Shown piece after piece: positions 1 through 64,000 of a DNA stretch of 64,000 nucleotides. The notes below the pieces were generated by a model. That model had not been told where the DNA came from. It worked only from the letters and a program-made list of their open reading frames with translations, and searched no databases. The stretch's first letter is position 1; the number at the start of each line of letters is the position of its first letter. The stretch is from Gautieria morchelliformis (taxonomy: Eukaryota; Basidiomycota; Agaricomycetes; Gomphales; Gomphaceae): contig WHVA01000028.1 of assembly GCA_015179125.1 (NCBI GenBank), positions 248,001-312,000 on the forward strand, read 5' to 3'. Position numbers and translations under genes: made by a program.

Positions 1-1540
1 ACGATTCTACTGTCACCGTTGTCGACCGCACGCCTGTACTCAATTTTAATGCGCGCCCGGCGGCCTTCGGTCCTGCCTCTGACGTGCTGGGCTACTTGAT
101 CCGTGTGGAGGACTTCAGCGTGCCGTGTGACGAAGACGGTGATGATGGTGTGGAGCACCACAGACGTGGGCCATGGTGGCCTGGTGGGGGAAGTGAATGG
201 GAAACAGCTGCGCCCAATGGGACGGCCAAGTGGCACCGGGAGGAGGTGAAAGCACGTCACGGGTGTCCGCGCCTCTGTGTGCGGGGCAAGGACAAGCCAG
301 AATCGTCAGAGACGTGGATGGCTCTCGTCATGCGCGGTGGGTGCACATTCGTCGAGAAGGTCAGGGAAGCGCAGCGGTTCGGTGCCAAGGGGGTGGTCGT
401 GGGCGGAGAAACGAAGGCGCAGGATCAACATGGGGACGGATTAGTGCAGATGTTCAGTCTCGGTATATCTGCGTGCTATGGCTCCTTTCGACAAGTGCTA
501 ATAATAGCTCCCGGCCATAGGAGACTCATCGGACATACGGATTCCTTCAACGTATATCACACATGATTCCTATACGAGCCTATCTACCCACATCGGTACC
601 TCCAACACCTCAATATTTGGCCTCCGCACCGTATCCGTTGGAATCGTGACAGATACCTCTGGCTGGGAATGGTATTCGTGCGCACTCGCGTTCATTTTGT
701 GGCATTCTCAGATTCTGATGACGTCATAATAGCCCCTTATTAACGTTCCTAATACTGCTTTTTCTCCCTTCTTCCCTTACTCTTTGCACCCTCCTGGTTC
801 ATCGCGTCCGTGCGGCCCGTGCGGCCCAGAGAGAACGTGCCCCAGAAGACGTCGTTCAAAACCTTCCGTGGAGGGTGTGGGAAGGCCAGCAAACGCTCTG
901 GGAGCTGGAGAAGACCATTGAAAGCATCCATAGTGACGACGACAGTAACTCCTCGCGGGATGATGCAGTTTCGGAGTCACGGGGCGATGGTACTGCTCAG
1001 GTTGCGTTGCATGAAACACAGAGATCTCACTGCGAGCCATCAACTTCGAACCCATGCAACACAGCGGACGGCCAGCTGCCACTAGCGGAGGCGGCCCGTA
1101 AATGGTACGAGACGCAGGTTGAGTGCGCAATTTGCTTGGAAGATTTCATCAAAGGGGACAAAGTGCGCGTGCTACCATGTCGACATATCTTCCACATGGG
1201 TTCGTTTTTGTTTCATCTGTAGGTCTGCGCATTTTTGGCTGCTAATTTGTATTCGGCTTTTAGATGAGATAGACGATTGGCTCATTCGTCGGAAAAAATT
1301 GGTTCGTGTTTAGTTAACTTGTGGCATGAATTTGTCGCGACTTCTACTTCTGCCATTCTGGGCTGACTTACATCCATGCAGTGCCCGATATGCAAACATG
1401 ACGTGACACGTCCGCCCTTCTCGTCCTCGGGATCTGACCTGGCAACGCCCCCTGGTTCACAACCGATGCACCATGGCGCTGAGCTCCCTACAGAACCTAC
1501 GGAACGCACTCCCCTGCTACAACGGTCTGACGGACTTTAG
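1..1540 (+). CDS. PA-TM-RING E3 ubiquitin-ligase-like protein, 5' end outside window
   Basis: Probably a membrane-anchored RING ubiquitin ligase of the endomembrane system. The visible exons are 1-462, 521-677, 733-1199, 1264-1301 and 1382-1540, which stay in one frame for 426 residues; introns are 55-80 nt, GT-AG. A protease-associated (PA) domain comes first (FNARPAAFGP, then ALVMRGGCTFVEKVREAQRF and DIRIPSTYI), then one transmembrane segment (LLTFLILLFLPSSLTL) followed by a basic stretch (RVRAARAAQRERAPEDVV), and a C-terminal RING (CAICLEDF ... CRHIFHMDEIDDWLI ... CPICKHDV). This PA-TM-RING order is that of the RNF13/GRAIL class. The usual Cys after the RING His pair is replaced by an acidic residue. 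The start codon lies upstream of the window. The gene is convergent with the RdRP gene, 379 bp away. Family call firm; substrate unknown. Confidence 0.88.
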
Positions 1541-1919
1541 CATCTACTACCACAGCCTTCAAACCTAGTGTACCACTAAAAAATTTGTCAGTGTGCTCAG
1601 TGTGAGTATTGTAATACGATTCGGTGTACATCATGTAGCGTTCGACACCCGCTGGCGAAGGATACCCCACCGTTTACTTAATTCGGAACTACTATCTTCC
1701 ATCGACATGAATTGTGCTTGACGCATCGTCTACAAATATGCGGAATGTACTGGAAGTTATTTGTGAGCTTGTGTCTGGAAACCATTGCATTGATGACAAT
1801 GAAGGCGAAAGTTTGTGAGTGCATAGGCACTGAGATGTTGATACAATCGTGTACATTGCTTGCCTGATGTGTAGAACGTTCTGTGGTGTGTTGATTTTGA
1901 AGCGCCTCCATTACGCGCC
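1541..1919. other. Intergenic region between convergent genes
   Basis: The 379 bp between the stop codons of the PA-TM-RING gene and the RdRP gene should hold both 3' UTRs. The small ORFs here have no recognisable motif and overlap on both strands. I see no RNA gene or repeat. Confidence 0.6.
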
Positions 1920-4900
1920 TCAATCATCCAAACGCCTGATGGTTTCGAAGATCGCACGCAAAGCAATCCAGCCAAAACTCTTCGCACCGAATGTGTCTTT
2001 CTTCATCAACGAAACCCTCCACGCCGTCCACGATCGATTAACCCAGTCCTTGATAACAGGATCTTCGTCGCCTTCCAGCTCTTTCAACATTCGTCGAACC
2101 AACGTGCTCGTTTCATCCCGCATACCAGCAATACCGTCCCTCCGCATCCTGGACTGTGCAGACTTTGCAATTATTGTGCCCATGAACACTTCCTCCTCTG
2201 TGAGCCTCACAGTGGCCTTACGTGACAGCGTGTGGGCAAAGCATATATGCTCCAATTCCGCGGCAAAGTGGTCGAACAGAGCGGACATTGCCTCAGTCAG
2301 CTCCTCCGTGTCCTCTAAGTCCACTAAAGGAGTTAAACGGCGTCGAAGCTTCACGGCTATCGGGTCGCTTAATGAATTGGAGCCCAACGAGAGCCGCTCG
2401 AGGGTGTCTTCCAGAGAAAGACCTCGACGCTCATTCCTTTTCGATCGTCGCTGCTGGGCATGAGATTCATAACTTGCTGCAGACACGGGGGGGAGTTTGA
2501 TGTCTCTAAACAGTTTACCGAGGGCACTTTGTGATTCGTAGTAATCTGCGTTCTGAGTGTTGGTGATTTCGGGTGCATACCAGTCGGGCCTGACGCGTAC
2601 GGCGGGTTGCGGGATGCGATCAATAGGAACGGGTATGCCGTTCTTGGGGAAATCCACTGCCCAACTGTGGAGCTCGGCTAACTTGGCGCAGTCTTCTGCA
2701 AAGATTCCAACACGATCTGCAATCAAGAGGAAATTGGTCGCAACAATGCCCAACCTTAAAACCATGTTTCAGATGCAACCAGTAGTACGAGGTAACACGA
2801 ACATACATGTCGTTGTTTATGAAGTTCACGACGAAGTCCGCCACATCATCGATTGTGCTATCTCTGTCTAGTATCTGCCTGGGCGCTGCAGGGTACCCTC
2901 CTGGGGTCACAGTTCGAGGGGGGTGCAACGAGGGCAACAATATTAAATCATATTCATCGCCGTCAAGATCTGAACCGCTGAGCTTGTTGGGAAGGGGGCG
3001 ATCGCCTGCATACGTATTAAGTAATGATCAAACGACATACAGTACTAGACCTTAAGGTACCTTGCTGCGAGAATACGACGCAGTTAAACAGCTCACCGAG
3101 GGGTGAGCCAACAGGTGGAGCACCGATGGCATGAGCGATCTGCACATCACCTGGGTGGATCGTGGGCGATTTGGAAATGAGAATACGACCTTCAATGTAC
3201 TCGGGGTTTGCGCCGTCACCTTTTACAAGACAAGCTAAAAAGATGGTCAACGTGATATAAAAATCAGCTTGTCGTACACTGTACCGTATATTTCGTTCGG
3301 TCGGAGGGTGTTGCTTACATCAACAACCCCTACAAGCTTCCAGCTATGTGGCACTGGAACGCGAGCCCTGAACTTGATCTCCCGGAGCACATGGTGGACT
3401 GCAAACTGCAGGCACCGATCCAAGAATGCGTCTCGAAGACCTGAGGGTGTTACAACTTGCTCAAGGTCTATGCCCAGCTTCCGCAAGTTTGAGAATATGG
3501 ACGGAAGTGCAAATGCAGCTCCTAATCCATGTGTTTCAAGGAGCTTAGTCGCTGTCTTCAATGACCGGGAAGCCTCCTGTGTCTCGAGAACAGCATTTCT
3601 TTGCAGCTGCAAAAAAACGTTTGTGTCAACGCCAAGGCCGGCCAAGATCATGATAAGGGGCCTATTTAGGAAAAACTTTCCCGGCTTGTCGAAGGACCTT
3701 GCGATCTCGACATCATAGTTATTTGATGATTCAAATTTTACCATAGAAGGGCGTAGGCCGAGGACGAGACCATCAAGCGTTGGATCGACGCTGAGGACCC
3801 CCTTAGCTCCCTGTATCCGCACCTGAAAAACGCTAGGAGTGCGCCTCCCGCGCCCCGTGCGTGCTGAGCCCCGCTGCAGCGCGCTGTATATCTCATCAGC
3901 CAAGCCTTGTGAAACCGGCCCGTTCCCATCAGAGAAGCAGTACTCGTTATGTTCAATGTCCGGGATCCTTTGAATCATGTCAGGTTCCACTACCACGGAA
4001 AATTCAGTGGCCGTGAATGCCTGGGAGAGCCGTGCGGCATATCTGGCTGGGCATCGTAGAAGGGCCGTTGACCAAGATGACCCGATGGTCGCTCGGATAG
4101 ATTTTGCGTTGAATTCGCGGCCTTGGGGATTCCTGAACGGTGTAACAAACCAGACTGTGTACTGTTTTAAAGCAGATTGCGAATAAGCCAGAAATTCGAA
4201 GCTATATAGTGGACGTTCAGCGACAATTTATGACCAACTGGCATACCCACTGGCGACCACATAGATCGAAGCCCTCTTTGAGTATAGTTCCCACTCGTTT
4301 CGCGATAAATTCTGGACCGTCGACTTCTCGACGGTCGAATGTGAAGTGGAAACCATCCTCGTCGGTGAAAGAAACTCGTAAGAAGGCATCCTGGTTATGC
4401 GGATGCTGCCTCAGAATCCGATTCGACGCATCGGGAAAGGGGCCACGAAGCTTCATTGCTGTAGGAGTGAAGGTTACGTGCAGGCACTGGAAAAGATTCT
4501 TATCCAGGTTTGCTGTTTGAATGTCTGCACCACTCTGAGCGATCTCATCCCTGGCCTGCTCGAAGCACGACCAGACAGTGCTACTTTCTTCAAGATACCA
4601 GAGATCCCGAAGGTGCAGGCCGAATTGCCGAAGCACTTGAACAGTATACTGTGGACCATGGTTACGGACCAGCGTCTCGATTCTGAAGCCAAGGTCCAAT
4701 AGCTCAACCGTGTCGAGGAGCAGATCCCTGTATAAAGCCTCGCACTGAAAAGCAACAGACCATTCTGTACGGCCAAGCCACTGCTGCAACTGTCTCTGAT
4801 ATTTCTCGGCAAATAGGCCTCTCCACACCACTGGACGGCGGTGGTCGTGCACGTTGATATTGGCCAGACTTGCCATGCGCTTGAACTCTGCGAGCCCCGT

Positions 4901-5713
4901 GAGGGACTCGCACACCAGACGCAGTATGTTCCAGGCGAACGGTGCCACAACCGCGTGGTCAGAGTCAAGGTGTGTGAGCTTCCGGCGTTTGATCTTCTGT
5001 TCTCCCGGCAAGGGATTTATCCCTTTCTCAAGAGAAGGTGAACTTTCCAGGAGGAGAAGGATTGCCTTTGCATTACTGTCCGTCTCTACAGCCTGGACGC
5101 GGGAGTAGCGTGCCACTATCGTAGTTTCCGACGATCCCGCCGATCTCCTCACGATGATTTCCCTTGATTCTTCCTTAAATAGAAGAGTATACCTGGGAGA
5201 ATTCCCAGACAACTGGTCAAACTGGTCGAACTGGACCTGTTCATGGTTCCATTGCCATTCGATGGATGTTTTGTCGTCTCGGCATTGCCATGCAAATTGG
5301 ACGTCCTGAAGCTGAATTTTGTTGCTGAAATCAGCGAGTCGGCTTTCTTTCTCGCGGATGGCACGAGGGTCGCGATATGGAAAATGCTGAATCTCACCAA
5401 GGGTGTCGGATCGAGGCTTATGTTTACTTGGCTTTAAGGATATCCTTCGACCGTCCATGGTGAGACCATTGCCACTGTAATACTTTAGGAGTGCGTTGCC
5501 GATTTTTTCACTTGGTACTGTTAACGTGCCCGACCCTGAATGAGGGTGACGACGATATCGCTTGTCTGGGAATAGATAAACCTTGAAATTGATGAGGAGA
5601 CCGGGGGAGGTGGAATAGCCCTCGAACAGGGGACTGTGTAGCACAGGCGCCAGTTCAAGCGTTAGCCTGATATCGTCCACAGGGTATGGGATATTTTGCA
5701 GGAAAATCTCCAT
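1920..5713 (-). CDS. RNA-dependent RNA polymerase (QDE-1/SAD-1 type, RNA silencing)
   Basis: Makes double-stranded RNA from single-stranded templates in RNA silencing. Exons on the minus strand are 4251-5713, 3285-4201, 3061-3234, 2807-3005 and 1920-2754, with introns of 49, 50, 55 and 52 nt; together they encode about 1195 aa without a frame break. The start MEIFLQNIPYPVDDIRLTLE and the length fit fungal cellular RdRPs. Conserved blocks in order are FLAYSQSALKQYTVWF, PSMVKFES, GRILISKSPTIHPGDV and the catalytic loop SGSDLDGDEYDL near residue 863, whose aspartates (DxDGD) bind the catalytic metal. FVVNFINNDMLGIVATNFLL and LADR-type blocks follow. A further ORF segment lies upstream at about 5779-5990 on the same strand but ends in a stop, so I keep the ATG at 5713. 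Nothing is visibly broken. Confidence 0.93.
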
Positions 5714-6824
5714 TTGAAGTCGAGTATTCAGGTATCAAGGTTGTCGAGGAAAGAGCAAGAGGCAGAACACGTCCGCTTCTAGAACCTTTTCTTCTGATGC
5801 CGCCCTGTGAGGGCCCAGGTGACTTTGAGTTCTGACAACGGCGTCAATGTACCCAGATTGAGGCAGTCGAAATCAGAATCGAAGGAAGGCTTTGCCTTCT
5901 CTAAGGTGCCGAGGGCCCGTGACTTGCCCAAAAACTTCAGCAGTGAGTACTGCGGTGACCTGACCACGCATCCGGAGACACACCACTGTGGGAAAAAACA
6001 CCACCTATAATATTTGGATAATCCGAGAGTGAAATGTGTGGACAGCCCAGCAGGTGTTCTGCTATTTCCACATGCGGACAGTGGATAACCTGTAACCCGG
6101 GTATACCAGTTACTGGATATGCCAGTATTCCATATTGGCGTCAGCTGTATGTGCCGTCGAGCGGCATGCTGGGGATCGAGTTGAGGACCGAGTTCACGCA
6201 CGAGTGCGCGAGCGAGTTTGCTGCGAAAGGAAGGGGGTCGAGGCTAGCTAGAGCTGCTTTTGCAAAGTTGCGGGAACCACGAACTCTGCGAGTTTGCGTC
6301 GGAGTACTTGTGGGACCGATTTCAGGACCGAATTCACCTTCGTGAACGCCCTATCCGGCCTCATCGCCAAACTTGAACAAAGCCCAGAGGCTTTGGGCAG
6401 AGAATTATCCAAAATTGCATAAAACCAAGAAGGAATACGCCCCCAAAGTCGTATTTGATTGGCAGTGGTTCCCTATCCAGCCTGCAGCGTAGAACGCCAT
6501 CTCCAAAGGTTGTACGACAAAGTAACATCATCCCCATTCCTATCAGTGTCCTCCAGCACCGGACAACTATCAAGGAGATAAGTTACGTCTGTACTAGTAG
6601 ATTTCCCTTGTAGCCTAACAGTCCCCTACGCCGTCGACGATCGCGTTTTGCGTAAAGTGCTTTCGCGCCTCTCGTTAGGGACGTTGAATTCTATCCGGCC
6701 AAGTAGATGGGTTGCAGCTCTTTCTCAGTGAATGAACGCATCATTTGCAGCACCTAATACAACCTTAACTCATAACGTGATGAGTCTACAACCCGCTGGT
6801 TCGCCCCGGTAAGCATGCCAATCG
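5714..6824. other. Intergenic, with an unassigned minus-strand ORF segment (5779-5990)
   Basis: The space between the 5' end of the RdRP gene and the 3' end of the arrestin-like gene. On the minus strand 5779-5990 reads as a plausible protein stretch (LGKSRALGTLEKAKPSFDS) ending at a TAG; it could be an exon remnant or chance. The remainder, 6000-6824, shows only short ORFs without motifs. It should contain the RdRP promoter. Confidence 0.4.
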
Positions 6825-8486
6825 TCACATCATAATTTCAGATTCCTCATTCCGGTGTGTCGCCGGGACCATAGAACGTGGAATGGGCCCAGGTGCGAGG
6901 ACTGTCGCGATATCCACCTCACGTGAAAACGTGCCACTGCTCTCGCTATCGAACCCAGGTGCTCCGAGTGCAAGCGTGACTCGATACTGCGTCAAGGCTG
7001 TCATTGTGAAGTCTGTCAAATAGGAGACAAGTAGACCCACTCTCATAGTTACACGTGGAAACACGAAACTGGGCTTGAGCTCGCCTGCCACGGGGATTTC
7101 ACCTACAAGCTTCCGAGTCTCCGATGTGTCATCATCATCTTCTGAGGGCCAATAGATGCCCTTTCCAACGTTTTTGACAGACACGTTGTCCGTTCTCGTG
7201 GGCTTCGCTTCATCCGTGGCGTCCTGTCCCGTGCGAAGAACACGTACGAGATAGATGGAGAGCGAGCCACGCCCCGCAAAAAGATCAAGAGCCTGGCGGT
7301 CGGAGCAGCTTAGAGTTAGTCTGAACGGAATCGAGGTACCTCGAGTGTAGCAAAGCTAAATTAGCCGGTGAGAACCGGCACGCTCTTCTTTCGTTTCACG
7401 TACGGGCTTTGCAAGAGCGAACTGGGGTGTTCGAGTACAATTAGCCAAATATAAGTGGGACTTAGGGGTAGCTTACTAGGCAAGCAACCTCCACTTTCCG
7501 AGACTCGAATACCGTGCCGGTTACTGACTTGGTTCCTAGAATTTCCCAGCCTGTGACAAACCAGGAAGCATTAATCTCACGATAACGGATGTAACAAATC
7601 ACCTTCGGGATCAACATCCGGTCCCAGGAGTGCACTGTGTTCGCGATATGCCAACTGTCGTAACACTGACGGAGCGGAAGGGTGTGAACGAGGGAGATAT
7701 ACGATTGTCGTTGAAAGGCTGTCATAAACGCGGCTTAGCCGGCGTTTGAAAACACAGTCGAGGACCTACGAATGGTCTATACGAAGCTTCCCCCGATGAA
7801 TGGTGGCCGTAACCTTGTATTCTATGTAGCAAGATGAGAAAGGTGATGCTCTTTCGGAAACTGAAAACCGAGACCATGAGATTATGAGTGACACAGCTGC
7901 ATCTGCAACTCAACAACTCGGCGGGAGTTGGTATACGGAAAATGGTTCCTTTTCCACAGCGGACGTAGCCACCGTGTCAGGTAAGGCGAGAGAGAAGGGC
8001 CAGACGTAATCGCCTTTCAGTTTGGGACTACCGATACCAGCATTTCCGGTCCCTGGATCGCCCATGGACGTCGACCATAGATTGATTTTTTTCGTCAAAA
8101 ATAGGAGGGGTTCTTGTCCAACAGCGAAGGATTCGCCTCGTACCTGCATCACATGGGATCTCAATATCACGACAGCTAGGAATGCAGAGACTTGCCTCTA
8201 TGGTCACTGCTTGAATGTGATCTGTCTTCTCCAAGCTAAGCTCGACTGTTCCCGTAATCTGTTCTCCCTGAATAAACCGTGGAATAGTCGTAGGGTTTGT
8301 ACCGCGACTTTTGACTTTGAGAAGTGCCCAAGGCTGGTTCTTGCCCGTCTCAAGCGTGTACACTCGCTCTGTAAGCTGAGGGCTAGATATTTCCAGACGG
8401 TGTCCGTCGTCTTCATATCCAGGCGGTTGACTAGCCTCTGATTCCCCAACGGAGGCAGCAAATGAAGGAGGGGCCTCCGTGGCCAT
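6825..8486 (-). CDS. Arrestin-like N-terminal domain protein
   Basis: Arrestin-fold adaptor; fungal relatives recruit ubiquitin ligases to membrane cargo. Seven exons (8196-8486, 7915-8143, 7770-7860, 7603-7718, 7477-7550, 7404-7421, 6825-7355) sum to 1350 nt, 449 aa. The start is the ATG at 8486 (MATEAPPSFAASVGESE), ahead of a Pro/Tyr motif (QPPGYEDD). Arrestin blocks follow: YTLETGKNQPWALLKVKSR, FIQGEQITGTVELSLEK, INLWSTSMGDP, KLKGDYVWPFSLALP, VTATIHRGKLRID, VLRQLAYRE, GPDVDPEGW, TSIPFRLTLSCSDRQALD and a final SREVDIATVL. The first intron (8144-8195) runs GC-AG with the donor AG|GCAAGT. One exon is only 18 nt (FALAKP). All splices restore family-like sequence, so the model is well supported; the cargo is unknown. 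Confidence 0.87.
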
Positions 8487-9250
8487 GGTCAACGTGCAGC
8501 AGCACGGTCGTAGCGTGTGAAGCCGGTTCCATATAGCCTCTCGCCATCAATAGCATGTCAGGAACCAGGACCTGTGTTAGGCACTGAAAGAAGTTCTGCT
8601 AGTGATAAACCGATAAGTACCTACGACTGAGACTCGCCGACTTTACAGTTCTTTTGGAGTGCGCGACAGAGTCAGATCTCTAGATGCACTCGAGGCCGAT
8701 GTACCTAGCCTGCGAGTAGAAATGATCGATACTAGTTGCAATGATGGTAGTGGATCCATTATCGTTCGGGCATGATCATCATCCCAAATTGTGTAAGCTG
8801 ACCACCTGCGGTACCCTGTGCAGTATTTATAGTTAGAGGGTGACGCCGGTCCGGTGGAGCATTCTAATTAGATTCCTATACCGCTGATAATACTTTGAAC
8901 AATTTGCCCTCGCAGGGAAAAAGCACCTCTCACGTGCACCTCTGTGAGGACGGTCAAAAACAACTGGGTGACGTCAGTCTTCTATTTGCTTGTCCACAAC
9001 TTTTGGGCCGGTTACTTGGTGGTACGGGTATTTCGCTGCTGCTTTAGGTCCTGAAAAAACCTAGTTTGTCGAAGCTTTGACGACGTTCCTCACTTCATCG
9101 CTCGAGCTGGTGGATACAACGCCTCAAAGATGTCTCTCAAGTTTACATAATGTCCTCTCGAATGGCATGTCGTTTCAGGGAGTATTCTCGAGCTTACAGC
9201 AGTCCATACTATTGAGGACAAGTTAGCCTACTAGTAAAAAAAGTTATACT
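8487..9250. other. Intergenic, upstream of the arrestin-like gene
   Basis: About 760 bp with no ORF above noise and no recognisable RNA gene or repeat. It should carry the promoter of the arrestin-like gene. Confidence 0.5.
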
Positions 9251-9781
9251 CTATCGTAGTATCAGTCCATGCAGAAGTGGACAACAAAGGTAACATCTTT
9301 GTGTCTTGCAAGTACCACAATGCACCCCTGTAATGTTCTTGTATGCAAGCCCATGACGTAATGGTAACAGCGAACGAATATGTACCGCAATTCTCCCATG
9401 TTCAAGTACATCACCTGTGAGCTTTGTCAAGCAATAAAATTGAGCACAAAGTCTGGCTGCTGTCTTGCGACTGAATATCTCACCACAGCCCTTGCCAGGG
9501 ACATTAGTGGCACAACGAGAGTTGTCCAGGGCACTTGCTGACATGGTTAGAGGATCGATGGATGTGAAAAAGGGAAAGAGATATTTGCATAATTTCTTGC
9601 AAGCACCACAACACACTATTGTTGTATGCAAATCACATTTGTTGGAATTTCCGGGGAGAGGGAACGCAGAGGAAGGGGACAGCACCGACTTGGTGTTGTG
9701 GCGAGTTACAAACAGATGAGTAAATACAAGTAAACTACTGCGTATTTGTAAGCTACGCGTTGCGTTTGGTATTGCGGTCAC
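9251..9781 (-). CDS. Hypothetical Cys-rich ORF
   Basis: An uninterrupted frame of about 176 codons on the minus strand; its first residue in the frame is a non-ATG codon, so a true start or an upstream exon is missing. It has two cysteine clusters of similar layout, VCCGACKKLC and HCGTCKTQRCYLCC, which could bind metal. The DNA around the clusters is also similar (CTTGCAAG, then a CCACAA motif, then TTGTATGCAA), so the ORF may hold an old internal duplication. I do not recognise the family. It could be an exon of a host gene or part of a decayed element. Confidence 0.35.
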   Translation of the reverse strand: MTAIPNATRSLQIRSSLLVFTHLFVTRHNTKSVLSPSSAFPLPGNSNKCDLHTTIVCCGACKKLCKYLFPFFTSIDPLTMSASALDNSRCATNVPGKGCGEIFSRKTAARLCAQFYCLTKLTGDVLEHGRIAVHIRSLLPLRHGLAYKNITGVHCGTCKTQRCYLCCPLLHGLILR

Positions 9782-9850
9782 TCGACACTGGAGAAAACTC
9801 CGACATTAGATTTCGGTACCTTTTACACAAACGGTAATATTCAGTACCTT

Positions 9851-9874
9851 TGAGCACTGACAAATCAGTGCTCA
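9851..9874. repeat. 10-bp inverted repeat hairpin in a CACTGA-rich patch
   Basis: TGAGCACTGA and its exact reverse complement are separated by CAAA. The surrounding 9800-9950 repeats GAGCACT and TAGATTTCGGTAC motifs; the latter also occurs in the dispersed repeats at 22.5-23.0 kb and 62.6-63.2 kb, so this may be a diverged fragment of that family. Confidence 0.5.
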
Positions 9875-9984
9875 AAAATATCATTAAATGAGCACCAAAA
9901 ATAAGTGCTTTGGAGCACTGAATTTCAGATACTAAAAAACATGCAAGTATGTGAAATTTTTTTTTTGAAACGCGATCGCCCTCT

Positions 9985-10731
9985 TCACTCGGCCGTCATA
10001 GCCCCACTTAGACATCCATCCACAGAGGTTGTATATCGTGCAAGCCGAGTGATCATGCGCCATAGGGCCGATGAATCCGGAAAGTATTGGCCGTTGAACT
10101 GTTTGCTGGAATCGGATGGTGCGTGGGCGGCGATGGAATTGACCATGGTGGAGAGATGCTCGCGGGTGAAGGTATCAATTTGAAATTGGAAAAGTCGCAG
10201 CCGTGGGTCAGTCGGGGGTGCCTCGGGGAGGAACTCAGTGTGCAGTTGGCTGGCCTTAGATCGACAGGCTGCAGTGATTGTGCGTTGTAGGTTAGTGACG
10301 TACGAGTTAATGTACATAAATGCCAGATATACGCACCAGATTCCTCTATTGCTCCTCTTGCTGCACGGGATCCACGAAGACTGTGCGTGCATAGTCTCCA
10401 CTCCTGTCCACGATTCCCCACTCGTTACCTCGCCTGACTCGTCCTACCACGCACTCAACTGTGCGTAAATCAATCACGATCGGCGCCGTGGTCAAAGAGT
10501 AAGTGGTTACAACTTTGGTTGCATCCCGACCGCCTGTCGAACAAGGCATCACCAGGGCGAGGAGGTGACGTTTCGGCATCGCGATGTTGATACGTGGTGC
10601 GCGAGGTAGGACAACATCGATGATGCTTTCTAGTTGTCCATAGAATATCTGACGTATTTGCTCTGGTTCCGAGTCGCGTCCACGACGGTGATTTTGCACA
10701 AGGAGCGTGTACTACTCACGGGATTAGCCAT
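9985..10731 (-). CDS. Hypothetical basidiomycete protein, apparent 1-nt frame shift
   Basis: A three-exon model: 10720-10731 (ATGGCTAATCCC, donor GTGAGT), 10337-10648 and 9985-10268, introns 71 and 68 nt. The protein begins MANPIFYGQLESIIDV and contains PIVIDLRTVECVVGRV and WGIVDRSGDYARTVFV, then QLHTEFLPEAP and FNGQYFPDSSALWRMITRL before the stop. I recall this GRV...WxIIDRSG pattern from uncharacterised agaricomycete proteins. Exon lengths sum to 608 nt, so one base seems to be missing near 10365, just before the second intron; that is either a real frame shift or a sequence error. Function not known. Confidence 0.55.
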
Positions 10732-10849
10732 AGATATGGAAACTTAGCAGGGTGAGAAGTAACACACGCGGACAAAGGAAGAGTCGCGTGTAGTTTCAGC
10801 TTGGGCCTGGCTGACGGCACATGCAGCGCGTATCTTGTCGCCACCATTA

Positions 10850-10877
10850 CAGTTGCGGACAATCAAACACGACAATT
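10850..10877 (+). repeat. Left terminal inverted repeat of the Tc1-like element
   Basis: 28 bp starting CAGTTGCGGACAATC; matches the reverse complement of 14195-14222 with one mismatch. Preceded by the target dinucleotide TA. Confidence 0.93.
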
Positions 10878-11047
10878 GTGATATCTAGTGATAGGGATTT
10901 TTTGGCGCCAAACTGACCTCAGGAATGAATTCAGCGGGTCGAAAAACGTCGAAAAACGTGTCGATCTGAATTTTCCCACGACCCTTTAAGGTGGCCAAAA
11001 TTTTTGGTCAAAAAATTGAACTTTATAGGTGCAAATGTAGCCTAGTT

Positions 11048-13506
11048 CTAGTTCAAAACTGCGTCAATTGACATCATCGCCCGATTAGAAACTTGGCGGT
11101 GTTGTCGCTGCTTCCGAACTGCCCATGCAGCTGCATCACCAGTCAACCCTTTCCGGTATGCACTCATGAACCTCCAGGAACGGTTGATGAATCGCCGGAT
11201 CACATCTGTGGGGCAGGCATCGAGGTACTGTAACGCAGTTGCCTTGGCTTCAGCAAAGGTCAGCTTTGGCACCTCACGGTAACGATATTTCACCCAGCCC
11301 CAATACTGTGAGTTCTGTAAGCAAGATTTTGGGAGGTGGCAGTAAGGCTTACCATTTCTATTGGATTGAGCTCACAATGGAACTTGGGCAAAAAAATGCA
11401 CTCGTGGCCAGCCTTCTTGACAAGTTTCTCAAGCATGGACTCCTGATTTGCAAAGTCCTCCTGCTTACTGAGTACTCGTGCCATGCAACAAGCTGAGTTT
11501 TCGATTGGGCATACTGGTGAACATTTCGCCCGCATTTTGCGGACATCAAAACCGCGCTCAGTAAGAACATGCTCCAATCCTTTAGGCCGCCCATCTAGAA
11601 GTGTCATCTTCTGGACTTCACCTCGGTGTTCTGGGAATGGATTGGAGTCTGGAATGATGGTATCCCGTTGGACCCCTGTTTCCCACCATCTGACTTATTC
11701 ATTTCAAAGGCTTTGAGTGCATCAGGACCAAGGGAAGCATGAGCCGAAGACTGATCAAAAATGAAGAGCGCAGTACAATTTGGATGAGCCTTCTCGAAGA
11801 CTTGGATTGTGTGTTTAACCTGTGCAAGCAGTTGTTCTGTGTCCCACCAAGCATCACCATTAGACCCTGGAAAAATTATTTTCCAAGCCTCAGCAATGAT
11901 ACTGCCCTGCGAATCATGAAGCACTAGACGACCTGTGATTGGATTGATAAATTCCGAAACATGAATGAGGCGGCCACGCCCCTTCTTCTGTAAGACTGTT
12001 TGCCCTGGACCAAGCCATGCCTTTGCCTTGTAATCATTCACTGTGAGGCAGCTTTCATCATGAAATTGCGGTATGATCTCCTTCTCACCAGCCTTCAAAA
12101 TTGGTGCAACCCGCCTCAACTCAGGTCCTTCAAACTTTGTCATTCGTTCTTCAAATTTTGCCATAGCAGGAAGAAACACCTCATTGCGGTACTTCACAAC
12201 ATCCTCCCTCTCATGGCCATCCATGTACACACCCTTCTTCAGTGTCTTCAACCGCCATCCAAGTTTAAGGAGCCATCTTCGTGCAGTGCGCTGACAAAGT
12301 GGCTGTTTCAATGAGATGGACAGCGCAGGCAGGATTTCAGCATTGAGAGCCCGTTGGAATGCACCCGGTGTCACTTCACCAACCTTCACTGAGGTGAGCC
12401 AATCTCGTGCTGCTTTTTTGACCCGCTCATCCAGCAATAAGCTGCGAGCCTGCTTCTCTCCACCCCTCTTTTCAACCGGAAGCTGTTCAAACACTTGATA
12501 ATGGCGTACAAGAGCACGTATCTTGCGAGCATAGTGAACTCCATCACCTGGGTGCCACTGACGTGCAATTTCAAGGCTTGCTTCCATCTTCTTGTATCCT
12601 TTCTGTTGGAGATTCGCAAAGTTACGAAGGATGAGCAGTTGGTTGATTTTGGTGAGAGGTAATGTCTTTGCCCGCTTTCCCAGATCCTTGATTATTTGCT
12701 CTCGCAATATATCCCAGCTACGGATCTCACCACCTCCCTGAACACACTCATCAAGGTCATCTTCCCACCCCCCATCATCTGACTCATCATCAACAACATT
12801 GCCATTGGGAGCTGGTGGGATCACTGCTTCCACACTTTCTTGTCGGATTGCTGGTGGAATCTCAATCTCAACACTCTCCTGTTGGATTGTCAAAGTTTCA
12901 GATGTCTCAACACTCTCCTGTTGGATCATCAAAGTTTCAGATATGTGGACAGGTTTAGGCTTGGGGGTGAAAGCAAAAGCATCCAATCGCTGTTGTCCAC
13001 AATCAGCCTTTCGATATCGGCGTTGGGTGCGTTTTGATTTGCTCATAACGTCAGGGCCCTTCATGTACTCCTTGGGTCGGTCTGCTTCACATGATGAGCT
13101 CATGAAATGGACTTTGCAGGCGTTGACTGACCAATCCTGACCTTCTTCTTTGGCCGCAATTCAGGTGGGAGCCAGTCTTCATCTGAAGGATCATCTCCGA
13201 TGTTGACCGCTAGCATATACATCTTTTCCTGAAGCTCCTCGTCATCCCAGTCTCCCAGCTCGGACATTTCTTCGACTTCTGACCCCGACTCAATACCGGC
13301 CTCATCATTGTCAATAATGACCCTTGTGCTGTCAAGATGCAGTTGTAACCCTTCATCCTCATCAGGCTGGTCAGATGGGGATGGTGCATCAAACAGGTGA
13401 TTTGCAGGGGGTTCCACATTAGGCAGGTCAGTCCCAGAAGGTTCTCCAGCCTGATTTCGAAGTCCAGTGATATTTCGGCGGCGTTTGGGAGGTCGTCCAC
13501 GCGCCA
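11048..13506 (-). CDS. DDE transposase of the Tc1-like element, one frame shift
   Basis: Cut-and-paste transposase. Exons: 13132-13506, 11353-13084 and 11048-11305; both introns are 47 nt. The start is ATG at 13506 (MARGRPPKRRRNITGLRNQ), an AT-hook-like basic N-terminus followed by an acidic region. A helix-turn-helix-like part follows (QRTARRWLLKLGWRLKTLKKGVY). The catalytic triad reads as FHDES, IFDQSSAH and FHCELNPIE. About 130 residues separate the second Asp from the Glu, far more than in classical DD34E/DD34D enzymes, because of an insertion holding CSPVC and ACC cysteines. The C-terminus has YWGWVKYRYREVP and RRFINRSWRFMSAYRKGL. The frame shifts by one near 11664, after MNKSDGGKQ. I have seen this architecture in agaricomycete genomes but cannot name the exact clade. 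Confidence 0.85.
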
Positions 13507-13507
13507 T

Positions 13508-13919
13508 ATTGGTACCCACATTCAACGTTGAATGAGCCACGGGGTTAGGTCTAACACCAGCGTAAGATGGCTGGTGCAATGTTCAACCGACTATGCGATT
13601 GGTACCAGCGTTCAGCGTTAAGCATTCAGTGTTCAACGAGCCATGGGGTTAGGACTTACTACTGCAGTAATAATACCAGCGTAGGGTGGCCAGTGCAACG
13701 TTACTGACTATATGATTGGTACCAGCGCTCAGCATTCAGTTCAATGAGCCACAGGGTTAGCACTTACTACCGCAGTAATAGCACCAGCGTAGGATGGCCA
13801 GTCCAACCTTACCGACTATGTCATTGGTATCAGCGTTCAACGTTCAATGAGCCATGGGGTTAGAACTTACTACTGCAGTAATAACACCAGCGTAGGATAG
13901 CTGGTGCAACGTTCAACAG
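13508..13919. repeat. Tandem repeat of about 105-bp units upstream of the transposase
   Basis: About four diverged units, each containing GAGCCAYGGGGTTAG, a CTGCAGTAATA block (absent from the first), ACCAGCGTAGGATGGC, GACTATG and ATTGGTACCAGCGTTCA. The first unit abuts the transposase ATG. Likely promoter or transposase-binding repeats by position; inference only. Confidence 0.75.
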
Positions 13920-14194
13920 GACGTGCTGCGCAGTTTATTGCTTCAGCGCCAAACTAATTTCAAATATGTGAACGTAATCATTCTCAGCTCATCGAGAGCT
14001 CTCGTTTGCGCATTTTTTCAGAATTTTCCCGATTTTTTTCAGGGGGTGGCCAAATTTTTGGGGTATCCAACCCCAAATTTTTGATTTAGAGGAATCGGCT
14101 CGTACAAATCAACTCGTTAGGTCATAAAGAGCACACTCTAACAGGTTTTGACCATTTAGTACTTTTGTGGCGATGTCCAAAATTCGGTCGCTAA

Positions 14195-14222
14195 AATTGT
14201 CGTGTTTGATTGTCTGCAACTG
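14195..14222 (-). repeat. Right terminal inverted repeat of the Tc1-like element
   Basis: 28 bp ending TGTCTGCAACTG, followed by TA; inverted partner of 10850-10877. Confidence 0.93.
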
Positions 14223-15376
14223 TAGCTATTCTTACCTTACCCTGTCGGCTCCACTGTCTGATCCGGATTCTGAGGGGTCAAGCGCTCTAGCTTTTTTTAG
14301 AAGGTGTCGGTGTCGTCGACGTTGGCGACTGCTGATAGGTTTAGGAATACACAGACATGGGCGGGTGTCTGGCAGTATGCTATGTGCGTAGTCCAAAATT
14401 TCTCCAAGTGATTGAATCTCCGATGCAATAGAACTTCTAACTCCTTTCTCCCGACCTCCACCCCGACTAACAGAAATGAGGCTTCAACACGTTTTCATCA
14501 ATTTTAGTCGTGTCCATTCTCAATAACTTGGCATAATGGAGTGTTCCACGAGGAAAATGCAAAGTGAGTCTCATATTTGTGATGTTATCGCGCGATCAAT
14601 CCCCGCTCAACACCCTTACACGCATGTGCCAAAGGGCTCATCGAACAGATGATATCTGAAGGATTGGACCCCAAGACAGTGTTTCATTCAATTCCTAATG
14701 GTATGTCTCATTTCAAGTGAATACGACTCGCATGTAATGCACTGATATTGATGCTATGTCATAGCCGCCACTTCTCCTCCTGTGGACAACGACCCTGAAG
14801 ACAGTGACTCAGGCAGATCTGAACTTGCACCCCCTCCCTCCCACTATGACCCGAAACACAGCCATCAACCTGAGTCCATGGATATTGACAGCAATTCTGG
14901 GGACATGTCTGAGGACGAAGAGCCGTCATTGGTGACGTTGCCAGGCCTAACTACAAATCACCTGACAACCACAACATCAATCTCGATCTCGAGACCCTAG
15001 GGGTTAAAAAAACGAAAGGTAAACAGAAGCAAGCACCTCTCCCTGTCCCTTCTGCCGTCAATGTCTCAAAGAAGAGTGCAACAAACTCTATCAAGAAAGC
15101 CAAGAGGAAAATCATCGAAGACAGTGTTGAGGATGGTGTTCAATTGGCCCAGTAAGTCTGTCATTCCTTCAATTACATATTTTGATACATTTATATATAG
15201 TCCAAACGCTATAAAATGGTCGATTCAGTCCCAAAGAAGACCATGTAAAGGTATGCCTATTATTATGCTCCCGGATGTCAAACTATGCTGATATCGCACA
15301 GGTGGTTCCGCGGGCACCATCTACATCTGCAGCCACTGCTGATGGAGCCAGGAAGTCCCAGCGCAAGGTAAGTAAG

Positions 15377-15411
<35 letters not shown>

Positions 15412-15941
15412 ATCATTTTATTCGACCGCAGGTAAACCTATGATGGTCGCTGAGCACATTGTACCTACTAAAGGGGGCGGGCCTTCCTCCTCGCTCCCTG
15501 AGGCTCCCGCCCGCTGCGTTCTCGAGTGGGCGGTGGCACCGGCGACGGACCTTCTCCCCCGCCGGCCCGACTCCCTCGGAGTCGTTTACCACCCCCCTCT
15601 GTTGTGAGACAAGGTACTCCCACTCTCCACTTGGTTATTTCGACCCATGCTATTGGTCTGTCATGCTAAGTGCTCGGCCGCCGAAGCGGGCCTGCACGAC
15701 ATGTGGGAGCGCCGCAGCCATAAGAATAAGAGAGAAAGGGTCCGGTGTATGTTGCTGCGCCGTGTTGCCTCGACATTCGATCCCGATCCTGATCCCGCAT
15801 TCCTTGCTACGTCGAGTCTTATCACGTCGTCGCTCGAGCTGGGTGAGTTGGTGTATCAGCAGGTGTGGTGCTGTCTTGTTGTCCTTGCTGGTCGTGACCG
15901 TGATCATGGCCGCCGGTCCTGTCTGTGAGTGTGTGTCCTCA

Positions 15942-18900
15942 TCACTTGATAGGCATGCGAGGGGTAACGTCACCGAAAGTACCCTCCAGCCGCTTTGTCT
16001 CTGCCACGTATGACAGGAGTGCTGTTAATCCCTTGGTGCTCCCTAGGAGCACCTTCGCCGACTTGGATCTGCGTCCCAATTTTTGGCGAAGTTTGTGCCT
16101 GGTGTGCTCGTGAGTGCGGCAGTCGAACAGGAAGTGATGCACTGTTTCATTGGCCGATGTGCACGCCGGGCATAGAGGCGACGCAGCCCTCTTGATCCTG
16201 TGGAGGTGGCTGTTGAGGGGGATGTGACTCGTCCGCAGTTGCGTTATCAGGCTTGTTTGAGCCCTGGTGAAGCCAGTTACCAATTCGTAGTAACTCTTGG
16301 AAGGGAGACCCCCATCTATCTTTTCCATCCTGGCAAAGCGTGGCGAAGCCATCCACTGCCTTCGCCATTCCTGTCTCTGATCTGCGCGAAAGCACTGTCG
16401 TGCAGCAGCAACACTGCGTGGCAACTGTTCTGATGTTAGGAAAGCTGGGAGCTCACTTTGCGGGCTGCTTTCCCCTTTGGCCGCTCTTCTCGCTTCTGTG
16501 TCCGCCGCTTCGTTCCCTTCCACATCGTCGTGTCCAGAGACCCACGTTATCTTGAGCTTGACTCTGCGCCTTCTCGTTGGCCTAGCTACCCTGTTAGCCA
16601 TGTCGTTGGCGCGCTCTAAGATGTGTTGGGCTGGCCTGGGCCATACGTGGCTGATGGATTGTATGATGGCCTGGTTGTCCAGCAGGACCGTCGCCTCCTT
16701 GACCCCTTTCTCCCTTGACAGGAGTTCCAGGGCCAGCACAACGCCAATCGCTTCTGCCTCGTATGTCGTATGGTCAGCTAGCGAGCCCAAGTGATATCTC
16801 ACCGCTCTGGCCCTCTGTCCTCCCTTGTATAGGACCGCTGCGGCTCCTGCTCCCTGCTCTAGACCGGACCCATCTGTGTAGACCTTGGCATCCGCAGCGT
16901 CGTTCATGTCGTCCTCCTTGGACTCCTCCCTGGTGGGTGCGATCTCTGTGGTAAACAGTTGGGCTGTCTCGGGCGGCTGCAGGGCCGGCTCGATCTTCTC
17001 GTAGGTGTCCGGTGTGAGGTGGAAGGCGTGGAGAAGATGGTGCAGTGGGGAGGGGTGTCGTTTGACGAGGCGCCTGGCGCACGTGCGTGCCGGCCGGTGT
17101 AGCGGGTGGGTCTTCGGTAGGGTGACGAGTCGGAGGGCCGCCCGGTAGCACACTTCTCGCATCAGCAGTTCGATGGGCAGGATATTGGCATGGGCTTCCA
17201 GGACATCCGTTGCTGTGGTCCTCATCGCGCCAGTGATTGCCATAGTAGCTATCCTCTGTACCGAAGTTAGTTTTCTCGCCACTCCTACTGACCCTTTGGC
17301 CTTTTTTCCGTCCTCCTGTCTCCTCACCGGGGTGAACCAAACGTCTGCGGCATATGTAAACTTGGGGATGGCTACTGCTCGGTACAGCTGTCTCATGAGA
17401 TCAGCGCGCACCCCTGTCGACGGCTTAGACAGCCTGCGGAAAAGTAGGGTCCACTTAACGGCTTTAGCCACTGCTTTCTCCACTTGTATGTTCCATCTCA
17501 GCTCCTCATCCAGGAAAACGCCTAAGAACTTGTGAGCCTTCGCCGGCTCGATTTCCGTGTCTTCATAAAGGAAGCTGGGCCTTGCCAGCGGCCTTGTCTT
17601 CCCTGCGCGTGCTGGATCCGGTACCCTCTTCCTCGAGAAGCAGACCACCGCGAACTTCGTCTTCTCAAATCTCGAGTTGTGGGTGATTGTCCACTCCTTC
17701 GCACCCCCTGGCTTCAGTAGCATCTCCCTGAGGCTGTCGTAAGCCTCCTCGTAAGTGTCCCCTTCCGCATATAGATTTGTGTCGTCCACGAAGGCAACCG
17801 CGGCCTGTCCTTTCCTGTCTGGAATGTCCAGGAGGTCAGCATTGTAGTACAGATAGAGTATCATAGATAATGGGTCCCCCTGCCCTATGCCATTATCTAT
17901 CTCCACCCAGTCGGATGTGTAGTCGTCAAATCGTAGCTTCGTGCGCCTGTTTGCCAGCATCCTTTCTACGAATAGGACATACTCTTCCGGGACCCGCCGC
18001 TTGCGCATGTTATGCAGGAGCCGGTCCGTGACTGCGTTTGGGAAAGCGCCCTCTATATCTAGGAACAACATTACCGCTACCTTTTTCCGTCGCCAGGCCC
18101 CTTTGATTCTGTTGACTACCAAGTGCAGGGAGTCTGTTGTGGTGCGCCCAGGCCTCCCCCCGAAGTGGTTCGCGGGTAGCAGACGGTGTTTCTCTGTCAT
18201 GTACACCAGGTCTTCTGACACTATTGCTGTCAGCAGTTTGCCAATGGTGTTGAGAAGCGCTATTGGTCGGTAGGCCTTAGGCACGTCGTAGCTGGCCTTG
18301 CCTGGCTTCCGGAGGACGATCATAATCCATGTCCTCCAGTTATCGCTGTATGTTTGCAGTGCGAAAGTGGCACGGAAGATGTAGAGAAGGTACTCAGCGA
18401 TCAGGTCCACCAACTCTTTCAATACAACGTTTGGGATGCCATCATCGCCTGGGGCCTTGTGGGGCTTGAGCCTGGCTATTTGCCTCCTGATCTGCTCCTC
18501 GTGCAACTGAAATCCGCATGCGACCCTTTTCGGATAACGGTAGTGCGGCGGGACCTGCGTCTCCTGGGGTTTCAGCGGGAAGAAGGTGTCGGCCAGGAGC
18601 TTGCTCTTTTCCATGTTCGTCTCGGCCGACCACTCCGCCCCGTCCATGCTGCTGCCTCTCAGTGTTGGCACCCTGGACTTTCCGCCGTCCGACGCAGGGT
18701 TGGATAGGTACCTGTTCGCCGACCATAGCATGTGATCGTTGATGTCCTCCAGGTAGTCCGCCCAATGCTGTGCCTTGGCTCTTTTTATCGCCTCTCCGTA
18801 TTCGATGCTGATTCTGCGATGTTCCTGGTGGGAGGGGTGGTCAGCAATCGCGCGATGGTGGTATGATTCATTATTAATTTTGTTCTTATCCTTCTTGAGT

Positions 18901-19901
18901 GCTGTGAGCTCCCTGTTCCACCACCGGCACGAGTATGGCACCGGTTTGGATAGCGGTACGACGTCGCTGATCGTTTCCTGGATGGCAGATGTCAGCGCGC
19001 TGACAGCCTTGTTGAACTCATCTATCGTGTCCAGCTCCTTCGGTCCTGGCACTATCTCAAGCTGTTCCGCCAGTCTCTCCCTGAACAGCTCCCAGTCGAC
19101 CATCTTGAAGTTCCGGAATGGGGTCGGCGGGTTGTGCGTCGCCTCTAGGTCTAGCACCGTGAGTATTGGCACATGGTCCGTACCCGGCCCCCTCATCCCG
19201 GGGCTCGTGTCGCACGTGATAACTGTTTCGGCCACATTGTCAGTGCAGAACACGTTATCTACCCGCGTCCAGTTCTTAGTGGCCATTGACTGTAGGGTTG
19301 GTGTCCGTTTCGGTAGTGTCATTACCATGTTGTAGTCTGCTATTAACGATATGAGTTCCTCTGCGTCCCTGGTCGCTGCCGCCGTGAACAGGTGGTGGTT
19401 TAGCTCCTCGTCCCACATCGCATGATGCCTGTTGAAGTTGCCGCACCATAACATGGAGTTGGTTTCCAGTTGGATGAGGTTACGGCGTTCGTTGTTGATG
19501 AAGCGGTCGAGTGTCTTGAGAGTGTCGGAATGGTTGCAGTCGTTGTATATATTGAAGATGGTGATTCTGCCTCGGGAGTGTCGAATCTGGATCACGGTGA
19601 CGTCGTTCGTGCCCTCAAAAGAGACCTGGGACCACAGGTTGGTGTCCAGGCTAGCGTTGACTAGAATAACTGATCTTTTTACGGAGCCGTCAGCAAGGTG
19701 AGAAGTGGGATAGATTACGCGCCAATTGTGATTTGCCCTGGTATTGCCCAGAGTGTCGATATAAGGTTCTTGCAATAGTATGATGTCCCATTCCCTGTGT
19801 AGTGCCGAGTTGATGAGGTCGTAGTGCGCCTGATCGGACTTGTTGAGATTTTGTTGATAGACCCTCAGTCTCTTTGGCATGGGCTCTGTGGTGTAAGACA
19901 T
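15942..19901 (-). CDS. LINE ORF2: endonuclease, reverse transcriptase, RNase H
   Basis: 1319 residues in one frame from the ATG at 19901. The AP-endonuclease-like domain covers about residues 15-250 (VYQQNLNKS, ILLQEPYID, GPGTDHVPI). Its usual GDFN motif reads CGNFNRHHAMWDE, an Asp-to-Asn change at a metal-binding position. The reverse transcriptase lies at about 480-780 with LRKPGKASYDVPKAYRPIAL, MLFLDIEGAFPNAV, GIGQGDPLSMILY and the catalytic AFVDDTNLYAEG. RNase H lies at about 1010-1140 (AKVYTDGSGLEQGAGAAAVL, TYEAEAIGVVLALE, VSGHDDVEGNEAADTEA). A C-terminal zinc-binding motif CPACTSANETVHHFLFDC follows. The frame is open, so RT and RNase H may be intact while the endonuclease is doubtful. 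Confidence 0.93.
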   Translation of the reverse strand: MSYTTEPMPKRLRVYQQNLNKSDQAHYDLINSALHREWDIILLQEPYIDTLGNTRANHNWRVIYPTSHLADGSVKRSVILVNASLDTNLWSQVSFEGTNDVTVIQIRHSRGRITIFNIYNDCNHSDTLKTLDRFINNERRNLIQLETNSMLWCGNFNRHHAMWDEELNHHLFTAAATRDAEELISLIADYNMVMTLPKRTPTLQSMATKNWTRVDNVFCTDNVAETVITCDTSPGMRGPGTDHVPILTVLDLEATHNPPTPFRNFKMVDWELFRERLAEQLEIVPGPKELDTIDEFNKAVSALTSAIQETISDVVPLSKPVPYSCRWWNRELTALKKDKNKINNESYHHRAIADHPSHQEHRRISIEYGEAIKRAKAQHWADYLEDINDHMLWSANRYLSNPASDGGKSRVPTLRGSSMDGAEWSAETNMEKSKLLADTFFPLKPQETQVPPHYRYPKRVACGFQLHEEQIRRQIARLKPHKAPGDDGIPNVVLKELVDLIAEYLLYIFRATFALQTYSDNWRTWIMIVLRKPGKASYDVPKAYRPIALLNTIGKLLTAIVSEDLVYMTEKHRLLPANHFGGRPGRTTTDSLHLVVNRIKGAWRRKKVAVMLFLDIEGAFPNAVTDRLLHNMRKRRVPEEYVLFVERMLANRRTKLRFDDYTSDWVEIDNGIGQGDPLSMILYLYYNADLLDIPDRKGQAAVAFVDDTNLYAEGDTYEEAYDSLREMLLKPGGAKEWTITHNSRFEKTKFAVVCFSRKRVPDPARAGKTRPLARPSFLYEDTEIEPAKAHKFLGVFLDEELRWNIQVEKAVAKAVKWTLLFRRLSKPSTGVRADLMRQLYRAVAIPKFTYAADVWFTPVRRQEDGKKAKGSVGVARKLTSVQRIATMAITGAMRTTATDVLEAHANILPIELLMREVCYRAALRLVTLPKTHPLHRPARTCARRLVKRHPSPLHHLLHAFHLTPDTYEKIEPALQPPETAQLFTTEIAPTREESKEDDMNDAADAKVYTDGSGLEQGAGAAAVLYKGGQRARAVRYHLGSLADHTTYEAEAIGVVLALELLSREKGVKEATVLLDNQAIIQSISHVWPRPAQHILERANDMANRVARPTRRRRVKLKITWVSGHDDVEGNEAADTEARRAAKGESSPQSELPAFLTSEQLPRSVAAARQCFRADQRQEWRRQWMASPRFARMEKIDGGLPSKSYYELVTGFTRAQTSLITQLRTSHIPLNSHLHRIKRAASPLCPACTSANETVHHFLFDCRTHEHTRHKLRQKLGRRSKSAKVLLGSTKGLTALLSYVAETKRLEGTFGDVTPRMPIK

Positions 19902-22137
19902 CAGGTTCGGCCCGTCGAGGGCAGCCCGTTATCACTGTTCGCGTCTCCCCATCTGACATTGGGGCCTAGTTCGGTTCTGTTGGTCGAGGTGACAGGGCTG
20001 GTCTGCTGGCGAGGGGACCGAGGGCGCGTCCCACCGAGCTCCAGCGGCTCACGCTGGGTGCGCTGGAAATGGAGTGTCGACTGTTTGTACTTACCTTTGC
20101 GGTGGGTGGCTGTCTGCCAACCGTCGTCATCAGCGATAGGCGGGCCTGGCGCCGACCAGTATGGTGGGAGGACGGGTATTGGCGGCTGTGACACGTGCGT
20201 CCACGGCTCCTCCGTAGGGAAGTACGGCATTTGATTTTCAGGGAGCCTGGCGGTGATTTCCTCGCACTTGCGAGCGAAGGTGGGGCACGCTCTGTCCCAG
20301 CTGGCATGGCCATCCAGCCTGCAGGATGTGCAGCGCAGCTTCCCCACCTGAGTGCAGGCCGCGGTCTTGTGTCGTTCCCCGCAGGTGCCGCACGTGTCGA
20401 AGGGTTGCGGGCACGTGTACGAAAGGTGGTTCCACCCCTGACATTTCAGGCATCTGGTGGGCTCCTTTTTGCACTTTTCCGCGTACACCCGTTTCTGGCA
20501 GATTATCAGTCCGCTGGCCAGGACTTTGTTGGTGACCTCCGGGCTGGTGAATGTAACCAGTGCGTGACCGCAGGTCTGACCCGCTGCTCGACGGTGCGCG
20601 GGCTTTAGCCACCTCGCTTTGTCATGTTGGGTGCATTTATGCTCCTGCACCAAAATCAAGCATAATATATCCAATTTGTTGTGTGGCCTTCCAATTTCTT
20701 CTCACATTGTTCTTGTATTATGCATCCATTTCTCTGGTTATTTTCGAAATTTTCCACTCATTCCTTATCTCTCTATTTCATCTTGTTATTCCTACTTTCA
20801 CAAGCGGCTGCACCCAGCGGAGTCTGAAATGACTTCGACGCGCGAGCTCTTGGGCGCTAAAGGGCCGGGTAGTAGTACATGCGCAGTGGAACACATTTCC
20901 CCCTCTCTCAGTGACCACTAAATTCACTGAGAGAGGCAAGTAAATTAGTCTAGTAGTCTTTGCATTTATTGACCTAGAAATCCTCTGTAGTGAATTGATT
21001 TCTAGGTAGTGTATAATATATTTAGAGTGACCACTAAATTCACTGAGAGAGTGAATTGATTTCTAGTCTATTCTTTTGAATAACAAGTCCATACCTACTG
21101 CCTATAATTCCTGTCCTCTACATGTCAATCGCGCCGCACGGAAGTTTGTTATAGCCCTCTATGGCCCTTAGCTCCTCACCCCTATCTGGCCCGAAGTGGA
21201 GTGGGATGAACTGCAGCACGATCGGGAATAGTCGCGTTTTCATCCTGGCGTCCGGTGCTAGCGCGTTTGTGAAATGTATCCTTCGTTGTGCCTCGTTAAC
21301 CCACTGCGCCGAGCTCTCGCTTTCAAATTCGAAGAGTATTCCTCCGTTATTCAGTCGCCTCGCGCTGACGATCATGTGACCAGCGGAATCGCTAATGCTA
21401 TCCAGCACCTCGTTGGCTCGCTTTGCCAGGGCCGTGTTGTCCAGCTCCGCCAAAACCCGTTCTCCCGGTTCCCCTGCGTCAACTAGGATCTGCCTCTGTT
21501 TCACCCCTTCTCGCGCCCGAACCCTTGCGTCACAACTCCATCCCGCCGTTGCAGCATATGACATTGGTTGCATCTGCCCTTCGAGGGCGCCGTCGCCGCT
21601 CGCGGGCGGGCCCGCCGGAATCTGCTCCGCGACCGCGTCCACTATCCTCTGTGCTGTGCCATCGCTCTCCTGTCTGAGCTCTTCCACGGTCCCAGCTAAG
21701 CTGTCGGTCGACGACCTAATCCTGGCCGCAGCTTCGTCTATCTTCTGTATGACTGGAGCGAAGACCCCCTGTAAGCGCTCGTTGACGTCGGTCACTACCG
21801 ACGCCACGGTTGAGCGATCCGTCAGGTCTGTGATCAAGGTGGAGATCGCTTTCATCCCCTCCTCCAGGGTCTTCGACATGACTTGAGAGTCGGCAAGGTG
21901 GAGCAGTGCAGTGGCGAGATTATGGTATGTTATGGTCTGCCTCTCTGGTAGGAGTTTCTTGGACAGGAGGAAGTCCTGCGCCGTCACCGCGTTGGTGGTG
22001 CCTGTGGTCTGTTCCATCTCGTTCCTGCGGGTGTCCTGGGAGTCGGACCGCAGCCGTCGTTGGGTGTCTGGTCGCTGCGCCGTGTTCGTTTGGGCCGGTC
22101 GTCCCTTACCCGCGGCGGCTGCCGTTGGAGCCACCAT
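19901..22137 (-). pseudogene. LINE ORF1 (gag-like, zinc knuckles), split by a 493-bp insert
   Basis: RNA-binding ORF1 protein. The start is the ATG at 22137 (MVAPTAAAAGKGRPAQTNTA). The N-terminal part has a coiled-coil-like stretch (LEEGMKAISTLITDLTD) and then a fold with GGILFEFESESSAQWVNEA. After the insert (20628-21120) the sequence resumes with ARWLKPAHRRAAGQTCGHAL and two to three zinc knuckles (CLKCQGWNHLSYTC, CGTCGERHKTAAC, CTSCRLDGHASWDRAC). Removing the insert and one CATGT copy leaves the two halves one base out of frame. The stop TGA overlaps the ORF2 ATG by one base (TGATG). Confidence 0.88.
20628..21120. mobile_element. 493-bp non-autonomous insertion in LINE ORF1
   Basis: Flanked by the 5-bp direct repeat CATGT (20623-20627 and 21121-21125). 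It has no protein-like ORF and no obvious terminal inverted repeat. Inside are perfect hairpins: CTCTCTCAGTGA with its complement 9 nt away (20903-20935), repeated in part near 21035-21050, and CCTAGAAATC/GATTTCTAGG near 20980-21010. Class uncertain: a MITE-, SINE- or solo-LTR-like piece. Confidence 0.65.
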
Positions 22138-22489
22138 TTTTGGTGCTTGCCGTGGATGCTGTGGTTGTATTGAAGTCTAAGGAGTTTCTACTGGGATTAA
22201 TTAATGAGATATTGTAGTGTGGGTTTTTTTGGTAGTTTGGTAGCGTGGGAATTTTTTCTGTGGATGTGGTAATGGCTCAAGAGCGCTCCAGTAAGTGTAT
22301 TCGATGCCGTTGCGCTATGCTGATGGAGACATAGTCGATCCCGTCTGCTAGATCTCGGGTGCCAACCCATGATGCTCTCAAACCCTCCCCCCTCTTCTAT
22401 TACTTGGTACCTGCGTAGGCCATTTTTCATTGTATCTGCCCCACACTGACTACGTAAAATACAGATAGACCCATGTTCTTGCGCAAGCC

Positions 22490-23015
22490 GCACCAGCTCT
22501 CACAATATGTCCCCTCGGCTGCCCTCACTCCCACAATAGACTGCTCCTGCCCTCGCTCTGCTCGTGCTCAAAATCGATCTTGCTCTTACACTCAAGCTCT
22601 CGCTCTCGCAATATGTTCCCTCGGCTGCTCTCACTCTCCCAATATATCGCTTCCGCTCTCGCACCTGTCTCTACCGGCCATCAGCTCTTGTCTCTTCTAT
22701 GATGGTTTGTAACTGCATGTGTCCATTTCATTGTTCACACTAGCTTTCAATCAATGTATCTCTAAGTGCTTTTTCAGTAATAGAAAGTACTGTTTTATTG
22801 TGTTCTAGAGTACTATTTATAAGTAACTTAGGAGCGGAAAACCAGTGTTCTAGGACACTGAAAGCGGACATTCTAGCTACTAGATTTCGGTACGCAGCTT
22901 ATCGAGAGGAAGCGTCAAAAATCCGCTCCCCGGTTACTTATTATCAGTAACTTGGGCACTGAAAATTTGGTGCGTAATGTACTTATATTAAGTGCTCCGA
23001 GTTACTGCAGTGCGA
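22490..23015 (+). repeat. Dispersed repeat R1, copy 1
   Basis: About 530 bp, similar in reverse orientation to 62636-63190. The first half is a CTC/GCTC-rich low-complexity stretch with a repeated block CAATATGTTCCCTCGGCTGC. The second half contains TTTCAATCAATGTAT, TTTCAGTAATAGAAAG and an 18-bp imperfect inverted pair, AAGTAAC...GGAGCGGA (22821-22838) and TCCGCTCC...GTTACTT (22922-22939). The ORFs within it are by-products of the simple sequence. Confidence 0.8.
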
Positions 23016-23079
23016 TGCCGCTCACAAATCCAGGAATATCAACACACCTCCTTGAGCGGGAGAGAGTCTGATGCACCTC

Positions 23080-23640
23080 CTGAAGCTTAGAATGCAAACC
23101 CTTCATCATCCTCTCCTCCGTCTGTCAAATTGGCTGTGCCATGCCTCAGGGAAGGACAGTCATTCTGATAGTGGCCTTTACTGTCACAGTTATAGCAGGT
23201 AATCTCCTCTATTGGCCTCTTCTTCTTCTTGGCAATAGCAGCAAGAGCACCCTCCATTCGCTCGGTCTCCAACTTGGTGGCCTGGATTTGGCACACCTCC
23301 TCGTTCAATAGGCGGGTGAAAACCGTGTTGAGGGTGAGATCATCAGCTGGAATGCTGTCGAGTGCAACGATGACTGTGAAGTATGATTTGGGGAGTCCTT
23401 CAGTCAGTGCAAGGATCATGTCCTCATCTATAATGGTGACACCAACAGCTTCAAGCTGAAAAGCAGCGTTCTTGACATCAGAGATCCATGAAACCATTGG
23501 CTGGTCATCACCCTTGTGCATGTAAAGGCAGTGGCGGCAAAGTGAGATGCGAGTCACAAATCCACAGGCTTGGTGGACCTTCTGCAGGCTTCTCCTTCGG
23601 GTCGTCATAGCATGTGTGCGGGAGCTGGGACTTGTTGATG
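23080..23640 (-). mobile_element. Ty1/Copia gag fossil
   Basis: A gag fragment of a Ty1/Copia LTR element on the minus strand, with the LTVMVALDSIP-like core of the gag domain (VIVALDSIPADDLTLNTVFT) and one zinc knuckle (CYNCDSKGHYQNDC). The rest of the element is absent here. It is broken and old; the younger Gypsy family-1 element sits about 150 bp away. Confidence 0.8.
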
Positions 23641-23787
23641 TTTAGGATGATTTTCGTGTCTAACTTCAAATATCAAAGGGGGTTTCCATAGTACGAGACG
23701 ACAGTGAATCGGTCGGAACCGACCTGCATTTCCTAAATCTTTGGCCATTTGTACCTTTCGGACTACTAAGGAGCGAAGTTGGGTATA

Positions 23788-24268
23788 TGTCAGGGGACAC
23801 CCTGTTTTCCATTTCCAGTTCCGACACCACACCCAGTTCCGACTCCATTTCCGACTCCGTTTCCGGTTCCGATTCCATCTCCGCCTCCGCTTTCGGAAAT
23901 GATTCCGCTTCTGGGAGAACTTCCACCAGTTCCGTTCGCCTTGCCAGTTCCACTCCAATTTCCGACTTCCACCCCCGGAACAGTGTCGGAAATCAAGCGA
24001 CTCGCATAATAGGTGGCATCAAGGGTCGATCAAGGGTCAGGGGGATGCAGGGTTGATGGCGGGTGCCAAGTGTTGTCCCTGGCTGCGCAGCGTAGTATAA
24101 TACGGGCTCGCTGACATTGGGGGTCCTTAGACTTTTCTCTTTGGATTTCCCCTTGTCAGGTGAGAATCCCCTCTCTTGTATACTCCGTTCATTTATACAT
24201 ACTTTGGATTTCCCCTTGTCAGTTGTGTGGTAGTGTGATCTCCACGACTAGCCAGGGTTGCCCTTACA
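23788..24268 (+). repeat. 5' LTR of Gypsy family 1
   Basis: 481 bp, TGTCAGG to TTACA. The first 190 bp are packed with TTCCGA-type hexamers. The second half holds two near-copies of CTTTGGATTTCCCCTTGTCAG about 70 bp apart. Confidence 0.95.
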
Positions 24269-27200
24269 GCAGAAAAGTCTCTCCCATAGAGGACCGGCGG
24301 TCGTACTGCGCGTTGCATTCGCCATAGGTGCGTTCGGAATCGGAGACAGCGACTCGGAGATCGCAACCTCTTCCGCACACACAGCGTATGACAGCCCTTC
24401 TTCTTACGTCGAGCTCCCAACCCCGGAAATCCCGTCCCACATTTCTCCTTCTGACATGGATCCGGACGATCGTCTTCGGAATATGGAGGAGGAATTGACG
24501 CGGAACCGGATGAAGACCGACGCGATTGAAACAGCCTTACAAGCGATTTTGGCTAAGTTAGATATTCCACAAGGTGGTGGAAATGAAATGCTGGATGATC
24601 CGGATTTCGGAAAAGCGGAACTAGCGGAAAAGAGGATGTCCGCGAAGTTAGCAAAGGTCAAACCCGCAACTCCGGCGGACTTTGACGGAGATCGGGAGAA
24701 GGGACGCGCATTCTTCAACACATGCAGCATCTACTTCGCAATTGTCGGAGACCTCTTTCCGAACGACCAGGCTCGGATTCACTGGGCATTGTCCTTTTTC
24801 AAGTCGGACCGCGCAGCCCGTTTTGCAAACAAGGTGATCCGACATGAGGCAAAGGGCAAGGGGAACTACTTCCGGGACTGGGACGCCTTCGAGAAATCGT
24901 TTTCCGATCAGTTCTGCCCAAAAAATGAGCAGCTCACAGCCCTTACGAAGCTCGAGGGGACCAGCTGGTACCAGGCCAGGGATCCGGTCGATGACTATAT
25001 CGATCGCTTCCAGGAGCTCATCGACCTTGCGGAGTATGATGACGACAAGACGATCGTCATCAAATTCCGACGGGGACTTGATCCGACACTCCAGAACCAA
25101 GTTGCGCTGCTTGGGGATGGAGCTCCGGACTTTGATGACCCGGAAGGGTGGTACCAAGCTGCACAGAGGGTGTCCCGGAACAGGGAAGCAAATGAGGCCT
25201 TCGTGGAGACGAGCCGGAATATGACGCGCAGTTCCACTCGTCCTACTCCACCTGTGCCAAAACCCGGAAGCACATTCGTTCCCATGCGGAAGGTATTTCC
25301 GACGCTTGCTCCGCCCGCTCCTATTAGGAACCATAGCCCTCCTCCCTCGAAGAGTGGCCCTGCCCCGATGGATGTTGACCGCATGCGCGGAGAAGGCCGC
25401 GGAACTATCACCTGCTTCCGATGTCAACAACCAGGTCACTATGCCCGCGAGTGCCCCCAAGCATTTGACATCCGGCTTATGACCACAGAGGAGAAACTCG
25501 AGCTCCTTCCAGAGTTCCTCGCACTTGCGGACATAAGCGGAGTGCCTACTGCGGAAGGAATTTCCGAAAATGCGGAACATGGCGCATCGGAAGCGGAAGA
25601 TGCGTCGGATTTTGTGACGCGCAGCGGGTGAGATGTGTGCCCCTGCTGCCTGTACATAACCGGTTTGCCTGTCTTGAAGTAGAGAATGAAAAGCCCCGAC
25701 TCCCCTCACTTCATACAGACCCACCGGATAAAGTCACACAAAAGCCAAATCCGACCCCCCGTCTATCCCGCGTCCGCCCTTGGGAGAGACGCCTTCCGAA
25801 GCGCTATGTTGTTGCTGCCACCCCTGGCCCCAAGTCACTAGTCATTAAGGTAGAGATCCAGACGACCGATACGGCGGAAGTCAAATCCGGACCCGCCCTT
25901 GTCGATTGCGGGGCCACTGGTCAGTTTATGGACCGGGACTATGTGGAACGGAACCGACTGACCACGCGGAGGTTGCAACGTGCAATCCCGGTGTTCAATG
26001 TGGATGGAAGCCCCAATGAGGCAGGGTCCATCACGGAGATAGTGGACACGATTCTCCGCTACGATGGACACTCGGAACGCACTTCCTTCGCTGTCACCAG
26101 CCTGGGGAAGCAAGACATCATCCTCGGGTTTACCTGGCTTCAAGAGCACAACCCGGAGATCAATTGGCAGACTCGGAAGGTACTGATGAGTCGATGTCCA
26201 GCCAAGTGTCACATGTGCCGGTCGGAAGTGCGGAAGGAGCGCCAAGAGCAGCGGAAGACCGAACGGCTCATACAGACCTGTCGTTCCGGCCCCCATCCAC
26301 TGCTTGCAGAAGAAGACTCGGAAGCGGAATTTAACCCGGATCCCCCTTCCAATTCCGATTCCGACGTCATCCGACTCGGCCTGGAAGACACTCTGACGGA
26401 AGGGGAGCGCTTGCTGTACGTAAACCTTCCGCCGGAGGCGGAACACATCCGCGCCACCGGAAATATTTCGCAACGCCTTGCTGAAGCCTCTAAGAGGTAT
26501 GATAGAGTGGAGGCGGAAATTCCGGAGTACCTGCGGGAGTTTGAGGACGTCTTCTCCAAGGAGTCGTTTGATGCCCTGCCTCCGCGGAAACTGTGGGACC
26601 ATGCCATCGAGTTGGAGCCTGGGTCGAAGCCCACCAACTGCAAGGTCTACCCGCTGTCACCCAAGGAGCAGGTAGAGCTCGATGCATTCCTTGCGGAAAA
26701 TCTCCGTACAGGGAGGATCCGCCCCTCCAAGTCACCCATGGCATCTCCGGTGTTCTTCATCAAGAAGAAGGACGGCTCGCTCAGACTTGTGCAGGATTAC
26801 CGGGCCTTGAATGCGATCACGATCAAGAACCGGTACCCCATTCCGCTCATCTCCGAATTGATCACACAACTCCGCGGGGCGAAGTACTTCACTAAGCTGG
26901 ATGTCCGCTGGGGCTTCAATAATGTCCGGATCCGGGAGGGAGATGAGTGGAAGGGCGCATTCCGCACCAACCGAGGACTCTTTGAGCCACAGGTCATGTT
27001 CTTTGGCCTCACCAACAGTCCTGCCACGTTCCAGACGATGATGAATGACATTTTCCGTGACATGATAGCAGAAGGGGTTGTCTGCGTCTACCTCGATGAC
27101 ATCCTCATCTTCACAAAAACAATGTCCGAACATCGGGAAGTCGTGCGGAGAGTGCTGGAACGACTCCGGGAGTACAACCTGTGTCTCAAGCCGGAAAAGT

Positions 27201-29537
27201 GCGAATTTGAGCGGACGCGGATAGAGTATCTTGGGGTGATTGTGTCGGAAGGAAAGGTGGAAATGGACCCCGTCAAGGTTTCCGGTGTGTCGGATTGGCC
27301 GGTGCCGCGGAACAAGAAGGAAGTCCAGTCCTTCATTGGGTTTGTCAATTTCTACCGGCGGTTCATCAAGGACTTCTCCTGCCACGCCCGTGCCCTCTTT
27401 GACCTCACCAAGAAGGAGGTTGGATGGCGGTGGGGAGAGCCGGAACAGACTTCCTTTGACAAACTCAAAGAGCTGATCACTTCCGCCCCGGTCCTGATCT
27501 TTCCCGACGACTCTCGCCCTTACCGAGTCGAGGCGGATTCTTCCGACGCAGCTACCGGAGCGGTCTTGTCGCAACAGTCATCGGAAGAAGGCGGGGGGTG
27601 GCATCCGATTGCCTTCTTCTCTAAGAGTCTCAGTCCGGTCGAGCGGAACTACGAGATCCACGACAAGGAGATGCTGGCAATCATCCGAGCGCTGGAGGAG
27701 TGGCGACACTTCCTCGAGGGTGCTCTATGCCCATTTGAGATCTGGACAGACCACAAGAACCTTGAGTATTTCCGCACGTCTAAGAAGTTGAACCGAAGAC
27801 AAGCACGGTGGTCCCTACACCTGTCCCGGTTTGACTTCATGCTCCACCACCGCCCCGGCCGCACCATGGGCAAGCCCGATGCCCTATCCCGCCGTGCGGA
27901 TCATGGAAGCGGAAGCGGAGACAATGCGGATATGACACTGCTCCGCCCAGGTCTCTTCGCAATCCGCGCCCTAGAAGGGGTGACTGCAGTTGGAGCGGAA
28001 GCGGAAACGCTCCGGGACATCCGGAGACAGTACCGGAATGGAGAGAAGGAGGAGTCGGTGGTGAAGGCAGTGGAGGAACTTCGGAAAGGGCACTCACGGT
28101 CTGTACGGGCAGCGGAATGGTCGGAACGGGATGGGCTGCTCCACTTCAGAGGCAAGGTCTACGTTCCAGATGGGGCGGACCTCCGCCGCTGCATCGTGTC
28201 CCAGCACCATGACACGCGGGTCGCTGGGCATGCTGGCAGGTGGAAGACGCTGGAGTTAGTGGCTCGGAATTACTGGTGGCCTCAGATGTCTCGCTACATT
28301 GGACAGTACGTGAAGACATGTGATCTTTGTCTCCGAACCAAAGCGCAACGACATCCACCCGTCGGAGAACTTGTTCCGCTCCCGATTCCCGAATCCCGCT
28401 GGGATACCATCAGCGTCGACTTCATTGTTGAACTCCCAGAGTCTCATGGCTACGACGCGATCATGAACGTCGTGGATTCGGTAAGCAAGGTGTCCCACTT
28501 CATTCCGATGCACACGACGATCACAGCCCTCGGAGCGGCCCGCCTGTTCCTAGCCCACGTCTGGAAGTTGCATGGGCTCCCGAAGCAAGTTGTTTCCGAC
28601 CGAGGTCCGCAGTTTGTTGCGGAACTGACTCGGGAGCTCTACCGCCTGCTCGGCATAAAGCTAGCTACCACCACGGCATACCATCCGCAGGGTGACGGAC
28701 AGACGGAACGGGTCAATCAGGAGTTGGAGCAATATCTCCGCCTCTTTGTCAATGAGAGGCAGGACGACTGGGATGAATTACTTCCGCTGGCGGAATTCCA
28801 ATACAACAACCATGTCCATTCCGCCACACAACAGACTCCCTTCATGCTCGACTCCGGACGACACCCGCGGATGGGCTTCGAACCACGCCAGGCTGAGTCC
28901 CGACTCGAGACGGTCAATGAGTTCTGAGACCGCATGGACTCCACCCTTTCGGAAGCCAAGTCGGCCCTTGCAAAGGCCAAGGATGACATGGCGAGGTACT
29001 ACAACCAACGCCGGGTTCCTGCCCCAGAGTACCAAGTTGGAGACAAGGTGTATCTAGATGCAAGTGACATCCGCACCACACGCCCTTCACAGAAGCTTGC
29101 CCACCGCTACCTTGGGCCCTTCACAGTGACACGGAGGGTTGGACGGAATGCATACCGCCTGCGACTTCCAATGTCCATGTCCCGCCTCCACCCCGTCTTC
29201 AACGTGGTGAAGTTACTCCCTATGCTTGAGGACCCAATTCCAGGTCGGAAGGCTCATCCGCCACCTCTGCCAGAGATTGTAGATGGGGAGGAGCACTATG
29301 TGGTGGAACGGATCCTGGACAGCCGGTTTGTGCGAGGACGACTCCAATTCCTCGTGAAGTGGGAAGGGTATGGGTACGAAGAGAATTCGTGGGTCCCGGA
29401 GCAAGATGTTTCCGCCCCGGACAAGCTCGGGGAGTTCTATAGGACACATCCCGGTGCCCCTCGCCGAATCCGCTTGCTGGCATTTCAATCCCTCGTATCC
29501 CGTGCTTCGAGGACGCAACACGCTAGAGGGGGGGTGA

Positions 29538-30018
29538 TGTCAGGGGACACCCTGTTTTCCATTTCCAGTTCCGACACCACACCCAGTTCCGACTCCATTT
29601 CCGACTCCGTTTCCGGTTCCGATTCCATCTCCGCCTCCGCTTTCGGAAATGATTCCGCTTCTGGGAGAACTTCCACCAGTTCCGTTCGCCTTGCCAGTTC
29701 CACTCCAATTTCCGACTTCCACCCCCGGAACAGTGTCGGAAATCAAGCGACTCGCATAATAGGTGGCATCAAGGGTCGATCAAGGGTCAGGGGGATGCAG
29801 GGTTGATGGCGGGTGCCAAGTGTTGTCCCTGGCTGCGCAGCGTAGTATAATACGGGCTCGCTGACATTGGGGGTCCTTAGACTTTTCTCTTTGGATTTCC
29901 CCTTGTCAGGTGAGAATCCCCTCTCTTGTATACTCCGTTCATTTATACATACTTTGGATTTCCCCTTGTCAGTTGTGTGGTAGTGTGATCTCCACGACTA
30001 GCCAGGGTTGCCCTTACA
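29538..30018 (+). repeat. 3' LTR of Gypsy family 1
   Basis: 481 bp, apparently identical to 23788-24268 and followed by the target duplication GTATA. Confidence 0.95.
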
Positions 30019-30023
30019 GTATA

Positions 30024-30705
30024 TGCCATCATTAGACAAACCAGGCCGTTCGTGGTGGAAGTAGATACCGAGAATAAAGACGAGTACACACTGTTATCGT
30101 TCCTAACCAACCTAACGTGTCCCTCGACCAAACAGTCTTCGACTCTCCAGGATTAAACCATTGATTCACATGGAATACCATCAATGCTGTGTGCTGTGCA
30201 GGGCTCCATACCATCATCTAGCCATGATTGTTTAACATTCTCGTGAAAGATATAGGAAAAGGGATGCATATAAGATCGCGGATTGGGCGGGGAAGGTAAG
30301 TGTTGTAAGGTCCAATATGAGCAGCTTTCTAGGGAAAGTGAGGGTTGTCACGTTTGAGGTACGCCATGGACGACTGAAGCCGCAGTACTGCTTGCATAGG
30401 GACTGACGACAAATATTCCCCGGTAGGTGGAATGCATGTAATTCCTCTAGTTTGCCAGTTGAAAGTATAGGTACTTGGTCAAATCCGGATCATCGAGGCC
30501 ACACGCGTGACACATCACACATAATCACATTTCGGTCGTCGCGCGTCAACCGTTGCTCAGCTACCTTGCTCATCTTACGCTTCGCTGGCCCTAATTTGTG
30601 CCAAGTTGGCTACTTTCAATGGGCACCTGACCTAGTATGGGATACATGACCTTTTATTTCACAGCCACCACAAGTCACATGGATGTAGCCAAGTCAACAT
30701 AGTTG
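30024..30705. other. Unassigned region downstream of the zinc-finger-like gene
   Basis: About 680 bp between Gypsy family 1 and the stop codon of the next gene. Short ORFs only, no repeat seen; the part near 30.7 kb is probably 3' UTR. Confidence 0.4.
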
Positions 30706-32706
30706 TTAAGCCGCTGGCTTTCTCCACGAGTTCTTGGTCAAGACATCGAGTCCACGTTTTGATTGCCATTCTTTTGCGGCCACGTCCCTAGCCTTCCTAT
30801 CTGTCAGGTTCTTCCAGCAGGTCTCCCGGAAGTGCCGCAGCAGATTGGCTTCTAGCGAGAACGTCCTCGGTTCTTTGCGGTATGTGGTGCATCCGTAAGG
30901 ACACACCACCTGGAGCGCCTCTGCCCGGAGAACGTCGGCATCGGACTTCAGGATCGTGGCCCTCGATATGTCTAAAGAGCCTCTCTTTATATGTCGCAGC
31001 TCCTGCATGACGTGGTCGTTGATCCAGTGGGCTGTATGATCCACATCAACCTTTCGACAGGTCCGGCCATTTGCATTGGTATGGCCGCATTCCGTGGGGT
31101 GTGGGGTTTCGTTGGTAGTTGGTGCCAAGTCATCATCCTCACTATCGGATGACGATGGCGACTCGTATTGGGGTGTAGGCGAGGGTGCTGCGTCTGGTCG
31201 CCTAGTTGAGGCTCCCGCCAGCTGCACACTGGCAATATTTGCAGCAGGTGGGGTGGCAGTGGTGGCCCACGCCATCCCCCTGTTGTAATATATTTGTCTT
31301 TGGTTGATGGTGGGCCTACGACATGCGTCAGGGTCATGTTCCCGTCTGTCGAACATCCACGAAACCACTCACACATTATGCCCATCATCTTTGTGGACCA
31401 GATTCTCCGGACTATCATCAGAGAAAGACGTGCCTCCCGGATCCAGACCATTGTGGAGACACGGTGCATTTTCTACGGGCGGTAGGAAATAGGATCCAGT
31501 CTCTTGACCGCTTATGAACAACATCAGAGTGTGCTTTTCACATAATATATCTGTACTTACTCATCAATATATTGCAACAACGTCAAACCCGGAGACAGCC
31601 TGAATGGCGTGTCGTAGCCCGACCTTGAGCGGAGTTCTCCTTCCGCTGACGAGCTGATGCGGTCACAGGCAGAGTTCATCAGTGAAGAACTTGGGTCAGG
31701 GGCGGTGTAGTGCAAGCCCTGCTGCTTGAACGCCAGGTAACAGTCCAGGCCGACGCTGGGGACGGATGCGCCGTTCTGGCGGGGAGAAGGACCACAGTGC
31801 CAAGTATTATCACCTGCTGGCAATAGGCAATGTGGCTCTTCCGGCTGTCCGCTTAAGAATGAGATGAGTTAATTTCTAACGTCACGTACGATGGCTGTCC
31901 CTACCCGAGAGCATATTCCCCCATGTAATTGACATCTGCGGACCCAATGCCAAGTCCCGGGTCCGACCCAGTGAGACTAGTTTTGTGCATCATTTCGGCC
32001 GCAGACTCTTCGTCGATCACCGGTTCGCGGGTGCTGCCTTGGAAGTCCTGCGTGAACGCTGAGGAACAGTCCGGGCCGGCGCTGGGGAATGGTGCGCCTT
32101 CCTGGTGTGGAGGAGGACCAGACAACCAACTACCGCCAGATACTGACAGTGGGTAATGTGATGCATCCCCCTGCCCGCTTAAGAATGAAATGAGTTATTT
32201 TCTAGACTCATGCATGATCGTGTCCCTACCTGAAAGGCGCGTATTCCTCCACATAATCGACAGCAGATCCCACCGATCCACTAGCCTGATTGTACGAGAT
32301 AACCTCCCGCACAGTCGGCTCGGTTTCTATCAGGGGTTCGTGAGCGGTGCGGCGTAATTCCTGCTGCTGGTGGCCGTATGAGTATGGAGGTCCTGGCACT
32401 GGGTGATGTGGCTCTCCCGGATGCCCACTTAGAATTTAAATAAGTGATTTTCCAGCGTCCCAAGGATGGCTGTCCCTACCCTGCCACTGTGTAATCAACT
32501 GCTACATCGGTTGATCGTACCGATTGATGGTACGCCCTACTGTAGGAGGCACCGTCCATGGGGTAGGAAGTGTTGGCGGTGGTGCTGTCCTGTGGCATAT
32601 AGCTACATCGTATCGCGTGGTAAGCGTACAGAAGTATGAGGCCTCGGAGTGGCAACCCTCACCTCCATCCATCATCGTGCGAGCGCATGGTGTAATACTG
32701 GGACAT
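30706..32706 (-). CDS. Zinc-finger-like protein built from repeated exons
   Basis: A seven-exon model: 32663-32706, 32480-32602, 32230-32427, 31905-32177, 31561-31851, 31373-31510 and 30706-31279, totalling 1641 nt, 546 aa, from ATG at 32706 (MSQYYTMRSHDDGWS). Exons 3-5, and more weakly 6, are related: they begin GGHPGEP, SGQGDAS, GGQPEEP and DGQETGS, share a (P)SAGPDC-type block and end near a YxEEYA-type block. The introns before them are near-copies (GTAGGGACA ... TTCTTAAG) and all in phase 2. The last exon has an acidic linker (SSSDSEDDDLAP) and two Cys/His motifs, CGHTNANGRTC...HWINDH and CPYGC...LLRHFRETC, resembling irregular C2H2 fingers. Probably a DNA-binding regulator; function inferred only. 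Confidence 0.72.
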
Positions 32707-33097
32707 TTCGAAACGAGTAGCTAGTGTGGAGGGGAAGAACGTGCAATTGCGTCTCCTTTATATCTATCTACTAGTACACGCGTCATTCCATGAATGGCTA
32801 CGGTAATGCATGGCTCCTCGATAACCTGACTCAGAGACACGCTTTTCCGGGATTATGTCGTACTTAGTGTAACAGCCTTCCAGTAAATGACACTTCTAAA
32901 CAAATGTACGACCACACGACCATTCAAACGCCAGTGACCGAACACGTGCATCAGCTTCGTCTGCCACGCCTACTCCCCGTGTAGTACCTTTGTTTTGCCC
33001 AGTCTCTGCACTGTCCTTGCATAACACCGTTAGCTTTCAGATGTCGCCCCCGGCTGTCACTGAGCCTCCACGCATGTCTCGTAACCCGACGCAAAAC
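32707..33097. other. Upstream region of the zinc-finger-like gene
   Basis: About 390 bp between the ATG and a MITE. No ORF or repeat recognised; likely contains the promoter. Confidence 0.4.
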
Positions 33098-33100
33098 ACT

Positions 33101-33513
33101 GGATGACTTTCCGTAGACCTAAAATCCTAAATTCCTTTTCCTAAATGCCTCGGAACAGCGAGCCGGGAGCTAGCCGGTGACAGGGAAGCACATTAAAGCT
33201 CCGCCCGATCCTCGTCCCATCGCCCAGACCTCTGAATCTACAGGCGGTCCATAACTGACAGTTCTGACAGCTGGCATCATATTTGGCCCAATTTGGACAT
33301 CAACACACTCTACAACGGCTGGCTGACCCAGGAGCCTGGCTAGAAGTTGGGCCAGCGAGATGCCGAGCGTACGCCGATGACAGCTTGGACCTTATGACTC
33401 TCGTTTGAAAATTGGTCTTACGGTTTGAACCTTGGTCTAAACCTACAACTTTTCTCACGCGAAGCTGCTTTAGAACTGCGAGTTTAGGATTTTAGGGCTA
33501 CGGAAAGTCACCC
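33101..33513. mobile_element. MITE with 30-bp terminal inverted repeats
   Basis: 413 bp, non-coding. The left end (GGATGACTTTCCGTAG, then CCTAAAATCCTAAA) matches the inverted right end with few mismatches. ACT flanks both sides (33098-33100 and 33514-33516), a probable 3-bp target duplication. No transposase for it is recognised in the window. Confidence 0.82.
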
Positions 33514-33524
33514 ACTATCAACCG

Positions 33525-33725
33525 ATGTCGCTCCACTTCCTTTGTCTCGTCCTCATTGTACCAGCCTTCGTAGAATTATCCCAGAATGATTGTGATCCTT
33601 GCGAAGCACGTGCCTACGTGCCAGGAATTCATCGACAAGAAGACATCGAAGCCCAGCGGTTCTTAAACCCCCACGTTTTCAATGATGAATTTCTGGCACC
33701 TTGGCTCCAAGTGCCTGTCACGTGA
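33525..33725 (+). CDS. Small ORF with hydrophobic N-terminus
   Basis: 66 codons from an ATG: MSLHFLCLVLIVPAFVELSQ resembles a secretion signal and is followed by CDPCEARAYVPGIHRQED. It starts 8 bp beyond the MITE duplication. No family is recognised and there is no supporting context; it may be chance. Confidence 0.2.
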   Translation: MSLHFLCLVLIVPAFVELSQNDCDPCEARAYVPGIHRQEDIEAQRFLNPHVFNDEFLAPWLQVPVT

Positions 33726-34415
33726 GCTCTGACTGAACAGCGGAATATTAGGCTTCCGGCTAACATAATTCCCAAATTGTAACTCCAGCGCCGCCCTGCA
33801 TCTTCACCCATGCCTGATGCCTTATGATTTTGGAGGTCATAGGACTTGCTTTAAATGAAGAGGCGGTGACAGATCCAATTGAAGAACAGCCAATTGGAGA
33901 GGCCAGGCAGGAGGGACTAGGAAGAAAGAAAAACGTGACGAGGTTAGTGCGTGGTGGATTGTCCATGCTTGTGTCTCATAAAAGCGAGGATGGATTTAGG
34001 AATGGATAAGGAATACTAAATATACACTCAGGGGGTCGCTAGTATGCGAAGATCAGCTGCCGCAGCGGTTCAGCGCTGCTCCGCAGAACTGGGTTATGAA
34101 CAAGTAGATGAAAAACTTGTCACAGGTGAGAAGTGAGCAGGTCTGCGTAGTACAATGTACTCACCAGGAACACCATAGCGCCTACAAAGCCATTAGTTTC
34201 CGATTTCTCCAAAACATGTTTCTACAGGTCACTTTAACGCCTGATCGATGATCGATGATCTCCGGAACGCTAGGATTTGCGCAGCCATCGTATCCGTTTT
34301 TTTCGACGAGTAGCTCAGTGCGCTCACCACGGGAGAGGATTTGCTCAAATCGCCCATCGGTTGAATACAATCGGCTAGTGTTTACTCTTGTCCTCCGTTC
34401 TTAATGTCTGATTAG
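33726..34415. other. Region upstream of the ABC-transporter exon
   Basis: No convincing upstream ABC exons. The plus-strand stretch IAHRLNTI at about 34345-34370 resembles the end of the switch motif that normally precedes the final exon, but the sequence before it does not continue the family. Other ORFs are short. Confidence 0.35.
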
Positions 34416-34603
34416 TCTATTACGATCGAGTTCTTGTCATGGATGCGGGTCGCGTCGCCGAATTTGACACACCATTAAACCTATTCGATCGTCCCGATTC
34501 GATTTTCAGGCCAATATGCGACGAAACGAACCTATCGCGTCAAGATATATTGAAGATTCGCGGGAGCGTGGCGAAGGATGCGTCGAATCTCGAAGAGCAG
34601 TAA
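34416..34603 (+). pseudogene. ABC transporter (ABCC/MRP type), C-terminal exon only
   Basis: After a GATTAG acceptor the frame reads YYDRVLVMDAGRVAEFDTPL, then LFDRPDSIFRPICDETNLSR, QDILKIRG, and stops at 34601-34603. The YDRVLVMDAGRVAEFDTP block is the D-loop/H-region end of the second nucleotide-binding domain of fungal multidrug-resistance-type ABC transporters. The Walker A and signature motifs, which should lie within about 600 bp upstream, are not recognisable, so this is a remnant of a larger gene or a gene eroded upstream. Confidence 0.75.
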
Positions 34604-35370
34604 GGGTGTTGATCGTCGAGCTATATTTTACAAATGCAATGTGATAACTCTAGTCTAAGTGCTCCAGATCTGTGAAAGTAATGTGTGAGTCCGAAGTCGT
34701 TCAAGTCTATGGTTAGGGCTGTGGAGTTCGCGCTTTACGTACGTGCTGATCTCGGTGTTCATCGACCGCTGTCCAGGAAGGTCCGGCCGCACTTGATAGT
34801 TGAAGCAGAATAATCATTCGATTCCGAATCGCCTTTGATTATATACACGACCGTCACGAGGATTCAGAGTCAAGTTATGGCACAGTCCATATGATCTCTG
34901 GACTGCGTCCTGACATTAAGTTGCGAGCGAGGTGTGCACCATCCGTTGCGAGAATTGCACGGAGAAGTGCATTCCGTTTGGACAGGCTTTGTATTAGATG
35001 TTTGGTCTCTTCCGTCATCTGAAACTGAAAGCTGATCGTGTGCCAAAGGCTCGAATTACGAACCTACGAGGTCACTATTAGAAGACCATCATCTCGGTTA
35101 CGTGTACCGGTACCACTGAAACTCACTCTGGTGGGTTTGTATCCCGCCACATATATCTGTTCCTTTAGCTCCTCCATTTACATCTAGAACCCTGATTAAA
35201 ATAGGACCAAACCAATGATGACAATGTCATTCCTTTTGGCGAGTCATTTAGCAGGCACAAAGAGTTGGCATGGAGTGTATGGGAACGACTGCACCTGGTC
35301 TGTTTCCTGGGATAGTTGTGCGATATCTACCTCATGCTCAAGTCTTGATTGCGGACGTTATGCGCGTATC
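34604..35370. other. Gap before the nested Gypsy structure
   Basis: Mostly without features. At 35215-35370 a plus-strand ATG opens a short Cys-rich frame (GVYGNDCTWSVSWDSC) that runs into the LTR at 35371, so a small gene could have been cut by the element. Evidence is weak. Confidence 0.3.
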
Positions 35371-35954
35371 TGTTACGTATCGAGATTTCCACTAAGTCGG
35401 AACTGGAAAGGACAGCGGCTTCAACTTATAGGTTGCGCCCCCAATGAACTATCGTCCTAGGTATTTCGGAAATGAGTCGGAAGTCGGAAAGTACTGGACC
35501 AGAGGTTTGGTCGGAACTTGTGTCGGAACTGAGGCGGAAAGCGGAAGACGGAAGGCTGAGAGAGAGACTGAGATCTTGCTAGACTCGCTGTGCTAAGAAC
35601 AGGAGATGGAGCGAAGGAAATCAAGTATCAAAGGTGATTATCTGATTGCAGAATAACAGACATACATGAGGGGGTTTTATACAAAACGCAGATCAACAAG
35701 TAATGGTGTTGTACTAAACAAATTCCGGAGGAAGCGGAAGTCGAGTACAATGTGTGGGAACTAACTAATTGGGAACAATGGGACTACAAGGGGGGTTCAG
35801 GGTAAGGTAGAACAATGGCAAAGAATAAGGGGTCGGGAAGTCATATCTGACAACAAACTACAAGGGTGACCGGATATATGGTTTTGATGGATGGCGAGGT
35901 GGGTCCGGTGGGTCCGAGTAATAGAGTCGAAAGAACAAGGGAAATGTACAAGGG
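35371..35954 (-). repeat. 3' LTR of outer Gypsy family 2, larger part
   Basis: Reverse-oriented LTR beginning TGTTACGTATCGAG on the plus strand. It is interrupted at AAGGG by the inner element and resumes at 43981. Confidence 0.9.
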
Positions 35955-36648
35955 TGTTACGACCTTTCATTTCCGACTTCCGACCCTCAGTTCCGCCATA
36001 CATTCCGCCTCTCCAATAGTTCCGCCACATGTTCCGCCCCTCCGACATTTCCGCCATTCCGCCCCTTGTACATTTCCCTTGTTCTTTCGACTCTATTACT
36101 CGGACCCACCGGATCTACCTCGCCATTCATCAAAACCATATATCCGGTCACCCTTGTAGTTCGTTGTCAGATATGTTTTCCCGACCCCTTGTTCTTTGCC
36201 ATTTGTTCTACCTTACCCTGAACCCCCCTTGTAGTCCCATTGTTCCCAGTTAGTTAGTTCCCACACATTGTACTCGACTTCCGCTTCCTCCGGAATTTGC
36301 TTAGTACAACACCATTACTTGTTGCTCTGCGCTTTGTATAAAACCCCCCTCATGTATGTCTGTTATTCTGCAATCAGATAATCACCTTCGATACTTGATT
36401 TCCTTCGCTCCATCTCCTGTTCTTAGCACAGCGAGTCTAGCAAGATCTCAGTCTCTCTCTCAGCCTTCCGTCTTCCGCCTTCCGCCTCAGTTCTGACTCA
36501 AGTTCCGACCAAACCTCTGGTCCAGTACTTTCCGACTTCCGGCTCATTTCCGAAATACCTAGGACGATAGTTCATTGGGGGCGCAACCTATAAGTTGAAG
36601 CCGCTGTCCTTTCCAGTTCCGACTTAGTGGAAATCTCGATACGTAACA
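35955..36648 (+). repeat. 5' LTR of inner Gypsy family 2
   Basis: TGTTACG to CGTAACA. It starts with about ten TTCC-G pentamers within 130 bp. A TATA box (TATAAAA) lies at 36337-36343. Confidence 0.93.
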
Positions 36649-39600
36649 GTATTATCTGATTCCCACCCGATAACTATCACTATGCCTCCTCGTACCACAG
36701 CTACTTCAGCTCGAGCAGGAGCTGTCGAAGCTCTCTCTTATTTTGGCAATCTTAGATCCGCAGCACCAAGGCACGCGGAACCCCCAGCAGCTCTCGTGCC
36801 GACGATGAGCTTTCCGATGCTTTTCCGCAACGTTTCGAAGAAGTTCCCGACACTAATCCCGACGAAAATCCCGACTACGACGGGAATTCAACGAGTAGCA
36901 GCGGCGAACAAACAGCAGCGTCATTCCGACGCCCAGCTCCACCACCACCACCTCCAGGCGGCCCTCCAGGCGGCCCTCATGGCGGCCCACCCGGCGGCCC
37001 CCCAGGCGGTCCTCCCGGCGGTCCTCCACCTCCAATTCCACCTCAGATTCCCGCCAACCCAGTTCCGCCCGCGCCAGTTCCGGATCTTGCACAAGCCATC
37101 GCCATGCTAGCCGGACAACTCCAGCGCCCGGCCCAAGCACCACCACGCCCCAAGACAAAGGTCCGCGAACCAGATCAGTTCGACGGTTCCGACCCCAAGA
37201 AGCTCCAGCCATTTCTGGTCCAGCTTCAACTCAACTTCCGCGATCGTCCTGACGCCTTTCCCGACGACGAACGAAAGGTCAACTATGCCCTTTCCTATCT
37301 CCGAGGCACGGCTCTCGACTACTTCGAGCCCGCCCTCATGGATCCGTTCGCTCTCGTCGACTGGGCCGACGATTACCCCAATTTCATTTCCGAACTCCGC
37401 AGCAACTTCGGACCATTTGACATGGAAGCCGATGCGGAAAATGAACTCGATAAGCTTCGCATGAAAGACACTCATAAGATAGCTAAATATATCGTCACGT
37501 TTCAGCAGCTCGCTCCTCGAGTCCAATGGGGAGAAGCCGCACTCCGACGCCAGTTTTACATGGGCTTGCCATCCCGCATCAAGGATGAAATTGCCCGCGT
37601 CGGAAAACCCGCCACCCTTACCGACCTCCGCAACCTCGCCCAATCCATCGATTCGCGCTACTGGGAAAGACATTCCGAGATCGCTCGTGAAACTTCCACC
37701 CAGAGCAAGAACGACAAGTCTTCCGACAAGAAGTCTGATAAAGACAAGAAGAAGACCAATTCCGGAAACACCAACTCCGGAAACAACAACAACAACAGTT
37801 CCGGATCCAACTCCGGCAACCGGAACAACAACAACACCCCTCGGAACAACCAGGCCTCTGGTTCTAACACCAACGCCCGGAAGAGCACCCCGGATCTTTC
37901 CGACAAACTTGGGAAGGACGGAAAACTAACCCCTGTAGAACGCCAGCGTCGCATGGACAACAACCTTTGCCTCTTCTGCGGCAAAGGAGGTCACGTCGCT
38001 CGCCACTGCACTCGCGCTTCCGCCTCCGCTGCCAAGGCCAAGGGCCGCGCAGCAAAGACGGAAGAGAAATCCGAAGCGGTTCCCGCTGCGGATTCAAAAA
38101 AATAGTCAGCAGTCCTCCGGCCTCCGCACGAGCTGAGGGCTGTGTTGACCCCATTCGTGCGACAAACGAGGTTAAACTCAACGCATCCGCTCTTTCGTCC
38201 TCCGACTCTCTCTCTGTTCCGCTCACTTCCGACACCATTTCCGCACCCCCGTTTACAGCACTGGTCGACTCCGGTTCGACTCATTGTTTCCTCGATTCCG
38301 ACTTTGTTTTGAAACATAAACTTCCGACCTGCAACATTCCGACTATTCCGCTCCGCCTTTTCGACGGGTCTTCCAACACGGGAATTTCCCAAGTTGTAGA
38401 TCTGTCTATCCGTTTCGCTACTGGGGACAACCATGAAGTTACGTTTTACGTTACTCCGCTAGATGCTAGCTGTTCCGTTGTACTAGGACACAATTGGCTC
38501 ACCCGATATAATCCGTCGATTAACTGGGCATTGGGTCAAATACAGTTCCGTACCCCGGATCAACTTCCGTCTATTCCGACGTCTTCTGCAAAGATGGCTC
38601 AGGCCTCTTCCGCAACTCCGCTCGTGGATTCAGTTCCGCACTCCGGTCCCGCTTTAGCACCTCCGCCCCTCGAAGCTCCTCGAATTGCGCTCGTTTCCGC
38701 CACCGCTTTCCGCGTATTGCAACGGCAAGATGATATGACCGTCTTCCAGCTTCACCTCTCCGATTCGGCTTCAGTCAAGGCTCGTTCCGCCTCGACTTCC
38801 GCTCCGGTCGACATGAGCTCAGTTCCGGAAGAATATCGTGACTTCCCGGACGTGTTCAATAAGGCCAAAGCCGACAAACCTGCTGAACATCGACCTTACG
38901 ACTTGAAATAGATTTGGAAGAAGGAGCATCTCCGCCCCTTGGACCGATCTACTCTCTTTCGCAAAGTGAACTCCTAACTCTCCGAGAGTTCGTCGATGAA
39001 CATCTCAACATGGGCTTTATCCGCCCTTCGCTGTCTCCGCACGGCGCTCCGGTCCTCTTCGTCAAGAAGAAGGATGGATCTCTCCGCCTCTGCGTCGATT
39101 TCCGCGGACTCAATGCCCTCACTAAAAAGGACAAATATCCGCTTCCGCGCATTTCCGACTTACTCGACACTCCCCGCAGGGCGAAGATCTACACCAAAAT
39201 TGACCTCCGGCACGCTTATCACCTTGTCCGCATCCGGGAAGGTGACGAGTGGAAAACCACCTTCCGCACCCGCTACGGCGCTTTTGAGTGGGTTGTCATG
39301 CCTTTTGGTCTAACCAATGCTCCCGCCGCTTTTCAGCGATTCATGAACGACGTATTTTCCGACCTCCTCGACGTATGCGTTCTAGTCTACATTGACGACA
39401 TCCTCATCTATTCCGACACACCGGAAAAACATCGGAGAACATGTCCGCGAAGTACTCCGCCGTCTCCGCAAACATCATCTCTACGCAAAAGCAGAGAAAT
39501 GCGAATGGCATCGCGACACGGTCGAATACCTCGGCTACATCCTCTCTCCAACAGGTCTTACCATGGCAGAGGACAAGGTCAAGGCAATTCAAGAATGGCC

Positions 39601-42013
39601 GGAACCCCGACGTGTTAAGGATGTACAGTCTTTCCTTGGCTTCGCCAACTTTTACCGGCGTTTCATTTATAATTTTTCCGACATTACTGTTCCGCTCACG
39701 CGTCTCACCAGAAAGGGTGCCCCATGGAATTTCACACCGGAATGCCGTTCCGCATTTGAAGCTCTCAAATCGGCCTTCACCACGGCTCCCATACTCGGTT
39801 TCTGGATTCCTGATGCCCAACTTGTACTCGAAACCGACGCTTCTGACTACGCGCTAGCCGCCATTCTTTCCATCATTTCACCCGACGATGGAGAAATTCA
39901 TCCGATCGCTTTCATTCCCGCACCTTTTCCGCCCCGGAACTCAACTACGACGTCCACGATAAGGAACTACTTGCGATTTTCGAAGCCTTCAAAATCTGGA
40001 GACATTACCTCGAAGGTCCAACTTATCCGATCGACGTTGTAACGGATCATAAGAACCTTGAGTATTTTGCAACCACTAAGATTTTGACTCGCCGTCAAGT
40101 CCGCTGGTCTGAATACCTCTCACAGTTCAACATGGTGATCCGTTTCCGCCCCGGAAAGCTCGGAGCAAAACCCGACGCACTCACTAGACGTTGGGACGTC
40201 TACCCAAAAGAGGGAAGTAGCGACTATGCCAGCGTTAATCCGCACAATTTCCGCCCAGTATTCTCCACTGAGCAACTGGCATCGTCCCTGCGTGCCACAG
40301 CATTGCAGTTTCCACTACTCCGCGCCTCAATTATTATGGACACCGAGTCTCTCCGTTCCGACATCCGTTCCGCACTCCGTTCCGACCCCACCTCCGCAGC
40401 CCACCTCGATGACCCCACCAGTCCTGGATGGTCCCTCGATTCCGACGGATTTCTCCGGTACAAGTCCCGGATTTACGTTCCGGACACCAACGATCTACGA
40501 CTTCGCGTGCTCCAGCAAAGCCACGATCATCCGCTCTCAGGACACCAAGGCCAGAACAAGACCCTCGACATAATCCGACGCACCTATACTTGGCCTCTCC
40601 TCCGCACGATGGTCCAAGACTACTGCAAGTCATGCACCACCTGTATGCGAGCCAAGCCTCAACGTCACAAACCCTACGGCCTCCTGAAGCAACTTCCGAT
40701 CCCGGATCAACCCTGGAATTCGATATCCATGGATTTCATTGAGAAACTTCCTAAGTCATCCGGCTATGATACCATTCTAGTGATCGTTGACCGCCTTACA
40801 AAGCAGTCCATCTTTATTCCGACCTACGACACCATAACTTCCGCCCAGCTCGCACAGCTCTTTGTGCTCCACGTCTTTTCCAAGCACGGAATCCCTTCCC
40901 ATGTCACTTCCGACCGTGGATCCGAATTCGTGTCCTCCTTTTTCCGCACACTCGGCAAGGCTCTCGACATGAAGCTCCACTTCACTTCCGGTTATCACCC
41001 CGAAGGAGACGGACAAACGGAACGTACTAATCAGACCCTTGAGCAGTATCTCCGCGTCTATTGCAACTACCAACATAGCAATTGGTCCGACCTTCTTCCG
41101 CTCGCGGAATTTGCCTACAACAATGCGCCTTCCGCTACCACCGGAATTTCACCCTTTTACGCCAACAAGGGCTACCACCCGAATCTCGCCATCCACCCGA
41201 ACGCGACCTCGCCTCTGCAAGAGCCCGAGATTTCGTTGTGGAACTTGACGACCTTCACCAGCACCTCCGAGAGAACATTACCGCTGCCCAGAAGAGATAC
41301 CAAACTTCCGCCGATCGGAAACGCCTTCCGCAACCGGCATTCGAGATAGGCGACAAAGCCTTTGTCAAAGCGGAAAACTTCCGCACCACTCGCCCCTCGA
41401 AGAAGCTCTCTGAGAAATACCTCGGTCCTTACGAGATCATCGCTAAGGCCGGCAGTCGTTCTTTCACCCTCAGACTTCCTGACAATATGCGCGCAGTACA
41501 TCCGGTATTCCATGTCTCCATGCTTGAACCCGCAGTTCCGAATACAATTCCGAATCGAGAACAACCTCCGCCTCCGCCAGTCGTCATCGACGGAGAACCG
41601 GAATATGAGATTTCGGAAATTCTCAACTCCAAGCTCGACAGAAGATACCGCTGCCAACTCCAGTACCTAGTCAAGTGGGCAGGCTATGAAAACACTGACG
41701 AAGAGACTTCGTGGATTTCCGCCACGGAACTTGACCACGCCTCTGACCTCGTCTCTGATTTCCACAAGTCATATCCTGACAAGCCTGGCCCCATTTCCAC
41801 GCCCTAGTCATTTCCGACCTCATTTCCGACGCCCATTGATTCTTACAGTTCTCAAGTCATTTGTCAAAATCCGATTAATTTCCCGTTACTCTATTTTCCG
41901 ACACTTCAAGAAATTATCTACAAGTCCTTGATACCCCTACTCCTCCCCCATTGTCTCCGCCTCGACCTCTTTTTCCGCTTCCGGCTCTTTTTCCGCCTCC
42001 CCTACCTCGACAC

Positions 42014-43161
42014 TCACCAACTCCATTTCCACCCTTTCCCTCGTTTCCGCCCCCCCGCTCGGACCCGCTTCCTCCCCAATTCCCTGCTCCCGCAGCGCGC
42101 ATCCATTCGGTCCCGGACCAGATCATTCCGCCACCGCATTTCCCGCGTCAACTGCTGCAGGACTGTAGACATGACAGTCATCTGGTTCTGAATTGACAGA
42201 ACCTGATGCTGCTGAACCTCTGCCATGTCGACCATGATGTCCCGGATCTCGCGTTGCTGTTCCCGCATGGCCCTCAGCGACCCGGCAATGTCAAGGAGCG
42301 GAGAAGCCATGGTGAACCGGTTCAACACCGCCTGTGCCGACTTTCCGGTCACCGGAAAGATTCCTCGGCCCTCCCTCCGCTCGGTCCCGGTTCCGCCTTC
42401 GGATTTGACTCCTCAACCTTCTGTTTCTTTCGCTCCAGCCTCGAAGCGCACCCGTCCACAACGCAGCGCCTTTTCCTGTCACGGCACTGGTCGCACGACG
42501 TTTCCCGTGGATTGCTCGACCACGTGCAATCCACCCCCTTAGACTCGCATGGGTCACAAGGGGCCTTTTCCTCATCGCCGTCCCGAGTTTTCCGCTTCTT
42601 AGTCGCGGGATTTCCGGCCCCAGTTCACGGAGTTCTAACATCCGACTCAACTTCTCCTTTCGAGCCTTCTGGAATGCGTCCGCTCGAGTTTTCCGTTCCG
42701 CCACAAGGTTCACCGGGGTCGCAATCTCCTTTTGCTTCCCTTTTCCTTCCGGAGTCGGTGTACTTTCCGCCGAACCTTCCGAGTCTGACTCTGACTCGTC
42801 CTGAACATGATTCTGGAAGAACTCTAGTTAATTTCAAGATCATTTCCGCCGGACATTTCCCACTCACCTGATCCCTTTCCGCTTTCTCCGCAGCCGCTTT
42901 CTCTGCAGCAGCCTTGTCCGCAGCAGCCTTCCGTGCCGCGTTCCGTTTCCGTTTCTCTTCACGGACGCGCTCCTCCTCCTCGCGGCGTTCGCGCTCTTTC
43001 CTCTCCTGCTCCTTCCGCTCCTTCTCCCGACGTTCTTTCTCTTTCCGCGCAGCTTCCTCAGCCTCGCGTTTCTCGGCCATTTCCTTTTGCGCGAGCATAT
43101 CAGCGAAGTGCTGTTTCATCTCCGCGCTGGACATCTTAGAGAAATCTACTGGGGCACTCAT
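42014..43161 (-). CDS. Antisense accessory coding region of the inner Gypsy copy
   Basis: Lies between the chromodomain end of pol and the 3' LTR but is read on the opposite strand, starting about 120 bp inside the 3' LTR (MSAPVDFSKMSSAEMKQHFA). The first 100 residues are an almost pure Lys/Glu/Arg helix (EREERRREKE-like), a strong coiled-coil candidate, ending in Ala/Lys repeats. A later part has the cysteine pattern CxxC-x6-C ... CxxC-x6-C-x4-C followed by a basic run (DRKRRC, RLERKKQK). The last part is another helix (LDIAGSLRAMREQQREIRDI, VLQQLTREMRWRNDL). It appears as several ORF segments. The same region is present in the outer copy, which argues that it is a genuine part of this family. 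I do not recognise a described homologue. Confidence 0.65.
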
Positions 43162-43283
43162 GATGGAATAGAGAGAAGACGCGTTTGTCTTCCAGCCTAT
43201 ATTTCAAACTCCGACGCGTTTGTTCACAGGTCACGTGATTCCGACTTGTGGTCTCGCGGGGCTCGACCTTAGAAGGGAGATAC

Positions 43284-43975
43284 TGTTACGACCTTTCATT
43301 TCCGACTTCCGACCCTCAGTTCCGCCATACATTCCGCCTCTCCAATAGTTCCGCCACAGTTCCGCCCCTCCGACATTTCCGCCATTCCGCCCCTTGTACA
43401 TTTCCCTTGTTCTTTCGACTCTATTACTCGGACCCACCGGATCTACCTCGCCATTCATCAAAACCATATATCCGGTCACCCTTGTAGTTCGTTGTCAGAT
43501 ATGTTTTCCCGACCCCTTGTTCTTTGCCATTTGTTCTACCTTACCCTGAACCCCCCTTGTAGTCCCATTGTTCCCAGTTAGTTAGTTCCCACACATTGTA
43601 CTCGACTTCCGCTTCCTCCGGAATTTGCTTAGTACAACACCATTACTTGTTGCTCTGCGCTTTGTATAAAACCCCCCTCATGTATGTCTGTTATTCTGCA
43701 ATCAGATAATCACCTTCGATACTTGATTTCCTTCGCTCCATCTCCTGTTCTTAGCACAGCGAGTCTAGCAAGATCTCAGTCTCTCTCTCAGCCTTCCGTC
43801 TTCCGCCTTCCGCCTCAGTTCGACTCAAGTTCCGACCAAACCTCTGGTCCAGTACTTTCCGACTTCCGGCTCATTTCCGAAATACCTAGGACGATAGTTC
43901 ATTGGGGGCGCAACCTATAAGTTGAAGCCGCTGTCCTTTCCAGTTCCGACTTAGTGGAAATCTCGATACGTAACA
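43284..43975 (+). repeat. 3' LTR of inner Gypsy family 2
   Basis: Near-identical to 35955-36648. Followed by AAGGG, the second copy of the target duplication. Confidence 0.93.
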
Positions 43976-43980
43976 AAGGG

Positions 43981-44088
43981 GCGGAATGGCGGAAATGTCG
44001 GAGGGGCAGAACGTGTGGCGGAACTATTGGAGAGGCGGAATGTATGGCGGAACTGAGGGTCGGAAGTCGGAAATGAACGGTCGTAACA
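43981..44088 (-). repeat. 3' LTR of outer Gypsy family 2, remaining part
   Basis: 108 bp that complete the LTR interrupted at 35954. Together the two parts give 692 bp, matching the other family-2 LTRs. Confidence 0.9.
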
Positions 44089-44210
44089 GTATCTCCCTTC
44101 TAAGGTCGAGCCCTGCGAGACCACAAGTCGGAATCACGTGACCTGTGAACAAACGCGTCGGAGTTTGAAATATGGGCTGAAGGACAAACGCGTCTTCTCT
44201 CCATTCCATC

Positions 44211-45433
44211 ATGAGTGCCCCAGTAGATTTCTCTAAGATGTCCAGCGCGGAGATGAAACAGCACTTCGCTGATATGCTCGCGCAAAAGGAAATGGCTGAG
44301 AAACGCGAGGCTGAGGAAGCTGCGTGGAAAGAGAAAGAACGTCGGGAGAAGGAGCGGAAGGAGCAGGAGAGGAAAGAGCGCGAACGCCGCGAGGAGGAGG
44401 AGCGCGTCCGTGAAGAGAAACGGAAACGGAACGCGGCACGGAAGGCTGCTGCGGACAAGGCCGCTGCAGAGAAAGCGGCTGCGGAGAAAGCGGAAAGGGA
44501 TCAGGTGAGTCGGAAATGTCCGGCGGAAATGTCCTTGAAGTTAACTAGAGTTCTTCCAGAATCATGTTCAGGACGAGTCAGAGTCAGACTCGGAAGGTTC
44601 GGCGGAAAGTACACCGACTCCGGAAGGAAAAGGGAAGCAAAAGGAGATTGCGACCCCGGTGAACCTTGTGGCGGAACGGAAACTCGAGCGGACGCATTCC
44701 AGAAGGCTCGAAAGGAGAAGTTGAGTCGGATGTTGGAACTCCGTGAACTGGGGCCGGAAAATCCCGCGACTAAGAAGCGGAAAACTCGGGACGGCGATGA
44801 GGAAAAGGCCCCTTGTGACCCATGCGAGTCTAAGGGGGTGGATTGCACGTGGTCGAGCAATCCACGGGAAATGTCGTGCGACCAGTGCCGTGACAGGAAA
44901 AGGCGCTGCGTCGTGGACGGGTGCGCTTCGAGGCTGGAGCGAAAGAAACAGAAGGTTGAGGAGTCAAATCCGAGGCGGAACCGGGACCCAGCGGAGGGAG
45001 GGCCGAGGAATCATTTCCGGTGTCCGGAAAGTCGGCACAGGCGGTGTTGAATCGGTTCACCATGGCTTCTCCGCTCCTCGACATTGCCGGGTCACTGAGG
45101 GCCATGCGGAAACAGCAGCGTGAAATCCGGGACATCATGATCGAGATGGCCGAGGTTCAGCAGCATCAGGTTCTGTCAATTCAGAACCAGATGACTGTCA
45201 TGTCTACCGTCCTGCAGCAGTTGACGCGGGAAATGCGGTGGCGGAACGATCTGGTCCGGGACCGAATGGATGCGCGGCTGCGGGAGCAGGAGTTGGGGCG
45301 GAAGCTGGTCGAGCGGTGGGGCGGAAACAAGGGAAAGGGTGGAAACGGAGTTGGTGAGTGTCGAGGTAGGGGAGGCGGAAAAAGAGCCGGAAGCGGAAGA
45401 AGAGGTCGAGGCGGAGACAATGGGGAGGAGTAG
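44211..45433 (+). CDS. Antisense accessory coding region of the outer Gypsy copy
   Basis: The counterpart of 42014-43161, here on the plus strand because its host element is reversed. It opens with the same MSAPVDFSKMSSAEM start about 120 bp from the 3' LTR, then the charged helix, the Cys motif (CDPCESKGVDC, CDQCRDRKRRC) and the C-terminal helix with QHQVLSIQNQMTVM. The two copies differ at scattered positions but keep the same domain order and cysteines. No function can be assigned from sequence alone; nucleic-acid binding and oligomerisation are inferences. Confidence 0.65.
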
Positions 45434-48400
45434 GGGTCGAATAACTTGTAACATAGTTTCTTGAAGTGTCGGAATCATAATGGAAAATTAGTCGGAAATG
45501 TGTGTGACTTAAGAACCGTAAGAAATGGGGGATCGGAAGTGGGGTCGGAATTGACTAGGGCGCGGAAACGGGGCCAGGCTTATCAGGATATGACTTGTGA
45601 AAGTCAGAGACGAGGTCAGAGGCGTGGTCAAGTTCCGTGGCGGAAATCCACGAAGTCTCTTCGTCAGTGTTTTCATAGCCTGCCCACTTGACTAGGTACT
45701 GGAGTTGGCAGCGGTATCTTCTGTCGAGCTTGGAGTTGAGAATTTCCGAGATCTCATATTCCGGTTCTCCGTCGATGACGACTGGCGGAGGCGGAGGTTG
45801 TTCTCGATTCGGAATTGTATTCGGAACTGCGGGTTCAAGCATGGAGACATGGAATACCGGATGTACTGCGCGCATATTGTCAGGAAGTCTGAGGGTGAAA
45901 GAACGACTGCCGGCCTTAGCGATGATCTCGTAAGGACCGAGGTATTTCTCAGAGAGTTTCTTCGAGGGGCGAGTGGTGCGGAAGTTTTCCGCTTTGACAA
46001 AGGCTTTGTCGCCTATCTCGAATGCCGGTTGCGGAAGCGTTTCCGATCGGCGGAAGTTTGGTATCTCTTCTGGGCAGCGGTAATGTTCTCTCGGAGGTGC
46101 TGGTGAAGGTCGTCGAGTTCCACAACGAAATCTCGGGCTCTTGCAGAGGCGAGGTCGCGTTCAGGGTGGATGGCGAGATTCGGGTGGTAGCCCTTGTTGG
46201 CGTAAAAGGGTGAAATTCCGGTGGTAGCGGAAGGCGCATTGTTGTAGGCAAATTCCGCGAGTGGAAGAAGGTCGGACCAATTGCTATGTTGGTAGTTGCA
46301 ATAGACGCGGAGATACTGCTCAAGGGTCTGATTAGTACGTTCCGTTTGTCCGTCTCCTTCGGGATGATAACCGGAAGTGAAGTGGAGCTTCATGTCGAGA
46401 GCCTTGCCGAGTGTGCGGAAAAAGGAGGACACAATTCGGATCCACGGTCGGAAGTGACATGGGAAGGTATTCCGTGCTTGGAAAAGACGTGGAGCACAAA
46501 GAGCTGTGCGAGCTGGGCGGAAGTTATGGTGTCGTAGTCGGAATAAAGATGGACTGCTTTGTGAGGCGGTCAACGATCACTAGAATGGTATCATAGCCGG
46601 ATGACTTAGGAAGTTTCTCAATGAAATCCATGGATATCGAATTCCACGGTTGTTCCGGGATCGGAAGTTGCTTCAGGAGGCCGTAGGGTTTGTGACGTTG
46701 AGGCTTGGCTCGCATACAGGTGGTGCATGACTTGCAGTAGTCTTGGACCATCGTGCGGAGGAGAGGCCAAGTATAGGTACGTCGGATTATGTCGAGGGTT
46801 TTGTTCTGGCCTTGGTGTCCTGAGAGCGGATGATCGTGGCTTTGCTGGAGCACGCGAAGTCGTAGATCGTTGGTGTCCGGAACGTAAATCCGGGACTTGT
46901 ACCGGAGAAATCCGTCGGAATCGAGGGACCATCCAGGACTGGTGGGTCATCGAGGTGGGTGCGGAGGTGGGGTCGGAACGGAGTGCGGAACGGATGTCGG
47001 AATGGAGAGACTCGGTGTCCATAATAATTGAGGCGCGGAGTAGCGGAAACTGCAATGCTGTGGCACGCAGGGACGATGCCAGTTGCTCAGTGGAGAATAC
47101 TGGGCGGAAATTGTGCGGATTAACGCTGGCATAGTCGCTACTTCCCTCTTTTGGGTAGACGTCCCAACGTCTAGTGAGTGCGTCGGGTTTTGCTCCGAGC
47201 TTTCCGGGGCGGAAACGGATCACCATGTTGAACTGTGAGAGTATTCAGACCAGCGGACTTGACGGCGAGTCAAAATCTTAGTGTTGCAAAATACTCAAGG
47301 TTCTTATGATCCGTTACAACGTCGATCGGATAAGTTGGACCTTCGAGGTAGTGTCTCCAGATTTTGAAGGCTTCGAAAATCGCAAGTAGTTCCTTATCGT
47401 GGACGTCGTAGTTGAGTTCCGGGGCGGAAAAGGTGCGGGAATGAAAGGCGATCGGATGAATTTCTCCGTCGTCGGGTGAAATGATGGAAAGAATGGCGGC
47501 TAGCGCGTAGTCAGAAGCGTCGGTTTCGAGTACAAGTTGGGCATCAGGAATCCAGAAACCGAGTATGGGAGCCGTGGTGAAGGCCGATTTGAGAGCTTCA
47601 AATGCGGAACGGCATTCCGGTGTGAAATTCCATGGGGCACCCTTCCTGGTGAGACGCGTGAGCGGAACAGTAATGTCGGAAAAATTATAAATGAAACGCC
47701 GGTAAAAGTTGGCGAAGCCAAGGAAAGACTGCACATCCTTAACACGTCGGGGTTCCGGCCATTCTTGAATTGCCTTGACCTTGTCCTCTGCCATGGTAAG
47801 ACCTGTTGGAGAGAGGATGTAGCCGAGGTATTCGACCGTGTCGCGATGCCATTCGCATTTCTCTGCTTTTGCGTAGAGATGGTGTTTGCGTAGACGGCGG
47901 AGTACTTCGCGGACATGTTCCCGATGTTTTTCCGGTGTGTCGGAATAGATGAGGATGTCGTCAATGTAGACTAGACGCATACGTCGAGGAGGTCGGAAAA
48001 TACGTCGTTCATGAATCGCTGAAAAGCGGCGGGAGCATTGGTTAGACCAAAAGGCATGACAGTCCACTCAAAAGCACCGTAGCGGGTGCGGAAGGTGGTT
48101 TTCCACTCGTCACCTTCCCGGATGCGGACAAGGTGATAAGCGTGCCGGAGGTCAATTTTGGTGTAGATCTTCGCCCTGCGGGGAGTGTCGAGTAAGTCGG
48201 AAATGCGCGGAAGCGGATATTTGTCCTTTTTAGTGAGGGCATTGAGTCCGCGGAAATCGACGCAGAGGCGGAGAGATCCATCCTTCTTCTTGACGAAGAG
48301 GACCGGAGCGCCGTGCGGAGACAGCGAAGGGCGGATAAAGCCCATGTTGAGATGTTCATCGACGAACTCTCGGAGAGTTAGGAGTTCACTTTGCGAAAGA

Positions 48401-50689
48401 GAGTAGATCGGTCCAAGGGGCGGAGATGCTCCTTCTTCCAATCTATCTTCAAGTCGTAAGGTCGATGTTCAGCAGGTTTGTCGGCTTTGGCCTTATTGAA
48501 CACGTCCGGGAAGTCACGATATTCTTCCGGAACTGAGCTCATGTCGACCGGAGCGGAAGTCGAGGCGGAACGAGCCTTGACTGAAGCCGAATCGGAGAGG
48601 TGAAGCTGGAAACGGTCGTATCATCTTGCCGTTGCAATACGCGGAAAGCGGTGGCGGAAACGAGCGCAATTCGAGGGCTTCGAGGGGCGGAGGTGCTAAA
48701 GCGGGACCGGAGTGCGGAACTGAATCCACGAGCGGAGTTGCAGAAGAGGCCTGAGCCATCTTTGCGGACGACGTCGGAATAGACGGAAGTTGATCCGGGG
48801 TACGGAACTGTATTTGACCCAATGCCCAGTTAATCGACGGATTATATCGGGTGAGCCAATTGTGTCCTAGTACAACGGAACAGCTAGCATCTAGCGGAGT
48901 AACGTAAAACGTAACTTCATGGTTGTCCCCAGTAGCGAAACGGATAGACAGATCCACAACTTGGGAAATTCCCGTGTTGGAAGACCCGTCGAAAAGGCGG
49001 AGCGGAATAGTCGGAATGTTGCGGGTCGGAAGTTTATGTTTCAAAACAAAGTCGGAATCGAGGAAACAATGAGTCGAACCGGAGTCGACCATGCTGTAAA
49101 CGGGGGTGCGGAAATGGTGTCGGAAGTGAGCGGAACAGAGAGAGAGTCGGAGGACGAAAGAGCGGATGCGTTGAGTTTAACCTCGTTTGTCGCACGAATG
49201 GGGTCAACACAGCCCTCAGCTCGTGCGGAGGCCGGAGGACTGCTGACTATTTTTTTGAATCCGCAGCGGGAACCGCTTCGGATTTCTCTTCCGTCTTTGC
49301 TGCGCGGCCTTTGGCCTTAGCAGCGGAGGCGGAAGCGCGAGTGCAGTCGCGAGCGACGTGACCTCCTTTGCCGCAGAAGAGGCAAAGGTTGTTGTCCATG
49401 CGACGCTGGCGTTCTACAGGGGTTAGTTTTCCGTCTTTCCCAAGTTTGTCGGAAAGATCCGGGGTGCTCTTCCGGGCATTGGTGTTAGAACCAGAGGCCT
49501 GGTTGTTCCGAGGGGTGTTGTTGTTGTTCCGGTTGCCGGAGTTGGATCCGGAACTGTTGTTGTTGTTGTTTCCGGAGTTGGTGTTTCCGGAATTGGTCTT
49601 CTTCTTGTCTTTATCAGACTTCTTGTCGGAAGACTTGTCGTTCTTGCTCTGGGCGGAGGTTTCACGAGCAATCTCGGAGTGTCTTTCCCAGTAGCGGAAT
49701 CGATGGATTGAGCGAGGTTGCGGAGGTCGGTAAGGGTGGCGGGTTTTCCGACGCGGGCAATTTCATCCTTGATGCGGGATGGCAAGCCCATGTAAAACTG
49801 GCGTCGGAGTGCGGCTTCTCCCCATTGGACTCGAGGAGCGAGCTGCTGAAACGTGACGATATATTTAGCTATCTTATGAGTGTCTTTCATGCGAAGCTTA
49901 TCGAGTTCATTTTCCGCATCGGCTTCCATATCAAATGGTCCGAAGTTGCTGCGGAGTTCGGAAATGAAATTGGGGTAATCGTCGGCCCAGTCGACGAGAG
50001 CGAACGGATCCATGAGGGTGGGTTCGAAATAGTCGAGCGCCGTGCCTCGGAGATAGGAAAGGGCATAATTGACCTTTCGTTCGTCGTCGGGAAGGCGTCG
50101 GGACGATCACGGAAATTGAGTTGAAGCTGGACCAGAAATGGCTGGAGCTTCTTGGGGTCGAACCGTCGAACTGATCTGGTTCGCGGACCTTTGTCTTGGG
50201 GCGTGGTGGTGCTTGGGCCGGGCGCTGGAGTTGTCCGGCTAGCATGGCGATGGCTTGTGCAAGATCCGGAACTGGCGCGGGCGGAACTGGGTTGGCGGGA
50301 TTCTGAGGTGGAATTGGAGGTGGAGGACCGCCGGGAGGACCGCCGGGTGGGCCGCCATGAGGGCCGCCTGGAGGGCCGCCTGGAGGTGGTGGTGGTGGAG
50401 CTGGGCGTCGGAATGACGCTGCTGTTTGTTCGCCGCTGCTACTCGTTGAATTCCCGTCGTAGTCGGGATTTTCGTCGGGATTAGCGTCGGGAACTTCTTC
50501 GAAACGTTGCGGAAAGGCATCGGAAAGCTCATCGTCGGCACGAGAGCTGCTGGAGGGTTCCGCGTGCCTTGGTGCTGCGGATCTAAGATTGCCAAAATAA
50601 GAGAGAGCTTCGACAGCTCCTGCTCGAGCTGAAGTAGCTGTGGTACGAGGAGGCATAGTGATAGTTATCGGGTGGGAATCAGATAATAC

Positions 50690-51382
50690 TGTTACGTATC
50701 GAGATTTCCACTAAGTCGGAACTGGAAAGGACAGCGGCTTCAACTTATAGGTTGCGCCCCCAATGAACTATCGTCCTAGGTATTTCGGAAATGAGCCGGA
50801 AGTCGGAAAGTACTGGACCAGAGGTTTGGTCGGAACTTGAGTCGGAACTGAGGCGGAAGGCGGAAGACGGAAGGCTGAGAGAGAGACTGAGATCTTGCTA
50901 GACTCGCTGTGCTAAGAACAGGAGATGGAGCGAAGGAAATCAAGTATCGAAGGTGATTATCTGATTGCAGAATAACAGACATACATGAGGGGGTTTTTAT
51001 ACAAAGCGCAGAGCAACAAGTAATGGTGTTGTACTAAACAAATTCCGGAGGAAGCGGAAGTCGAGTACAATGTGTGGGAACTAACTAATTGAGAACAATG
51101 GGACTACAAGGGGGGTTCAGGGTAAGGTAGAACAATGGCAAAGAACAAGGGGTCGGGAAAACATATCTGACAACGAACTACAAGGGTGACCGGATGTGTG
51201 GTTTTGATGGATGGCGAGGTGGGTCCGGTGGGTCCGAGTAATCGAGTCGAAAGAACAAGGGAAATGTACAAGGGGCGGAATGTCGGAAATGTCGGAGGGG
51301 CGGAACGTGTGGCGGAACTATTGGAGAGGCGGAAAGAGTGGCGGAACTGAGGGTCGGAAGTCGGAAATGAACGGTCGTAACA
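50690..51382 (-). repeat. 5' LTR of outer Gypsy family 2
   Basis: 693 bp, TGTTACG to CGTAACA in plus-strand reading; drives gag-pol leftward. Confidence 0.92.
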
Positions 51383-51790
51383 GAACAAAACATCCAGAAT
51401 ATTATCCAGAACAATCCAGAATTGCTGTTTCACCTCCTGAAGTAACTGTAGACTTGTTTGATAGCTACAGAGCTTATTTCTTGATAGATTTCTCTAATTC
51501 TTTGTTGAGAGTCTACTATAACTGGCTACACTATACTGTTCCAAAAGTGAGAGCTTCGGACCCCTAGTTCCTCTGTTCTCACCTGTTTCTTCCTCGACTC
51601 GGTCATGTGACCTACATCAATCAGTGACGCACTCGCCCCACAGAGCTTAGTCAGCTCACGCATATACCGTGCACAGGGGTGCACGAAGAGTCCCCACTCC
51701 CTGAGTCATCAAATATATCAATTCTGATATATCTGATCTATTATTCCTAAAACTAAATGGTTGTTTTAAAGGCTTTTGATGCAGAATACA
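51383..51790. other. Region between Gypsy family 2 and a gag fossil
   Basis: AT-rich, without ORFs of note. It contains short inverted motifs (ATATATC...GATATAT near 51715-51735). It may be the leader or LTR remnant of the following gag fossil. Confidence 0.35.
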
Positions 51791-53345
51791 AATTTACAGT
51801 AAGGAGACAATTTGAAGGCTGGTTGAACAGCTTAATCCGAGACTATACAGTATGCTGGTTGAACAGCAGTTCCCATACACTGAGCCATATGCCGGAGGTT
51901 CAGACCTTGAAGAGTTTGAGGGATTTGTAGCGGGCATCTTGGGATGGCTCAAGATGAATTGCCTATTAGGGCCAACCACTGTGCAGATGCAGGTGGATTA
52001 CCTGGGCACTTGCCTAACCGGCGAGGCCCAAGAATGGTTCATTCGAAACATTGAGCATTTCAATCTTCAGGTCTGTGAATGGACCTTGGAAATGGCTATG
52101 CAAGGGTTGCAGAAGAGATTCATGCACACCCTCACATATCACCATGCGTCAAATAAGTTTGACGTGGTAGTGCAAGGCTCGAAAACTGTTCAGGAAATGC
52201 TGAACAAGCTCATGCAATACTTGGTGCGGATGATACAGCTGCCCAATGAATACACGCTCCAAAGGTGGTTCATGTCAGCATTGTGTGATACATTGTGCAA
52301 TGAAGTCCTAAAGAAGGGCTACAACGCCGAGTCGAGCTTGATCGAGCAGCTTTTTGAAGCTGCCCAGATGATCGAGGAGGCATCCCGGTATAATCAAGGG
52401 ATGTGCTGGGCAGAAACCACAGCTGCAACGGCCATGACATCACGGCTCACAACAAGCAAGCCAGCCACACAGTTGAGGTTTAACAAGCCCACTGCATTCC
52501 AGGCAAACAATGCTTCCAACGGGCTATGACAACAAAGTCGCCACAATCAGGTCATCCACCTGAGGCGAAGCCGAGCTATCCACAAAAGCTGTCTGGCCAC
52601 CTCCCAGACCAGCCGCAAAACGCCCACAGCAGTGCAAACTGCTTTGAATGTGGCCAGACAGGTCACATCAAGGCAAATTGCCCATGCCTGAAGCCAAAAG
52701 TATGGACAGCGGCCGCATGGCAAGATGATGATGGGGATCCGGAGGATCCCATCGACACCTCTCTTCAGGAGATTGAAGAGGGGGAGGGTGACCCTCAGGC
52801 AACTGAGGATCAGGACAGGAACGGTGAGCTGACAGAGGCTTGGGAGCCAGAGCCATCCCAATACTACGATTGGGATGCGGACATGGCAGACAATCAGACT
52901 GCCTACTGATCCAGCGCGATTAGAATTGCGCCGGTAGACGAGACAGCCAAAGTCATGGCTGCTTGAATGGTGGCCCCAGACAAGGCAGCCGAACCGATGT
53001 ATCATCATCGGAACAAACACTGCACACGGCCTGCACGGCCCCATAGCGAGAACCATACCCTGTCGGGGTACTGGGAGATCAACGGCACAAAGGCCCACTG
53101 TCTACTAGACAGCAGAAGCAAAGGGGTATTACTATCCCCCAAATTCACCTGTGCCACTGGCATCAAAACATTTGCCTTGGAACAGCCAATTGCCCTGCAA
53201 TTGGTGTGCATCGGTAGTTGATCAATAATCAACTACGGGACAAACACGACCATCAAATTTGGCGAAACAGTCGAAGAATACTTCAACGTGGTGAACGTCG
53301 AGTACTATGACGCTATCTTGGGGACTGGACCTTGCGGACCCACTG
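51790..53345 (+). mobile_element. LTR-element gag-protease fossil
   Basis: Part of another LTR retrotransposon on the plus strand: a retrotransposon gag core (LGTCLTGEAQEWFIRNIEHF and further helices) at about 51.85-52.5 kb, a zinc knuckle (CFECGQTGHIKANC) near 52.65 kb, and a retropepsin-like stretch (GTKAHCLLDSRSKGVLLSP) near 53.1 kb. No RT or integrase follows and no LTR pair is recognisable. Broken in several places, CpG-poor and probably old. Confidence 0.75.
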
Positions 53346-53489
53346 TATAGTTCTTCCGTGGGAATCCTCCTGGATTCCCCAGCTTAATCTTACCTGTAAC
53401 TGTCACTACATTGTATTAGAATCACCACAGATTGGTTGAGTTCTACTGCCTTGTGACAACACAAGTACTAAGCCACACATCTTACATGT

Positions 53490-55060
53490 GTTGACCCCAT
53501 TCATGTGACTAACGAGGTTCAACTCAACACATCCGCTCTTTCGTCCTCTGACTCCCTCTCAATCCCACTAACCTCCAACACAATGTCTGCACCTCCTTTT
53601 ACTGCACTGATCAACTCTGGTTCAACTTATTGTTTCCTCAACTCCAACTTTGTTCTCAAAGACAAACTTATGTCCCACAATATTCTGACAATTCACTTGG
53701 CTATTTCACAAGTTGTGGACCTGTCCATCTGCTTCACTACTGGGAACACCCATGAAGTTACGTTTTACATTACTCCGCCAGATGCTAGGTGTTCCATTGT
53801 ACTAGGACACAATTCGCTCACCCAATATAATCTGTCAGTTGACTGGGCATTGGGCCATATACAGTTCCATACCCTGGATCAGTTTCCATCTATTCCAACC
53901 TCTGTAAGGGCAACCCTAGCTAGCTGTGGATATCACACTACCACAGAACTGACAAGGGAAATCCAAAATATACATATAAATGAACAGAATACACAAGAGA
54001 GAGGATTCTCACCTGACAAGGGGAGATCCAACGAGAAAAGTATAAGGACCCCCAATCCCAGCAAACCTGTATTATACTATGCTATTCCGCAGCCAGGGAC
54101 AACACTTGGCACTCGCCATCAACCCTGCATTCCCCTGACCCCCCTGACCCTTGACCGACCCTTGATGCCACATACTACGCGAGTTGCTTGACTTCCAGCA
54201 CTGTTCTGAAAGCAGAAGTCAGAGAGTGGAGTGGAATTGGCAAAGCAAACAGAACTGGTGGAAGATCCCCCAGACATGGAACCATTTCCAAAAGCAGAGT
54301 TGGAGATGGAACCAGAACTGGAACCAGAGTCGGAAATGGAAGCGGAACTCATGGTGGTGTCAGATCTGGAAAACAGGGTGTCCCCTGACAACCTCCTCCA
54401 CAAAGATGGTTAAAACCTCTTCTGCAACTCCAATTGTGGATTAAGTTCCACACTCCAGTCCACTGGTAGCAACTCCGACCCCTCCTCCAATCGAAGCTTC
54501 TCAAATCACCCTCGTTTCTGCTACCACTTTTCACTTGCTACACTGACAAGATTCAACTATTTTTCAGCTTCACCTCTCCAAATCCGCTCCAGTCAAGACT
54601 CGTTCTGCCTCAACTTCCGTCCTGGTCATGATGAGCTTAGTTCCAGAAGAATATCACCACTTCCCAGACATGTTCAACAAGGCCAAAGCCAATAGACCTG
54701 CTGATCATCGACCTTATGACCTAAAGATAGATCTTGAAGAAGGAGCATCTCTGCCCCTCAGACCACTCTACTCTCTTTCACGGAGTGAACTCCAAACTCT
54801 GCGCAAATTCATCAATGAACATCTCAACATGGGCTTTATCTGCCCTTTGCTGTCTCTGCACGGCACTCCTGTCCTTTTTGTCAAGAAGATGGATGGATCT
54901 CTCCACCTCTGCATTGATTTCCAGACTCAATGCTCTTACCAAAAAAGACAAATATTTGCTTCCACACATTTCCAACCTCCTCAATACTCCATGCAAGGTG
55001 AAGATCTACACCAAAATTGACTGGCATGCTTATCACCTTGTCCAAATCTGAGGTGATTAA
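53490..55060 (+). mobile_element. Old relative of Gypsy family 2, protease-RT fossil
   Basis: A decayed internal fragment on the plus strand. About 53.5-53.9 kb matches the protease region of family 2 and about 54.4-55.05 kb matches the start of its RT. It is interrupted at 53903-54390 by a solo LTR of family 1. CpG sites present in the young family-2 copies are mostly TpG or CpA here. Broken in many places; clearly older than the copies at 35-51 kb. Confidence 0.85.
53903..54390 (-). repeat. Solo LTR of Gypsy family 1
   Basis: 488 bp in reverse orientation, similar along its length to the 481-bp LTRs at 23.8 and 29.5 kb but diverged. Flanked by ACCTC on both sides (53898-53902 and 54391-54395). 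A solo LTR left by LTR-LTR recombination after insertion into an already present family-2 relative. Confidence 0.88.
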
Positions 55061-55173
55061 GGCATGCATGTGCATGGTGAGCAGTACACCAACAGTGTAC
55101 AGCTTCCCAATGGTGCTCCCGAGTATCTGGTGCTTCCATCAGGCATCCAGGTATGGCCAATCCTGAAGCGCAC

Positions 55174-55978
55174 TGTCAGGATTGGTTCTTTTAGGGTTTA
55201 ATAGCAGGTGTCAATGAATTTGAGACACCCGAACACAGCAAATCAATGGGTCCTTGTGAGAATCGACTATGTAGTTGGCAAAGAGTACCAGACTATCACT
55301 AGTACTACGTGGGGGTACACGATAGGCGTACCCCAGGTCTACAGTCGAAGTGAAGCCTTTACAACACTCGGCAAAATCATCTGAGGTGATGAGGGAGGGT
55401 TATCTGGGATAAATGATCCCCTCGTTGGCGAAGGCACTCCTTTAGAGGCCTTCACCAACAGGCTCAGAGAAATTCCAAGGGTGCAGAGTAAAGAGAATTG
55501 ATGGTGTCAACTCATGAGTGATGTTCCTGTTCTTGATAAGGGTGGCGGCAAGATTGGAGGGTTGGGTTCAAGAGTTGGTTCACAAGCGAGTAAGGTAAAG
55601 CACAAGGGAGAGGTATGATAATTGAACTGGGGAACATACATGTGGGAGGAGTCCTTTTTATAGAGAATACATGTATGCTACTGGTGAATGAGAAAGAGGA
55701 CATGTGGTTCGGAATATAACAAAGGATGCACAGTCATGTTACAAACAAAAAGGAGGGGTTTCTGAAAGATTAATAGAGATTCCGTGCCTTGGCAGTACCT
55801 ACCGTCCTGTCCTAGGGCGGTACTAACCCCATCGATCCCAACCTGCACAGAGGCTGCAACTGACACTGTCAGAATGTGTCCTGAGCATGTGGGTGTTTCA
55901 TGGAGTGGGAGTTTAACAGGTGATGGGTTCTATGATGGATGATAGCTCCACGGACCGGGGTCCTGACAGGAACGATGG
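55174..55978 (-). repeat. Putative solo LTR of a third family
   Basis: About 805 bp bounded by the 8-bp inverted ends TGTCAGGA and TCCTGACA. On the minus strand it has a TATA-like TCTATAAAAAGGA near 55655 and no coding capacity, as in an LTR. No matching target duplication was found (CGCAC and GGAAC), so the call is tentative. Confidence 0.55.
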
Positions 55979-55979
55979 G

Positions 55980-57160
55980 GTCAGCGAATGTGAAAGGTGT
56001 ACTGCAAAGAATACTTCAGGGAAAGGTTCAAAGGTTCCACAGCAGGGATGTTCGTTCGCTGGATGTTGATGTCTAGTTTGTAGAATAAATGAATCATGAC
56101 ACGCACATCCAAAGGCATGCTCCACAGAGATCTGAATGCCACCCACTGCGGTGTTCTATGCATGTTCATCATGGGACTGGTCACCAACACATACATAGTG
56201 GCTGAGGATATGAGCCGACACACCATATGTAGAATCCCCATATATCTGAAAAAAATGCGGTTCCGGTGGGTCATCAAGGCTCAAACCAGGCCTGATTGCA
56301 TATCTGGCCATCATGTCCATGAGCCCTGACTTGGCTGGGACCGATTTATTGTTTGCAGGAGCCATAAATGGGTGGGCCAGGTGGCCAATTGAGCTGTTTG
56401 GAAGGCCAGGCCTGGAATTTGTAACTGTGATGTTTATTGTAGCCTGTATAAGCTATGTTTTGGAATAGCTTAGGTCAACATGTCTTATGAATTGTGCAAT
56501 CAATGAATCCAATAACATTCACACAGGGTGCTCCAAATGTGGCAAGCAAATCAGTGTAGGACTGAAGCATCAGGGGAGAGAGGGTCCACAGATGGTCCCA
56601 CTGGAGCAAGTAGGACCAGGTGTCGTAAATGTGGCTCACAGTGTCATTCATGATTTTGGAAATGGCACTTGCTGACTGTGCACATTTGATCATGAAAGAC
56701 TTGAGATCTTCCGGGCTTCTCAACCATGCGCAGAGAAAACACAGGGCCTCTATTCAAGGGCGGCTATAGCCTGATCTAGAGGTGACCAGCGGCTCTGGTA
56801 GGTCAAGAACGTCCGCTAGCTGTAGAATCTCCAGCAGCGTGAATCTAAATCAAGGCTTAAAACATAAACAACACTCCAGAAAAGGAGTGGGCGAGCCTGA
56901 AAGCCTAAAAGCACTCATAGTCCCTCAATTTGAGGAGGGAACACATGGTTATATGCTCACCCTGGATCCTAGGCCAAGGGGAAATACCGTGTTTGGGACA
57001 CACCCCTGGTTCCATGCCAATCAGCATGTCTGTGTCATCCAAAAATGGGGCCAGCTCATCCAGAGGGTCACCAGTATTAGCCAAGAGGAGAGCAATAATG
57101 ACAACAAGCACCAGTGTATTCTTAGAGGGTACAGGCATGGGTATCACAACTGGCAGCATG
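55980..57160 (-). pseudogene. PIF/Harbinger-type transposase pseudogene
   Basis: Remnants of a DDE_Tnp_4-class transposase on the minus strand. An N-terminal part (PLDELAPFLDDTDM) sits near 57.1 kb. The WSYLLQWDHLWTLSP block and GFIDCTIHKTC, with the first catalytic Asp, lie near 56.5-56.6 kb. FFQIYGDSTYGVSAHILSHY, with the second Asp, is near 56.25 kb, and ISVEHAFG, with the catalytic Glu, near 56.1 kb. The order matches Harbinger transposases. Stops and frame changes separate the blocks (for example directly after GFIDCTIHKTC), so it is inactive. No terminal inverted repeats were located. Confidence 0.8.
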
Positions 57161-57395
57161 TCAGATTAGTGTTGTGAGTGCTTATATTAGGAACAACTAA
57201 TAATTTACTAATGCCACTAGTAAATACTGGCTTCAAAATTGCTCAAACACTGTAATGACTAGTAGTCATGTTATATTTGGACACAAATCAGCCATAATGC
57301 AGCCCTAAGTCTAACATTGTTTCTTTGTTCCTTCTAGCCATCGTCTCACCAGCATCATACATACAGGACCTCATGGTATGCAGTAACAACATGTC

Positions 57396-57801
57396 ATGCG
57401 GGCGGGTTAGCGCAGGTGGAACTGACCCAAACCAAGCGCCCATTTGGGATCACGCGAAGGGAGAGCCTCCAGGTTCGAATCCCCCCTCCCCATTTGTAGC
57501 AGTAATTACTACAATGGTTCACCCCACCGATAGGTGTCAATAAGTGTTAGGATTACGAGGCTCCTGGACTTCCATCTGGCATATAAGACCTACTGAAACT
57601 GACTGGTACTGAGATGTATCTAAGGTGATTAGGCATTGTAAACAAACAGGAAGTATCCTATGTTGGTGCCAGCATATCTCTGGCTTACTTCGGTAACTAC
57701 GATGCCCTAGCATGTAAAACACTTTGATTACTCTATTCCGCGTTCCGGGTAGAGACTGCCTATATAGGGCCCAGCCCCAAGGTGGCAGTATAATAAACAG
57801 A

Positions 57802-57831
<30 letters not shown>
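57396..57831 (+). mobile_element. tRNA-derived SINE with poly(A) tail
   Basis: 436 bp flanked by the 8-bp duplication AACATGTC (57388-57395 and 57832-57839). The head has RNA polymerase III box A (TAGCGCAGGTGG, 57408-57419) and box B (GGTTCGAATCC, 57472-57482) at tRNA-like spacing. An unrelated body of about 320 bp follows, and the element ends in an A-rich tail from 57807. It is unlikely to be a functional tRNA because the body continues past the T arm. No autonomous partner with a matching 3' end was identified. Confidence 0.87.
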
Positions 57832-57833
<2 letters not shown>

Positions 57834-57839
57834 CATGTC

Positions 57840-58173
57840 GCGCTCCAACTCGAGGGTCGTGAGCAGATCGAATCAGAATGGCAGATAATCTGGAGGATGA
57901 AGCGTGCATGCAGTGGCATACCACCTAAGCTTAGACATCACTTTGGATGCCAGCAAAATTTTTACCAACTTTGTTGGCATGAGCAGGAGGCAATCACACC
58001 CCGCCCCGCCCCCTCCCCCGTAAATTTGAACAATAGGAGCGGCTTCAAGCGAGTTTTTGGAACGGACGTTCCTCAAAAGTTCTGGTATTTGTTCGTGGGG
58101 CCCCTGCCGAACAACGTATACTGATGCTGTGCACGGTGACGCTGAAATTCAGGGAGTCGAATCTACACAAAAG
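57840..58173. other. Unassigned region after the SINE
   Basis: No convincing gene. It contains a C-rich run (CCCCGCCCCGCCCCCTCCCCC) near 58000 and short ORFs on both strands. Confidence 0.3.
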
Positions 58174-58624
58174 TCATACAGATGAAAACAGATAAAGGAC
58201 ATCGTGGATGAACAAACCGTCGTCTCGGCAGAGCATTGCAGTGACAACGGCCAACGCCAGACGCTGGTTGATACCTTCGACTGGCAACAACGCGAGAACC
58301 AATGTGCGGCGTGGCCTTCCCTGAACATTAATAGTGCCTGGCTTCATAGCGCCCTCAACAACATCGATCTGTGAGTCAGAAGCGATAGCCTGCTAGTGAA
58401 CAGACTGTAGGGAATCATGGTGCTCAGGACGTATTTCCCCCACCATATCTATGTGCTTCACGCCACCACGTCCACAAGACTTCCACTGCGAACGATGCGG
58501 CAGGTACGCCTGGACCTACGAGGGAGTTCGTGTGCGACGTGCGTATGCTAACGTACAAGACCGAAGATAAGATAAACGCCAGGAAAAGCGATAGGGTATG
58601 TATTGATGTGGCTGACAACGCCAT
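58174..58624 (-). CDS. Hypothetical two-exon gene candidate
   Basis: From an ATG at 58624 the minus strand encodes a hydrophobic N-terminus (MALSATSIHTLSLFLAFILS) like a signal or anchor, followed by VLYVSIRTSHTNSL. A second segment, 58174-58392, after a CACTAG acceptor, reads QAIASDSQIDVVEGAMKPGT and then RTLVLALLPVEGINQRLALA before a stop. The donor joining them is not settled (GTAGGT after NSL is one option). The opposite strand of the second segment is also open, so the call is weak. Family unknown. Confidence 0.3.
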
Positions 58625-59990
58625 ATTGATCACAAACTCCCACGGAAAGTAAATACATCCGAGATTATATCAAATACCATGTTATACTTATATTCCAATA
58701 TCAGGATTCAGGATCTTTCCACGCGTTTCGACCCGGCGATTTCGATGATGATTCGTGATTGGAGGTGCTGCGCCGTAGTACAGTACTATGTGTCTACAGA
58801 ACCTGATGGTGTGACATACTTATTGACCCGGTCATAGTCGACTCGCGGCCCGGGGGCTTTTATTTATCTATTTGTTATACTTTCGCCATCATTTGGGGGG
58901 GGAGATATAGGATCACGAGGAAGTTGCTACATATGATTGCAGGCTTTACCGCTGTCATCTATCACCTTTTCATCCACTTCTGTTCAACGATCTTGCCGAC
59001 CCTCTGGCTGCCACTCAGGAGTGAGTTGTCATGTTGTGGGTCTATCCCCAACTGTGGCAGCATATTGATAAATTGCAGGTTCTCTGGCTTCCACGCTTGC
59101 ACAGGTGTTGATACAGCTTCGCGAAGCACCGGTCAAAACAATGGCATGCGCGTCAAGTGATGGTATAACACGCAACCGCTGCTTGCGCGCACGATCCACA
59201 GGCCATCTGTTTCTCTTGCGGCCAGAATGTCCCTCGCCCCTCAGTCAATTGTTACAGCATTGCAAGCACGCAAGTCCGAATTTGCAAGCACTAGCTACCT
59301 CTGATCTGATCCATTTCTCCATATAGTAACCCCTACAAAGTACTCATGGGTTGCATCTTTGTGCCTCATCGTGTACGACCATTGTGAGAGCGACACTACA
59401 AATACCAACCACACGCTGACGTTTATTCAGTGATCACCCTCGATCTCGAGGTCAGTTCCACATTTTTCATTTGCCGTATGTTTCCTTAACGTACGACAGG
59501 TCGAGCATGTTTGGACTCGCCCACGCTCACTGAGCAGGTCACTGTTTATATGGGTCAGTCTCCAACTAAGCCCGAACATATTCACTTGGAGTAATCCTAT
59601 CAACCACCGCAGACTCGCTACTTCGGACTTTCCACACTCATTGTGGCGGTCACAGGTGCGCATATATCTCGCCTCGTCCACTTCAAGGAACTAATAAAGG
59701 CGGCGCACTGAAGTCTTATTTCACCGCTCTCTCACGAATAAGGTTTGCATTTCTCAGGCATCATTGCGATATACAACATATTGAATTTTATTTTTACAGT
59801 TGTAAGTGCAACCATCGGGTCATGCTAGACCATAACACTGATTTCATATTATTGCTCAGCTGCAGTGGTTTCTTTTGGTGGCTGGGTATATCGTATGTCC
59901 CTATTGGATGCTTTCCTAGACTGCAATTGACAAATATAGCATTTTACTGTTAAACCTTAGCGTTGAAGGTAAAGGAACGCCTAATCAAAG
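58625..59990. other. Unassigned region
   Basis: About 1.4 kb without a gene I can defend. Short plus-strand ORFs at 58924-59160 and 59105-59326 and a minus-strand ORF at 59427-59681 show no motifs. The 5' exons of the next gene may lie here but are not recognisable. Confidence 0.3.
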
Positions 59991-59998
59991 GTTTGTAA

Positions 59999-60789
59999 AG
60001 TAGTACTGACAAGTGCCACAGTCATTCTACTTATCCGTGTACGTGCCCTTTCTTCTCGTATAAAGTGCTGGGATGTAAATTTGTTATAGGTTTATGCTGT
60101 TTATAATCGCAACAAACACATTCTCTATGGCGTGGTTGGTTTCCGTGTGCTAACGACAGCCGCCACTGTCATCCTTTGGGTGTTCTACCTTCCGACTGGT
60201 AAAGCTCCGGACAATATTCTTCCCAGTCCATGCTCATTAAGGAACAGGCCTGGGACTACCTCCCATTGACGGCATAACTGGGTGCTTATCTCCTACTACG
60301 TCGAAACTCTTTGGCTATTCTTTCGTACCGACAATGTTGAACGAAATCCTCCTATGCCTCTTCATGCTTTACAAGGCGTGGATAACATATAAGAACGACT
60401 ACGGCTCACTGTTACTGCAGGTACTCATTCAAGACAGGTCAGCATCTTTGTTGTCTAGTCTAATTATCAGCCTGGCAGCTCTAACATATAGACCGCAGTA
60501 TACTGTATTTTTCCAGGTCAATGGCTACATGGCTTGCCCCGAAATCATAATGACATCTACCTCCCAGCATCTTTGTCGTTCTGTTTACGAATTGCATGGT
60601 CATATTCTTTGCCCCTCGAATTCTTGTGCAGATTGGATTTGGGCAGGTCGTTTAAATTGTCGAGCGAACAGATGACACTGACACTATTTCAAGATGGGAG
60701 TATGCAGTACCTTGCACTATGGGCAGCCGCCTGCTTCTCAGTATGCTTCAACAAGCGTCCAGAGAGCACAAATCAGCACTTCCAAGTGA
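59999..60789 (+). CDS. DUF6533-like multi-pass membrane protein, N-terminus unresolved
   Basis: Exons about 59999-60038, 60090-60198, 60248-60437, 60499-60516, 60568-60646 and 60694-60789; introns 47-60 nt, all GT-AG, frame kept to the stop. Reading: VVLTSATVILLIR, VYAVYNRNKHILYGVV, VLTTAATVILWVFYLP, TSKLFGYSFVPTMLNEILLC, LFMLYKAWITYKNDYGSLLL, QDSILYFSSIFVVLFTNC, FFAPRILVQIGF. These are the YxLYxRN-type, ALYKxxxxxR-type and RDSILYF-type blocks of the abundant basidiomycete DUF6533/seven-helix proteins. The 60499-60516 exon is only 18 nt. The first two helices normally present upstream are not found, so the gene is either 5'-truncated or has exons I could not read. Molecular role unknown. Confidence 0.68.
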
Positions 60790-61044
60790 TCCCGTAGGCT
60801 ACCCGTTTTCGGACGTGCGCATGCAGGATCTGTCTACCAGGCATGTTGAGCGGCCTATAAAGATCGCGCCCGCGACTTCGTGGTAAAATCATGGAATGGC
60901 AAGTGATTTATTGGGGAGCAGTAGCTACAAGGGCCAAGCCCGTGGTTCCGCTTTTGATGCGGATACCTATGTCAATGACTCTCTATGCATGTGGGAGAAT
61001 TATACGATAATGTGCTGCTCACCATTACTCACCACTTATCGGTA
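60790..61044. other. Intergenic region between convergent genes
   Basis: 255 bp between the stop codons of the DUF6533-like gene (+) and the reductase remnant (-). Nothing recognised. Confidence 0.5.
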
Positions 61045-61920
61045 CTAGTGCGGAGTCAATAGTGCAAGCATTGGGAGGGCGGGCAACGTACAACATGTAA
61101 ATATAGACCTTTGATCATATAGAACGGTGTCCGGCCGCTCTATTTGCCACTTCACATACTTTGCCATCAGTTTCTCATCGGGCCTCCCCACCGCCAATTC
61201 CGGGGCCACACGGAGACTTCTTTCCCACCCAAGAGTCGAGCGGCCGTTAGCACCATCTCGCAATCCTTGATAGAAGTCCAACAGCCGAACCGCTGGCACT
61301 TGGAGGGGATCCGGGTTACTCCCTCGGATGTGCTCGACCCACGCTGTCATAGACACGTGTGTCAAATGCATGGGCGACGCTGAAGATAGGGCGCTTATAA
61401 TGGTGGCCCAAGGAGTAAGCGTTGGGTTTATGACCGCATAATATTGGAGGGCTGTGTTATCTTGGAAGGCTTCTTTGATGACCACGGATGCTGCAATATC
61501 AGTAGGAACCCATCGAACAGCCTGCAGGTGAAGTAACGCAGCTCAGAGATGCAAGTTCGTACGCAATTAGACAGAGAGTGGACTGTACCGGAAAGTCCAC
61601 TGGAACCATTCCCATCGCGAGGTTTGACTTGAAAAAGATTGGCACGTGTTCACTCGGCGACCACGCCCCGTTGGTTGTCATACCGCTCAACTGGCCGACC
61701 CTCACTATGGTCGTCCTCAATCCTGCCTCGACTGGATTCACGAGTATGCGCTCAGAGACATACTTTGACTGTCCATAACCCAGGTCCAGAGGAATCGAAG
61801 GGTAGTCGATGGGTTCTTCGGGGATAAGTACCTGACCTGCCAGGCTGCCATTTCCCCTGCCGAAGGCTCTTGTGACGGGCCATTATACATCACGGCTGCC
61901 ACGATGGTGGAGAGGAACGG
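61045..61920 (-). pseudogene. Adenylate-forming reductase, C-terminal reductase domain only
   Basis: The end of an NRPS-like adenylate-forming reductase, which reduces a carrier-bound acid with NADPH. Segments: 61589 to about 61920 and 61045-61521, joined by a 67-nt intron (61522-61588). Motifs of the thioester-reductase (NAD-binding-4) domain: EEPIDYPSIPLDLGYGQSKY with the catalytic YxxxK, VSERIL, GLRTTIVRVGQLSG, NGAWSPSEHVPIFFKS, FPAVRWVPTDIAASVVI and a C-terminal EKLMAKYVKWQIE. Near 61845 the frame shifts between PSAGEMAAWQ and VLIPEEPIDY. Upstream the gene ends at a T run that begins a LINE; no adenylation or carrier domain follows beyond the LINE in this window. Hence a decapitated gene. 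Confidence 0.8.
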
Positions 61921-62632
61921 GTTTTTTTTTCCAAAATCTTTTTTGTCCATCATTGTATACGACCTCAGGTTAGACCTATGGCGGTCGCTACACGCGCTGT
62001 ACCTAAAACAGTTGGACCTTTCCCCTCGCTCCCTGGGACTCCCTACCTCCTGCGTCCTTGAGTGAGCGGTTGCACTGCCGACGGGCCTTCCGCCCCTGGG
62101 CAGCCCGGCTCCTCAAACCATTTACCGCCCCCCTCTCATATGAGGCAAGGTACTCACTCTCCCCAGTTGATTGTTCGCAGTCGTGGGGGTCTGGCTCGTA
62201 AGTGCTCGGCAGCCGAAGCGGTCTAGCACGACGAGAGTGAGTGCCGCGGCCGCAGTCAAAGAAATTCACGATCTTGCTGCGTCGAGTCGCCCGCCATCGC
62301 ACGAGCTGGAGAGACGATGGTATTATGTTATGGCTGTACGCCAGGGGGTGCATTGAATAGAATTGTTGCCAGTGTCGCGCGTGTGCGCTCATTGATCGCG
62401 TCAGGCGCATGTCCCTCTCTGAGGAGGTGAGCCATCTTTTTGCCAAGCAGGTGGCGGAGACACATCACCGAAGGACCCTTTCAGACACCCTGTAGCAGCC
62501 ACATATCTTAGTAGCGCCAACATGGGCTCTGACTTTCCTAGCTCCCTGATGGATGCAGACTTCCTTCCTAACTTCCTCCTCAGCTCTTGTCGTGCATGCT
62601 CATACGCTCGGCACTCGAACAAGAAGTGCACT
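61921..62632 (-). mobile_element. 5'-truncated Tad-type LINE fragment
   Basis: About 710 bp starting with a T run (the element's poly(A) tail) on the plus strand. It matches the 3' end of the LINE at 15.4-16.2 kb in order and in translation (MHFLFECRAYEHARQELRRK and FGDVSPP against VHHFLFDC and FGDVTPR), with clear divergence. 5' truncation is typical of LINE integration. It cuts the reductase gene at about 61920. Confidence 0.85.
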
Positions 62633-62635
62633 GCA

Positions 62636-63190
62636 GTAACTCAGGGCACTTAATACAAGTACATTACGCACCAATTTTCCAGTGCCCAAGTTACTGATAA
62701 TAAGTAATCAGGGAGCGGATTTTTGACACTTCCTCTCGATAAGCTGGGTACCGAAATCTAGTAGCTAGAATGTCCGCTTTCAGCGTCCTAGAACACTGAT
62801 TTTCAGCTCTTAAGTTACTTATAAATGGTACTTTAGAACACAATAAAACAATGCTTTCTATTACTGAAAAGACACTTGGAAATACATTGATTGAAAGCTA
62901 TTGTGAATAATGAAATAGACACAGTTACAAACCATGCATTCCGAGAAGAGACCAGAGCTGATGGCTGGTAGAGACATGTGTGAGAGTGGAAGCGATGTAT
63001 TGTGAGATTGAGAGCAGCCGAGGGAACATATTGCGAGAGTGAGAGCTTGAGTGTAAGAGCAAGAGTTGGAGCAAGAGCAAGAGCAAGAGCTTGAGTGTAA
63101 GAGCAAGAGGTCAAGCAAGAACTTGAGAGTGAGGGCAGGGGCAGTCTATTGTGGGAGCGAGGGAAGCTGAAAGGACAGATTCTGAGAGCA
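62636..63190 (-). repeat. Dispersed repeat R1, copy 2
   Basis: Reverse-oriented counterpart of 22490-23015, sharing CTTTCTATTACTGAAA, ATACATTGATTGAAAGC, the GGAGCGGA inverted pair and the GAGAGTGAGAGC low-complexity block. It starts within a few bases of the 5' end of the truncated LINE. Confidence 0.8.
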
Positions 63191-63338
63191 AAAGCTTGCA
63201 TGTAGTCAGACAGGATATGCATATAAATGTCTGCACGCATACCCTTTTGAAGTCAGGTGATAGCTGCAATGGGAGCACAACACTGCACTCCACATACTGG
63301 TCTCCATGTCCCAAACCCTCATAGACAGGCATGCCATC

Positions 63339-63640
63339 TGTCAGGGGACCACCTGTTCTTCCTTTTATTTCCCTTCATTGCATTCCTCATATCTCTTTCA
63401 TTGCATACTTCCCTTGTTCCTTTCTGCATGTGTGACTTGCTTATGTCATTGTGTAGCAGCTATATAGTTCATCACTGAGGTAAGGAGATCCTCACTCTGT
63501 TCTCTTTGGATCTCCTCTACCTCAGGTACGCTGTCTTGTATTTACCTGCTCACTGTTGACTTATTATACACTACTTTGGATCTCCTCTACCTCAGGTCCC
63601 GCTCTAGGGAGTAGAGCACCTGTTAGAGTCTGTTTTGGAA
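63339..63640 (+). repeat. LTR-like remnant related in layout to family-1 LTRs
   Basis: Begins TGTCAGGGGACCACCTG, close to the family-1 LTR start TGTCAGGGGACACCCTG, and contains two copies of CTTTGGATCTCCTCTACCTC, in the same positions where family 1 has its paired CTTTGGATTTCCCCTTGTC. The end is uncertain. Probably a solo LTR of a sister family. Confidence 0.5.
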
Positions 63641-64000
63641 CCCTTCAAGACTTTGGTGTTATTGCTAACACTTCAATCTATCAGAACATGTCGTTTACGA
63701 GACTCAAAGAATATTAAACAATGCTGCAGCACAACTCCGGAAATAATTTAATATTTGTACCTTGGTTGCAATCCGCGTAAAAACTAGTCCAAGTTAATAC
63801 GGATGGAAGGCAATACGTTTCTTAGCAGCACTGAACAATAAACTAAAAGAATGTAGGTTCAAGGACACTATCGGGGTCCAAGCATATTCCAAAATATAAA
63901 GGAATGTACTTAGCAGGTGAGTTTATAAATGGACTGCCCTGATAATCTACCAGCGCACAGCAATAAAACGAGGGACGAGTTTTGTGAACAAAGCGACTTG
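63641..64000. other. Window end, nothing recognised
   Basis: AT-rich, short ORFs only. It could be internal sequence of the LTR element suggested at 63339, but no gag or pol motif is visible. Confidence 0.35.

Follow-up and report, generated by a model that had tools for sequence, protein, structure and literature searches.

In the window, the whole stretch of 64,000 nucleotides of Gautieria morchelliformis DNA that was analysed, two copies of a chromodomain Ty3/Gypsy element carry, between pol and the 3' LTR and on the strand opposite to gag-pol, a two-exon protein gene that is under purifying selection, lies tail to tail with pol and begins 120–123 bp from the 3' LTR. Its position and orientation, and its retention as a protein in many copies, are those of an antisense accessory ORF (aORF-3R). 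Judged from sequence comparison, it is almost certainly a genuine, conserved coding gene of the family, and its product is probably a DNA-binding protein. The protein is about 390 aa long, is encoded by two exons separated by one antisense intron, and comprises, in this order, an ER/K-type helix with no zipper, a cysteine cluster with Zn2Cys6 spacing and a C-terminal coiled coil. On copies that are otherwise nearly identical, the gene also appears to be the only part of the element to occur in several old versions; what is new here is that exon 2 identities fall into two classes among elements with near-identical pol. To our knowledge, LTR retrotransposons have long been known to carry antisense accessory genes, but no role has been assigned to these. 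The fungal gene lends itself to dating, to sorting into types and to testing: its antisense intron records which strand is the mRNA, its protein has a domain of a DNA-binding kind, and the occurrence of different gene versions on the same backbone is a natural swap experiment.

The antisense gene in the window and in other copies

Copy A is nested in the 3' LTR of copy B, with a 5-bp duplication (AAGGG). Its 5' LTR (nt 35955–36648, plus strand; ends TGTTACG...CGTAACA) and its 3' LTR (nt 43284–43975, plus strand, with the flanking duplication AAGGG) are identical at 690 of 690 aligned bases, with 4 gap columns. The gag-pol region (nt 36756–41807, plus strand) consists of several overlapping frames, ends with the pol stop codon at nt 41805–41807, and matches the Pfam families Retrotrans_gag, RVP_2, RT_RNaseH, Integrase_H2C2, rve, Tf2-1 SH3 and Chromo. 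Copy A therefore has the gag, protease, RNase H, integrase and chromodomain of a chromodomain Ty3/Gypsy element (chromovirus), and the reverse transcriptase of this set was recognised by tblastn between copies. On the minus strand, a leader (nt 43162–43283) separates the 3' LTR from the antisense ATG; in an alignment of 19 copies it holds the complement of the polypurine tract, a conserved CACGTG box and an AT-rich box, all of presumed function. Exon 1 (nt 42868–43161, minus strand) has 98 codons from the ATG and encodes an amphipathic start and the ER/K helix. It is followed on the same strand by a phase 0 intron of 55 nt (nt 42813–42867; GTGAGT...CAG) and by exon 2 (nt 41937–42812), which encodes an acidic and basic linker, the Zn2Cys6-like cluster and the C-terminal coiled coil. 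The spacer from the gene stop to the pol stop, where the two genes lie tail to tail (nt 41808–41936), is within the diverged block described below.

Copy B has the opposite orientation. Its 5' LTR (nt 50690–51382, minus strand) is identical at 675 of 694 aligned bases to its 3' LTR, which the insertion of copy A has parted into a piece adjoining the gene (nt 43976–44088, minus strand; repeats D3, D4 and D9) and another at nt 35371–35954. The gag-pol region (nt 45555–50710, minus strand; several frames, pol stop at nt 45555–45557) shares inverted repeats I2, I3 and I5–I9 with copy A. Antisense to it, on the plus strand, are the leader (nt 44089–44210), exon 1 (nt 44211–44504, 98 codons), an intron of 55 nt (nt 44505–44559; GTGAGT...CAG) and exon 2 (nt 44560–45433, stop at nt 45431–45433), which includes the cysteine cluster (nt 44814–44909). 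In both window copies the frame of exon 2 is disrupted by frameshifts.

An earlier note, made from the sequence of the window, had described this antisense coding region next to the 3' LTR in both copies, which share its start, domain order and cysteines; that description holds, and the region lies between pol and the LTR. The start had been placed inside the 3' LTR, whereas the ATG (nt 43161 in copy A) lies 122 bp outside it, on the internal side. The gene does run back toward pol, as had been claimed, but it ends beyond the limit then given (nt 42014), the usual stop in copy A being at nt 41937–41939, and the intron (nt 42867–42813 in copy A, nt 44505–44559 in copy B) was absent from that account.

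Three genome searches for the gene gave matches at no fewer than 150, 150 and 143 places (at least, in each case). Close and diverse copies were hand-picked from the match listings, and proportions among them are not genome-wide frequencies. As expected from the earlier note, the region recurs: it could be modelled in 52 of 56 copies, which were picked for matching the gene, so that the count is no measure of how many elements are without it. The four rows left out are L043 and L050, in which the cysteine motif was not found, and L010 and L061, which have no usable donor or acceptor. In each of 20 ten-kb loci the matches to pol fall on the other strand from the antisense gene, although in one (L009) the sole pol match, at 39%, is on the far side of the gene, and in another (L013) the pol matches resemble a nested second element. 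The distance from LTR to ATG is 120–123 bp in all 13 of these loci in which both edges are measurable.

Intron, coding constraint and protein domains

The donor is GTGAGT in all 52 gene models and the acceptor is CAG in 45 and TAG in 7, the donor search having admitted several donor forms. A branch-like box is present in 47 of the 52 introns. Their lengths, 49–57 nt, cover all three residues modulo 3, and 47 models have an acceptor that matches the phase of the cysteine frame, an in-phase acceptor having been preferred where present. Spliced (intronless) copies were sought with two junction patterns, allowing up to 3 mismatches, and none was found. Antisense transcription predicts this absence, since the genomic RNA would carry only the complement of the intron, which would thus survive retrotransposition; yet it is no proof of splicing.

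The earlier note had proposed the substitution pattern as a check, and it indicates strong protein-level constraint across copies. Using intact exons only (33 copies per exon; L059 was left out of the exon 1 alignment), dN/dS is 0.231 (83 pairs), 0.168 (57) and 0.110 (385) for exon 1, and 0.163 (57 pairs), 0.193 (64) and 0.181 (407) for exon 2. One opposite-strand control frame likewise has dN below dS (0.245 and 0.358), which is probably a shadow of the shared third positions. In diverged copies that were not filtered for intactness, substitution rates at the three codon positions are 0.175/0.141/0.395 in exon 1 (32 copies) and 0.234/0.162/0.452 in exon 2 (36 copies). Gaps are multiples of three in 56 of 72 cases in exon 1, 85 of 127 in exon 2 and 2 of 56 in the intron. 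Frame disruption of exon 2 in both window copies, and the presence of at least one non-intact exon in 30 of the 52 models (both are intact in 22), would suit antisense ORFs that are due to chance or are non-coding and that lack a protein function. This explanation is contradicted by the dN/dS range of 0.11–0.23, by gap phase and codon-position rates in the unfiltered copies, by the invariant cysteines (see below) and by the 115 of 143 matched stretches that are stop-free among the matches listed, and it is very hard to credit.

The cysteine motif noticed earlier has the same cysteines in both window copies, but its spacing is corrected to C-x2-C-x6-C-x10-C-x2-C-x6-C; all six are invariant in the 18 aligned copies. 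The consensus of the Zn(2)-Cys(6) cluster (PF00172) is C-x2-C-x6-C-x(5-12)-C-x2-C-x(6-8)-C, and the antisense protein shares with it the six-cysteine spacing, a basic run and a partner helix that forms a coiled coil. It differs in that the scores shown (14.3–15.6 bits) are below the curated cut-off of 21, and in that the half-clusters are in reversed order, the second half matching profile positions 2–13 and the first half positions 15–35, so that the basic half does not come first. At E values up to 10 the profile matches 18 of 18 aligned members (best 1.7e-4). AlphaFold gave a poor model of the cysteine module of the two window copies (pLDDT 53.9), with which Foldseek found no match. A PDB profile search returned no zinc-cluster chain and one chance match at E 0.28, and NCBIfam gave three isolated matches only (best E 0.031). 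No relatives were found by tblastn among viral contigs (132 pattern matches) or bacterial and archaeal genomes (100 pattern matches). The proposal that CGGAA sites are targets of this zinc protein is weakened, as the family-1 element, which has no match to the antisense gene, is equally rich in CGGAA.

Both helices described earlier are present, but the coiled coil is the second, C-terminal one. In the first, Lys/Glu/Arg helix, core hydrophobics make up only 1–9% (7 copies tested), and it looks like an ER/K single helix. AlphaFold models of the C-terminal part, from 2 sequences only, show one long helix (residues 23–123, mean pLDDT 79.8).

Cassette polymorphism and its possible causes

Pol and cassette were compared in the 32 elements having both segments. 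In 135 pairs the pol 3' ends share at least 98% identity; of these pairs, 74 have exon 2 identities of 95–100% and 59 have identities of 65–79%. In elements with 97–100% backbone identity, low identity is limited to the antisense gene: the antisense genes of copies with near-identical LTR and pol can be different at about 30% of their bases, and dS is 1.213 in the gene against 0.050 in pol. The diverged block begins some 50 bp ahead of the ATG and extends as far as the pol stop; between cassette types, gag, pol and LTR are nearly alike.

Faster mutation of this region, with no exchange of cassettes, would account for the correlation of backbone and cassette identity (Spearman 0.33 for pol and cassette) and for the 2476 of 3193 triples that are concordant. 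The 717 discordant triples, and the stronger correlation of pol with LTR (Spearman 0.77), speak for exchange. Faster mutation does not account for two identity classes at equal pol divergence, nor for L015, which is nearer to WA in pol (98.8%, against 95.8% for L022) and nearer to L022 in exon 2 (88.9%, against 71.5% for WA). AU tests also speak against it (p 0.0023 and 1.9e-5). The pol tree shows 8 type changes; its resolution is weak, with a star on 1 of 29 branches. The bimodal identity, the AU tests and the L015 comparison led to rejection of the mutation-rate explanation, which is highly improbable. Exchange of cassettes by recombination, which would place old gene types on young backbones, is very likely.

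A promoter in the conserved 122-bp leader would drive an antisense mRNA from which the intron is spliced. The product would be a nuclear protein that dimerises via its C-terminal coiled coil. A stiff ER/K arm would hold the Zn2Cys6-like cluster through which the protein contacts DNA, and the protein would regulate the element, most probably at the level of transcription or of chromatin state. Where RNAs are packaged together, reverse transcription could switch from one template to the other and so create new pairings of cassette and backbone. We lean towards a nuclear regulatory role, which is plausible; the leader promoter with splicing, the nuclear regulator and template switching, taken jointly, are favoured to a similar, modest degree.

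Diverged cassettes may persist if something keeps track of cassette sequence and a rare type evades it. Homology-dependent silencing is the first candidate, because sense and antisense overlap in the very stretch that is diverged and RNAi genes are present in the host; diversity through escape from RNAi is nevertheless only a tentative proposal. By analogy with the immunity region of temperate phages, the antisense gene could be the type-determining locus of the retrotransposon population, a reading that is slightly more doubtful still. Frequency-dependent selection would then maintain several old cassette types during the sweep of a single backbone; homology-dependent silencing, seeded where antisense mRNA and genomic RNA overlap, would be the likely agent, and a newly recombined cassette would free its element from small RNAs directed against the common types. 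If types are specificities, they would meet no difference to recognise elsewhere in the element, and this speaks against a control of LTR, gag or pol by type. Should the types prove to be kept by selection, the retrotransposons would form a population divided into something like immunity groups.

The RdRP, Piwi and DNA methylase genes of the host, and the confinement of diversity to one accessory gene, would also fit a protein that counters a host silencing or restriction factor, with diversity reflecting an arms race. The low dN/dS between types (0.11–0.18, with only the tail segment near 0.84) makes this unlikely. Zn2Cys6 proteins are typical of fungi, which would suit a captured host gene that is merely hitch-hiking; given the fixed position, the antisense orientation and the long-term constraint in many diverged copies, such an origin is quite improbable. 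The matches listed by the three genome searches include no host copy of the gene, though listings of that length could not have revealed one.

Comparison with known systems

HBZ of HTLV-1 is an antisense, spliced gene near the 3' LTR and encodes a nuclear regulator, a bZIP factor. The earlier note had likened the fungal gene to it. Kinship is not supported: the first helix has no heptad hydrophobics in any of the 7 copies and so no likeness to a bZIP, and the C-terminal coiled coil adjoins no basic region of bZIP type. The fungal gene might still be a functional counterpart, an antisense regulator of LTR transcription, since it is likewise antisense, adjoins the 3' LTR, is predicted to be spliced, and its product is probably nuclear and DNA-binding. 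The antisense promoter of HTLV lies within the 3' LTR, as described in a passage of PMC7264820, whereas the fungal ATG is outside the LTR in every measured locus, and a predicted metal cluster and a zipper-free helix stand in place of the basic-zipper domain. A functional correspondence is accordingly possible but not the expected outcome.

The earlier note knew of no described fungal LTR retrotransposon with such a gene, yet the Boty element of Botrytis, with its additional antisense gene brtn, is in print. Reportedly, brtn of the Boty-like elements of Botrytis cinerea was the subject of Zhao et al. 2011 (Virology 417:248). The reference lists of PMC7264820, PMC8365987 and PMC4227169 cite this work under a title that names brtn as an additional antisense gene of a Boty element, and a passage of the last gives the element gag, zinc finger, RT, IN and chromodomain. 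Like the gene described here, brtn is an extra gene that a fungal Ty3/Gypsy LTR element carries in antisense; its host is an ascomycete, the likeness is one of description, and the passages of PMC4227169 on the element do not mention splicing, a zinc cluster or cassette exchange. The antisense accessory ORFs of plant elements, for which possible DNA binding or nuclear location is noted in parts of PMC11963269 and PMC7264820 (section 7), have the same position and orientation as the fungal gene. They differ in their domains, and the relevant passages of these papers do not mention cassette polymorphism; PMC11963269 nowhere uses the word intron. Literature searches found no described basidiomycete case, which is not proof of absence.

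Closest to the polymorphism is canonical Ty1 and Ty1', where, according to the abstract of PMC7055915, a diverged gag segment, swapped by recombination on a related backbone, determines the specificity of copy-number control. The fungal cassette is likewise a diverged module on a similar backbone, and its protein could by analogy restrain its own type while foreign cassettes escape. Such type-specific self-limitation is improbable, about as much so as the arms race: the cassette does not stem from gag, and the types show hardly any difference in gag, pol or LTR, which would leave only the cassette or its own product as a target. The Ty1 factor is a derivative of gag on the sense strand, whereas the fungal gene is an independent antisense gene.

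Placement, structure and constraint of the antisense gene

Two Gypsy family-2 elements in the window carry a coding gene that is antisense to the element, constrained at the protein level, interrupted by an intron, and exchanged between elements. Copy A, a chromodomain Ty3/Gypsy element of 8021 bp (35955–43975, + strand) with the flanking duplication AAGGG, has inserted into the 3' LTR of copy B (35371–51382, − strand). The gene runs from 43161 down to 41937 in copy A and from 44211 up to 45433 in copy B, in both cases between pol and the 3' LTR. The start of the gene, which the earlier note had placed inside the LTR, is beside it, since the ATG is 122 bp from the LTR edge in both copies, and 120–123 bp away in 13 of 20 ten-kb loci (those with both edges measurable). 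The gene and pol end tail to tail, with about 120–130 bp between them. Outside the window, at loci L013 and L014, additional direct repeats together with pol matches of low identity suggest that another element sits nested between gene and pol.

Protein searches of the same genome matched the cysteine module of copy B, and likewise its C-terminal part, at 150 or more places each, and exon 2 of another type (a diverged version of the gene) at 143 or more; these counts are lower bounds, and the three lists overlap partly. Of the 143 matched exon 2 stretches listed, 115 are free of stops.

Models were obtained for 52 of 56 copies studied (A, B and those at 54 further loci), and every one consists of exon 1, an intron of 49–57 nt, and exon 2. 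All 52 introns open with GTGAGT, in a search that permitted other donors too; the acceptor is CAG (45) or TAG (7), and a branch-like box is present in 47 introns. Although intron lengths occupy all three residues modulo 3 (27, 18 and 7 copies), 47 of 52 models have an acceptor that continues the cysteine frame, in-phase acceptors having been given preference. In pairwise alignments, gaps divisible by three make up 56/72 in exon 1, 85/127 in exon 2 and 2/56 in the intron. The intron, which would be spliced from the antisense transcript, would outlast retrotransposition, because the genomic RNA bears only its complement; no intronless copy was found with two junction patterns, allowing up to 3 mismatches. 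Exon 1 is intact in 34 models, exon 2 in 33, and both in 22, while copies A and B retain only exon 1 intact. At another locus (L062:1532–4801, +), one open frame continues from the antisense gene into helitron-like sequence, which we take to encode helitron Rep and helicase; a helitron has therefore probably inserted there.

The comparison of dN/dS across family copies suggested in the earlier note revealed protein-level constraint (0.110–0.231), calculated for each exon from 33 copies in which it is intact. In exon 1 the ratio was 0.231 for close, 0.168 for middle and 0.110 for distant pairs, with dN below dS in 76/83, 57/57 and 385/385 pairs; in exon 2 the corresponding values were 0.163, 0.193 and 0.181 (54/57, 64/64 and 407/407 pairs). 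The two remaining same-strand frames gave 1.38–1.74, and the three opposite-strand frames 1.16, 0.245 and 2.30 (exon 1) and 1.16, 0.358 and 2.09 (exon 2). The low opposite-strand frame (0.245/0.358) is weaker than the gene's own and probably a shadow of the latter. The same codon-position bias appears in copies taken without the intactness filter. Segment by segment, the N-terminus is the most constrained (0.03–0.04) and the tail the least (0.84).

Predicted protein and sequence composition

The protein, of about 390 residues, comprises an amphipathic start, an ER/K-rich helix, an acidic linker, a basic KKRKTR run, a cysteine cluster, and a C-terminal helix. Core hydrophobics make up 1–9% of the ER/K-rich helix (7 copies). 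Exon 1 gaps relative to the L028 copy are mostly 15, 30 or 45 nt (51/72; exon 1 of 47 copies), as if this helix varied in length by five-residue units. Six cysteines in Zn2Cys6 spacing and a seventh are invariant in 18/18 copies. All 18 aligned members match Pfam Zn_clus at E values up to 10 (best 1.7e-4), with the scores shown under the Pfam cut-off and the halves reversed relative to the profile (first half to positions 15–35, second half to 2–13). Fold prediction of the cluster gave no usable fold, and a profile search of the PDB found no zinc-cluster chain. The C-terminal helix carries heptad hydrophobics (0–9 of 300 shuffles attained the observed value), and is modelled by AlphaFold as a single helix of about 100 residues. 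The product may be a nuclear DNA-binding dimer.

The young Gypsy elements (35955–43975, 44089–51382, 23787–29836, and loci L008–L027 elsewhere) are saturated with TTCCG/CGGAA. The copy A LTR, whose sense strand has 17 TTCCG and 1 CGGAA, reaches 26 per kb, 9 times the order-1 expectation; gag-pol has 17 per kb and the family-1 element 16.7, compared with 1.6–2.8 in the flanking stretches tested. The density drops at element ends. Although the family-1 element is equally rich in the motif, it showed no match to the antisense gene. Within the gene, an NCG codon precedes GAA in 197 of 246 cases and GAG in 80 of 205 (22 related copies pooled). A remnant of a related element (51400–55100), with three pol stretches 83–86% identical to copy A, has just 1.6 CGGAA/TTCCG per kb; some sites read TTCCA, as would be expected of CpG decay. 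The window also holds a non-LTR retrotransposon (15942–19928, −), whose long ORF encodes endonuclease, reverse transcriptase and RNase H, and a host gene (Pfam RdRP; 1920–5731, −) for RNA-dependent RNA polymerase, a component of RNA silencing.

Exchange of the cassette between elements

Six elements outside the window (L015, L016, L018, L020, L023, L024) are mostly 96–100% identical to copy A in gag, pol and LTR, but their antisense gene is mostly 67–81% identical. Two of them, L023 and L024, are complete insertions with 5-bp duplications and LTR identities of 99.8% and 100%, respectively; a duplication was present in 5 of the 10 loci tested for one. Among 496 pairs from 32 elements, 135 were at least 98% identical at the pol 3' end (687 columns), and their exon 2 identities fell at 65–79% (59 pairs), 85–89% (2) or 95–100% (74). 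The dS separating the window type from the six young other-type elements was 1.213 in exon 2 (60 pairs) versus 0.050 in pol (78 pairs). The diverged block extends from about 50 bp before the ATG to the pol stop (50-bp resolution), and hence most of the leader, between the LTR and the ATG, is part of the backbone. Elements L018 and L024 resemble each other as far as the cysteine cluster and are 72–82% identical thereafter, so exchange has occurred inside the gene too.

On the pol tree, a single clade of window-type rows was rejected (AU p 0.0023), as was a clade of seven other-type rows (AU p 1.9e-5). Cassette type changes 8 times on this tree, which is poorly resolved (1 of 29 branches starred). 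Of 3193 informative triples, 2476 were concordant and 717 discordant, and the Spearman correlation with pol identity was higher for the LTR (0.77, 136 pairs) than for the cassette (0.33, 496 pairs). The exchange may come from template switching during reverse transcription; Onsen of Arabidopsis is known to recombine at high frequency within its family (PMC5668417).

Persistence of types and known systems

The gene would have a promoter of its own. We favour homology-dependent silencing as the reason that types persist, because the diverged block roughly coincides with the expected overlap of antisense mRNA and genomic RNA, and because matches to RdRP are present on 5 contigs of the genome and matches to Piwi on 3. 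Antisense transcripts of plant elements may give siRNAs that inhibit retrotransposition, according to a review (PMC7264820). The main rival is that types persist through type-specific self-control, as in Ty1 (PMC7055915).

Antisense accessory genes are known in LTR retrotransposons of plants. In a fungal LTR element, for which the earlier note knew of no described case, such a gene has a reported precedent in brtn of the Botrytis Boty element; a described antisense gene with an intron, zinc cluster or cassette types was not seen in the literature looked through. As for the proposed equivalence to HBZ, the antisense factor of HTLV-1, the likeness is an analogy of position only.
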